DNA from: Chamaelirium japonicum
Lineage: Eukaryota > Streptophyta > Magnoliopsida > Liliales > Melanthiaceae
Length of the DNA stretch: 64,000 nucleotides
Assembly (NCBI GenBank): GCA_947650365.1
Contig: CANTAL010000004.1
Location: forward strand, 744,001-808,000
Reading direction: 5' to 3'
Below the pieces are notes generated by a model. It ran no database searches and had not been told where the DNA came from. It saw only the letters and a program-made list of their open reading frames with translations. The position numbers were made by a program, and so were the translations under genes. This document shows positions 1 through 64,000 of the stretch, piece after piece. How positions within the stretch are numbered: the stretch's first letter is position 1; each line of letters begins with the position of its first letter.

Positions 1-3000
1 CATTCTTACTCATTCGTACGATCCATTCTAATTCATTCGTACGATCCATTCTAATTCATTTGTATGATTCATTCTTACTCATTCGTATGATCCATTCTAA
101 TTCATTCTAATTCGAATTCATTCATACGATCGTGCAAATGGATCGTACGAATGAATTAGAATGGATCGTGCGATTGAATTAGAATGGATTGTACGAATGA
201 GTAAGAATGGATCGTACGAATGAAATAGAATGGATCGTACGAATGAATTAGAATGGATCGTGCTAATAAATTAGAATGGATCGTACGAATGAATTAGAAT
301 AGATTGTGCGAATGAATTAGAATAGATCGTACGAATATATTAGAATGGATCGTATGAATGAATTAGAATGGATCGTGCGAATGAATTAGAATGGATCATA
401 CGAATGAATTAGAATGGATCGTATGAATGAATTAGAATAGATCGTGCGAATGAATTAGAAAGGATACATACAAAAGAATAGATCGTTCAAATGAATTAGA
501 ACGAATCATACGAAGGAATTAGAATGGATACATTCAAGTGAATGAATTAGAATGGATCGTACGAAGAAATTAGAATGGATCATACGAATGAAATAGAGTG
601 GTTCGTATGAAGGAATTAGAATGGATCGTACGAAGGAATTAAAATGGATCGTACAAATGAATTAGAATGGATACATTCGTGCAAAAGAATTAGAATGGAT
701 TGTATGAATGAATTAGAATGGATCGTGCAAATGAATTAGAATGGATCGTGCGAATGAATTAGAACGGATCGTACGAATGAATTAGAATAGATTGTGCGAA
801 TGAATTAGAATGGATCATACGAATGAATTAGAATGGATACATTCGTGCGAATGAATTAGAATGGATCGTATGAATGACTTGGAATGGATCATATGAATGA
901 ATTAGAATGGATCGTGCGAATGAATTAGAATGGATCGTACGAATGAATAGGAATAGATTGTGCGAATGAATTAGAATGGATCGTACGAATGAATTAGAAT
1001 GAATTAGAACGGATACATTCGTGCGAATGAATTAGAATGGATCGTATGAATGAATTAGATTAGATAGTATGAATGAATTAGAATGGATCGTACGTATGAA
1101 TTAGAATGGATCGTACGAATGAATTAGAATTGATCGTACGAAGGAATTAGAATGGATCGTATGAATGAATTAGAATGGATACATTCGTGCATGGATACAT
1201 TCGTGCGAAGGAATTAGAATGGATCGTACGAATGGATCGTAAGAAGGAATTAGAATGAATTAGAATGGATACATTCGTGCGAATATATAAGAATGGATCG
1301 TATGAATGAATTAGATTGGATCATATGAATGAATTAGAATGGATCGTACGTATGAATTAGAATGGATACCTTTATGGGAATGAATTAGAATGGATCGTAC
1401 GAAGGAATTATAATGGATCATACGAATGAAATAGAATGGATACATTCGGGCGAATGAATTAGAATGGATCATTCTAATCCATTCTAATTCGTTCGTACGA
1501 TCCATTCTAATTCATACGTACGATCCATTCTAATTCATTCATACGATTCAATCTAATTCATTCATATGATCCATTCTAATTCAATCGCACGAATGTATCC
1601 ATTCTAATTCATTCTAATTCCTTCGTACGATCCATTCGTACGATCCATTCTAATTCCTTCACACGAATGTATCCATGCACGAATGTATGCATTCTAATTC
1701 ATTAGTCAGATCCATTCTAATTCCTTCGTACGATACATTCTAATTCATTCGCACGATCCATTCTAATTCATTCATACGATCCATTCTAATTCATTCATTC
1801 GCAGGAATTAGAATGGATCGTATGAATGAATTAGAATGCATACATTCGTGCGAATGAATTAGAATGGATCGTATGAATGAATTAGAATGGATCGTACGAA
1901 TGAATTCGAATGGATCGTATGAATGAATTAGAATGGATCGAGCGAATGAATTAGAATGGATCGTACGAATGAATTAGAATGGATACATTCGTTCGAATGA
2001 ATTAGAATGGATCGTACGAATGAGTAAGAATGGATCGTACGAGTGAAATAGAATAGATCATACAAATTAGAATGGATCGTATGAATGAATTAGAATGGAT
2101 TGTGCGAATGAATTAGAATGGATCGTACGAATGAATTAGACTGGATCGTATGAATTTAATAGAATGGATCGTACGAATAAATTAGAATGGATCGTGCTAA
2201 TGAATTTGAATGGATCGTACGAAGGAATTAGAATAGATTGTGCGAATAATGAATTACAATGGATCGTGCGAATGAATTAGATTGGATCGTGCGAATGAAT
2301 TAGAATGGATCGTACGAATGAATTAGAATGGATACATTCGTGCAAATGAATTAGAATGGATCGTATGAATGAATTAGAATGGATCGTATGAATGAATTCG
2401 AATAGATCGTACGAAGGAATTAGAATGGATCTTACGAATGAATTAGAATGGATACATTCGTGCGAAAGAATTAGAATGGATTGTATGAATGAATTAGAAT
2501 GGATCGTATGAATGAATTAGAATCGATCGTGCGAATGAATTAGAATGGATCATACGAATGAATTAGAATGGATCGTGCGAATGAATTAGAATGGATCGTA
2601 CGAATGAATTAGAATAGATAGATTTGTGCGAATGAATTAGAATGGATCGTACGAATGAGTAAGAATGGATCGTACAAATGAATTAGAATAGATCGTATGT
2701 ATTAGAATGGATCGTACAAATAGAATGGATCGTACGAATGAATTAGAATAGATTGTACGAAGGAATTAGAATGGATCGTACGAATGGATCGTATGAATGA
2801 ATTAGAATGTATTAGAATGAATCATACGAATGAATTAGAATGGATCGTACGAATGAATTAGAATGGATACATTCGCGGACGAATGAATTAGAATGGATAA
2901 ATTCATGCGAAAGAATTAGAATGGATTGTATGAATGAATTAGAATGGATCTTATGAATGAATTAGAATGGATTGTGCGAATGAATTAGAATGGATCGTAC

Positions 3001-3757
3001 GAATGAATTAGAATGGATCGTACGAATGAATTAGAATGGATCGTGCGAATGAATTAGAATGGATCGTACGAATGAATTAGAATGGACGCATTCGTGAGAA
3101 TGAATTAGAATGGATCATACGAATGTGTAAGAATGGATCGTACGAATGAAATAGAATGGATCGTACGAATGAAATAGAATGGATCGTGCTAATGAATTAG
3201 AATGGATCGTACGAATGTATTAGAATAGATTGTGTGATTGAATTAGAATGGATCGTACAAATGAATTAGAATGGATCGTATGAATGAATTAGAATCGATC
3301 GTGCAAATGAATTAGAATGGATCGTACGAATGAATTAGAATGGATACATTCGTGCGAATGAATTAGAATGGATTGTATGAATGAATTAGAATGGATCGTG
3401 CGAATGAATTAGAATGGATCGTGCGAATGAATTAGAATGGATCATACGAATGAATTAGAATGGATCGTATGAATGAATTAGCACGATCCATTCTAATTCA
3501 TTCGCACGATCCATTCTAATTCATTCATACGATCTATTCTTGTTCATTCATACGATCCATTCTAATTCATTCATATAATCCATTCTAATTCATTCGCACA
3601 AATGGATCCATTCTATTTCAATCGTAGGATCCATTCTAATTCCTTCGTACGATCCATTCTAATTCTATTTCATTCGTACGATCCATTCTATTTCATTCGT
3701 ATGATCCATTCTAATTCCTTCGTACGATCCATTCTAATTCTTTCGCACGAATGTATC
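1..3757. repeat. Degenerate 23-bp satellite, left block
   Basis: Tandem copies of a unit of about 23 bp (core GAATGAATTAGAATGG followed by ATCGTAC or ATCGTGC). It is interspersed with a longer variant of about 28 bp in which the ATC part reads ATACATTCGTGC. Copies differ by point changes and small indels, so the array is old or poorly homogenised. Orientation flips near 130, 1470, 1805 and 3485, always at unit-like boundaries. No gene is visible; the short reading frames in it are by-products of a repeat that lacks stops in some frames. The block is cut at its right end by the insertion starting at 3758; the GTATC at 3753-3757 is the left target duplication of that insertion. Confidence 0.95.
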
Positions 3758-4593
3758 TGTCACGCCCCGAATTCTGGACTAAGAAGAGAGGGTCCAGAAC
3801 TCAAGGGTGATATTTTGAAATGGAGGGAAATATAATTACAGAGATAACATAACGCGGAAGCAATAAATAATACTTAAATATCCATTCCACTAACAATACT
3901 CTTCAACATCTTACAGTCCAAATACGATAACAATAAATGGTAAAAACTAGACGAGTCCAGTTGTCACTCCTACCCTCGCAAATCCGGTGAAGAACTGCTA
4001 CTCCAACTGAAACAGCCACAGAGCTCCTAACGCTCCGTCCGAGAAAAAGAACCTGGGGGAGAGGAAAAACAACAAAACAACTCCCCCTGAGTATAAAACT
4101 CAGTGGTCCTAAAGAACAAGTCGGAGAACGCGAGAAGATATAAAACAACAATATACTTCTACGGTAAAGTAAAAATGCAAACATAATTGAGTAAGCAACA
4201 GAAGAAACTACTACTACCACAAGTATATACTAAGTGATCTATTCTACTATATCCAGTAATCCCATGTTATACGTTCAATGTCCTAACCGACAATTCCCTC
4301 ATGAGGTGTCCCATTCCACTTCATGAGAGAACCCACTTTCTAGGTCGTGCATAGTGGTGCAAAGCCCTAGGCTAAAGAGAAGAAAAGAAGAAAAGAAAGG
4401 AGGGGGAAACAAGTGTGAACCCCAAGTTTGAGCTAGGCTCCCGACTTGGTGGCGTTACTATTGGGTTCCTTTTTCGCAACAGGGGAACCACTCCGTTCCT
4501 TATGCTCGGGATACAGCCTCGAGACATACTACCCTAGTGGCCAAAAAGGGGGCTTGGTCTTTCACCACGGGGCACTCACACCCAACTTGCTTT

Positions 4594-5150
4594 CACTACA
4601 AAAAAAACAGTTATTACCGACGGACAATATCCGTCGGTAATATTAAAATGTCGTCGGTAATATTATATAGCGACGGAAGATATTTCCGTCGCTGGCTGTC
4701 GGGAAAGAAGGCGTCGGGGAAAACAATACGACGGACCAAATATTACCGTCGGTAATAATAATTAATACCGACGGTAATATTAACGCCGTCGGTAATATTT
4801 AATCAATTTAAAACTAATATAATATAGTATTGCCGACGAACTATAAGCATCCGTCGGTAATATATAAACATTTTACCGACGAGAATAGTTTATACTGTCG
4901 GTAATACTATATATATTACCGACAAATATATATATTACCCGTCGGTAATAATATATATTTTACCGACCAAATTAATATCACCGTCGGTAATACTATATAT
5001 ATTACCGACGGATATATATATTACCCGTCGGTAATAATATATATATTACCGACGGATATTATATGCCGTCGGCAACTCATTAATAATTTAAAAAAAATAA
5101 AAATATTATTACCGACGGAATAATTAATTTCCGTCGGTAATAAGTATGTT
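4594..5150. repeat. Left terminal inverted repeat and subterminal repeats of the CACTA element
   Basis: After the CACTA terminus, short motifs of the form TACCGACGG and CCGTCGGTAA recur every 10-30 bp, often as inverted pairs with an AT-rich spacer. In En/Spm, clustered subterminal motifs bind the TNPA protein and are needed for excision. Here the motif core CCGACGG/CCGTCGG plays the equivalent structural part; binding is inferred. The same core fills the right end of the element (about 23335-24069), which supports pairing of the two ends. Confidence 0.88.
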
Positions 5151-5561
5151 TTTTTTTTTAATAAATTTACCTAAATAATGTTATTTAATTCCTGTGATTC
5201 AATACCACAATATATTACCACAATTTATCAAAATATTACCACAATTTATAAAATATTACCTAAATTGATAAAAAATTACAGCAAATTATCAAATATTATA
5301 CCACAGTTCCCGGCCGACAATTATAGATAGAAGAAAAAATAACCATATATTACAAAACAATATTTACACAATCCAGAACTGAGAGATGATACATGTCCGA
5401 TCTCAACCACCAACGCCGGTGCTCTCATCGATCCCCTGACGCCGCCCTATCTCAACCACGCCCGCCCACCACCAACGCTGGTGCTCTCATCGATCCCCTG
5501 ACGCCGCCCTGCTCCTGCAATTAACATGTATTTGTTAAAAAAATGGTTTATATCTATAACT
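5151..5561. other. AT-rich spacer with a short GC-rich tandem duplication
   Basis: A gene-free stretch between the left subterminal repeats and the large satellite array. The first 250 bases are AT-rich with loosely repeated ATATTACCACAATTTAT elements. A GC-rich part follows in which 42 bp are present twice (5407-5448 and 5469-5510, 62 bp apart), differing at one visible base. Read leftward, TTGCAG followed by exon-like GC-rich sequence at 5514 looks like a splice acceptor, so this may be a 3' exon or 3' UTR of the transposon transcript. That reading is weak. Confidence 0.45.
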
Positions 5562-8500
5562 GAGTCTAAGCGTTAAAAAATGATAAGTTAGCGTATTTCG
5601 ATTTTGAAATAGGTTTGGATTCGATCCGATCGTCATCGGCTCGGCATCCGGTAATTTGAACTTGGAATTATTCCGTATTTCGGACTTGCGAGCGGGTTCT
5701 AATTGGATATTTGACCAATTTACGCTCCGATTCACCGATTTAGAGTCTAAGTGTTGGAAAATCATAAGTTAGCGTGTTTCGGATATGAAATAGGTTTGGA
5801 TTCGATCGGATCGTCATCGGATCGGCATCCGATAATTCGAACTTGGAATTATTCCGTATTTCGGACTTGCGAGCGGGTTCTAATTGGATATTTGACCAAT
5901 TTACGCTCCGATTCACCGATTTAGAGTCTAAGTGTTGGAAAATCATAAGTTAGCGTGTTTCGGATATGAAATAGGTTTCGATTCGATCGGATCGTCATCC
6001 GGTAATTCGAACTTGGAATTATTCCGTATTTCGGACTTGCGAGCGGGTTCTAATTGGATATTTGACCAATTTACGCTCCGATTCACCGATTTAGAGTCTA
6101 AGTGTTGGAAAATCATAAGTTAGCGTGTTTCGGATATGAAATAGGTTTGGATTCGATCCGATCGTCATCGGCTCGGCATCCGGTAATTCGAACTTGGAAT
6201 TATTCCGTATTTCGGACTTGCGAGCGGGTTCTAATTGGATATTTGACCAATTTACGCTTCGATTCACCGATTTAGAGTCTAAGTGTTGGAAAATCATAAG
6301 TTAGCGTGTTTCGGATATGAAATAGGTTTGGATTCGATCCGATCGTCATCGGCTCGGCATTCGATAATTCGAACTTGGAATTATTCCGTATTTCGGACTT
6401 GCGAGCGGGTTCTAATTGGATATTTGACCAATTTACGCTCCGATTCACCGATTTAGAGTCTAAGTGTTGGAAAATCATAAGTTAGCGTGTTTCGGATATG
6501 AAATAGGTTTGGATTCGATCGGATCGTCATCGGATCGGCATCCGATAATTCGAACTTGGAATTATTCCGTATTTCGGACTTGCGAGCGGGTTCTAATTGG
6601 ATATTTGACCAATTTACGCTCCGATTCACCGATTTAGAGTCTAAGTGTTGGAAAATCATAAGTTAGCGTGTTTCGGATATGAAATAGGTTTCGATTCGAT
6701 CGGATCGTCATCGGATCGGCATCCGGTAATTCGAACTTGGAATTATTCCGTATTTCGGACTTGCGAGCGGGTTCTAATTGGATATTTGACCAATTTACGC
6801 TCCGATTCACCGATTTAGAGTCTAAGTGTTGGAAAATCATAAGTTAGCGTGTTTCGGATATGAAATAGGTTTGGATTCGATCGGATCGTCATCGGATCGG
6901 CATCCGATAATTCGAACTTGGAATTATTCCGTATTTCGGACTTGCGAGCGGGTTCTAATTGGATATTTGACCAATTTACGCTCCGATTCACCGATTTAGA
7001 GTCTAAGTGTTGGAAAATCATAAGTTAGCGTGTTTCGGATATGAAATAGGTTTCGATTCGATCGGATCGTCATCGGATCGGCATCCGGTAATTCGAACTT
7101 GGAATTATTCCGTATTTCGGACTTGCGAGCGGGTTCTAATTGGATATTTGACCAATTTACGCTCCGATTCACCGATTTAGAGTCTAAGTGTTGGAAAATC
7201 ATAAGTTAGCGTGTTTCGGATATGAAATAGGTTTGGATTCGATCCGATCGTCATCGGCTCGGCATCCGGTAATTCGAACTTGGAATTATTCCGTATTTCG
7301 GACTTGCGAGCGGGTTCTAATTGGATATTTGACCAATTTACGCTCCGATTCACCGGTTTAGAGTCTAAGTGTTGGAAAATCATAAGTTAGCGTGTTTCGG
7401 ATATGAAATAGGTTTGGATTCGATCGGATCGTCATCGGATCGGCATCCGATAATTCGAACTTGGAATTATTCCGTATTTCGGACTTGCGAGCGGGTTCTA
7501 ATTGGATATTTGACCAATTTACGCTCCGATTCACCGATTTAGAGTCTAAGTGTTGGAAAATCATAAGTTAGCGTGTTTCGGATATGAAATAGGTTTCGAT
7601 TCGATCGGATCGTCATCGGATCGGCATCCGGTAATTCGAACTTGGAATTATTCCGTATTTCGGACTTGCGAGCGGGTTCTAATTGGATATTTGACCAATT
7701 TACGCTCCGATTCACCGATTTAGAGTCTAAGTGTTGGAAAATCATAAGTTAGCGTGTTTCGGATATGAAATAGGTTTGGATTCGATCCGATCGTCATCGG
7801 CTCGGCATCCGGTAATTCGAACTTGGAATTATTCCGTATTTCGGACTTGCGAGCGGGTTCTAATTGGATATTTGACCAATTTACGCTTCGATTCACCGAT
7901 TTAGAGTCTAAGTGTTGGAAAATCATAAGTTAGCGTGTTTCGGATATGAAATAGGTTTGGATTCGATCGGATCGTCATCGGATCGGCATCCGATAATTCG
8001 AACTTGGAATTATTCCGTATTTCGGACTTGCGAGCGGGTTCTAATTGGATATTTGACCAATTTACGCTCCGATTCACCGATTTAGAGTCTAAGTGTTGGA
8101 AAATCATAAGTTAGCGTGTTTCGGATATGAAATAGGTTTCGATTCGATCGGATCGTCATCGGATCGGCATCCGGTAATTCGAACTTGGAATTATTCCGTA
8201 TTTCGGACTTGCGAGCGAGTTCTAATTGGATATTTGACCAATTTACGCTCCGATTCACCGATTTAGAGTCTAAGTGTTGGAAAATCATAAGTTAGCGTGT
8301 TTCGGATATGAAATAGGTTTGGATTCGATCGGATCGTCATCGGATCGGCATCCGATAATTCGAACTTGGAATTATTCCGTATTTCGGACTTGCGAGCGGG
8401 TTCTAATTGGATATTTGACCAATTTACGCTCCGATTCACCGATTTAGAGTCTAAGTGTTGGAAAATCATAAGTTAGCGTGTTTCGGATATGAAATAGGTT

Positions 8501-11500
8501 TCGATTCGATCGGATCGTCATCGGATCGGCATCCGGTAATTCGAACTTGGAATTATTCCGTATTTCGGACTTGCGAGCGGGTTCTAATTGGATATTTGAC
8601 CAATTTACGCTCCGATTCACCGATTTAGAGTCTAAGTGTTGGAAAATCATAAGTTAGCGTGTTTCGGATATGAAATAGGTTTGGATTCGATCCGATCGTC
8701 ATCGGCTCGGCATCCGGTAATTCGAACTTGGAATTATTCCGTATTTCGGACTTGCGAGCGGGTTCTAATTGGATATTTGACCAATTTACGCTCCGATTCA
8801 CCGGTTTAGAGTCTAAGTGTTGGAAAATCATAAGTTAGCGTGTTTCGGATATGAAATAGGTTTGGATTCGATCGGATCGTCATCGGATCGGCATCCGATA
8901 ATTCGAACTTGGAATTATTCCGTATTTCGGACTTGCGAGCGGGTTCTAATTGGATATTTGACCAATTTACGCTCCGATTCACCGATTTAGAGTCTAAGTG
9001 TTGGAAAATCATAAGTTAGCGTGTTTCGGATATGAAATAGGTTTCGATTCGATCGGATCGTCATCGGATCGGCATCCGGTAATTCGAACTTGGAATTATT
9101 CCGTATTTCGGACTTGCGAGCGGGTTCTAATTGGATATTTGACCAATTTACGCTCCGATTCACCGATTTAGAGTCTAAGTGTTGGAAAATCATAAGTTAG
9201 CGTGTTTCGGATATGAAATAGGTTTGGATTCGATCCGATCGTCATCGGCTCGGCATCCGGTAATTCGAACTTGGAATTATTCCGTATTTCGGACTTGCGA
9301 GCGGGTTCTAATTGGATATTTGACCAATTTACGCTTCGATTCACCGATTTAGAGTCTAAGTGTTGGAAAATCATAAGTTAGCGTGTTTCGGATATGAAAT
9401 AGGTTTGGATTCGATCGGATCGTCATCGGATCGGCATCCGATAATTCGAACTTGGAATTATTCCGTATTTCGGACTTGCGAGCGGGTTCTAATTGGATAT
9501 TTGACCAATTTACGCTCCGATTCACCGATTTAGAGTCTAAGTGTTGGAAAATCATAAGTTAGCGTGTTTCGGATATGAAATAGGTTTCGATTCGATCGGA
9601 TCGTCATCGGATCGGCATCCGGTAATTCGAACTTGGAATTATTCCGTATTTCGGACTTGCGAGCGGGTTCTAATTGGATATTTGACCAATTTACGCTCCG
9701 ATTCACCGATTTAGAGTCTAAGTGTTGGAAAATCATAAGTTAGCGTGTTTCGGATATGAAATAGGTTTGGATTCGATCCGATCGTCATCGGCTCGGCATC
9801 CGGTAATTCGAACTTGGAATTATTCCGTATTTCGGACTTGCGAGCGGGTTCTAATTGGATATTTGACCAATTTACGTTTCGATTCACCGATTTAGAGTCT
9901 AAGTGTTGGAAAATCATAAGTTAGCGTGTTTCGGATATGAAATAGGTTTGGATTCGATCGGATCGTCATCGGATCGGCATCCGATAATTCGAACTTGGAA
10001 TTATTCCGTATTTCGGACTTGCGAGCGGGTTCTAATTGGATATTTGACCAATTTACGCTCCGATTCACCGATTTAGAGTCTAAGTGTTGGAAAATCATAA
10101 GTTAGCGTGTTTCGGATATGAAATAGGTTTCGATTCGATCGGATCGTCATCGGATCGGCATCCGGTAATTCGAACTTGGAATTATTCCGTATTTCGGACT
10201 TGCGAGCGGGTTCTAATTGGATATTTGACCAATTTACGCTCCGATTCACCGATTTAGAGTCTAAGTGTTGGAAAATCATAAGTTAGCGTGTTTCGGATAT
10301 AAAATAGGTTTGGATTCGATCCGATCGTCATCGGATCGGCATCCGATAATTCGAAGTTGGATTTATTCCGTATTTCGGACTTGCGAGCGGGTTCTAATTG
10401 GATATTTGACCAATTTACGCTCCGATTCACCGGTTTAGAGTCTAAGTGTTGGAAAATCATAAGTTAGCGTGTTTCGGATATGAAATAGGTTTGGATTCGA
10501 TCCGATCGTCATCGGCTCGGCATCCGGTAATTCGAACTTGGAATTATTCCGTATTTCGGACTTGCGAGCGGGTTCTAATTGGATATTTGACCAATTTACG
10601 CTTCGATTCACCGATTTAGAGTCTAAGTGTTGGAAAATCATAAGTTAGCGTGTTTCGGATATGAAATAGGTTTGGATTCGATCCGATCGTCATCGGATCG
10701 GCATCCGATAATTCGAAGTTGGAATTATTCCGTATTTCGGACTTGCGAGCGGGTTCTAATTGGATATTTGACCAATTTACGCTCCGATTCACCGATTTAG
10801 AGTCTAAGTGTTGGAAAATCATAAGTTAGCGTGTTTCGGATATGAAATAGGTTTGGATTCGATCCGATCGTCATCGGATCGGCATCCGATAATTCGAAGT
10901 TGGATTTATTCCGTATTTCGGACTTGCGAGCGGGTTCTAATTGGATATTTGACCAATTTACGCTCCGATTCACCGGTTTAGAGTCTAAGTGTTGGAAAAT
11001 CATAAGTTAGCGTGTTTCGGATATGAAATAGGTTTGGATTCGATCCGATCGTCATCGGCTCGGCATCCGGTAATTCGAACTTGGAATTATTCCGTATTTC
11101 GGACTTGCGAGCGGGTTCTAATTGGATATTTGACCAATTTACGCTTCGATTCACCGATTTAGAGTCTAAGTGTTGGAAAATCATAAGTTAGCGTGTTTCG
11201 GATATGAAATAGGTTTGGATTCGATCCGATCGTCATCGGCTCGGCATTCGATAATTCGAACTTGGAATTATTCCGTATTTCGGACTTGCGAGCGGGTTCT
11301 AATTGGATATTTGACCAATTTACGCTCCGATTCACCGATTTAGAGTCTAAGTGTTGGAAAATCATAAGTTAGCGTGTTTCGGATATGAAATAGGTTTGGA
11401 TTCGATCCGATCGTCATCGGATCGGCATCCGATAATTCGAACTTGGAATTATTCCGTATTTCGGACTTGCGAGCGGGTTCTAATTGGATATTTGACCAAT

Positions 11501-14500
11501 TTACGCTCCGATTCACCGATTTAGAGTCTAAGTGTTGGAAAATCATAAGTTAGCGTGTTTCGGATACCGATTTAGAGTCTAAGTGTTGGAAAATCATAAG
11601 TTAGCGTGTTTCGGATATGAAATAGGTTTGGATTCGATCGGATCGTCATCGGATCGGCATCCGATAATTCGAACTTGGAATTATTCCGTATTTCGGACTT
11701 GCGAGCGGGTTCTAATTGGATATTTGACCAATTTACGCTCCGATTCACCGATTTAGAGTCTAAGTGTTGGAAAATCATAAGTTAGCGTGTTTCGGATACC
11801 GATTTAGAGTCTAAGTGTTGGAAAATCATAAGTTAGCGTGTTTCGGATATGAAATAGGTTTGGATTCGATCGGATCGTCATCGGATCGGCATCCGATAAT
11901 TCGAACTTGGAATTATTCCGTATTTCGGACTTGCGAGCGGGTTCTAATTGGATATTTGACCAATTTACGCTCCGATTCACCGATTTAGAGTCTAAGTGTT
12001 GGAAAATCATAAGTTAGCGTGTTTCGGATATGAAATAGGTTTCGATTCGATCGGATCGTCATCGGATCGGCATCCGGTAATTCGAACTTGGAATTATTCC
12101 GTATTTCGGACTTGCGAGCGGGTTCTAATTGGATATTTGACCAATTTACGCTCCGATTCACCGATTTAGAGTCTAAGTGTTGGAAAATCATAAGTTAGCG
12201 TGTTTCGGATATGAAATAGGTTTGGATTCGATCCGATCGTCATCGGCTCGGCATCCGGTAATTCGAACTTGGAATTATTCCGTATTTCGGACTTGCGAGC
12301 GGGTTCTAATTGGATATTTGACCAATTTACGTTTCGATTCACCGATTTAGAGTCTAAGTGTTGGAAAATCATAAGTTAGCGTGTTTCGGATATGAAATAG
12401 GTTTGGATTCGATCGGATCGTCATCGGATCGGCATCCGATAATTCGAACTTGGAATTATTCCGTATTTCGGACTTGCGAGCGGGTTCTAATTGGATATTT
12501 GACCAATTTACGCTCCGATTCACCGATTTAGAGTCTAAGTGTTGGAAAATCATAAGTTAGCGTGTTTCGGATATGAAATAGGTTTCGATTCGATCGGATC
12601 GTCATCGGATCGGCATCCGGTAATTCGAACTTGGAATTATTCCGTATTTCGGACTTGCGAGCGGGTTCTAATTGGATATTTGACCAATTTACGCTCCGAT
12701 TCACCGATTTAGAGTCTAAGTGTTGGAAAATCATAAGTTAGCGTGTTTCGGATATAAAATAGGTTTGGATTCGATCCGATCGTCATCGGATCGGCATCCG
12801 ATAATTCGAAGTTGGATTTATTCCGTATTTCGGACTTGCGAGCGGGTTCTAATTGGATATTTGACCAATTTACGCTCCGATTCACCGGTTTAGAGTCTAA
12901 GTGTTGGAAAATCATAAGTTAGCGTGTTTCGGATATGAAATAGGTTTGGATTCGATCCGATCGTCATCGGCTCGGCATCCGGTAATTCGAACTTGGAATT
13001 ATTCCGTATTTCGGACTTGCGAGCGGGTTCTAATTGGATATTTGACCAATTTACGCTTCGATTCACCGATTTAGAGTCTAAGTGTTGGAAAATCATAAGT
13101 TAGCGTGTTTCGGATATGAAATAGGTTTGGATTCGATCCGATCGTCATCGGATCGGCATCCGATAATTCGAAGTTGGAATTATTCCGTATTTCGGACTTG
13201 CGAGCGGGTTCTAATTGGATATTTGACCAATTTACGCTCCGATTCACCGATTTAGAGTCTAAGTGTTGGAAAATCATAAGTTAGCGTGTTTCGGATATGA
13301 AATAGGTTTGGATTCGATCCGATCGTCATCGGATCGGCATCCGATAATTCGAAGTTGGATTTATTCCGTATTTCGGACTTGCGAGCGGGTTCTAATTGGA
13401 TATTTGACCAATTTACGCTCCGATTCACCGGTTTAGAGTCTAAGTGTTGGAAAATCATAAGTTAGCGTGTTTCGGATATGAAATAGGTTTGGATTCGATC
13501 CGATCGTCATCGGCTCGGCATCCGGTAATTCGAACTTGGAATTATTCCGTATTTCGGACTTGCGAGCGGGTTCTAATTGGATATTTGACCAATTTACGCT
13601 TCGATTCACCGATTTAGAGTCTAAGTGTTGGAAAATCATAAGTTAGCGTGTTTCGGATATGAAATAGGTTTGGATTCGATCCGATCGTCATCGGCTCGGC
13701 ATTCGATAATTCGAACTTGGAATTATTCCGTATTTCGGACTTGCGAGCGGGTTCTAATTGGATATTTGACCAATTTACGCTCCGATTCACCGATTTAGAG
13801 TCTAAGTGTTGGAAAATCATAAGTTAGCGTGTTTCGGATATGAAATAGGTTTGGATTCGATCCGATCGTCATCGGATCGGCATCCGATAATTCGAACTTG
13901 GAATTATTCCGTATTTCGGACTTGCGAGCGGGTTCTAATTGGATATTTGACCAATTTACGCTCCGATTCACCGATTTAGAGTCTAAGTGTTGGAAAATCA
14001 TAAGTTAGCGTGTTTCGGATACCGATTTAGAGTCTAAGTGTTGGAAAATCATAAGTTAGCGTGTTTCGGATATGAAATAGGTTTGGATTCGATCGGATCG
14101 TCATCGGATCGGCATCCGATAATTCGAACTTGGAATTATTCCGTATTTCGGACTTGCGAGCGGGTTCTAATTGGATATTTGACCAATTTACGCTCCGATT
14201 CACCGATTTAGAGTCTAAGTGTTGGAAAATCATAAGTTAGCGTGTTTCGGATACCGATTTAGAGTCTAAGTGTTGGAAAATCATAAGTTAGCGTGTTTCG
14301 GATATGAAATAGGTTTGGATTCGATCGGATCGTCATCGGATCGGCATCCGATAATTCGAACTTGGAATTATTCCGTATTTCGGACTTGCGAGCGGGTTCT
14401 AATTGGATATTTGACCAATTTACGCTCCGATTCACCGATTTAGAGTCTAAGTGTTGGAAAATCATAAGTTAGCGTGTTTCGGATACCGATTTAGAGTCTA

Positions 14501-14973
14501 AGTGTTGGAAAATCATAAGTTAGCGTGTTTCGGATATGAAATAGGTTTGGATTCGATCGGATCGTCATCGGATCGGCATCCGATAATTCGAACTTGGAAT
14601 TATTCCGTATTTCGGACTTGCGAGCAGGTTCTAATTGGATATTTGACCAATTTACGCTCCGATTCACCGATTTAGAGTCTAAGTGTTGGAAAATCATAAG
14701 TTAGCGTGTTTCGGATATGAAATAGGTTTGGATTCGATCCGATCGTCATCGGATCGGCATCCGATAATTCGAAGTTGGATTTATTCCGTATTTCGGACTT
14801 GCGAGCGGGTTCTAATTGGATATTTGACCAATTTACGCTCCGATTCACCGGTTTAGAGTCTAAGTGTTGGAAAATCATAAGTTAGCGTGTTTCGGATATG
14901 AAATAGGTTTGGATTCGATCCGATCGTCATCGGATCGGCATCCGGTAATTCGAACTTGGAATTATTCCGTATT
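5562..14973 (-). repeat. 181-bp satellite, large array inside the CACTA element
   Basis: About 51 tandem monomers, the last one partial, with a period of 181 bp measured from the recurring GAGTCTAAG (5562, 5743, 5924 and so on). One early monomer is 11 bp short (5924 to 6094). Five intervals are 232 bp because a 51-bp piece is duplicated (around 11546, 11778, 14001, 14233 and 14465). Monomers are highly alike and fall into recurring variants marked by GGATC/CCGATC and CGATAA/CGGTAA differences, which build higher-order repeats. Strand is given as minus because the array in 16978-18533 and the one after 62694 read the opposite way. Each monomer holds a 68-codon frame on the minus strand. Since 181 is not a multiple of three, the frames do not run on, and I regard them as non-coding. 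Confidence 0.96.
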
Positions 14974-15149
14974 TAAAAGAAAAACAGAGGCTACATCATT
15001 ACCATGAGAGAGAGAGTGACCATTTACGATTCGATTTACCGATTTATAGTCTAAGTGTTGGAAAATCATAAGTGTGATAATATGATCAAAACTCAAATTA
15101 GTAAGATTCATATTTTTTGCTAATATTATAAAGATTAGTAAGTACCTGA
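14974..15149 (-). other. Spacer between the TNPA-like gene and the large satellite array
   Basis: Contains a GA-rich run (about 15004-15018) and a diverged partial 181-bp monomer (about 15022-15073), so the array edge is ragged. Directly after the stop codon of the TNPA-like gene, reading leftward, the sequence TCAG followed by GTACTTAC fits a 5' splice site (intron would start at 15145). This would put the whole satellite array in a 3' UTR intron ending near 5515. This is a reading of consensus sites only. Confidence 0.4.
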
Positions 15150-16849
15150 TCATGAGGATGAGCCACCGCTAGACCGGCTTATGAATTCATTAAATTTACG
15201 CTCCAGTTCCCTGCGAGCTTCTCTTTCCTCATCGAGGGCCTTCTTCTCCGCCTCAACCCTCTGCTCGAGGGCCTGTCTCTGCTCTCGCTCCGCCTCCATC
15301 CTCTGCTCGAGGGCCTGCCTCTGCTCTCGCTCCGCGTCTAGCGCAGACTGCAGCTGAGTGATAGCACCGGTCTGGGTGTCCCGTGCCCTCGAGCGCATAC
15401 CCTCTCGTCCAAAGTAGGAGGAGGGCGTGACTCCAAGGCCCGTACAGAGGACACGGCCGTGCGTGGCAGGTCTCAGCACAGTATCCATCGCTGAGTCGAC
15501 AGATACTGAGCTGGAGGAGGAGCCGGCCTCGCCCGACGGGGTCACCATAAGTCGCATCCTCTCCTATATAAAAACAACCAATGATATTCAATGATATTTT
15601 ATGGCATATGTATAAGAATATATTAACAGTAATTTAATTACTTACCACTTGCGAGGCAACCCTGTCGTCCAGAAATGCCCCATCGATACCCCGCCTCCTA
15701 GAGGCCTCAAAAAGGTCAATCCTATTAGGCTCGTGGCCCAAGGACTGTGTCTGTTGGACATATAAAATAAATAGACGAGTTAATATAACATGTATAGAGC
15801 TTTAAATAATAACAATGTTTGTATCATTTACCAGCTGCTGGGCAAGCTGGGGCATGGAGGTCCTCCCCTTCACTGGAGCAGGTGTCGTCGAGGCACTTCT
15901 ATTCTGCTTGCCTATAGCAGATTTATTCTGTGCAATCGATTAAATTTTGAAACATCAATACAAATTTTTAGTATAACATTAAAACAAGTACGAATCAACA
16001 AAATTATAATTATACCTGAAAGTTAGGGGTGGCCCAGTGAGCGACCAAAAACTGTAGAATGTGTAGCGGTGGCGCGTCTCTCGTCCCAGCCGCAGCCTGT
16101 ACCTCCTCAGCCGGCTGGCCGACCAAGTAACCGTAGAGCTTGTAGAGCTCGTGACGGTAATCCCTGTACCGCTCACCCATCGTCTTCCACAAGTCCTCCC
16201 GATGGGTGTCGGTTTCCATGTTCTCCCATTTAAATTTCTCCTGTAAAATCAATTTAGAAACAAGTCATTTTATCAAATCAAATTATAAAGAAGTACGATA
16301 TTATTCTAAAATGCTTTAATGAAACTAACGTACCAAAAACTGCTGATACATCCTCTCCTTATAGGATGCATCAATGTTCTTCCACCCCCTTAACCCCACA
16401 ATCGGGGCATTCCTCTCCTCCCGTACTATCATGTCGACCCACGTGGCGGCGTCAGAAGCGTGCTCGCCCACAAAGGTATGGCCGCTCCACTGTAGGGACA
16501 GCGGCTCGCGTAAGGCCGACAAGCGCCGGGCCGTCGTCACGCCCCGGTCGCCTACGTACCTGGTCGACCCTGCAAATAAAATATACATCAGTACTGAAGA
16601 AGTATTTACAACATGTATAAAACTTTAGATCTAAACATTACCTGTGGGCGTAGACGCTGCAGCCGAGTGCTGAGCAGTGCTCGAAGCTCCGGAGGCTGCG
16701 ACCACAGCAGGAGCTGGTGTGGAGAGAGGAACAGCACTACCAGATCCGGACGGCTCAGCCTCGGACCCTGGGGTGGCAGCCGGAGCGCTCTCAGCTACCC
16801 TACCCCTGCCTCTGCCTCTGCCTCTACGAACATATGACCGTGATGCCAT
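15150..16849 (-). CDS. TNPA-like Transposase_24 (Ptta/En/Spm) protein of the CACTA element
   Basis: Second gene of the CACTA element. Six exons fit consensus splice sites and keep frame throughout: 16849-16642, 16569-16334, 16240-16016, 15927-15832, 15750-15646 and 15563-15150, giving 427 aa. The N-terminus is Arg/Gly-rich (residues about 5-16), followed by a Pro/Ala/Ser-rich linker. The middle (about 100-290) has the Trp/Lys/Arg-rich pattern, the 'NKS..KQNR' stretch and the 'GHEPNRIDLFEASRRR' stretch that I associate with the plant Transposase_24 family. The C-terminus (about 345-415) is a strongly charged Glu/Arg/Gln coiled coil containing a 14-residue duplication. In En/Spm the matching protein binds subterminal motifs and aids excision; that role is inferred here. 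The start codon directly follows a good acceptor (TTGTTTCAG), so an upstream non-coding exon is likely, perhaps shared with the TNP2 gene. No break is visible. Confidence 0.8.
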
Positions 16850-16977
16850 CTGAAACAATTTAATTTACATATGAAACAGTAAGATTTAAGATTTACATAT
16901 GAAACAATATGAAACAGTTTGATTTACATATGAAACAGTATGATTTACATATGAAACAATATAAAACAATATGAACC
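16850..16977. repeat. Short tandem repeats upstream of the TNPA-like gene
   Basis: Repeats of about 18-25 bp built on ATGATTTACATATGAAAC, degenerating to AATATAAAACAATATGAA. The same motif reappears on the other side of the small satellite array at 18540-18690. The last copies are mixed with fragments of the 181-bp satellite (AACCCGCT appears at about 16974 and 16999). The stretch lies in the presumed intron or promoter region just upstream of the TNPA-like start codon. Confidence 0.75.
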
Positions 16978-18533
16978 CGCTCGCAATATAAAACAATATG
17001 AACCCGCTTGCAAGTCCGAAATACGGAATATAATTCCAAATTCCAAGTTCCAACACTTAGACTCTAAATCGGTGAATCGGAGCGTAAATTGGTCAAATAT
17101 CCAATTAGAACCCGCTCGCAAGTCCGAAATACGGAATAATTCCAAGTTCGAAATACCGGATGCCGAGCCGATGACGATCGGATCGAATCCAAACCTATTT
17201 CATATCCGAAACACGCTAACTTATGATTTTCCAACACTTAGACTCTAAATCGGTGAATCGGAGCGTAAATTGGTCAAATATCCAATTAGAACCCGCTCGC
17301 AAGTCCGAAATACGGAATAATTCCAAGTTCGAATTACCGGATGCCGAGCCGATGACGATCGGATCGAATCCAAACCTATTTCATATCCGAAACACGCTAA
17401 CTTATGATTTTCCAACACTTAGACTCTAAATCGGTGAATCGGAGCGTAAATTGGTCAAATATCCAATTAGAACCCGCTCGCAAGTCCGAAATACGGAATA
17501 ATTCCAACTTCGAATTACCGGATGCCGATCCGATGACGATCCGATCGAATCCAAACCTATTTCATATCCGAAACACGCTAACTTATGATTTTCCAACACT
17601 TAGACTCTAAATCGGTGAATCGGAGCGTAAATTGGTCAAATATCCAATTAGAACCCGCTCGCAAGTCCGAAATACGGAATAATTCCAAGTTCGAATTACC
17701 GGATGCCGAGCCGATGACGATCGGATCGAATCCAAACCTATTTCATATCCGAAACACGCTAACTTATGATTTTCCAACACTTAGACTCTAAATCGGTGAA
17801 TCGGAGCGTAAATTGGTCAAATATCCAATTAGAACCCGCTCGCAAGTCCGAAATACGGAATAATTCCAACTTCGAATTACCGGATGCCGATCCGATGACG
17901 ATCCGATCGAATCCAAACCTATTTCATATCCGAAACACGCTAACTTATGATTTTCCAACACTTAGACTCTAAATCGGTGAATCGGAGCGTAAATTGGTCA
18001 AATATCCAATTAGAACCCGCTCGCAAGTCCGAAATACGGAATAATTCCAACTTCGAATTACCGGATGCCGATCCGATGACGATCCGATCGAATCCAAACC
18101 TATTTCATATCCGAAACACGCTAACTTATGATTTTCCAACACTTAGACTCTAAATCGGTGAATCGGAGCGTAAATTGGTCAAATATCCAATTAGAACCCG
18201 CTCGCAAGTCCGAAATACGGAATAATTCCAAGTTCGAATTACCGGATGCCGAGCCGATGACGATCCGATCGAATCCAAACCTATTTCATATCCGAAACAC
18301 GCTAACTTATGATTTTCCAACACTTAGACTCTAAATCGATGAATCGGAGCGTAAATTGGTCAAATATCCAATTAGAACCCGCTCGCAAGTCCGAAATACG
18401 GAATAAATCCAACTTCGAATTATCGGATGCCGATCCGATGACGATCCGATCGAATCGAAACCTATTTCATATCCGAAACACGCTAACTTATGATTTTCCA
18501 ACTCTTAGACTCTAAGTCGGTGAATCGGTCGGA
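16978..18533 (+). repeat. 181-bp satellite, small array in opposite orientation inside the CACTA element
   Basis: About eight monomers of the same 181-bp satellite as 5562-14973, but inverted. Full monomers start near 17223 and repeat every 181 bp to 18490. The left edge (16978-17222) is scrambled, with a truncated monomer joined out of register. Two variants partly alternate (17223, 17404, 17585, 17766), suggesting an incipient 362-bp dimer. The array lies between the 3' end of the TNP2 gene and the start of the TNPA-like gene. Confidence 0.95.
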
Positions 18534-18703
18534 TCGTAAATCGGTGAAACGGTATGATTTACATATGAAACGGTATGATTTATATATGAATCGGTGAAAC
18601 GGTATGATTTACATATGAAACAATATGATATACATATGAAACAATATGATTTATATATGAAACAATTTGATTTAAATATGAAACAATTTGATTTACATAC
18701 GGT
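18534..18703. repeat. Short tandem repeats downstream of the TNP2 gene
   Basis: Copies of an approximately 18-20 bp motif built on ATGATTTACATATGAAAC, between the last partial 181-bp monomer and the TNP2 stop codon. They match the repeats at 16850-16977, so the small satellite array is bracketed by the same short repeat on both sides. This would be the 3' UTR of the TNP2 gene or an intron of the TNPA-like transcript. Confidence 0.75.
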
Positions 18704-21700
18704 CTAGTCATTTTCTGTCTCATCTCTGTCACTCTCATCGCTTCCCTCTTCTATTATTTGATCTGCATTCGCTGTCCAGTTTATATTGTCGACATCTTCA
18801 TTTTCGTCGTGCACTGCGTCGACAATGATTATCTCATCATTCTGGTATGCATCCAAATCATCATCGACGACCCCCGCATCCTTGTCTCCCATGTCGTAAA
18901 AATCTCTGGGTGGTGACCTGACTACAATTTGCCAACCTGGAGAGGTATTATCCGGTGCATAAAATATCTGTTGCGCTTGAGAGGCAAGAATGAATGGATC
19001 TTCATATTGGGTATTCAATCTCTTGGCAGTGTTGATGCTGATAAAACCGTATTTGTCGACATTATAACCAGTCCCGCGATTATTAACATCATACCAATCG
19101 CATTTGAATAATACGATCCGATTTTGGCCAAGGAATTTAATCTCGAGAATCTCGTTGAGGACGCCGTAGAAGTCGATATTTTCTAATTCTTCTTGCTCAC
19201 CGTTGACGACAACCCCACTATTTTGGGTTCTTCGTGATTTTTCACTATCTTTCGTCCGAAATCTATAACTGTTCACGATATAACCATCGTACGATATTGC
19301 GTCTTGCAAAGGACTACAAGATAAGCGCCAGAGATCCTCATTCATCAGCGGATCGTGGTTGTCGTGCAGCTCATGTGCCTATAATAACCACACGACATTC
19401 ATGATATGAACACATAATTATTGTTCGGTAATGGATGTCAATGAAATTCAGTAATGATGTGAATACTTACGTGTTTCTCGAACCACGATGGGAATTCACG
19501 ATCATGAATTTGGGGAGCATTTCGAATACCCCGATTATTAATGATGGCTTTATGCTTCCTGTTTTACCGGTTATGAATTAGATTATAATTAGCACATATA
19601 CTTAATGAATGGACTGAAAGAATGAGTAAATTAATGATCGTAAAATGCTTACTCAATGAATGGCCACACTTCATCACATTGGCGCAACACATACATATGT
19701 GCCTGTTGAATCTCATCTACAGACAATCGACGGGTTTTGCCTCCTCCTACAGGTCTACCCATTTCGGCAAATATAGACAGACCCCCATCGAAGTCTATTG
19801 GACCACCGTCATAGTTCCGCTCAAGTTGATTGAATCGCGTGTCTATACCATGTAGGTATCTTGAGCAGAATGTTAGACATTCTTCTGCTAGGTATCCTTC
19901 AGCAATTGATCCCTCCGGACGACTTTTATTACGAACATATGATTTCAATGTTCGCAAGTACCTAATTTGAGAAAAAAATATTTGTATGAATATATCAAGA
20001 ACGATCAAATACATTGTGCGAATGAGACGAGACGATTACCTCTCGATAAAATACATCCACCGGTAATGAACTGGGCCGCCGAGTTTGGCCTCATTTGCCA
20101 AGTGAACGGTCAAATGCACCATGACATCAAAGAATGAAGGTGGAAATATCATCTCTAACTTGCACAATGTGAGCGCAATATCCCTCTCCATCTGTTCAAG
20201 TTGGTCCACTCTAAGTACCTTCGAGCACAACTGTCTGAAAAAAGTGCTGAGCTCAATTAACGGACCGGACACCTCTTCGGTTAAATTCCCACGTATAGCA
20301 AGAGATAACAATCGCTGCATAAGAACATGACAATCGTGGCTCTTTAATCCAGACAACTTCCGGCCGTTCTCTTGCACGCATCGTGCGATATTCGAAGAAT
20401 AACCGTCTGGCGTTTTCACAGACCGTAGGAATGCACATAAGGCTGCCTTTTGCTGTGAGCTCATGGTGTAGCATGCAACTGGCAACACATACTTATCCCC
20501 AATCTCTTGGGGATGAAGTGATTTTCGGATGCCCAACTCCTTAAGATCGAGACGAGATTTAAGATTATCCTTCGTCTTACCGTCGAGATTCAGCAGTGTT
20601 CCTATAATGTTGTCACACACATTTTTCTCAATATGCATGACATCCAAGTTATGCCGCAAGAGTAGGCTGCTCCAGTACGGTAGTTTAAAGAAAATACTCT
20701 TCTTCTTCCAGTTATGCTCACGCGTTGAATCTTCATGCGTTCTCTTCTTTTTACCTTTTCCAAGTGCCACGGCATCAAGCTGATCCAATTCGCACAAGAC
20801 TTCTACCCCCGAAAGCTGCTCCGGGGCCTTTGCAAGTTCCTTCTTGCCGTTGAAAGCTCTTTTGTTCTGCCTCCACTTATGGCCGTCAACAAGGAATCTT
20901 CGATGGCCCATATAACAGAACTTGCCTCCGTTCTTCAATCGTAATGAATCTGTCTCCTTATTGCATGTAGGGCACGCCAATTTTCCTTTAGTACTCCACC
21001 CGGATAAGTTGGCATATGCAGGAAAATCGTTGATGGTCCATAGAAGTGCCGCATGCATCCGAAAATTCTGGCGCAACGAGGCATCATACGTATCGGCCCC
21101 AACTTCCCATAACTCGTTCAACTCCTCAATCAACGGCTGCAAGTAAACGTCAATATCATTACCAGGCGACCTGGGTCCGGGAATGAGCAAGGAGAGCATT
21201 GTGTATGGCTTTTTTAAGCACATCCAGGGAGGCAAATTGTATGGAACTAGGACAACTGGCCAAATGCTGTACGACACACTCATATTCCCAAAGGGATTGA
21301 AGCCATCGCTAGCAAGCCCTAACCTGACGTTGCGAACTTCACATGCGAATTCAGGATATGTATGATCAAAATCTTTCCACGTCAGAGAGTCGGCCGGATG
21401 TCTCATAATCCCGTCATCTGTACGTTCTCGTGCATGCCACCTCATGTGCTCAGCAGTCTTCGATGACATAAACAACCTCTGAAGCCTGTCCCTGAGCGGG
21501 AAGTATAGGAGAACCTTTGCAGATACATTTTTCTTCCTTCGACTGGTACTAGACTCGGCATCCGTCTCTTTATATCTCGTTGCTCCGCATATGTGGCATG
21601 ACCGCGCATGTTCGTACTCTTTCCGGTACAACATACAATCGTTCACGCATGCATCAATTTTCTCATAACCCAGACCGAGATCTTTAATTGTCTTCTTCGC

Positions 21701-22309
21701 CTCGTAGAATGATTTCGGTACTGTCTCACCCATAGGAAAAGCCTCTTTCAGCAACTCTACCAACATATTAAATGACTTATTACTCCAACCATTGAGGCAC
21801 TTCAAATGAAGAAGCTTTACAGTGAAAGAGAGTTTTGAAAACTTCTCACACCCCGGGTATAGAGGTTGTTCGGCATCTTTAAGCAATCTGTAGAACTTGT
21901 CCGCTTCGATATTGGGCTGATCACCTGACGGTGTTTCCGTGCCTATTCCACCTTGCAAATCATGTATCATACCCTGCATATCATCGTCATCGTCTGTATT
22001 AATATTATCATCAGCGATCACTGTGTTTGAAGTTTCACCGTGAGCTGCCATGGGGACTGCATCTAGCTCCTCACCGTGCGAGAACCAACGGGTATAGGTA
22101 ACGTCAATGCCACGCATTACCAGATCAACCTCACATTCCTCTCGAACCTTCCTAATCACCCTTCCGCAGTCTATACAGGGACACACAATTTTTCCATCAA
22201 GCGGTGCAAGACGCTCAAATGCAAAATCCAGAAATTTCATGACTCCTTCTCTGTACTCTTGGCTCATGCGATTCGAATTACGCATCCAACTCTTATCGAT
22301 CGAAGACAT
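18704..22309 (-). CDS. TNP2-type CACTA transposase
   Basis: Catalytic transposase of the CACTA element, expected to cut at the CACTA ends in the nucleus. Four exons fit consensus splice sites and stay in frame: 22309-20040, 19961-19653, 19558-19471 and 19378-18704, giving 1113 aa, a usual length for the family. Residues 1-80 match the transposase-associated N-terminal domain (DKSWM start, CPCIDC cysteines, RWFSHGE end). The Transposase_21 core spans about 265-565; D335 in SDGFNPF, D385 or D387 in NDIDVYL and E561 in HIEKN are candidate DDE residues of the CMC superfamily. A DUF4218 region crosses the first intron (about 630-830, with 'RPEGSIAEGYLAEECL'). DUF4216 follows in exon 4 (about 910-1030), then an acidic Asp/Glu-rich tail. 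The start is supported by the conserved N-terminus. I see no stop, frameshift or missing domain. Confidence 0.92.
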
Positions 22310-23060
22310 CTTCGTCTATCTGGCTATACAACACCTGACATATAATTTCAAACAATGTTATAAGACTCCGCACAATTTCGGTTTCGGTTCCCGGGTATGG
22401 AACACCGAACCAAAACTTCTACAGGCCATCCACATCCCTAATGGATCAATCCATGTGGTTCTAGAGGACATTGGGGTAGTAGGAGATGCAAAGCAAGGGG
22501 ACAAAGTGGAATGCGGTGCTAATGTCCAAGCGAAGCTAGCTCCCGGGCTTCGCCGACAAAGAGGCTTAATTAAGAGGAATCCAGTCCGCTCGCTCGATCT
22601 TTATACATGTGTAATTATACATATGCGTATACACATATATGTATAATTATGCATATACATGTATAATTATATATATACATGAATAGTAAATACGAATTTA
22701 TACATGTGTAATACATATACATATATGTATGTGTATTTCTATACGTATACATGTATGTGTACCCTTATATGTATAGTTAGCTTTAATTAAGCATGGTAGA
22801 AGCTAAATTTACATAGCATGTTTCTCTTTCATATAACATTAAGAAACCCTAAATTTTCCATTATGAAGCTTGCAAGAAACATGGAGGGAACCCTAATGAA
22901 AATTGTACTTCAAGCATGTTAGTAAAAACTAGTTTTACAAGCATGAACTAGTAAACATTTCCTTGATGAAAAACCCAACTTTCATCGAGTAAAACCATAA
23001 ATTTGTTATCAAACTAAACCTAATCATGGTCCTAAACCATTCAAGGGCAGTAGAGCTTAC
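22310..23060 (-). other. Probable 5' UTR intron of the CACTA transcript
   Basis: No convincing gene. Reading leftward, a strong donor (CTTGTAAG then GTAAGCTC) lies at 23060, and acceptors GTATAG (exon from 22323) or TGTCAG (exon from 22334) lie just before the TNP2 start codon. About 730 bp would thus be an intron in the leader. It contains a tract of alternating TA/CA/TG steps (about 22600-22780) and, at about 22378-22417, a stretch resembling the subterminal part of the hAT element at 43156-43725. A 179-codon frame on the plus strand over 22107-22646 overlaps the TNP2 exon and looks fortuitous. Confidence 0.5.
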
Positions 23061-23295
23061 CTTACAAGCGGCCGGCCGGGGGAGAGAGAGAGAGGGCCGG
23101 GAGGCCGGGGAGGGGCGGAGGTCGGGAGGGGGATGGGTGGCCGGGAGGGGGATGGGTAGCCGGAGGGGATCTCGGGGCTGCCGGAGGGGATCTCGGGGCT
23201 GCCGGAGGGGGACGGGGTCGCCGGGGGGTCGGGTCGGTGAGAGAGAGAGAGAGATTGAGAGAGGGGGGGCGCGCGCCGGAGAGATCGAAACAGAA
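23061..23295 (-). promoter_or_regulatory. CT-rich non-coding leader exon of the CACTA transcript
   Basis: On the minus strand this is a C/T-rich sequence with CTCTCT runs and repeated CCCCTCCGG blocks. It has no ATG before the donor at 23060. It begins about 30 bases downstream of the TATA box at 23321-23330. That fits a 5' UTR exon of the TNP2 transcript, and possibly of the TNPA-like one. The plus strand is correspondingly rich in runs of G. Confidence 0.55.
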
Positions 23296-23320
23296 GAATC
23301 AAAGAAGATCTCGACTGTTT

Positions 23321-23330
23321 TTATTTATAA
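23321..23330 (-). promoter_or_regulatory. TATA box of the CACTA promoter
   Basis: On the minus strand the sequence TTATAAATAA occurs once at the junction between the right subterminal repeats and the CT-rich leader. Its place, just inside the subterminal repeats and about 1 kb before the TNP2 start codon, matches the En/Spm promoter layout. In En/Spm the TNPA-binding repeats overlap the promoter, and autoregulation by the TNPA-like protein would be expected here too (inference). Confidence 0.6.
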
Positions 23331-23334
23331 CAGG

Positions 23335-24069
23335 GTTTTTACCGACGGACATTTTATATCCCGTCGGTAAAACTAAATTTTTTACCGACGGTAAATATAT
23401 ATCCGTCGGTAAAACTTCGTTTCGTCGGGACATTTTACCGACGGCAATTTAATTACCGTCGGTATTGTACCGACGGATAGATAAATTCCGTCGGTATAAT
23501 CCCGACCAAACTTCAAGCTCAATTTTTTCCAGAGGCTTGGTTTGGCACCCTGAGAACTGTCGGAACATTTTACCGACGGAAACTTAATTACCGTCGGTAC
23601 CGTGCCGACGGAAATATAATTTCTGTCGGTCTAATTAGTTATACCGACGGAACTTTTAAGTCCGTCGGTAAATAGTACGACGAAACTCTCCCTTCTATTT
23701 TTTTCCAGAGGCTCGGTTTTTACACTGAGTTTCGTCGGGACAATATTACCGACGGACATTTTATTACCGTCGGTATATTGCCGACGGAGATATTATGGCT
23801 GTCGGTAACATTGTTTATACCGACGGAACTACAATTTCCGTCGGTACAATATCACGACGATGACATTTTGCCGACGGTTTATATGTAACCGTCGGTATAA
23901 AGTATATTACCGACGGTAAATATGTATACCGTCGGTATAAATATGCAAAGAAAATTAAAAAAATTGAAGTTATAATACCGACGGATATTATTGTCACCGT
24001 CGGTAAAAAGTGTATTATTACCGACGGTGATAATAATGTCCGTCGGTAAAGACCCTATTTCTTGTAGTG
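23335..24069. repeat. Right subterminal repeats and terminal inverted repeat of the CACTA element
   Basis: Dense TACCGACGG/CCGTCGGTA motifs in inverted pairs up to the TAGTG end at 24069. Two longer related blocks include TTTTTTCCAGAGGCT (about 23524 and 23700), so the region grew by local duplication. The outermost 15 bases are the inverted counterpart of the left end, with a few mismatches. Confidence 0.9.
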
Positions 24070-25085
24070 TTTCTATGGGGTCTAAACCCCAGGATTAGAT
24101 CACTCTACCTCAGTTTCCCTGCAGGAAACAACCCGTGACCTAACCCCGTGATCCTCCCTACTCGTTTCGGTCTGTGCACAACTAGGGGTTCACTTACCTA
24201 CGATGTGCACGCGGATCTATACCGAGCCAGTCGGGCAACTAGGTTGCTACGACGCCAAGACATTTCAGAAGTAAAACTAACCCCATAAAATCACATAAAT
24301 CACATGTTCTTCTAAACGACCAGTCTCTAAACAATTTACATTTTAAGTAAATAGAACAAAAGGATAATATCTATCAACTTGACAATTCAAAAGGTATATG
24401 CCCATGATTTATGACTAAGCATGCAACGTATCAAGAGAATAGTTTATTTTTAATTAAAATATCTACATGCAGTACGACTAACCTGTTGGAGCGTGGCTAT
24501 CGACTGCGAGTCGCTTCACTCCTAGTCCAAAATAGTCTGAACAAAAATGAATTGCATAAGAAACTAAGGCTAAGATGTTTGGATCCAAAATCGAACCGGG
24601 TTTGGTTCAGATTGGATCGGGTTCAGCTCATGTTGGGTCGGTCTCATGGGTCAGTTTTAATCACACTTGACCCGAGTCGAGTCAGACCTAGACTAGGAAT
24701 CGATCTAATCAATTTGTAGAGGTGGGGTGCTTAAAAATAACCATGGTGTAAGTATTGTATAGGAGTCGTATTGATTAAAATGGTGTAACATAATTTATTG
24801 GAGGGGCCCGGGGGTGCTTGTAATAAAAGCCAAAAGGTGCAGTTATAAGGAAAAAGGGTGTATAAAATATGAAAGTGTAATTAAAAAATAAAGGGTAGAT
24901 CTAGTTGGGGTAACCATTCAAAAGAGAAGGGGTCATTGCTGATCGGTTTTTGGGGATTTCTCTTTGGAAATCCTTGCCGGTGGAGCGGGAGGCGCTCCAC
25001 TCGGCCGTCAACCGGGCGGTCAGTAGGAGGGCAAGGGTCGTCGGAGCCGCCGGCAAGGTGTGATAGGTCGTCCGAGAGAGGTGGG

Positions 25086-25139
25086 TTTCTCTCTCTCTCT
25101 CTCTCTCTCTCCCTCTCTTTCTCTTTCTCTCTCTCTCTT
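25086..25139. repeat. CT microsatellite
   Basis: Interrupted (CT)n run in the right part of the LTR-like sequence. Read in the LTR orientation it is a GA-rich stretch. The gene-free surroundings (24073-25841) show nothing further that I can identify. Confidence 0.9.
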
Positions 25140-25846
25140 CATGGTTCCGGTCGGGGTCCTTGGCCGTGGGAAGCCGAAGGTGGTTGAGGGGTTGTGTGGT
25201 GCGCGGTAGTGCCACTGGTGGTGCACTGTGATGGTGAGGCGGTCATCGATGGGGATCGGTGTTTTGGTGTGATTAGAGGAGAAGATTGGGGAGGATGGGA
25301 AAGGACCTGGCCTACCTCAACGAACGTAGAGTCTGCTAGTTCAGTGCTGAGGCCGGTGAAGATGGCCAGAGGGGAAGTATTGCATCTCAACTACTACTCT
25401 CCTTTTTGTCTCTCGACTCCTCACGATCTCCTCTCTCTTCTCTCCGATAGGACGTGGATGGAAGGCCAAGGTCACGATCAATAAAAAAAAAATCTGGAAG
25501 GAAAGACGTCGTGCAACACATGCAGTTATGGGGTGGGCAACGAAAATCTCGGAAACGAGATTAAGGGATTTGATACCTACCTGATTTGAAACAACTCAAA
25601 TCTACAAGATATAACTGTCAAACAAGGGATCAGGCCAACGTGGGCGTCTCTCACTAAGTACAAGCCCAGAAGAATACATGCCCGGTTTGCACCAAGTTTG
25701 AAACCAAAACTCTAACAAATAAATAAGCAAATAAATAAATAAAGAGTGCTTATGATTAACAACGATCAAAATAAATATGCATACCACGTGCCAACGAATG
25801 CGTAATTCACATAAATGATAAAAGTAGCCTGAGGTGCTACAGTATC

Positions 25847-28800
25847 CAATTTAATTCATTCGTACGATCCATTCGAATTCATTCATACGATCCATTCTAA
25901 TTCATTCATACGATCCATTCTAATTCATTCATATGATCCATTCTAATTCATTCGCACGAATGTATCTGTTCTAATTCATTCGTACGATCCATTCGAATTC
26001 ATTCATACGATCCATTCTAATTCATTCGCACGATGCATTTTAATTCATTCATACGATCCATTCCAATTCATTCGTACGATCCATTCTAATTCATTCGCAC
26101 GATCCATTCGAATTCATTCATACGATCCATTCTAATTCATTCATACGATCCATTCTAATTCCTTCGTACGATCCATTCTAATTCCTTCGTACGATCCATT
26201 CTAATTCATTCGTACGATCCACCCTAATTCCTTCGTATGATCCATTCTAATTCATTCGTACGATCCATTCTAATTCATTAGCACGATCCATTCTAATTCA
26301 TTCGTACGATCCATTCTATTCATTCGTATGATCCATTCTAATTCATTCTAATTCAAACGTATATTCTAATTCCTTCGTACGATCTGTTCTATTCCATTCG
26401 TATGGTCCATTATAATTCATTCGCACGAATGTATCCATTCTAATTCCTTCGTACGATCCATTCTAATTCATTAGCACGATCCATTCTAATTCATTCATAC
26501 GATCCAGTCTAATTCATTCATACGATCCATTCTAATTCATTCGCACGAATGTATCCATTCTAATTCATTCTAATTCCTTTGTACGATCCATTTGTATGAT
26601 CCATTCTAATTCCTTCGCACGAATGTATCCATGCACAAATGTATCCGTTCTAATTCATTCGTACGATCCATTCTAATTCCTTCGTACGATCCATTCTAAT
26701 TCATTCGTACGATCCATTCAATTCATACGTACGATCCATTCTAATTCATTCATACGATCCAATCTAATTTATTCATACGTTCCATTATAATTCATTCGCG
26801 CGAATGTATCCATTCTAATTCATTCTAATTCCTTCGTACGATCCATTCGTACGATCCATTCTAATTCCTTCGCACGATCCATTCGTACGATCCTTCGTAC
26901 GATCCATTCTAATTCCTTCGTACGATCCATTCGTACGATCCATTCGTACGATCCATTCTAATTCATTCTAATTCCTTCGTACGATACATTATAATTCATT
27001 CGCACGATCCATTCTAATTCATTCATACGATCCATTCTAATTCATTCATTCGCAGGAATTAGAATGGATCGTATGAATGAATTAGAATGGATACATTCGT
27101 GCGAATGAATTAGAATGGATCATATGAATGAATTAGAATGGATCGTACGAATGAATTCGAATGGATCGTACGAATGAATTAGAATGGATCGTACGAATGA
27201 ATTAGAATGGATCGTAGGAATTAATTAGAATGGATCGTGCGAATGAATTAGAATGGATCGTACGAATGAATTAGAATGGATACATTCGTGCGAATGAATT
27301 AGAATGGATCGTATGAATGAGTAAGAATGGATCGTACGAATGAAATAGAATGGATCGTACGAGTTAGAATGGATCGTATGAATGAATTAGAATGGATTGT
27401 GCGAATGAATTAGAATTGATCGTACGAATGAATTAGAAAGGATCATATGAATTAAATAGACTGGATCGTACGAATGAATTAGAATGGATCTTGCTAATGA
27501 ATTAGAATGGATCGTATGAATGAATTAGAATAGATTGTGCGAATGATGAATTACAATGGATCGTGCGAATGAATTAGATTGGATTGTGCGAATGAATTAG
27601 AATGGATCGTACGAATGAATTAGAATAGATACATTCGTGCGAATGAATTAGAATGGATCGTATGAATGAATTACAATGGATCGTATGAATGAATTCGAAT
27701 GGATCGTACGAAGGAATTAGAATGGAATGTACGAATGAATTAGAATGGATACATTCGTGCGAAAGAATTAGAATGGATTGTATGAATGAATTAGAATGGA
27801 ACGTATGAATGAATTAGAATGGATCGTGCGAATGAAATAGAATGGATCGTACGAATGAATTAGAATGGATCGTACTAATGAATAAGAATGGATCGTGCGA
27901 ATGAATTAGAATGGATCATATGAATGAATTAGAATGGATACATTCGTGCGAATTAATTAGAATGGATCGTACGAATGAGTAAGAATGGATCGTACGAATG
28001 GATCGTACAAATGAATTAGAATAAATCGTATGAATTAGAATGGATCGTACAAATAGAATGGATCGTACGAATGAATTAAAATAGATTGTAAGAAGGAATT
28101 AGAAATGATCGTACGATTGGCTCGTATGAATGAATTGGAATGTATTAGAATGAATCATACGAATGAATTAGAATGGATCATACGAATGAATTAGAATGGA
28201 TACATTCGCATACGAATGAATTAGAACGGATACATTCGTGCGAAAGAATTAGAATGGATTGTATGAATGAATTAGAATGGATCGTATGAATGAATTAGAA
28301 TGGATCGTGCGAATGAATTAGAATGGATAGTACGAATGAATTAGAATGGATCGTATGAATGAATTAGAATGGATTGTGCGAATGAATTAGCATGGATCGT
28401 TCGAATGAATTAGAATGGATACATTCGTGCGAATGAATTAGAATGGATTATACGAATGAGTAAGAAGGGATCGTACGAATGAAATAGAATGGATCATACG
28501 AATGAATTAGAATGGATCGTGCCAATGAATTAGAATGGATCGTACGAATTAATTAGAATAGATTGTGCGAATGAATTAGAATGGATCGTACGAATGAATT
28601 AGAATGGATCGTATGAATGAATTAGAATGGATCGTGCGAATGAATTAGAATGGATCGTACGAATGAATTAGAATGGATACATTCGTGCGAATGAATTAGA
28701 ATGGATCGTACAAATGAGTAAGAATGGATCGTACGAATGAAATAGAATGGATCGTACGAATGAATTAGAATGGATCGTGCTAATGAATTAGAATGGATCG

Positions 28801-31800
28801 TACGAATGAATTAATATAGATTGTGCGAATGAATTAGAATGGATCGTACAAATGAATTAGAATGGATCGTATGAATGAATTAGAATGGATCGTGCAAATG
28901 AATTAGAATGGATCGTACGAATGAATTAGAATGGATACATTCGTGCGAATGAATTAGAATGGATTGTATGAATAAATTAGAGTGGATCGTATGAATGAAT
29001 TAGAATGGATCGTGCGAATGAATTAGAATGGATCGTGCGAATGAATTAGAATGGATCGTACGAATGAATTAGAATGGATCGTATGAATGAATTAGCACGA
29101 TCCATTCTAATTCATTCGCACGATCCATTCTAATTCATTCATACGATCCATTCTAATTCATTCATATGATCCATTCTAATTCATTCATATAATCCATTCT
29201 AATTCATTCGCACAAATGGATCCTTTCTAATTCCTTCCTACAATCTATTCTAATTCATTCATACGATCCATTCTAAGTCATTCATACGATCCATTCTAAT
29301 TCATTCATATGATCCATTCTAATTCATTCGCACGAATGTATCCATTCTAATTCATTCGTACGATCCATTCGAATTCATTCATACGATCCATTCTAATTCA
29401 TTCGCACGATCCATTCTAATTCATTCATACGATCCATTCTAATTCATTCGTGAGATCCATTCTAATTCAATCGCACGATCCATTCGAATTCATTCATACG
29501 ATCCATTCTAATTCATTCATACGATCAATTCTAATTGATTCGTACGATCCATTCTAATTCCTTCGTACGATCCATTCTAATTCCTTCGTATGATCCATTC
29601 TAATTCATTCGTACGATCCACCCTAATTCCTTCGTATGATCCATTCTAATTCATTCGTACGATCCATTCTAATTCATTCGTATGATCCATTCTATTCATT
29701 CGTACGATCCATTCTAATTCATTCTAATTCATAACTACATTCTAATTCGTACGATCCAACCTATTTCATTCGTAATATCCATTCTAATTCATTCGCACGA
29801 ATGTATCCTTTCTAATTCCTTCTTACGATCCATTCTAATTCATTAGCACGATCCATTCTAATTCATTCATACGATCCATTCTAATTCATTCGTACGATCC
29901 ATTCTAATTCATTTGAACAATCTATTCTAATTCATTCATACGATCCATTCTAATTTATTAGCACGATCCATTCTAATTCATTCGTATGATCCATTCTAAT
30001 TCATTCGTATGATCCATTCTATTTCATTCGTACGATCCATTCTTACTCATTCGTACGATCCATTCTAATTCATTCGCACGAATGTATCCATTCTAATTCA
30101 TTCGTATGATCCATTCTAATTCATTCGTACGATCCATTCTAATTCATTCATACGATCTTTTCTAATTCTTTCATACTCATTCGTAGGATCCACCCTAATT
30201 CCTTCGTATGATCCATTCTAATTCATTCACACGAATGTATTAATTCTAATTCATTCGTACGAAAAATTCATTCATACAATCCATTCTAATTCATTCGTAC
30301 GATCCATTCTAAATCATTAGCACAATCCATTCTAATTCATTCGTAAGATCCATTCTAATTCATTCGTACGATCCATTCTTATTCATTCGCACGATCCATT
30401 CTAATTCACTCATACGATCAATTCTAATTCATTCCTACGATCCACTCTAATTCATTCATACAATCCATTCTAATTCTTTTGCACGAATGTATCCATTCTA
30501 ATTCATTCGTACGATCCTTTCTAATTCATTCGCATGATCCATTCTAATTCATTCATACGATCCATTCTAATTCATTCATACAATCCAATCTAATTCTTTC
30601 GCACGAATGTATCCATTCTAATACATTCGTACGATCCACCCTAATTCCTTCGTATGATCCATTCTAATTCATTCGCACGTATGTATCCATTCTAATTCAT
30701 TTGTACGATATTCGAATTCATTCATACGATCCATTCTAATTCATTCATACGATCCATTCTAATTCATTCATACGATCCATTCTAATTCATTCGCACGAAT
30801 GTATTCATTCATACAATCTATTCTAATTCATTCGTACTATCCATTCTAATTCATTAGCACAATCCATTCAAATTCATTCGTACGATCCATTCTAATTCTT
30901 TTGCACGATCCCTTCGTACGATCCATTCGTTCGAATGAATTAGAATGGATACTACGAATGAATTAGAACGGATCGTGCTAATGAATTAGAATGGATCGTA
31001 CAAATGAATCAGAATGGATCGTACGAATGAATTAGAATGGATCATATGAATGAATGAATTAGAATGGATCATATGAATGAATTAGAATGGATCGTATGAA
31101 CGAATTAGAATGGATCGAATCAATGAATTAGAATGGATCATGCGAATGAATTAGAATGGATCGTACGAATGAATTAGAATGGATTGTATGAATGAATTAG
31201 AATGGATTGTACGAATGAATTAGAATGGATCGTGCGAATGAATTAGATTGGATCGTGCAAATGAATTAGAATGGATCGTACAAATGAATTCGAATGGATC
31301 GTACGAAGGAATTAGAATGGATCGTGCAAATGAATTAGAATGGATCGTGCAAATGAATTAGAATGGATCGTACGAAGGATCCGTTCTAATTCATTCACAC
31401 GAATGTATCCATTCTAATTCATTCATACGATCCATTCGAATTCATTCGCACGATCCATTCTTTCGTATGTATCCATTCTAATTCATTCGAATGAATTAGA
31501 ATGGATCGTACGAATAAATTAGAATGGATCGTACGAATGAATTAGAATGGATCATACGAATGAAATAGAATGGATCGTACGAAAGAATTAGAATGGATCG
31601 TACGAAGGAATTGGAATGGATCGTACGAAGGAATTAGAAAGGATCGTACAAATCAATTAAAATGGATACATTCGTGCAAAAGAATTAGAATGGATTGTAT
31701 GAATGAATTAGAATAGATCGTGCAAATGAATTAGAATGGGTCGTGCGAATGAGGATACATTCGTGCGAAAGAATTAGAATGGATCGTACGAATGAGTAAG

Positions 31801-34800
31801 AATGGATCGTACGAATGAAATAGAATGGATCGTACGAATGAATTAGAATGGATCGTGCGAAAGAAATAGATTGGATCGTGCGAATGAATTAGATTGAATT
31901 GATCATACGAACAAATAAGAATAGATCGTGCGAATGAATAAGAATGAATTAGAATGGATTGTATGAATGAATTAGAATGGATCGTATGAATGAAGTAGAA
32001 TGGATCGTACGAATGAATTAGAATGGATCGTGCGAATGAAGTAGAACGGATCGTACGAATGAATTATAATGGATCGTGCTAATGAATTAGAATGGATCGT
32101 ATGAATGAATTGGAATAGATTGTGCGAATGAATTAGAATGGATCGTACGAATGAATTAGAATGGATACATTCGTGCGAATGAATTAGAATGGATCGTATG
32201 AATGAATTAGATTGGACCGTATGAATGAATTAGAATGGATCGTATGTATCAATTAGAATGGATACATTCATGGGAATGAATTAGAATGAATCGTACGAAG
32301 GAATTTGAATAGATCATACGAATGAAATAGAATGGATTGTACGAAGGAATTAGAATGGATCGTACGAAGGAATTAGAATGGATCGTACGAATGAATTAGA
32401 ATGGATACATTCATGCGAAAGAAGTAGAATGGATTGTATGAATGAATCAGAATGGATCGTATGAATGAATTAGAATGGTTTGTGCGAATGAATTAGAATG
32501 GATCGTATGAATTAGAATGGATCGTGCAAATAAATTAGAATAGATCATATGAATGAGTAAGAATGGATCGTAGGAATGAATTAGAATGGATCGTATGAAT
32601 GGATTAGAATAGATACATTCGTGCGAATGAATTAGAATGGATCGTACGAATGAGTAAGAATGGATCGTACGAATAAAATAAAATAGATCGTATGAATGAA
32701 TTAGAATGGATCGTGCGAATGACTTAGATCGTACGAATGAATAAGAATGGATAGTACGAAGGAATTAGAATGGATCGTGCAAATGAATTAGAATAGATCG
32801 TACGAATGGATTAGAATCGATTGTACGATCCATTCTAATTCATTCTAATTCATTCATACGAATGAAATAGAATGGATCGTACGAAGGAATTAGAATGGAT
32901 CGTATGAATGAGTAAGAATGGATTGTAGGAATGAATTAGATTGGATCGTGCGAATGAATTAGAATGGATCGTACGAATGAATTAGAATAGATACATTCAT
33001 GCAAAGGAATTAGAATGGATCGTACGAATGAGTAAGAATGGATCGTACGAATAAAATAAAATAGATCGTACGAATGAATTAGAATGGATCATGCGAATGA
33101 CTTAGATCGTACGAATGAATAAGAATGGATCGTACGAAGGAATTAGAATGGATCGTGCAAATGAATTAGAATAGATCGTACGAATGGATTAGAATCGATT
33201 GTACGATCCATTCTAATTCATTCATATGAATGAAATGGAATGAATCGTACGAAGGAATTAGAATGGATCGTACGTATAAAATTAGAATGGATCGTGCAAA
33301 TGAATTAGAATGGATCGTGTGAATAAATTAGAAAGGATCTTACGAATGAATTAGAATGGATCGTACGAAGGAATTAGAATGGATACATTCGTGCGAATGA
33401 TTTAGAATGGATTGTATGAATGAATTATAACGGATCGTATGAATGAATTAGAATGGATCGTGCGAATGAATTAGAATGGATCGTACAAATGAATTAGAAT
33501 GGATCGTATGAATGAATTCAAATGGATCGTACGAATGAATTAGAATAGATCGTACGAATGAATTAGAATGGATCGTACGAATGAATTAGAATGGATCATA
33601 CGAAGGAATTAGGGTGGATCGTACGAATGAATTAGAATGGATACATTCGTGTGAAAGAATTAGAAAGGATTGTGCGAATGAATTAGAATGGATCGTGCGA
33701 TGAATTAGAATGGATTGTACGAATGAATTAGAATGGATCGTACGAATGAATTAGAATGGATTGTATGAATGAATTAGAATGGATCGTGCTAATGAATTAG
33801 AATGGATCGTACGAATGAATTTTAATAGATTGTGCGAATGAATTAGAATGGATCGTACGAATGAATTAGAATGGATCATATGAATGAATTAGAATGGATC
33901 GTGCGAATGAATTAGAATGGATCGCACGAATGAATTAGAATGGATACATTCGTGCGAATGAATTAGAATGGATCGTACGTAAGAATGGATGGTACGAATG
34001 AAATAGAATGGATCGTACGAATGAATTAGAATGGATCGTGCGAATGAATTAGATTGGATCGTGCCAATGAATTAGAATGGATCGTACGAATGAATTAGAA
34101 TGGATACATTCGTACGAATGAACTAGAATGGATCGTATGAATGAATTAGAATGGATCGTACGTATGAATTAGAATTGATCGTACTAATGAATTAGAATGG
34201 ATCGTATGAATGAATTAGAATGGATCGTGTGAATAAATTAGAATGGATCGTACGAATGAATTAGAATGGATACATTCGTGCGAAAGAATTAGAATGGATT
34301 CTATGAATGAATTAGAATGGATCGTATGAATGAATTAGAATGGATCGTATGAATGAATTAGAATGGATCGTGCGAATGAATTAGAATTCATCGTACGAAT
34401 GAATTAGAATGGATACATTCGTGCGAATGAATTAGAAAGGATCGGACGAATGAGTAAGAATGGATCATACAAATGAAATAGAATGGATCGTACGAATGAA
34501 ATATAATGGATCGTGCGAATGAATTAGAATGAATCGTACGAATGAGTAAGAATGGATCGTACGAATGAAATAGAATGGATCGTATGAATGAGTTAGAATG
34601 GATTAGACGAATGAAATAAAATGGATCGTATGAATGAATTAGAGAGGATCGTATAAATTGGAAAGGATCGTATGAATGAATTAGAATGGATCGTGCTAAT
34701 GAATTAGAATGGATTGTACGAATGAATTAGAATGGATCGTACGAATGAATTAGAATGGATCGTATGAATGAATTAGAATGGATCATGCGAATGAATTAGA

Positions 34801-37800
34801 ATGGATCGTACGAATGAATTAGAATGGATACATTCGTGCGAATGGATTAGAATGGATCGTACGAATGAGTAAAAATGAATCGTACGAATGAAATAGAAAG
34901 GATCGCACGAATGAATTAGAATGGATCGTGCGAATGAGTAAGAATGGATCGAACGAATGAAATCGAATGGATCGTACGAATGAGTAAGAATGGATCGTAC
35001 AAATTCATTCGTACGATCCATTCTAATCCCTTCTAATTCATAATGCACAATCTATTCTAATTCATTCGTACGATCCATTCTAATTCATTAGCACGATCCA
35101 TTCTAATTCATTCGTACGATCCATTCTATTTCATTCGTATGATCCATTCTTACTCATTCGTCCGATCCTTTCTAATTCATTCGCACGAATGTATTCATTC
35201 TAATTCATTCGTACGATCCATTCTAATTCATTCGTACGATCCACCCTAATTCCTTCATATGTCCATTCTAATTCATTCGCACGAATGTATCGTACGAGAA
35301 TTTGAATGGATCGTACGTATGAATTAGAATGGATCGTACAAATGAGTAAGAATGGATTGTATGAATGAAATAGAATGGATCGTACGAATGAATAAGAATG
35401 GATCGTGCGAATGAATTAGATTGGATCATGCGAATGAATTAGAATGGATCGTACGAATGAGTAAGAATGGATCGTACGAATGGAATAGAATGGATCATAT
35501 GAATGAATTAGAATGGATACATTCGTGCGAATGAATTAGAAAGGATCGTACGAATGAGTAAGAATGGATCATACGAATGAAATTAGAATGGATTGTATGA
35601 ATGAATTAGAAAGGATACATTCGTGCGAATGAATTAGAATGGATCGTATGAATGAATTAGATTGTACGAATGAATTAGAATGGATACATTCGTGCGAATG
35701 AATTAGAATGGATCATACGAAGGAATTAGGGTGGATCGTACGAATGAATTAGAATGGATACATTCGTGCGAAAGAATTAGAATGGATCGTACGAAAGAAT
35801 TAGAATGGATCGTACGAATGAATTAGTATGGATACATTCGTGTGAATGAATTAGAATGGATCGTATGAATGAATTAGAATGGATCGTATGAATGAATTCC
35901 AATGGATCGTACGAAAAAATTAAAATGGATTGTACGAATGAATTAGAATTGATCGTACGAATGAATTAGAATGGATCATACGAAGGAATTAGGGTGGATC
36001 GTACGAATGAATTAGAATGGATACATTCGTGCGAAAGAATTAGAATAGATCGTGCGAATGAATTAGAATGGATCGTACAAATGAATTAGAATGGATTGTA
36101 CGAATGTATCCTTTCTAATTCATTCCTTTGTGCGATCCAATGAATTAGAATGGATCCTACGAATGAATTAGAAGGGATCGTACGAATGAATTAGAATGGA
36201 TACATTCATGCGAATGAATTAGAATGGATCATACGAAAGAATTAGGGTGGATCGTACGAATGAATTAGAATGGATACATTCGTGCGAAAGAATTAGAATG
36301 GATTATATGAATGAATTAGAATGGATCGTATGAATGAATTAGAATGGATCGTGGGAATGAATTAGAATGGATCGTACGAATGAGTAAGAATGGATCGTAC
36401 GAATGAAATAGAATGGATCATACGTACGATCCATTCTAATTCATTCATATGATCCATTGTAATTCATTCGCACGAATGTATCCATTCTAATTCAGTCGTA
36501 CGATCCATTCTAATTCATTCGTATGATCCACCCTAATTCCTTCATATGATCCATTCTAATTCATTCGTATGATTCATTCTAATACATTCTAATTCATTCA
36601 TACGATCCATTCGTACGATCCATTCTAATTCCTTCGTACAATCTATTCTAATTCATTCGTACGATCCATTCTAATACATTCTAATTCATTCGCAGGATTG
36701 TACGAATGAATTATAATGGATCGTTCGAATGAGTAAGAATGGATTGTACGAATGAAATAGAATTGATCATACGAATGAATTAGAATGGATCATGCTAATG
36801 AATTAGAATGGATCGTACAAAAGAATTAGAATGGATCATACGAATGAATTAGAATCGATCGTATGAATGAATTAGAATGGATCGGGCGAATGAATTAGAA
36901 TGGATCGTACAAATGAGTAAGAATGGATCGTACGAATGAAATAGAATGGATCGTACGAAGGAATTAGAATAGATCCATTCTAATTCATACGAATGATCGT
37001 GCGAATACATTAGAATGGATACATTCGTGCAAAAGAATTAGAATAGATCGTACGAATGAGTAAGAATGGATCGTACGTATGATTAGAATGGATCGTACGA
37101 ATGAAATAGAATAGATTGTGCGAATGAATTAGAATGGATCGTACGAATGAATTAGAATAGATACATTCATGGGAATGAATTAGAATGGATCGTACGAAAG
37201 AATTAGAATGGATCGTACGAAGGAATTAGAATGGATCGTACGAATGAATTAGAATGGATACATTCGTGCAAAAGAATTAGAATTGATTGTATGAGTGAAT
37301 TAGAATGGATCGTACGAATGAATTAGAATGGATTGTATGAATGAATTAGAATGGATACATTCGTGCAAAAGAATTATAATGCATTGTATGAATGAATTAG
37401 AATGGATCGTACAAATAAATTAGAATGGATCGTGCGAATGAGTTAGAATGGATCGTAAGAATGAATTAGAATAGATCCATTCGTGCAAAAGAATTAGAAT
37501 GGATTGTATGAATGAATTAGAATGGATCGTGCTAATGAATCAAAATGGATCGTATGAATGAATTAGAATAGATTGTGCGAATGAATTAGAATGGATCGTA
37601 CGAATGAATTAGAATGGATCGTATGAATGAATTAGAATGGATTGTGCGAATAAATTAGAATGGATCGTACGAATGAATTAGAATGGAGACATTCGTGCGA
37701 ATGAAGAATGGATCGTATGAATGAATTAGAATGGATCGTATGAATGAATTCGAATGGATCGTACGAATGAATTTGAATGGATCGTACGAATGAATTAGAA

Positions 37801-40800
37801 TCAATCGTGCGAATGAATAAGAATGGATCATACGAAGGAATTAGGGTGGATCGTACGAATGAATTAGAATGGATATATTCGTGCAAAAGAATTATAATAG
37901 ATCGTGCGAATGAATTAGAATGGATCGTACGAATGAATTAGAATGGATTGTACGAATGTATCCATTCTAATTCATTCCTTTGTGTGATCCATTCTAATTC
38001 ATTCGTACGATCCATTCTAATCCATTCTAATTCGTTCGTATGATCCATTCTAATTCATTCGCATAATCTATTCTAATTCATTCGTACGATCCATTCTAAT
38101 TCATTAGCACGATCCATTCTAATTCATTCGTACGATCCATTCTATTTTATTCGTACGATCCATTCTTACTCATTCTTACGATCCATTCTAATTCATTCGC
38201 ACTAATGTATGCATTCTAATTCATTCATACGATCCATTCTAATTCCTGCGTACGATCCATTCTATTAAATTAACACGATCCATTCTAATTCATTCATACA
38301 ATCCATTCTAATTCTTTCACATGAATGTATCCATTCTAATACATTCGTACGTATGATCCATTCTAATTCATTCATTCATACGATCCATTTTAATTCCTTC
38401 GTGTGAATGAATTAGAATGGATCATATGAATGAATTCGAATGGATCGTACGAATGAATTAGAATGGATATATTCGTGCGAATGAATTAGAATGGATCATA
38501 CGAAGGAATTAGGGTGGATCGTACGAATAAATTAGAATGGATACATTCGTGCGAATGAATTAGAATGGATAGTACGAATGAAATAGAATGAATTAGAATA
38601 GATTGTGCGAATGAATTAGAATGGATCGTACGAATGAATTAGAATGGATCGTATGAATGAATTAGAATGGATTAGAATAAATTAAAATAGATTGTAAGAA
38701 AGAATTAGAATGGATACATTCGTGCGAATGAATTAGAATGGATCGTACGAATGAGTAAGAATGGATCGTACGAATGAAGTAGATTAGATCGTACAAATGA
38801 ATTAGAATGGATCGTGCTAATGAATTAGAATGGATCGTACGAATGAATTAGAATGGATCGTATGAATGAATTAGAATGGATCGTGCGAATGAATTAGAAT
38901 GGATTGTGCTAATGAGTAAGAATGGATCGTACGAATGAAATAGAATGGATTGTACGAATGAATTAGAATGGATCGTGCTAATGAATTAGAATGGATCGTA
39001 CGAATGAATTAGAATTGATTGTGCTTATGAATTAGAATGGATCGTACGAATGAATTAGAATGGATACATTCGTGTGAATAAATAAGAATGGATCGTATGA
39101 ATGATTTAGATTAAATCATATGAATGAATTAGAATGGATCGTGCGAATGAATTAGAATGGATCGTATGAATGAATCAGAATGGATTGTGCGAATGAATTA
39201 GAATGGATCGTACGAATGAATTAGAATGGATACATTCGTGCGAATGAATTAGAATAGATCGAAACAAATGAGTAAGAATGGATCGTACGAATAAAATAGA
39301 ATGGATCATACGAATGAGTTAGAATGGATCATGCTAATGAATTAGAATGGATCGTATTAATGAATTAGAATAGATTGAGTGAATGAATTAGAATGGATCG
39401 TGCGAATGAATTAGAATGGATACATTCGTGCGAATGAATTAGAATGGATCGTATGAATGAATTAGAATGGATTGTATGAATTAGAATTAGAATGAATTCA
39501 TTCGTACGATCCATTCTAATCCATTCGTACGATCCATTCTAATTGATTTGTACGATCCATTCTAATTCCTTCATACGATCCATTCTACTTCATTCGTATG
39601 ATCCATTCTAATTCCTTCGTATGATCCATTCTAATTCATTCCCATGAATGTATCCATTCAAATTCATACGTACGATCCATTCTAATTCATTCATACGATC
39701 CAATCTAATTCATTCATACGATCCATTCTAATTCATTCGCACGAATTTATCCATTCTAATTTATTCGCACGATCCATTTTAATTCATTCGTACGATCCAT
39801 TCTAATTCATTCGCACGATCCATTCTAATTCATTCATACGATCCATTCTAATTCATTCGTACAATCCATTCTAATTCATTCACACAATCTATTCTAATTT
39901 ATTCATACGATCCATTCTAATTCATTCATACAATCCATTCTAATTCTTTCGCACGAATGCATCGATTCTAATTCATTCGTACGATCCACCCTAATTCATT
40001 CGTATGATCCATTCTAATTCATTCGCACGAATGTATCCATTCTAATTCATTCGTACGATCCATTCAAATTCATTCATATGATCCATTCTAATTCATTCAT
40101 ACGATCCATTCTAATTCATTCGCACGAATGTATCAATTCTAATGCATTCGTACGATCCATTCGAATTCATTCATACGATCCATTCTAATTCATTCGCACA
40201 ATCTATTCTAATTCATTCGTACGATCCATTCTAATTCATTCGCACGATCCATTCTAATTCATTTGCACGATCCATTCTAATTCATTCATACAATCCATTC
40301 TAATTAGTATGCACGAATGTATCCATTCTAATTCATTCATACGATCCATTCTAATTCCTTCGTACGATCCATTCTAATTCCTTCGTACGATCCATTCTGC
40401 TTCCTTCGCATGATCCATTCTAATTTATACATACGATCCATTCTAATTCATTCATACGATCTATTCTAATTCATTCGCACGATCCATTCTAATTCATTCA
40501 TACGATCCATTCTAATTCATTCATACGATCGATTCTAATTCATTTGCACGAATGCATCCATTCTAATTCATTCGTACAATCCATTCTATTTTATTCGTAC
40601 GATCCATTCTTACTCATTCGTACGACCCATTCTATTTCATTCGTTGGATCGTATGAATGAATTAGATTGGATCATATGAATGAATTAGAATGGATCGTAC
40701 GTATGAATTAGAATGGATACATTCATGGGAATGGATTAGAATGGATCGTACGAATGAATTAAAATGGATCGTACGATGGAATTAGAATGGATCGTATGTA

Positions 40801-41662
40801 TGAATTCTATTTCATTTTAATTCATTAGCACGATCCATTCTAATCCATTCTAATTCATTCGTACAATCCATTCTAATTCATACGAAGGAATTAATTCATA
40901 CGATCCATTCTAATTCATTCGTACGATCTATTCAATTCATTCGTACGATCCATTCTAATTTATTCGCACGAATGTATCCATTCTAATTCATTTGTACGAT
41001 CCATTCTAATTTATTCGCACAATCTATTCTAATTCATTCATACAATCCATTCTAATTCATTCGCACGATCCATTCTAATTCATTTGCACGATCCATTCTA
41101 ATTCATTCGCACGAATGTATCCATTCTAATTCATTCGCACGAATGTATCCATTCTAATTCATTCGTACGATCCATTCTAATTCATTCGGACGATCCAATC
41201 TAATTCATTCGCACAATCCATTCTAATTCATTCGTACGATCCATTCGAACTCATTCGTACGATCCATTCTTACTCATTCGTACGATCCATTCTAATTCAT
41301 TCGCACGAATGTATCCATTCTAATTCATTTGTAGAATAGATTGTGCGAATGAATTAGAATGGATCGTACGAATGAATTAGAATGGATACATTCGTATGAA
41401 TGAATTAGAATGGATCGTATGAATGAATTAGATTCGATCGTTTCAATGAATTAGAATGGATCGTACATATGAATTAGAATGGATATATTTATGGGAGAAT
41501 TAGAATGGATCGTACGAAGGAATTAGAATGGATCATACGAATGAAATAGAATGGAACGTACGAAGGAATTTGAATGGATCGTACGAAGGAATTAGAATGG
41601 ATCGTACGAAGGAATTAGAATGGATCGTACGAATAAATTAGAATAGATACATTCGTGCGAAT
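25847..41662. repeat. Degenerate 23-bp satellite, main block
   Basis: Continuation of the 23-bp satellite after the insertion; the right target duplication (25842-25846) runs straight into a unit in register. Orientation switches repeatedly, for instance near 27055, 29095, 30925, 31376, 31490, 32828, 35003, 35290, 36424, 36694, 37960, 38405, 39495, 40648, 40808 and 41332. The opening part (about 27040-29220) closely parallels 1790-3600. A local tandem duplication is visible at 32640-32850 and 33000-33220. Apart from these, about 15.8 kb contain no gene or other element that I can see. It ends abruptly at the Copia fragment. Confidence 0.95.
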
Positions 41663-44600
41663 GGTTCCATAGGAGTCGATTCTACAGTACCATTAATCTT
41701 AGTGGTATCGGCTCCCACTACGTTTTCTGTCTGTGTACTCCCATCAGTACCAAGCAATTCTTCAAGAACTACTTTACTGGTGGGCTTATGGTCTATTAAA
41801 TAATCCTGCTCCAGGAATACGGCGTTCGTCGAGACGATAACCTTTCTATCCTCAGGATCATAAAATAGACCACCCTTTGTCCCTTTTGGATACCCAATGA
41901 ACAGACATACCTTTGTTTTTGACTCCATCTTATCTCGCTTTTCCTTCCGCACATGTGCTGGACAACCCCAAATCCTAAAGTGCTGTAGGCTTGGCTTTCG
42001 CTTTAACCACAACTCCTATGGAGTTAGGGGTACTGACTTTGATGGAACAAAGTTGAAAGTATATGCTGCCGTCTCTAGGGCATATCCCAAAAAACTTGGT
42101 GGCAATGTTGCATAACTCATCATAGTCCGAACCATGTCTAACAAAGTTCGATTTCTCTTCTTAGATATACCGTTTTGTTATGGTGTCCCTGGTGTAGTCA
42201 ACTGGGATACGATCCCATGCTCATGCAGGTACCCAATAAATTCATCCGATAGGTATTCGCCTCCTCGATCCGATCGAAGAAACTTGATACTTTTATCCGT
42301 CTGCTTTTCTGCTTCAGCTCTGAACTCCTTGAACTTATCAAAGGATTCAGACTTCCGCCGCATTAGGTATATGTATCCAAACCTCGAGTGATTATCCGTG
42401 AAGGTGATGAAATACTCGAAGCATCCTATAGCACGGACACTTATGGGCCCACATACATCAGTGTGTAACAATTCCAATACCTCCTTAGATCTGCTACCTT
42501 TGGCTCGGAAAGACCTTTTAGTCATCTTGCCTTCCAGGCAAGACTCACACGTCGGTAGGCTTTCTGAAATATCTGAACTTAAGAGTCCTAACTTAACCAA
42601 CCTGTGAATCATGTCTGAGGCTATGTGTCCAAGCCTTAGATGCCAAAGGAGTGTTGGATTATCTGAGGGATTTTTCCTTTTAGATGAATTAATCACACAA
42701 GCTTCAGTTATGTTATCCTGCTTATGATTGGAGTTAATTATATAGAGACCATTCTGTATCTTTCCCTTACAAACAAAGGAACCATTCAATTTAATTGACA
42801 CACCAGAAGCATCAAATAAAACTGAAAAATCTTCATTATTCAATAAGTAAACAGAAATCAAATTACGTCTCAAGGACGGTACATAAAATATGTCTCTAAG
42901 TAATAAACTTCTTCCATCAAGGAACTGCAAGATGACATCTCCAACTGCTTTAGCCTCTGCCATGGCCTCAGTTCTCATACTTAGGATTATCTCTCCTTCA
43001 CCCAGTTTTCTTGTCTCCTTGAACCCCTGCAAACTATTGCAAGTATGGTTAGTAGAACCAGAATCCACAATCCATGAGACTGGTGAACAACTGGATGCTA
43101 CTAGGGATTCCACTATGTGGATTTGAAATATACCTGTCTCAGCCTTCTTGGGAGCTTGGGGTGAGCGTCGGTTTTGTCGGTCGGTTTCGGTGTCGGTTTT
43201 GTCGGTTTTATTTTTTTTCGGTTTTCGAAAAATCAAAACCGAAACCGAAACCGAAATTGTCGGTTTTTGTCGGTTCGGTGTGATCGGTTTTCGGTTCGGT
43301 TTCGGTTCTGTTTCGGTTAATATGAGGTATGCTAGAACCCTTGGCTCTTGAATCTTAATCGTCAGTTCATCACAAATAAGTGGATGATTATGTTCTTACA
43401 TAGTGCCAAAATGAAAGTTCAAAACAAAATCAACCGACGTTCACTCTTTTGAAGCATTGTAGATGTAACATAATTACTTCATACTTGTACTTACTGGAAA
43501 CAAAAGTATTATGGTCGTTGGGTTTATGATTTAAGAAGTCGGGTCGGTTTTTTTGGTTTCGGTTCGGTGTTTCATACCCGGGAACCGAAACTGAAACCGA
43601 TTTAATCAGTTTTGTCGGTTCGGTTTGTTTTTGGTTCGGTTTGATGTTCGGTTCGGTTATTTCGGTTAAATTTTGGTCGGTTTCGATTCGGTTAGGCGGT
43701 TCGGGTTGGTTTTTGCACAGCCCTATTGGGAGCCGTGTGGCAGTCGCCCTTCTAGTGCCCCTTCTTGCCGCATCGGAAACATTTTCCTTTGGGCTTTGCC
43801 GGACCATTCTGCTTGGGAACCTGCAACTGCACCTGGCCCATCTTCACGGGCTTCTTAGATATTCTTTTCTGAAACTTGCCCTTGGCTTTCAGAGAAGAAT
43901 TCTGCTCTACGTTCAGGGATTGGGCTCCTGCCTTTATCCCGTCCTCTGCCGCCTAGAGCGCCGCTAGGAGCTCTGCGTTAGACATCTCCAACCGGTTAAG
44001 GTTGAAGTTGGTAACGAAGCCCTCAAACGTTCCTGACAGAGACACGAGGAAAATGTCGGTCTGGATCTCTGCATCCAAGATGACATCGAAGGAACCAAGC
44101 TCGTTCACATAGCCAAACAATTTCAGCATATGATCCCGAACTAAAGTCCCCTCTGCCATCTTCGTGGACACCAATTTCTTGATGGTCAGGTAACGAGTTA
44201 CCCGACTACGACCCTCGAACATTTCCTTTAGGTAGAGCATCATGTCTGAAGCAAAGGCCATGTCTTCGACTTGCTTCTGAAGGACGGTCTGCAAGGATGC
44301 CACTATGTAGCACTTGCACATCTCATCAGCATCTAGCCAGTCTTTCCATTCCTTTAACTGGGCCTCAGTTGCATCTAGTCCCGGCATGGCCGGTTGAAGA
44401 GTACTTTGGGCAATTGTGTGTTTGCCAACCCTTAGGACGAGCATCAGGTTACGCTTCCAGTCCACGTAGTTTGGTCCCGTAAGTTTGTTATCATTAAGTT
44501 TGGAGGCAAGGGGGTCGAGCTTGGTCATGATTTTTGTAAACAATGGTTTAAAGCAATAGTTAGGGTCTACTACAATCTATTTCATGAAATTTAGAAATAG

Positions 44601-46485
44601 ATAATGTCCACTCCAGCCGCTATGTCTTCACCACCTCAAGTGGAGACATCCAGGAATCTTAATTCCCTGGGCTCGAGCACTGAGACTATCGGCCCTGAAT
44701 TGGAGATAGCATCTCGGTGAGAGCATGCAACCGCTTCTGCCAACGTGGTTTTTACGACCCAGTCTTTATCAGAATTACCCATGGTAAACTGAAAGACCTC
44801 CCAGTCTTCTTTTGGCCAGCTTTATGTGACCCGTGTGCGCAGCAACAGCGGCTTCACACAAGCTTTTGGATGCTTCCCACAAATCTAGGTGGTGTCGGCA
44901 GGGGGGTTCATAGGCTCCCACGGTGCAGGAAAAAAACCATCACCCACTGCCACCGGTATCCTCCATGTCTCGAAGGAAACCACTAGGCGAACCAGCATGG
45001 AAGGAAACACAGCTCTCACCCGGTGGGAATATCGAACTGCGTACCTCCCACCCAGACCCTTAGCCGGTTGATTGTGGAGGCCAAGGGCTCTCCTTTGGAG
45101 GGAACCTCTTACACATCCCTTCTTTATAAGGTTTTATGCATATCTAGAATGGTCACGACCTCCTAGACATAGACCCTGGTCTATCGTGCTCCCACTAGGA
45201 TTACAAACCCTCCCGCAAAGCATTAGTATCCTCGGAAAATATCATAGTCCCTACCTTGAATACTTAGCTTTCGCCTTTCTTGCAAGGATCACATTACATA
45301 GATTCCAAGGATCCCGATACTTCACTAGTTTGCCCATAATCCTAAGATCTGGAGCCTAGCCTAAGATCAACGTGGAAAGAACTCCCACTACGATGATGCC
45401 TCATTCATAATTTGATGCCTGATGTCATAGTAGACCTTATCTCATTACAGGTTTCGATGCTAGCCAAATAGGGACATCCGACAACCTCCGCCGGACCACA
45501 ACCTAATGGTGGCATAACCAAATCGTGATGAGTTCATACTACCATCAAACGTCATCTAGAAACGGGTATCACATAGTGAAATCCTAACCTAACTTGGTCG
45601 CTAGGACCACGTGGGGAAAGGGCATCCCACTAAGGTTATCATACTTCTTATGGAGACATTAGTTAATTATCTCTAAACAAATCTAACACTGCATCTATCT
45701 CGGTACACAGTACTTGGCTACCTAAACTACCATGAGGGCGGTTACCGCCTTTCCTTTTAGCTAGCCACCGGATTCGCACGTGTTAGAAGCATATAGAGAC
45801 ACCGATGAATCCATAATTTTAGTACTAACCATAAGCCTGATCTAGAGACAAACTCACAAGCAAGAATGATAATCACATTATCATCGGGGTTCTCTAAATA
45901 CTGAATAAAGAGAAACAACAGAGAAAGTATCCAAACTAAATCAAGTCCAGGGTCCGACCCCTGAACCTGAATAGCACAGCCAAGATATCCTGCTCTTCCG
46001 TTCTGCACGATCTCTGACGATGATCCCTTTCATCGCCAACGTGCACGCTTTCGCCGGGTCTTTGCACGCCATGGTACCGCTTGCCCGAACCGTGGATGTA
46101 GCATCATCTCCTTCTTCCTGTGACTGAAAAACTAACACGCTCCGAGCAAGTGCTCGTTCCTGTACAATTTCGCTAGAAAGTAAAGAAGACAATCCTAGAA
46201 ACATGGCCAGGGAACCGAGAATGGTCAACCCCCACCCTTGCTCATCTAGAGCCTTACAAATCCATAATAATAATCAATGCAAAATAAAATCCGGGGTCCG
46301 ACCCCCGGATGCATGCAATCATTAATTACTATTCAGTGCGGCACCTGCAAAAAGACGATACATAGCACAATCCATATGCATGATCTACGCCGAACCCCAA
46401 CGAAAACATATGTCATCATATATTCACATGATGTTTTCATGAATTCATGCATGAAACATACACCAAAGCGTGCTCTGATACCAAT
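41663..46485 (-). mobile_element. Copia LTR retrotransposon copy 1, truncated fossil
   Basis: Minus-strand Ty1/Copia element. From right to left: primer site matching initiator Met-tRNA (TGGTATCAGAGC, 46472-46483), a leader of about 1.9 kb, gag (about 43953-44543), the zinc-knuckle region (about 43734-43960), protease and integrase (about 41663-43147). The copy stops in the integrase/RT linker, directly against the 23-bp satellite. Reverse transcriptase, RNase H and the left LTR are absent. Its right LTR is the shared one at 46486-48433. It is interrupted by the hAT element at 43156-43725 and is broken in a few further places. The gag type and roughly 2-kb LTR suggest the Tork/Angela branch, with low certainty. 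It is older than the hAT insertion it carries. Confidence 0.85.
43156..43725. mobile_element. Non-autonomous hAT element (570 bp)
   Basis: Flanked by a perfect 8-bp target duplication TTGGGAGC (43148-43155 and 43726-43733), the hallmark of hAT. The ends TTGGGGTGAGCG and (reverse complement) TAGGGCTGTGCA form short imperfect inverted repeats of the usual hAT type. Both subterminal regions are packed with CGGTTT/AACCGAAA repeats (about 43165-43320 and 43540-43710). No transposase is encoded. It sits between the protease and zinc-knuckle parts of Copia copy 1. Copia copy 2 has the unoccupied site near 51590-51600, which confirms the borders. Confidence 0.9.
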
Positions 46486-48433
46486 TGTTGGAATTCAATC
46501 CGCTAATTAGAGTCGCAGCGGAAGCAAAAGAAAGATCCGAAGATCATACGGTGTATGTTTCATTACAATTTGTGATAGAAAACAATTTACATGCAAATCT
46601 ACGATCTTAGCATATGTGCGGACACCCTAGAGGCATACTACGATCCACGGAAGACATGAATGGATCTACTTAGGTGTTTAGTTTCATCATACCTTATGGA
46701 TCTATGATCCGGAGAAAACGGAACGATGAAGAACCGCACTTGAATCGCAAGGGAAACTGTCGGATAGCACCTTGTCCTTTGCGAATTGAAGAATCCTCGA
46801 AATCCCGTCTCTGAGTGCAGGGATTTCGAGCCGACGGAGGAATCCGTTGCGAAGACGATGGTGAGCCGCAAGTTTTCTCCTCCTCTTTCTCCTTTCTTCC
46901 TTCTCCTTCCTTCCTCTTCCTTCTCCCTTCTTCTTTCTCTCTTTTCCTTGGCCGAAACCACAAAGGAGGAGACTAGGGGTCGGATTTTTGGAGGGGAAGG
47001 AGTAGAACCATAGGGCCGGCCCCTCCCCTCCCTATTTCCTTTATAGGGCCAGTCTCCCATGGCTCCAAGGAGCCTAGGGCTAGCCCCTAGGTGGATAGGG
47101 ATGAGGGGGGGTCGGATTTAGGTCTCCCGGGTGTCTATCGTGAAGTCCGGACAAAAACGCCCTTCACGAAAAACGAAAAACTGAAAGAGAGACTGAGTGA
47201 GGTGCGCTACTCGGAATCGAGTTCCGTCAGCGCCTATGAGCTCCTGGAATTATTCTACTCTTTTTTAGATCCATATTCAATTTGTTCTGAGCCATATTTC
47301 AGTATTTACCAAAATACCCCTACGGCTCGTAACACATATGAATTAGGTTCTTTGGCTCCGGGCTTGCACTCTATCGCGCTACTTCGCATCCAACGTATCC
47401 AATTAGGTCGGGGAACAATTCCTATACGCAACGACAGGGTGGAACCTTCAGGGTTTGGGATCTCTAGCTGCAACCGGATCCCTGATTAACTGTTCCGGTG
47501 ACACACCGAAAGTTTCGTTAATCAGCCCTAATCCGATTAACCCGCGTAGCCACCCAGAGTGCGACACGAGTTGAACTCTAGTGATCCTAAACTTATGTTA
47601 CTCCCTCGTAACCCTGTTCTCTACTATACTCCGATAATCCTTGGTCTCTCCTATTACTGGTGCCATGATACGACTCGGGCGGTGGGGAGCACCGTCAAAT
47701 CTCGATCGATCATCTGACTAGGGTTTGATGACTTGTCATCTATAACACCACACACCTTCCGGTGCTATGCCTAGCATCCAGAACGTCATCAGTCATACTG
47801 ACAACCACCAGGCCTGGGTTAACTGTGTGGACAGATTGACTTATCAAAACGCACCCATCCAACACATGACGTCGGATAACCTGTAGGGATTACATGTCAC
47901 TCAAGCGCCAGCGGGGTAACCCACCGTGGTATTGGACTATGGAAGGTCCACACACGTTGGCACATCAAAGCACCACACAACTGGTTGGCCCAGTGTACAT
48001 GGTCCCTCAGGGTTAAGGATAGATTATCTATAGTAGTAAGACGGTTTATGCACCAGTGTCTGAATCACTGAACTGTGCATCGTCTTGGTTCCTGTTCAAC
48101 ACGATCATCATGCTTGGTCAGGTGAATGGGAATCCCACGTTCCCGTGGTGGAGATTTCACCACATCCTCTACCTGCCAACAGCTTGTTCTCGGTGAAGCG
48201 ACCGGCATCACCTAAGCTGTGAACTAGTTCTAGGTCTACACAGAACTGATCCACTGGGTCTCCCAAGCATGGATCCTCCATGTGCCTCAGTGGCCTACTG
48301 TGTTCCCTAGGGTCCTTTATTATATGTAGTATTAACATATACCATAGTAGTATTCTAATTAAAGCAATAACCAAAGTCATCTTTATTAATGTTAATACAG
48401 AAAATCCACGCTAAGGACACACGAGTTACAACA
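46486..48433 (-). repeat. Single Copia LTR shared by two tandem copies
   Basis: A 1,948-bp segment with TGTTG...CAACA ends. On its left is the primer site and leader of copy 1, so for copy 1 it is the 5' LTR. On its right, the purine tract AAGTGGGAGATTG and the end of pol of copy 2 adjoin it, so for copy 2 it is the 3' LTR. A TATA-like CTATAAAGG on the minus strand near 47038-47046 fits an LTR promoter. Polypyrimidine and purine-rich stretches (46860-46960) and otherwise unremarkable non-coding DNA make up the rest. Confidence 0.8.
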
Positions 48434-51400
48434 ATCTCCCACTTGGCATCCACAACAGTCTTAACTCCCATGGCATCCACGTGCTTCTCAAAAGCCTTGG
48501 TCGGTAACTCCTTTGTGAAAGGGTTCGCCATGTTATTTGCAGACGCCACCTGAGTCACTGCAACCTCCCCTCGCTTCTGCAAGTCCCGGATAATGTAGTA
48601 TTTCCGCTCGATATGCTTGCTCTTCTGGTGATATCTTGGCTCCTTGGATTATGCTACCGCTCCGCTATTGTCACAGTAAAGGACAATAGAATCTTGAGCT
48701 CCCGGTACGCATCCTAAGTCCGTGAGGAACATCCTGAGCCACACCGCCTCCTTAGCTGCTTCGCACACCGCAACGTACTCAGCCTCTGTCGTCGAATCTG
48801 CGATGCATCCCTGCTTCACACTTCTCCAACTGATAGCTCGTCCTCCCAATGAAAACACAAACCCTGATGTTGATCTCCTGGATTCCGGATTTGACGCAAA
48901 GTCAGAATCCGATCCAATCGGCATTAGTTTCTGTGAAGAGTAAACTAACTCATAATCTCTCGTCCTACGGAGATACTTGAGTATACTTTTCACAGCAGTC
49001 CAGTGCCCTGGACCCGGATTTGACTGATACCTGCCGATTATGCCTACTGCATAGCATATATCTGGTCTCGTGCACTGCATGGCATACATCAGACTCCCTA
49101 CAACCGAAGCATAAAGTATCTTCTGCATCTCTGCCCTCTCCTCAGGAGTCTTAGGACCCTGATCCTTGGACAATTTTATTCCATATCTGAATGGAACCAG
49201 TCCCTTCTTGGAGTTGTGCATACTGAATCTGACCAAGATAGTATCTATGTAGGCTGACTGTGACAGCGAGAGAATCTTGTTCTGGTGATCTCGAGTTACC
49301 TTGATCCCCAGAACATAACTCGCTTCACCCAGGTCTTTCATGTCAAATTGAGAGGATAACCACACCTTCACTGTAGACAACGTTCTAACATCGTTTCCGA
49401 TGAGCAGGATATCGTCTACGTAAAGCACTAGAAAAACTACTGCAGTCTTATCGCTCCTTTTATAAACACATGGTTCATCCACGTTCTGCTCAAATCCATA
49501 AGACTGGATAGCCTGATCAAAACGTATGTTCCAACTTCTGGATGCTTGCTTCAGTCCATAAATGGACCTTTGCAACTTGCACACCAGACCTTCCTGACCT
49601 TTTGCGATAAAGCCTGGAGGCTGAGACATTAGATGTCTTCTTTCAAATCCCCGTTGAGGAATACGGTCTTGACGTCTATTTGCCAGATCTCCCAATCATA
49701 ATGGGCTGCAATGGACAAGAGGATCCGGATAGACTTAAGCATAGCCACTGGCGAAAAGGTTTTGTCATAGTCGATCCCTTCTCGCTGGGTATAACCCTTA
49801 GCAACTAGTCTAGCTTTATAAGTCTTAACGGTACCATCCGGATCTCTTTTCCTTTTGTACACCCACTTACACCCAATAGGTTTAATGTTGTGAGGTGGTG
49901 TTACAAGTGTCCAGACTGAGTTTTGGGACATCGATGTTAGTTCTGCCTCCATGGCTTCCTGCCATGCTGCATGGTCAGTGGATACCATCGCTTCATCATA
50001 GTTCAGAGGATCATTCTCCTGAAACTCTAGATCAACCATAAAGGCTTCTCCAATGTATCTATCAGGAGCACTTGTGGTCCTCCCACTGCGACGAGCCTGC
50101 GGTGGTTCCATAAGAGTCGATTCTACAGTACCGTTAATCTTAGTGGTATCGGCTCCCACTATGTTTTCTATCTGCGTACTCCCATCAGTACCAAGCAATT
50201 CTTCAAGAACTACTTTACTGGTGGGCTTATGGTCTATTAAATAATCCTGCTCTAGGAATACGGTGTTCGTTGAGACGACAACCTTTCTATCCTTAGGATC
50301 ATAAAATAGACCACCCTTTGTCCCTTTTGGATACCCAACGAACAGACATACCTTAGTTTTTGACTCCATCTTATCTCGCTTGTCCTTCCGCACATGTACT
50401 GGACAACCCCAAATCCTAAAGTGCTGTAGGCTTGGCTTTCGCTTTAACCACAGCTCCCAAGGAGTTAGGGGTGCTGACTTTGATGGAACAAAGTTCAAAG
50501 TATATGCTGCCATCTCTAGGGCATATCCCCAAAAACTAGGTGGCAATGTTGCATAACTCATCATAGTCCGAACCATGTCTAACAAAGTTTGATTTCTCTT
50601 CTCAGATAGACCGTTTTGTTGTGGTGTCCCTGGTGCAGTCAACTGGGATACGATCACATGCTCACGCAGGTACCCTATAAATTCATCCGATAGGTATTCG
50701 CCTCCTCGATCCGATTGAAGAGACTTGATACTTTTACCCGTCTGCTTTTCGGCTTCAGCTCTGAACTCCTTGAACTTATCAAAGGATTCAGACTTCCGCC
50801 GCATTAGGTATATATATCCAAACCTCGAGTGATCATCCGTGAAGGTGATGAAATACTCGAAGCCTCCTATAGCACGGACACTTATGGGCCCACATACATC
50901 AGTGTGTACCAACTCTAATACCTCCTTAGATCTGCTACCTTTGGCTCGGAAAGACCTTTTAGTCATCTTGCCTTCCAGGCAAGACTCACACGTCGGTGGG
51001 CTTTCTAAAATATCTGGACTTAAGAGTCCTACCTTAACCAACCTGTGAATCCTGTCTGAGGCTATGTGTCCAAGCCTTAGATACCAAAGGAGTGTTGGAT
51101 TATCTGAGGGATTTTTCCTTTTAGATGAATTAATCACACAAGCTTTAGTTATGTTATCCTGCTTATGATTGGAGTTAATTACATAGAGACCATTCTGTAT
51201 CTTTCCCTTACAAACAAAGGAACCATTCAATTTAATTGACACACCAGAAGCATCAAAAAAAACTGAAAAACCTTCATTATTCAATAAGGAAACAAAAATC
51301 AAATTACATCTCAAGGACGGTACATAAAGTATATCTCTAAATAATAAACTTCTTTCATCAAGGAACTTCAAGATGACATCTCCAACTACTTTAGCCTCTA

Positions 51401-51947
51401 CCACGACCTCAGTTCCCATGCTTAGGATTATCTCTCCTTCACCCAGATTTCTTGTCTCCTTGAACCCCTGCAAATTATTGCAAGCATGGTTAGTAGAACC
51501 AGAATCCACAATCCATGAGACTGGAGAACAACTGGATGCTACTAGGGATTCCACTATGTGGATTTGAGATATACCTGTCTCAGCCTTCTTGGCAGCCGCA
51601 CGGCAGTCGCCCTTCCAGTGCCCTTTCTTGCCGCATCGAAAACATTTTCCTTTGGGCTTCGCCGGACCATTCTGCTTAGGAACCTGCAACTGCACCTGGC
51701 CCATCTTCACGGGCTTCTAAGACTTTTTTTTTTGAAACTAGCCCTTGGCTTTCAGAGAAGAATTCCGCTCTACGTTCAGGGATTGGGCTCCTGCCTTCAT
51801 CCCGTCCTTTGCCGCCTGGAGCGCCGCTAGGAGCTCTGCGTTAGACATCTCCAATCGGTTAAGGTTGAAGTTGGTAACGAAGCCCTCAAACGCTCCTGAC
51901 AGAGATGCGAGGAAAATATCGGTCTGGATCTCTGCATCCAAGATGAC

Positions 51948-54827
51948 TGTTGAGCGTCCATTTGGTGCGAATTATCCTTTTAGTATCATGCACATAGCGT
52001 CAGTTTCTTATGTAAAACTTTCATAATACACGTAAACTGCATGAATCTCTTTGAACCACTGTATAGTAGATTTAAATACAAACACAGTGATATATTGGTT
52101 CGCTCTCATACAGGGCATGCATGCAAAGTACAGAGCCCAATAGTCTAAATTATCATTTTTATCGATAATCATATTTGAAACTGATCAATATCATTTCATG
52201 TCTGATTTTCAGGGATTTTGTCCGGATCTCGACATGCACAATTCCAATGAAGCAAGACTACGGATTGGATAATCTCTCAATTGGTTTTGGAATAGCTGGA
52301 GGTCGTATGCCGATGACAAGAGAATCGACGGGAAATGAATGTCAAATCGGAGAAAAAGGATTCCAAATCTACATGGTGTGACTGGACGATCGAATACACG
52401 CCTGCAAATGGAATGCCGTAAGTTGACGAGCTCAGATGGTTCGACCGTTGAAACCCAAGCTCTACCCGCACTTCATTATACCCAGGCACCATGCATGAAT
52501 ACCCAGTACCTCAGCTATCCAATCCATGAATTCATTACATCCGAAGCCACAAACTCGACACGATTGCAGTCGTCCGAGTCTCTTTTGATCCCAGCCTAAC
52601 CGACGCACTCCTCATGCATGCACACACCGTCCGTCCATCTCGGTCCGACCCGATCACAACTGTCTCTTTCCATATCTCTCTTTATCTCTCAAAATCCAAT
52701 TCTAGCCATCCCTAGTTCCGTGATCAAACTCAGCCATCCCTTTTCTCTTCCCGTTATAACCATCAGAGACCAATCCATGCATGTGCATGTACAAAACCTG
52801 ATACTCCCCTTACTACCTAATCACGGCCGTCCGATCCATTAATCCAAAACCCATGCAGCCGTGCATCAGACCCGGCCTGGCATGCAACCCATCAGCTCTC
52901 CTCTCTCTTCTTCCATTTAATCCCAACCGTCCGATTGATCACAGCCCTCCATTGCACGTCCCGCCCATGCAGCCGTTCAAGCTATCTTTACTTTTTATTT
53001 TTTTCATCACAACCGTCCGTTCCACCTATCCACCCCATGCAGCGGTAGCCCATCTCTTCCCCATGTTCCTCTCACACCCAATCATAGCAGCCACTGAACT
53101 CTCTCTCTCTAAAATCTGAAGCCTTCCATAACCGCCCAGCCCACCTCTTTCCCTCACGACCCGTCTCACTCTCTAAAACCCAATCACGACCGTCCGTTCT
53201 ATCCATCCGAGACCCAAGCTGAACTTCTCTCTCTTCTGTACCCGATCTTCTCTCTCTCTAGATGCCCATCTCAACCGAACCAGCTGTAGCCCGAGCCGTT
53301 CTCTCCCTACTTTCTCTCTCTAGTCCGCCCAGCTCTCTCTCTCCTCCTATTTTCCAGCAGCCCACCGAACTTCTCTCTCTCTCGGATTCTCTTTCCGTCT
53401 CTCTGTCCTTTCTTTCCTTTCTCTCTCTACCCCGAGCCACTCTCTTCTCTCTCTAGGCTTTCTCTTTCTCAATTTATCTCTTTCCATATTTCCTCTTTCT
53501 ACTTTTTCTTTCTCCGATTTCTCTCTCTATCCTGAGACCTTAACCGCCACTCTTTCCTCTCTCTAGCTTGCCTTATCTGTACCCCAAGGTCTCACGAAAC
53601 CCTCACGCTTTATCTCTCTAAAACCGTGAACTCCATCTCATCCGAGCACATCTCTCTTACCCGGTCTCTCTCTCATCTTCTATCTATATAAGGGGAGGTT
53701 GGACGAACCTAAAGGGGGAGCCATCATCACCTACCTTGGCCATCTACCACGAGACCATCAACCCCGGACGAATCATCATCACCTACCTTGGCCGCCACAC
53801 ACGAACCCATCATCACCCATCTTCAGCACCGTACCATCTTCTTCACCACCGAACCCATTCACCACCGGCCACCCTATACCATCTTCGAATCCAAAACCCT
53901 AACACCTAGCTCCACCATTATCCCACCATCTTCCACATCCACCGGCCACCATCGTCCTTCATCCATTATCTGGGCCATCATCAGTCGTTCATCCGAGTCG
54001 TCATCATCATTCATCACCATCGAGCCTCGTCCTCGCCATCGTCAAAGCCACACCATCATCGAGCCGGATTACGAGAAGCAAAGAAGCAAAGCCGGCGGAG
54101 AAGCCAAGAAGATCGTCATCATCTGGTTCCTCTGTCCTTTTTGTTATTTGTTATTTATAAACAAACAATGATATCATATGAGATGATGTGTAGCTAAATT
54201 CCATAGCTTAGGCCAATGGGGAAGTACTAGTGTTTTATGATGTTTTGGGATTGATTATTAATTATGTTTCAATGTTTAAAAGTAGAATCTTCCGCTAACG
54301 CATGTTGATATATTCTCTAGATTTTCCATGCATTAGATATAGTGAATGCTTATCTTAGATTCATTATGATCATATGATGGGTAATGCTAAGAATCAATGT
54401 TACATGTAATAGTATGCCTAATGCTTATCTTTTTATAAGTATTCTATATATGTTTGCATCATGCCGGTTTTCATTGCTAAATCATCCGATTAGAATCTGT
54501 CCTTACGACGATCTAATTGAGTAAAATATAATGATCAACCCTCAACTATCATAGAATGCTAGGATGAACCCTGAAGCCTATGTTTTCCCCTAATCCAAGT
54601 ACCTTTCCATAATTAAATTGCTTTAGTCTTTATTAAACAATTAGGCTTTATTAATTTAATTGCTTAGTTAATCTAATCAGAATCTCAACCATTGTTCGCT
54701 AGATTAGGTTTCAATCAACCTTAGATTTATTGAGTTTCCTATCAAAGTCCATGTGGGATCGACCTCGCTCCGCTGCACTATAATCCACGATTAGTGCACT
54801 TGCGAGTACAATTAAAATATCACAACA
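51948..54827 (+). repeat. Left LTR of the nested element
   Basis: 2,880 bp. A TATA box TATATAAGG lies at 53685-53693, followed by the transcribed R/U5 part. Upstream the U3 region has very frequent CTCTCT runs (53100-53660) and at least five copies of CCGTCCG. Reading frames over 52600-54170 are low-complexity Ser/Pro/His-rich and look fortuitous. Confidence 0.92.
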
Positions 54828-54927
54828 AGTTTTTGGCGCCGTTGCCGGGGACTTTGTTTTAGGAAAACCCTTGAATCTAATTAGATTGTGTCCTTCTACT
54901 AGCTTTAGTTAGGTTTTATTAAATCAA

Positions 54928-54966
<39 letters not shown>

Positions 54967-57926
54967 TACAAAGCTCTTTTTTTTTTTTTTTCTTTGATTA
55001 TTCTATTTCTCGATCAATGTGGAATCAAGGTTATACACATATATCAACTGGGCATGAATATCCAAAAAGTATTCAAGATCCATATTATGGAACATATAAT
55101 CCAAGCTGGCAATATGGCTCACCGTACTATGACATGTATAATTCTAGTTGGCAAAATTATTATTGGAAGAATAGACCTATTACTAATGATTTTCAAGTCT
55201 CTACTACTTACGATTCTTATGAGACACTATATAAAGAGACTCTTCAGGAAACTCTTGAAAAATACATACAAACCAATCAAAATATTTTGCAAAATTTGAA
55301 AGAAGTGACTCATATGCAACAAAATACTAAACAACGTCTCATTAGAATTCAATCATATCTTAATGATAGAGAGAATGATGCCTTTACATCATAATTTGAA
55401 TTGAACCCCATGAATGATGGTGATGAAGTTAATAGAGAGAACATAACTGACATCCCCATAGAAGACGAGTTTACTAAATCTGAATTCTCTGATTCCTTGG
55501 AAGCCTGTCTAACAAATACCAATGATATTATCGAGGATGTGATTGTTGAAGAAACCAATATTCTCTCATTCAATGTGGGCATTAATAATGATGTGTTTAT
55601 TGAAGAAATCAATTCTCACCCATTAAGTCATAAAGTTAATAATGATGTGATTATCCTCCCAACTAATATTAAAAAATCAAATTCTGCCTTACAAATTCTG
55701 TCGTCTGAGTTAGAGCATACATATTTGGGCCACGAAGAGAGATCTTCCATAATAATTTTTACTGACTTCAATATGGATCATGATACTATATTAATGGATA
55801 AATCAAAAGGATTTTTAGAATCGAATTTAGATGATATTAATGGAACTTACACAATTCAATTTGAAGATAATATAAAATCATCAAATGAGAAACAATGTAT
55901 ATTGAACCCTAATTCAAAATATATAGTTATAAAAGAAACGAGCTCAAGGTATACTTTGGGATATAAGTTTTCAATGGACAACTACTCTCTTTTCTTTCTA
56001 AAAATTCCAAAAGATCGATCATGTCGATCTATTAGGATTTAATAAATTAATCTATTAAAAAATAATATCCTCTCCTGTACTATAATAGTTAGATTAGTTT
56101 TAATTTTTTCATCATCTACTTATCTTAATTAGTTTCTATGTCCTTGTTTTGTTTTATGTCTTTGTGTCACTAACTTTTGACAGGAAATAATGATGCAAAA
56201 CACTCGAGGTACTATCCACCCTTATAACTTCGTACTTGCATTTCAAAAATAACTGTCACTCCAACCGATATCATAAATTGTTATTATTTCATTCATGAGC
56301 ATGTTTATTTCATACATTGAGGACAATGTTTAATCTAAGTTTGGGGGTGTGTGTACTTTTGTGTGGTGTACTTTTTACAAAAAAAAAAAAAAAAATCTTA
56401 TTGCATCTAGTTTCTACAAAATTGGTAGTTTCAGTGTTAATTAGATAATAATAATAAATTATTTATTGCATCAACTTACGCTGTAGTGGGACAGCTCGGC
56501 ACATACGTCTCAGCGTATGTGTGTCCCCTACCAAAACTGCAGTGTTCGTATAGAAATTTTTAGGATTTTGCATATGCATGTTTTTCTTTTTTTTGTGTTA
56601 GTGTCTTTTCGTGGCATTTTTATTGTCTTTTCTTTTCTTTTAAAAAAAAAAATTAATAATAATAATTTTACCTTTATTTCAGGTTTTGTAGTCTAATTCT
56701 ATTGTACTCGAGTAGAACCACAAGGCACTTGATAATCTAGGTATAAAGTCCAAGGATTAGCTAGAACAAGTATGTCTAATATAGTTCTGACCCTTAGTAA
56801 CCTTTTAGAGATTATCAAAACAAACTGGACTCTACCTTTCACTTCACATCTGGCTTACACCTCTAGGGTCTAGATTCAAAGCTTTCATATCGGCTTAATA
56901 GTCAACTAGAGTCTTGATGAACCATGCGGATCTGGTTCACTTGGTAAAAAAAAAAAAAGTACTACTATAGATCACCAGTGAATTCTAAGGTATAGCGGAA
57001 AGGGCTACCTATCAGCATGGTCTAGGACCTAATTATGTAAAAGTCTTAACTTGTATGCCCTAGTATGAGTGAAGCCTGGTCGATAGGGTTATGAGAATGA
57101 TCCTATGGATGCAGAGTGAATCAAATATAAAGGCAACATGAGGATGGCTACCTAACTCATGAGAGCGTTGGCAGCGTGTCATGGGCATAGAGTGCAGCTG
57201 GCATGGTACAAGTTAGGAAGGGATATATAATTAGATCCAGGAAAAAAAAATGAGACCAAAGAAAAAAAAAAAGAAAAAAAAAATAGGGTGAAAGCCGTCG
57301 CTATAAATAATGTGGGGAAACTGGAATATCACATATAAAGCCGTAAGGTATTAAGGTAAAAATCCACAACTCTCACTAGCCTGTCTAGATTAGCTGGTTT
57401 TGACTCAGGTTCTAAGGTCGACTTTGACCATTCTAGGAGACTTTTAGAATGATATGAATGTAGAGAACCAAACCCCCAGTTGTGTTTAGCCCAGACAGCA
57501 CCGTACACTCGAGCATAGTTGACCTTGATTTTTTCTAACAGGAAATTAATAGTTAGAACCTAAAATGCCTACTTCGAAAGCCGAAGCTTGGACTGACTAC
57601 CTTGAAAGTCTTGTGCCTTAGAAATTCTATTTTTGAGTACTTTTTAATTATTCTGCAAAACCGATTTTTTCTTATTTTTTATTTTTTATTTTCTATTTCA
57701 AACAAACAAAAAAAAAGTTTTGAATTTTGTGGGTAGATTCACTGCAAACCCTCACGAGACAAAACTCGTCTACTAGGGTGACCTAGGGGTTTAACGGCTT
57801 GTTGCACGTGCTAAGTGCAATCACGATTCCTGTGAAAGTGAGTTAAATTATTTTTATTATTTTATTATTTTCTTAGTTTATTTTGTATGCTTTCTCGAGG
57901 ACGAGAAAGATTTAAGTTTGGGGGTG
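54828..57926 (+). other. Interior of the nested LTR element with short frames
   Basis: Primer site at the left edge, then an AT-rich interior. Two open frames (55017-55394, 125 codons, Tyr/Asn/Gln-rich; 55401-56042, 213 codons, Asp/Glu/Ile-rich) have no domain that I recognise; they could be gag-derived remnants or a family-specific protein. A (TA)n run lies at about 54930-54962 and A/T homopolymers at about 54970, 56380, 56640 and 57245-57290. The rest, to the purine tract at 57914-57926, is non-coding. Two copies of the AAGTTTGGGGGTGTGT motif occur (about 56338 and 57914). Confidence 0.6.
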
Positions 57927-60800
57927 TGTTGAGCGTCCATTTGGTGCAAATTATCCTTTTAGTATCATGCACATAGCGTCAGTTTCTTACGTAAAACTTT
58001 CATAATACACGTAAACTGCATGAATCTCTTTGAACCACTGTATAGTAGATTTAAATACAAACACAGTGATATATTGGTTCGCTCTCATACAAGGCATGCA
58101 TGCAAAGTACAGAGCCCAATAGTCTAAATTATCATTTTTATCGATAATCATATTTGAAACTGATCAATGTCATTTCATGTCTGATTTTCAGGGATTTTGT
58201 CCGGATCTCGACATGCACAATTCCAATGAAGCAAGACTACGGATTGGATAATCTCTCAATTGGTTTTGGAATAGCTGGAGGTCGTATGCCGATGACAAGA
58301 GAATCAACGGGAAATGAATGTCAAATCGGAGAAAAAGGATTCCAAATCTACATGGTGTGACTGGACGATCGAATACACGCCTGCAAATGGAATGCCGTAA
58401 GTTGACGAGCTCAGATGGTTCGACCGTTGAAACCCAAGCTCGACCCGCACTTCATTACACCTAGGCACCATGCATGAATACCCAGTACCTTAGCCATCCA
58501 ATCCATGCATTCATTACATCCGAAGCCACAAACTCGACACGATTGCAGCCGTCCGAGTCTCTTTTGATCCCAGCCTAACCGACGCACTCTTCATGCATGC
58601 ACGCACCGTCCGTCCATCTCGGTCCGACCCGATCACAACTGTCTCTTTCCATATCTCTCTTTATCTCTCAAAATCCAATTCTAGCCGTCCCTAGTTCCGT
58701 GATCAAACTCAGCCATCCCTTTTCTCTTCCCGTTATAACCATCAGAGACCAATCCATGCATGTACATGTACAAAACCTGATACTCCCCTTACTACCTAAT
58801 CACGGCCGTCCGATCCATTAATCCAAAACCCATGCAGCCGTGCATCAGACCCGGCCTGGCATGCAACCCATCAGCTCTCCTCTCTCTTCTTCCATTTAAT
58901 CCCAGTCGTCCGATTGATCACAGCCCTCCATTGCACGTCCCGCCCATGCAGCCGTTCAAGCTATCTTTACTTTTTATTTTTTTCATCACAACCGTCCGTT
59001 CCACCTATCCATCCCATGCAGCGGTAGCCCATCTCTTCCCCACGTTCCTCTCACACCCAATCATAGCAGCTACCGAACTCTCTCTCTCTCTAAAATCTGA
59101 AGCCTTCCATAACCGCCCAGCCCACCTCTTTCCCTCACGACCCATCTCTCTCTCTAAAACCCAATCACGACCGTCCGTTCTATCCATCCGAGACCCGAGC
59201 CGAACTTCTCTCTCTTCTGTACCCGATCTTCTCTCTCTCTAGATGCCCATCTCAACCGAACCAGCTGTAGCCCGAGCCGTTCTCTCCCTACTTTCTCTCT
59301 CTAGTCCGCCCAGCTCTCTCTCTCTCCTCCTATTTTCCAGCAGCCCACCGAACTTCTCTCTCTCGGATTCTCTTTCCGTCTCTCTGTCCTTTCTTTCCTT
59401 TCTCTCTCTACCCCGAGCCACTCTCTTCTCTCTCTAGGCTTTCTCTTTCTCAATTTATCTCTTTCCATATTTCCTCTTTCTACTTTTTCTCTCTCCGATT
59501 TCTCTCTCTATCCTGAGACCTTAATCGCCACTCTTTCCTCTCTCTAGCTTGCCTTATCTGCACCCCAAGGTCTCACGAAACCCTCACGCTTTATCTCTCT
59601 AAAACCGTGAACTCCATCTCATCCGAGCACATCTCTCTTACCCGGTCTCTCTCTCATCTTCTATCTATATAAGGGGAGGTTGGACGAACCTAAAGGGGGA
59701 GCCATTATCACCTACCTTGGCCATCTACCACGAGACCATCAACCCCGGACATCACCTACCTTGGCCGCCACACATGAACCCAACATCACCCATCTTCAGC
59801 ACCGTACCATCTTCTTCACCACCGAACCCATTCACCACCGGCCACCCTATACCATCTTCGAATCCAAAACCCTAACACCTAGCTCCACCATTATCCCACC
59901 ATCTTCCACATCCACCGGCCACCATCGTCCTTCATCCATTATCTGGGCCATCATCAGTCGTTCATCCGAGCCGTCATCATCATTCATCACCATCGAGCCT
60001 CGTCCTCGCCATCGTCAAAGCCACACCATCATCGAGCCGGATTACGAGAAGCAAAGAAGCAAAGCCGGGGGAGAAGCCAAGAAGATCGTCATCATCTGGT
60101 TGCTCTGTCCTTTTTGTTATTTGTTATTTATAAACAAACAATGATATCATATGAGATGATGTGTAGCTAAATTCCATAGCTTAGGCCAATGGGGAAGTAC
60201 TAGTGTTTTATGATGTTTTGGGATTGATTATTAATTATGTTTCAATGTTTAAAAGTAGAATCTTCCGCTAACGCATGTTGATATATTCTCTAGATTTTCC
60301 ATGCATTAGATATAGTGAATGCTTATCTTAGATTCATTATGATCATATGATGGGTAATGCTAAGAATCAATGTTACATGTAATAGTATGCCTAATGCTTA
60401 TCTTTTTATAAGTATTCTATATATGTTTGCATCATGCCGGTTTTCATTGCTAAATCATCCGATTAGAATCTGTCCTTACGACGATCTAATTGAGTAAAAT
60501 ATAATGATCAACCCTCAACTATCATAGAATGCTAGGATGAACCCTGAAGCCTATGTTTTCCCCTAATCCAAGTACCTTTCCATAATTAAATTGCTTTAGT
60601 CTTTATTAAACAATTAGGCTTTATTAATTTAATTGCTTAGTTAATCTAATCAGAATCTCAACCATTGTTCGCTAGATTAGGTTTCAATCAACCTTAGATT
60701 TATTGAGTTTCCTATCAAAGTCCCTGTGGGATCGACCTCGCTCCGCTGCACTATAATCCACGATTCGTGCACTTGCGAGTACAATTAAAATATCACAACA
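57927..60800 (+). repeat. Right LTR of the nested element
   Basis: 2,874 bp, nearly identical to the left LTR over its whole length, with the same TATA box (59666-59674) and CCGTCCG motifs. Small indels in the CT-rich part account for the 6-bp length difference. Confidence 0.92.
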
Positions 60801-62010
60801 ATGACATCAAAGGAACCAAGCTCGTTCACATAGCCAAACAATTTCAGCATATGATCCCGAACTAAAGTCCCCTCTGCCATCTTCATGGACACCAATTTCT
60901 TGATGGTCAGGTAACGAGTTACCCGACTATGACCCTCGAACATTTCCTTTAGGTAGAGCATCATGTCTGAAGCAAAGGCCATGTCTTCGACTTGCTTCTG
61001 AAGGACGGTCTGCAAGGATGCCACTATGTAGCACTTGCACATCTCATCAGCATCTAGCCAGTCTTTCCATTCCTTTAACTGGGCCTCAGTTGCATCTGGT
61101 CCCGGCATGGCCGATTGAGGGGTACTTAGGGCAATTGTGTGTTTGCCAACCCTTAGGACGAGCATCAGGTTACACTTCCAGTCCTCGTAGTTTGGTCCCG
61201 TAAGTTTGTTATCATTAAGTATGGAGGCAAGGGGGTCGAGCTTGGTCATGATTTCTATAAATAATGGTTTAAAGCAATAGTTAGGGTCTACTACAATCTA
61301 TTTCATGGAATTTATAAATAGATAATGTCCACTCTAGCTGTTATGTCTTTACCACCTCAAGTGGAGACATTTAGGAATTTTAATTCCCTGGGCTAGAGCA
61401 CTGAGACTATCGGCCCTGAATTGGAGACAGCATCTTGGTGAGAGCATGCAACCACTTCTGCCAACGGGGTTTTTACGACCCAGTCTTCATCAGAATTACC
61501 CATGGTAAACTTAAAGACCTCCCAGTCTCCTTTTGGCCAGCTTTATGTGACCCGCGTGTGCAGCAACAGTGGCTTCACACAAGCTTTCGGATGCTTCCCA
61601 CAAATCTAGGTGGTGTCGGCAGGGGGGTTCATAGGCTCCCGCGGTGCAGGAAAAAAACTGTCACCCACTGCCACCGGCATCCTCCATGTCCCGAAGGAAA
61701 CCACTAGGCGAACCAGCATGGAATGAAACACAGCTCTCATCCGGTGGGAATATCGAACTGCGTACCTCCCACCCAGACCCTTAGCCGGTTGATTGTGGAG
61801 GCCAGGGGCTCCCCTTTGGAGGGAACCTCTTACACATCCCTTCTTTATGAGGTTTTATGCATATCTAGAATGGTCACGACCTCCTAGACATAGACCCTGG
61901 TCTACCGTGCTCCCACTAGGATTACAAACCCTCCCGCAAAGCATTAGTATCCTCGGAAAATATCATAGTCCCTACCTTGAATACTTAGCTTTCGCCTTTC
62001 TTACAAGGAT

Positions 62011-62693
62011 TGTGGGTGCAAATTTTGGTGAAGAAATCTGCAAACAGCAGGACCCACCAGCCCTGCCTGGTGGGCCCACGAAGACAATAGCGGGACCCAC
62101 CGGCCCTGCCTGGTGGGCCCACGAAGACTACCGCGGGACCCACTGGCCCGGCCGGATGGGCCCAAAAGCCTGTAGAATCCCCGAGGAGACGACAGTGGGG
62201 CCCACCAGCTTTACCTGGAGGATCCCCAGATACGACAGCAGAAACCGCCATTCGCCACCAGAGAATCCTATAAATAGCAGACCCTTCGAATGTAAATGGA
62301 TCCGAAATCTGATTTCCAGTTCTGAGATCTGATTTTCAGAACCCAGAGCTCTGGAATTTCTCAGCTTTCCATCTTCATCCACTCTTTGATCTTCTTCTTT
62401 CTTTCGAGGAGATCAGAGAGGTTTTAGTGATACCCGGCCTGTTGAGATCACTTCAGAACAAAGTGTTAGTGAATTAGGGTTGCTCCCTATAGCACGGAGA
62501 CGTAGGCTTCGGCTGAACTCCGAGATTACACCTCTCGTGTCAAAGCTCTTTCTCTCTCTCTCTCTCTCTCTCTCTGTTTGCATATCGAAAACAGCGACTT
62601 CAATCAACAGATCGAACAACGATCTCTTCTACTCAATTCTCAATTGACTGGTGAGGCGAAGTCTTCGGGTCGGCACGAAGATTTTCCCCCACA
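62011..62693 (+). mobile_element. Lone LTR at a rearrangement breakpoint
   Basis: 683 bp with TGTGGGTGCA...CCCCCACA ends and a TATA box (CTATAAATAG near 62269). It has a CT microsatellite (62548-62575) and, in its U3 part, 43-bp tandem repeats rich in GGGCCCAC (62048-62090, 62091-62133 and a diverged third copy). No primer site follows and no purine tract precedes, so it behaves as a solo LTR. Its flanks (AGGAT on the left, GCTAA on the right) do not match, and they belong to different sequences: the Copia leader and the 181-bp satellite. The family is not identified. Confidence 0.7.
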
Positions 62694-64000
62694 GCTAACT
62701 TATGATTTTCCAACACTTAGACTCTAAATCGGTGAATCGGAGCGTAAATTGGTCAAATATCCAATTAGAACTCGCTCGCAAGTCCAAAATACGGAATAAT
62801 TCCAAGTTCGAATTATCGGATGCCGATCCAATTACGATCCGATCGAATCCAAACCTATTTCAAATCCAAAACACGCTAACTTATGATTTTTCAATACTTA
62901 GACTCTAAATCGGTGAATCGGATCGTAAATTGGTCAAATATCTAATTAGAACTCGCTTGCAAGTCCGAAATACGGAATAATCCCAACTTCAAATTATCGG
63001 ATGCCAATCCGATGACGATCCAATCGAATCCAAACCTATTTCATATCCGAAACACGCTAACTTATGATTTTCCAACACTTAGACTCTAAATCGGTGAATC
63101 GGATCGTAAATTGTTCAAATATCCAATTAGAACCCACTCGCAAGTCTGAAATATGGAATAATTCCAAGTTTGAATTATCGGATGCCGATCCGATAATGAT
63201 CCGATCGAATCCAAACCTATTTCATATCCGAAACACGCTAACTTATGATTTTCCAACACTAAGACTCTAAATCAGTGAATCGGAGCGTAAATTGGTCAAA
63301 TATCCAATTAGAACCTGCTCGCAAGTCCGAAATACAGAATAATTCCAACTTCTATCCGATGCCGATCCGATGACGATCCGATCGAATCCAAACCTATTTC
63401 ATATCCGAAACACGCTAACTTATGATTTTCCAACACTTAGACTCTAAATTGGTGAATCGGAGCGTAAATTGTTCAAATATCCAATTAGAACTCATTCGCA
63501 AGTCTAAAATACGGAATAATTCCAAGTACGAATTATCAGATGCCGATCCGATGACGATCCGATCGAATCCAAACCTATTTCAAATCCGAAACACGCTAAC
63601 TTATGATTTTCCAATACTTAGACTCTAAATCGGTGAATCGGATCGTAAATTGGTCAAATATCCAATTAGAACCCGCTCACATGTCCGAAATACGGAATAA
63701 CTCCAACTTTGAATTATCGGATGCCGATCCGATCGAATCCAAACCTATTTCATATCCGGAACACGCTAACTTATGATTTTCCAACACCTAGACTCTAAAT
63801 CGGTGAATTGGAGCGTAAATTGGTCAAATATCCAATTAGAACTCGCTCGCAAGTCCGAAATATGGAATAATTCCAACTTCAAATTATCGGATGCCGCTCC
63901 GATGATAATCCGATCGAATCCAAACCTATTTCATTTCCGAAACATGCTAACTTATGATTTTCCAACACTTAGACTCTAAATCGGTGAATCGGATCGTAAA
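62694..64000 (+). repeat. 181-bp satellite outside the CACTA element, running off the window
   Basis: About seven monomers of the same satellite family as in the CACTA element, in plus orientation, starting abruptly at the LTR border. Monomers here differ much more from one another than those inside the transposon, with several substitutions each and intervals of 177 and 170 bp as well as 181. No CACTA terminus or CCGACGG subterminal cluster is seen in this part, so whether this is free satellite or part of another transposon copy cannot be told from the window. Confidence 0.93.

Follow-up and report, generated by a model that had tools for sequence, protein, structure and literature searches.

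A CACTA transposon with two oppositely oriented 181-bp satellite arrays and its dispersed copies in the Chamaelirium japonicum genome

The CACTA element and its insertion site

The sequence analysed here, termed the window, is a stretch of 64,000 nucleotides of Chamaelirium japonicum (contig CANTAL010000004.1, positions 744,001 to 808,000), and coordinates are counted from its first letter. It contains a complete CACTA (En/Spm) element of 19,476 bp with its genes on the minus strand, placing the 5′ end at 24069 and the 3′ end at 4594. The features are as follows.

3758–4593: left part of the host unit (2,605 bp, TG...CA, solo-LTR-like, target site duplication (TSD) GTATC), the target of the CACTA insertion
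4591–4593: left TSD of the element, TTT
4594–24069, minus strand: complete CACTA element
4594–5300: 3′ terminal inverted repeat and subterminal CCGACGG/CCGTCGG repeats
5562–15073, plus strand: 181-bp array 1 (9,512 bp), containing partial duplications of 51 bp and one exact tandem duplication of 2,455 bp
15146–16849, minus strand: TNPA-type gene, six exons, 427 aa, Transposase_24 (PF03004)
16850–17047: one edge of array 2, made up of broken monomer pieces and a 21-bp minisatellite that belongs to the element
17048–18549, minus strand: 181-bp array 2, 1,502 bp, inverted with respect to array 1, within the 21-bp minisatellite and between the two genes
18545–18699: opposite edge of array 2, again 21-bp minisatellite
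18704–22309, minus strand: TPase (TNPD-type) gene, four exons, 1,113 aa, with Transpos_assoc, Transposase_21, DUF4218 and DUF4216
23331–24069: 5′ subterminal repeats and terminal inverted repeat
24070–24072: right TSD of the element, TTT
24073–25841: right part of the host unit (2,605 bp, TG...CA, solo-LTR-like)
62694–64000, minus strand: array 3, i.e. the array 1 of an older and decayed member of this CACTA family, in reverse orientation; it runs past the window to its own 3′ end, and its left side is cut by an LTR-like unit

The terminal inverted repeats begin with CACTA. The word CACTACAA is found at 4594 and, inverted, at 24069, and nowhere else in the window; by itself it is not above chance, and the ends are marked in addition by the TSD and the subterminal repeats. 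The TTT at 4591–4593 is repeated at 24070–24072, a 3-base match with a chance probability of ~0.017. The CCGTCGGTA motif has 36 exact occurrences (0.29 expected) confined to 4615–5139 and 23340–24048, and both ends thus carry the many short subterminal repeats that characterize the superfamily. Joined together, the flanks of the element give a TG...CA unit of 2,605 bp that is bounded by a separate 5-bp TSD, GTATC, and lies within a 23-bp satellite. This is the pattern expected of a single insertion.

Both transposase genes are open across their full length, and the element has the Transposase_21 (TNPD-type) and Transposase_24 (TNPA-type) genes that together characterize CACTA elements. The window copy is probably able to move itself. 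The closest protein relatives are 60% identical for the TPase and 57% identical for copia.

Arrays 1 and 2 together comprise 11,014 bp, i.e. 56.6% of the 19,476 bp, or 60.9 monomer lengths. The initial annotation had described CACTA ends with a TTT duplication, enclosing two transposase genes and ~11 kb of satellite in two arrays that make up more than half of the element; all of this is borne out, and its estimate of about 59 monomers is close to the measured value. The inversion of array 2 relative to array 1, and the third array from 62694, were absent from that annotation. A kb-size array of a 170–180-bp monomer sits inside the element near its 3′ end, an arrangement of the type described in C. 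quinoa. Array 1 includes an identical run of 2,688 bp at an offset of 2,455 that is hard to assemble, and its exact internal duplications could be assembly errors.

The 181-bp monomer has no similarity above shuffled controls to the rest of the element or the window. The best match (28.3 bits) equals the maximum of 40 shuffles and is located at the edge of array 2, and the monomer was on this basis rejected as a recognisable piece of the element's present sequence. One 26-nt monomer core had no matches in a viral and none in a prokaryote collection. In a tree of 58 monomers (of 68 pieces, those of 165–185 bp being retained) no inner branch reached the support mark, and the tree was not used for the history.

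Copies of the element across the assembly

Searches covered the window's own 1.52-Gb assembly. Seven complete copies were read: that of the window and those on contigs C315, C43, C10, C5 (two copies) and C3. All begin with CACTACAAAAAA and finish with TTTCTTGTAGTG, and all have terminal inverted repeats beginning CACTA, with exact 3-bp TSDs (TTT, AGG, TCT, AAA, ATC, AGG and AGG). Each carries array 1 in the plus and array 2 in the minus orientation. The TNPA gene is open in all seven, and the TPase is open to 1,113 aa in six. The gene and 3′-end regions differ by ~0.18% per pair, and 8,039 aligned gene and terminal columns contain 51 variable columns (gaps counted), 48 of them private to one copy; C43 was excluded from three parts of the backbone where it differs by insertions or deletions, and the seven copies were drawn from the best matches to the array edge of the window, which biases them toward the youngest branch. 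The near-identity of these dispersed copies suggests transposition activity.

Genome-wide, 1,008 exact matches were found to the 28-nt join of element and array, and 939 to the 25-nt join at the opposite end of array 1; the reversed control of each gave none. The same array is thus present in several elements. The initial annotation had suggested that a mobile element would seed arrays at new loci, and had set as its own test whether any other CACTA copy carries the 181-bp monomer. Such copies exist, as the seven complete copies with TSDs and the 1,008 joins demonstrate, so that the rest of the genome supports dispersal.

On contig C1 we analysed the location of the satellite more closely. The first 100 exact monomer cores form nine clusters (grouped by eye), and all nine lie within CACTA copies. 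Loci resembling array 3 behave in the same way: among the matches listed, both large ones that were followed (on C12 and C2) are in CACTA copies, as are all five of the C1 loci below 106.9 Mb (compared by eye). No satellite outside the element was found among the loci checked, which hold a small part of the total satellite; these loci presumably represent the genome. For 5′ ends up to 106.9 Mb, an array join on the correct strand lies within 40 kb of 38 of the 39 intact 5′ ends, compared with 3 of 39 for the wrong-strand control, and one 5′ end has no nearby join. Some joins are unpaired. With right joins taken up to the same 106.9 Mb, 37 of 100 left joins lack an exact right partner at a distance of up to 40 kb, and 29 of 90 right joins lack a left partner, likely due to mutation, truncation and old subfamilies. 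The first 100 listed C1 joins span 0.5–106.8 Mb, one 10-Mb stretch holding 24 of them (Kolmogorov–Smirnov test for uniformity, p = 0.107). The description of the satellite as centromere-sized holds for its length only; these listed C1 joins are dispersed.

Array length varies between copies. Array 1 measures 2.75 to 9.5 kb in the seven complete copies, and 19.4 kb in an eighth copy (on C2), of which ~10 kb was read in five stretches, all of it satellite. The 63 join pairs on C1 give 60 distinct lengths of 1,455–19,017 bp; they use 61 right joins, so that up to two pairs are possibly wrong, and lengths above ~13 kb may contain later insertions. Loss of CpG sites also differs. Counting only monomers of 165–185 bp, array 3 of the old copy shows C-to-T changes at 25 of 187 CpG sites, array 1 at 2 of 1,436 and array 2 at none of 224; restricting the count to 181-bp monomers gives 40 of 1,280 sites for the C12 copy, which is older, and 10 of 1,376 for that on C2.

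Array 3 was considered as a free satellite, but this was overturned by the DNA just past the window, which contains a CACTA join and 3′ end. The join in this old copy is identical to that of the window element, and its first monomer is of the same odd kind.

Probable acquisition and spread of the satellite

The first nine C1 arrays that bear the monomer core, and array 3, all lie in family copies, and the old copy has the same join. A single acquisition before the branches split, followed by spread by transposition, is thus the most likely history. We consider it very probable that the window holds a recently mobile CACTA element with complete coding capacity, its satellite having been acquired once and then carried to ~1,000 dispersed loci. 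The CACTA lineage would have gained the 181-bp array between the last gene and the 3′ end, and a second, inverted array between the two genes, before the family divided into younger and older groups. Cut-and-paste transposition would since have taken the arrays to their dispersed loci. Monomers were most likely gained and lost between copies by unequal exchange or slippage, while copies that no longer move would decay and lose CpG sites.

Could the structure be a misassembly of two CACTA ends with an unrelated satellite array? The duplications in array 1 are of a kind that invites such error, but seven complete copies share this architecture, the joins are found ~1,000 times, and the flanks of the window copy fit together into a single host unit that has a TSD of its own; we regard an artefact as extremely improbable. 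Spread of the copies within large segmental duplications is equally hard to credit. One such pair does exist, as C9:832700–836699, among the listed matches to array 3, shares 97.85% identity with the array-3 locus across 4 kb, but the seven complete copies have matching TSDs, and comparison of their flanks found no match between any copies. Repeated capture of a separate genomic satellite by different CACTA copies has a precedent, capture being how the C. quinoa case has been explained (PMC8978399), and array 2 looks like an inserted piece, lying inside the element's 21-bp minisatellite with partial monomers at its edge. Against this, the join is base-identical in 1,008 places and in an old diverged copy, no free source array was found among the C1 clusters, all nine of which, taken in order of position, are in elements, and the same three of the seven copies are grouped by a shared backbone variant, by the 51-bp units and by the start of array 2. 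Repeated capture is therefore very improbable.

A different question is where the satellite came from. It may have been born inside the element by tandem amplification of the element's own sequence, which concerns the origin only and is compatible with the single-acquisition history. This would accord with the failure to find the satellite outside the element in the loci checked, and transposon-born arrays have been published for Tetris (PMC4079207) and in Lathyrus (PMC7004042); the monomer, however, has no counterpart elsewhere in element or window that scores above shuffled controls. We hold such a birth to be a real possibility, though somewhat the less probable one. It is rather unlikely, if conceivable, that a satellite without independent life in the genome has become a selected working part of the transposon. 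Young copies and one older-group copy share the inverted arrays around the TNPA gene, and 38 of the 39 intact 5′ ends on C1 have an array join nearby even though array length varies freely. A function in cis (as spacer, insulator or protein binding site) is conceivable for the arrays, as is one through a hairpin RNA that shapes silencing of the element.

Comparison with known systems

It has long been asked how satellites reach new sites in a genome. The single-acquisition history, in which 181-bp tandem-repeat DNA travels as transposon cargo, is supported here, and the spread can be traced as such. With ~1,000 joins, each having a countable array in its own surroundings, array growth and shrinkage per transposition become measurable. 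It can also be asked whether free arrays ever grow from the element, and why the satellite of young transposons keeps CpG sites that old copies lose.

In the open-licence literature the only CACTA element that we recognised with a long internal satellite array is that of C. quinoa, and no paper on satellite and CACTA with '181 bp' was found. In C. quinoa a CACTA-like element holds 5,550 bp of captured satDNA, arrayed as 171-bp monomers; four elements are named, arrays are 'very often' inside or near CACTA, and the FISH signal is dispersed (PMC8978399). The initial view of the present element as unusual is tempered accordingly. The two systems have in common CACTA ends (near-complete in C. quinoa), a Transposase_21 gene, a kb-size array between coding region and 3′ end, and several array-bearing elements. 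They differ in that C. quinoa has one array of 5,550 bp whereas here there are two inverted arrays of up to 19.4 kb, and four elements are named there, with arrays inside or near CACTA, whereas here the exact joins number 1,008 and the loci checked show no array outside CACTA. The transposase genes here, moreover, are full-length and open. Kinship of the monomers was rejected for want of similarity above chance: the best score of the 181-bp monomer against the 171-bp monomer (a 169-letter query) was 14.8 bits, whereas 30 shuffles had a median of 16.6.

Three other systems resemble this one more distantly. The Cg_HINE elements of Crassostrea gigas are Helentrons with satellite-like arrays as their central part, and like the present family have such arrays dispersed in the genome inside a DNA transposon (PMC7492417). 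They are non-autonomous oyster elements, in contrast to a coding CACTA with kb-size arrays. Tetris of Drosophila virilis is a foldback transposon with ~220-bp tandem repeats (PMC4079207), again tandem repeats within a DNA transposon; it is non-autonomous, carries the repeats in its terminal inverted repeats and has given rise to satellite arrays, whereas here the loci checked show no free arrays. In Lathyrus sativus, short and expanding satellite arrays occur in dispersed LTR-retrotransposons (PMC7004042). Satellites thus live as arrays in dispersed transposons in both plants. The array-bearing retrotransposons of Lathyrus are reportedly Ogre elements. Expansion there is mainly in the primary constrictions, whereas here copies along contig C1 vary in array length.

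Organization of the element and its insertion site

The CACTA element begins and ends with CACTACAAAAAA and TTTCTTGTAGTG, with TTT on each flank, and all 36 occurrences of the subterminal motif CCGTCGGTA fall in the two end regions (0.29 expected). Its components are:

4594-24069, CACTA element of 19,476 bp, genes on the minus strand
5562-15073, plus strand, array 1 of the 181-bp satellite, between the TNPA-type gene and the element 3′ end
16849-15146, minus strand, second (TNPA-type) gene, six exons, 427 aa
17048-18549, inverted, array 2, between the two genes, with the 21-bp minisatellite of the element on either side
22309-18704, minus strand, TPase (TNPD-type) gene, four exons with GT-AG introns, 1,113 aa

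The TPase exons match Transpos_assoc, Transposase_21, DUF4218 and DUF4216, and the protein is 50-52% identical to annotated Ananas, Persea and Lotus proteins across most of its length; of the six relatives compared, the fourth is 51% and the fifth 48% identical, while the sixth aligned piecewise. The 427-aa protein matches Transposase_24 (E = 7e-16).

Together the arrays comprise 11,014 bp, or 56.6% of the element, and the monomers of the two arrays have a mean likeness of 97.7%. Array 1 contains an exact tandem duplication of 2,455 bp (a 2,688-bp identical run), a further exact run of 1,447 bp at an offset of 1,448, and 51-bp partial duplications. Comparison of the 181-bp monomer with the rest of the element and the window gave no match exceeding those of shuffled controls.

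Removal of the element in silico joins 3758-4593 to 24073-25841 as a 2,605-bp unit that starts with TG, ends with CA and has GTATC on both flanks (five matching bases have a chance probability of about 0.0016). Outside this unit a 23-bp satellite resumes, with 75 of 80 joined bases matching the array elsewhere. The flanks thus rejoin as a unit bounded by a target-site duplication (TSD), and therefore the CACTA entered a solo-LTR-like unit that was itself inserted in the satellite array. It is one insertion and no chimera.

The 23-bp satellite (GAATTAGAATGGATCGTACGAAT), long and variable, occupies 1-3757 and 25842-41670, enclosing a nest of insertions; its CpG observed/expected ratio is 2.2-2.4. 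Beyond it lie two minus-strand members of a single copia family (41662-46500 and 48649-62010), the second interrupted at 51948-60801 by an LTR-type element whose 2.9-kb direct repeats are 98.2% identical and whose TSD is ATGAC. Two open reading frames in the inner region of this LTR-type element gave no significant Pfam match, so that it is probably non-autonomous. An LTR-like unit at 62011-62693 (TGTGGG...CCCACA), whose TSDs do not match, links copia sequence to an older satellite array and is perhaps the product of LTR-LTR recombination. Its join with that array is seen again, at 97% identity, at positions 831877-832777 of contig C9 of the same assembly (G000).

Complete copies and variation in array length

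The 1.52-Gb assembly, in which the window is G000:C16:744001-808000, was searched with the two monomers that open array 1, one of them the odd edge monomer. The best 40 of 1,894 first-look candidates, that of the window among them, were 99-100% identical over this query. We read six further copies in full, giving a sample of seven. Each of the seven has complete ends and an exact 3-bp TSD, and in all of them the parts follow one another as 3′ end, array 1 in plus orientation, TNPA, array 2 in minus orientation, TPase and 5′ end; no match was found between the flanks of any two. TNPA is open in every copy; TPase has 1,113 aa in six, ending at 1,052 in one copy on C5. Over 6,017 bases of the 3′ end, TNPA and TPase, any two copies are separated by 7 to 14 substitutions (mean 10.9, 0.18%). 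Of the 51 columns that vary across the whole backbone, 48 do so in one copy alone, a star-like pattern. The plant substitution rate is about 1e-8 per site and year; at this rate the age would be on the order of 100,000 years for these copies, which were chosen among the best matches and so are biased to the youngest branch.

Two of these copies have individual features. The TPase intron of the window copy has four additional bases (19629-19632) found in it alone among the seven. The copy on C43 (L012-L014) has a 5′ region that differs from that of other young copies, matching over 137 bp at 100% and then over just 248 bp at 89%, with a 90% match at the 5′ end; this perhaps arose by recombination with another branch.

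Array lengths in the seven copies are 9,512, 5,648, 5,207, 4,381, 4,845, 5,648 and 2,752 bp for array 1 and, in the same order, 1,502, 1,321, 1,269, 778, 1,140, 778 and 1,321 bp for array 2. The first monomer is the same in all seven; the interior order differs through gain and loss of monomers. The window, C43 and one C5 copy have in common a backbone variant, the presence of 51-bp units within array 1 and the way in which array 2 begins, and therefore the arrays look to have been inherited together with the element. Eleven copies sized from the positions of search matches have an array 1 of 2,752-9,512 bp. Pairing of exact joins between element and array on C1 (63 pairs from the 100 left joins listed, two right joins being used twice) gave 1,455 to 19,017 bp, with a median of 5,803 bp and 60 distinct values. 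In a C2 copy 19,401 bp separate the join and the TNPA gene, and about 10 kb of this, read in five stretches, is satellite.

Distribution and age of the satellite

Exact matches in the genome number 1,008 for the 28-nt join between element and array 1, 939 for the 25-nt join next to TNPA and 423 for 30 nt of the young 5′ end; the reversed-pattern control gave zero in each case. The best 40 of 1,750 first-look TNPA candidates were all full-length and printed as 100%. A 26-nt core of the monomer occurs 30,722 times. Taking the 0.94 cores per 181 bp measured in the seven copies, this corresponds to about 5.9 Mb of satellite. There are 30.5 cores per exact join, and the seven copies have 34 each on average, so that roughly the whole of the satellite could belong to copies of this kind. 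The estimate is approximate, since the core is often missing from old monomers. Among 39 intact young 5′ ends on C1, 38 have an array join on the correct strand at a distance of up to 40 kb, against 3 of 39 in the wrong-strand control, and therefore derivatives lacking an array are rare or absent among them. Of the 100 joins listed, 24 lie at 80-90 Mb of C1, compared with 5-13 in each other full 10-Mb stretch. On C12, two 600-bp probes at 63264000 and 63342000 (L031 and L037), chosen to locate array edges, matched other CACTA copies at 98-100% identity, which suggests that copies are common there.

No 181-bp satellite was found outside CACTA copies in the loci checked (on C1, C2 and C12, and array 3 of the window). 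Array 3 (62694-64000, minus strand) was considered as free satellite and rejected, since the adjoining DNA (L027) leads to a CACTA 3′ end: the array runs on, broken by a 3.4-kb insert, to this end (75-89% identity), which has its own CACTA terminus at extended coordinate 69894. The array join is the same as in young copies and the first monomer is of the same odd kind. Array 3 is part of an old CACTA copy cut by the LTR-like unit. The insert in its array (extended 64887-68263) ends in an A-run and is LINE-like.

Among the first 100 cores listed on C1 (0.42-5.27 Mb, grouped by eye, the last cluster incomplete), nine of nine clusters lie within CACTA copies, five placed by exact joins and four by reading 3′ ends; two of the join-placed clusters are array 2, about 2.1 kb beyond the join. 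Among the satellite matches listed, five C1 loci lie below 106.9 Mb: four are accompanied, on the expected strand and at no more than about 3 kb, by an exact join, and the fifth by the element 3′ end; the C12 and C2 loci are also within copies. A C9 locus, also listed, duplicates the array 3 locus at 97.85% identity.

C>T changes affect 25 of 187 CpG sites in array 3; the counts for arrays 1 and 2 are 2 of 1,436 and 0 of 224. With array 3's own consensus as reference the CpG counts are the same, and non-CpG C>T changes in array 3 are 4 of 884. An older C12 copy has 40 of 1,280 at CpG, and the C2 copy 10 of 1,376. On these counts, arrays of stopped copies age by CpG loss; those of mobile copies either remain fresh or have been homogenised recently.

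The C12 copy and those at 0.42, 5.08 and 5.28 Mb of C1 have 82-88% identical 3′ ends, a common rearrangement and the same array position; they form an older group. At 0.42 Mb, cores on the opposite strand lie about 2.1 kb beyond array 1, as array 2 would give. It thus seems that both arrays are older than the division into young and old copies, one locus being the basis for array 2.

Proposed mechanism and comparison with known systems

The arrays are most likely passengers of an autonomous CACTA, whose lineage they most likely entered once, and the element most likely carries them along to every new site. Unequal exchange, slippage or gap repair within the repeats could have produced the changes in length. 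The scarcity of array-less derivatives may result from the youth of the copies, or may reflect some use of the array.

A precedent is published for C. quinoa, where a CACTA element of 16,523 bp holds, close to its 3′ end, a 5,550-bp array built of a 171-bp monomer (PMC8978399). The array is reported in further elements and is dispersed by FISH, and the authors proposed capture of the satellite followed by its spread (PMC8978399). The long array within a CACTA is common to both systems. Satellite-like arrays are described in other transposons of oyster (PMC7492417), fly (PMC4079207) and Lathyrus (PMC7004042); several satellites of wheat and barley are reported as similar to CACTA sequence, and a Chenopodium minisatellite as derived from a CACTA transposase fragment. 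Beyond these published cases, the present family adds the join that is identical in young and old copies and the restriction of the satellite to the element in the loci checked, together with the scale, the inverted pair of arrays and the full-length open genes.
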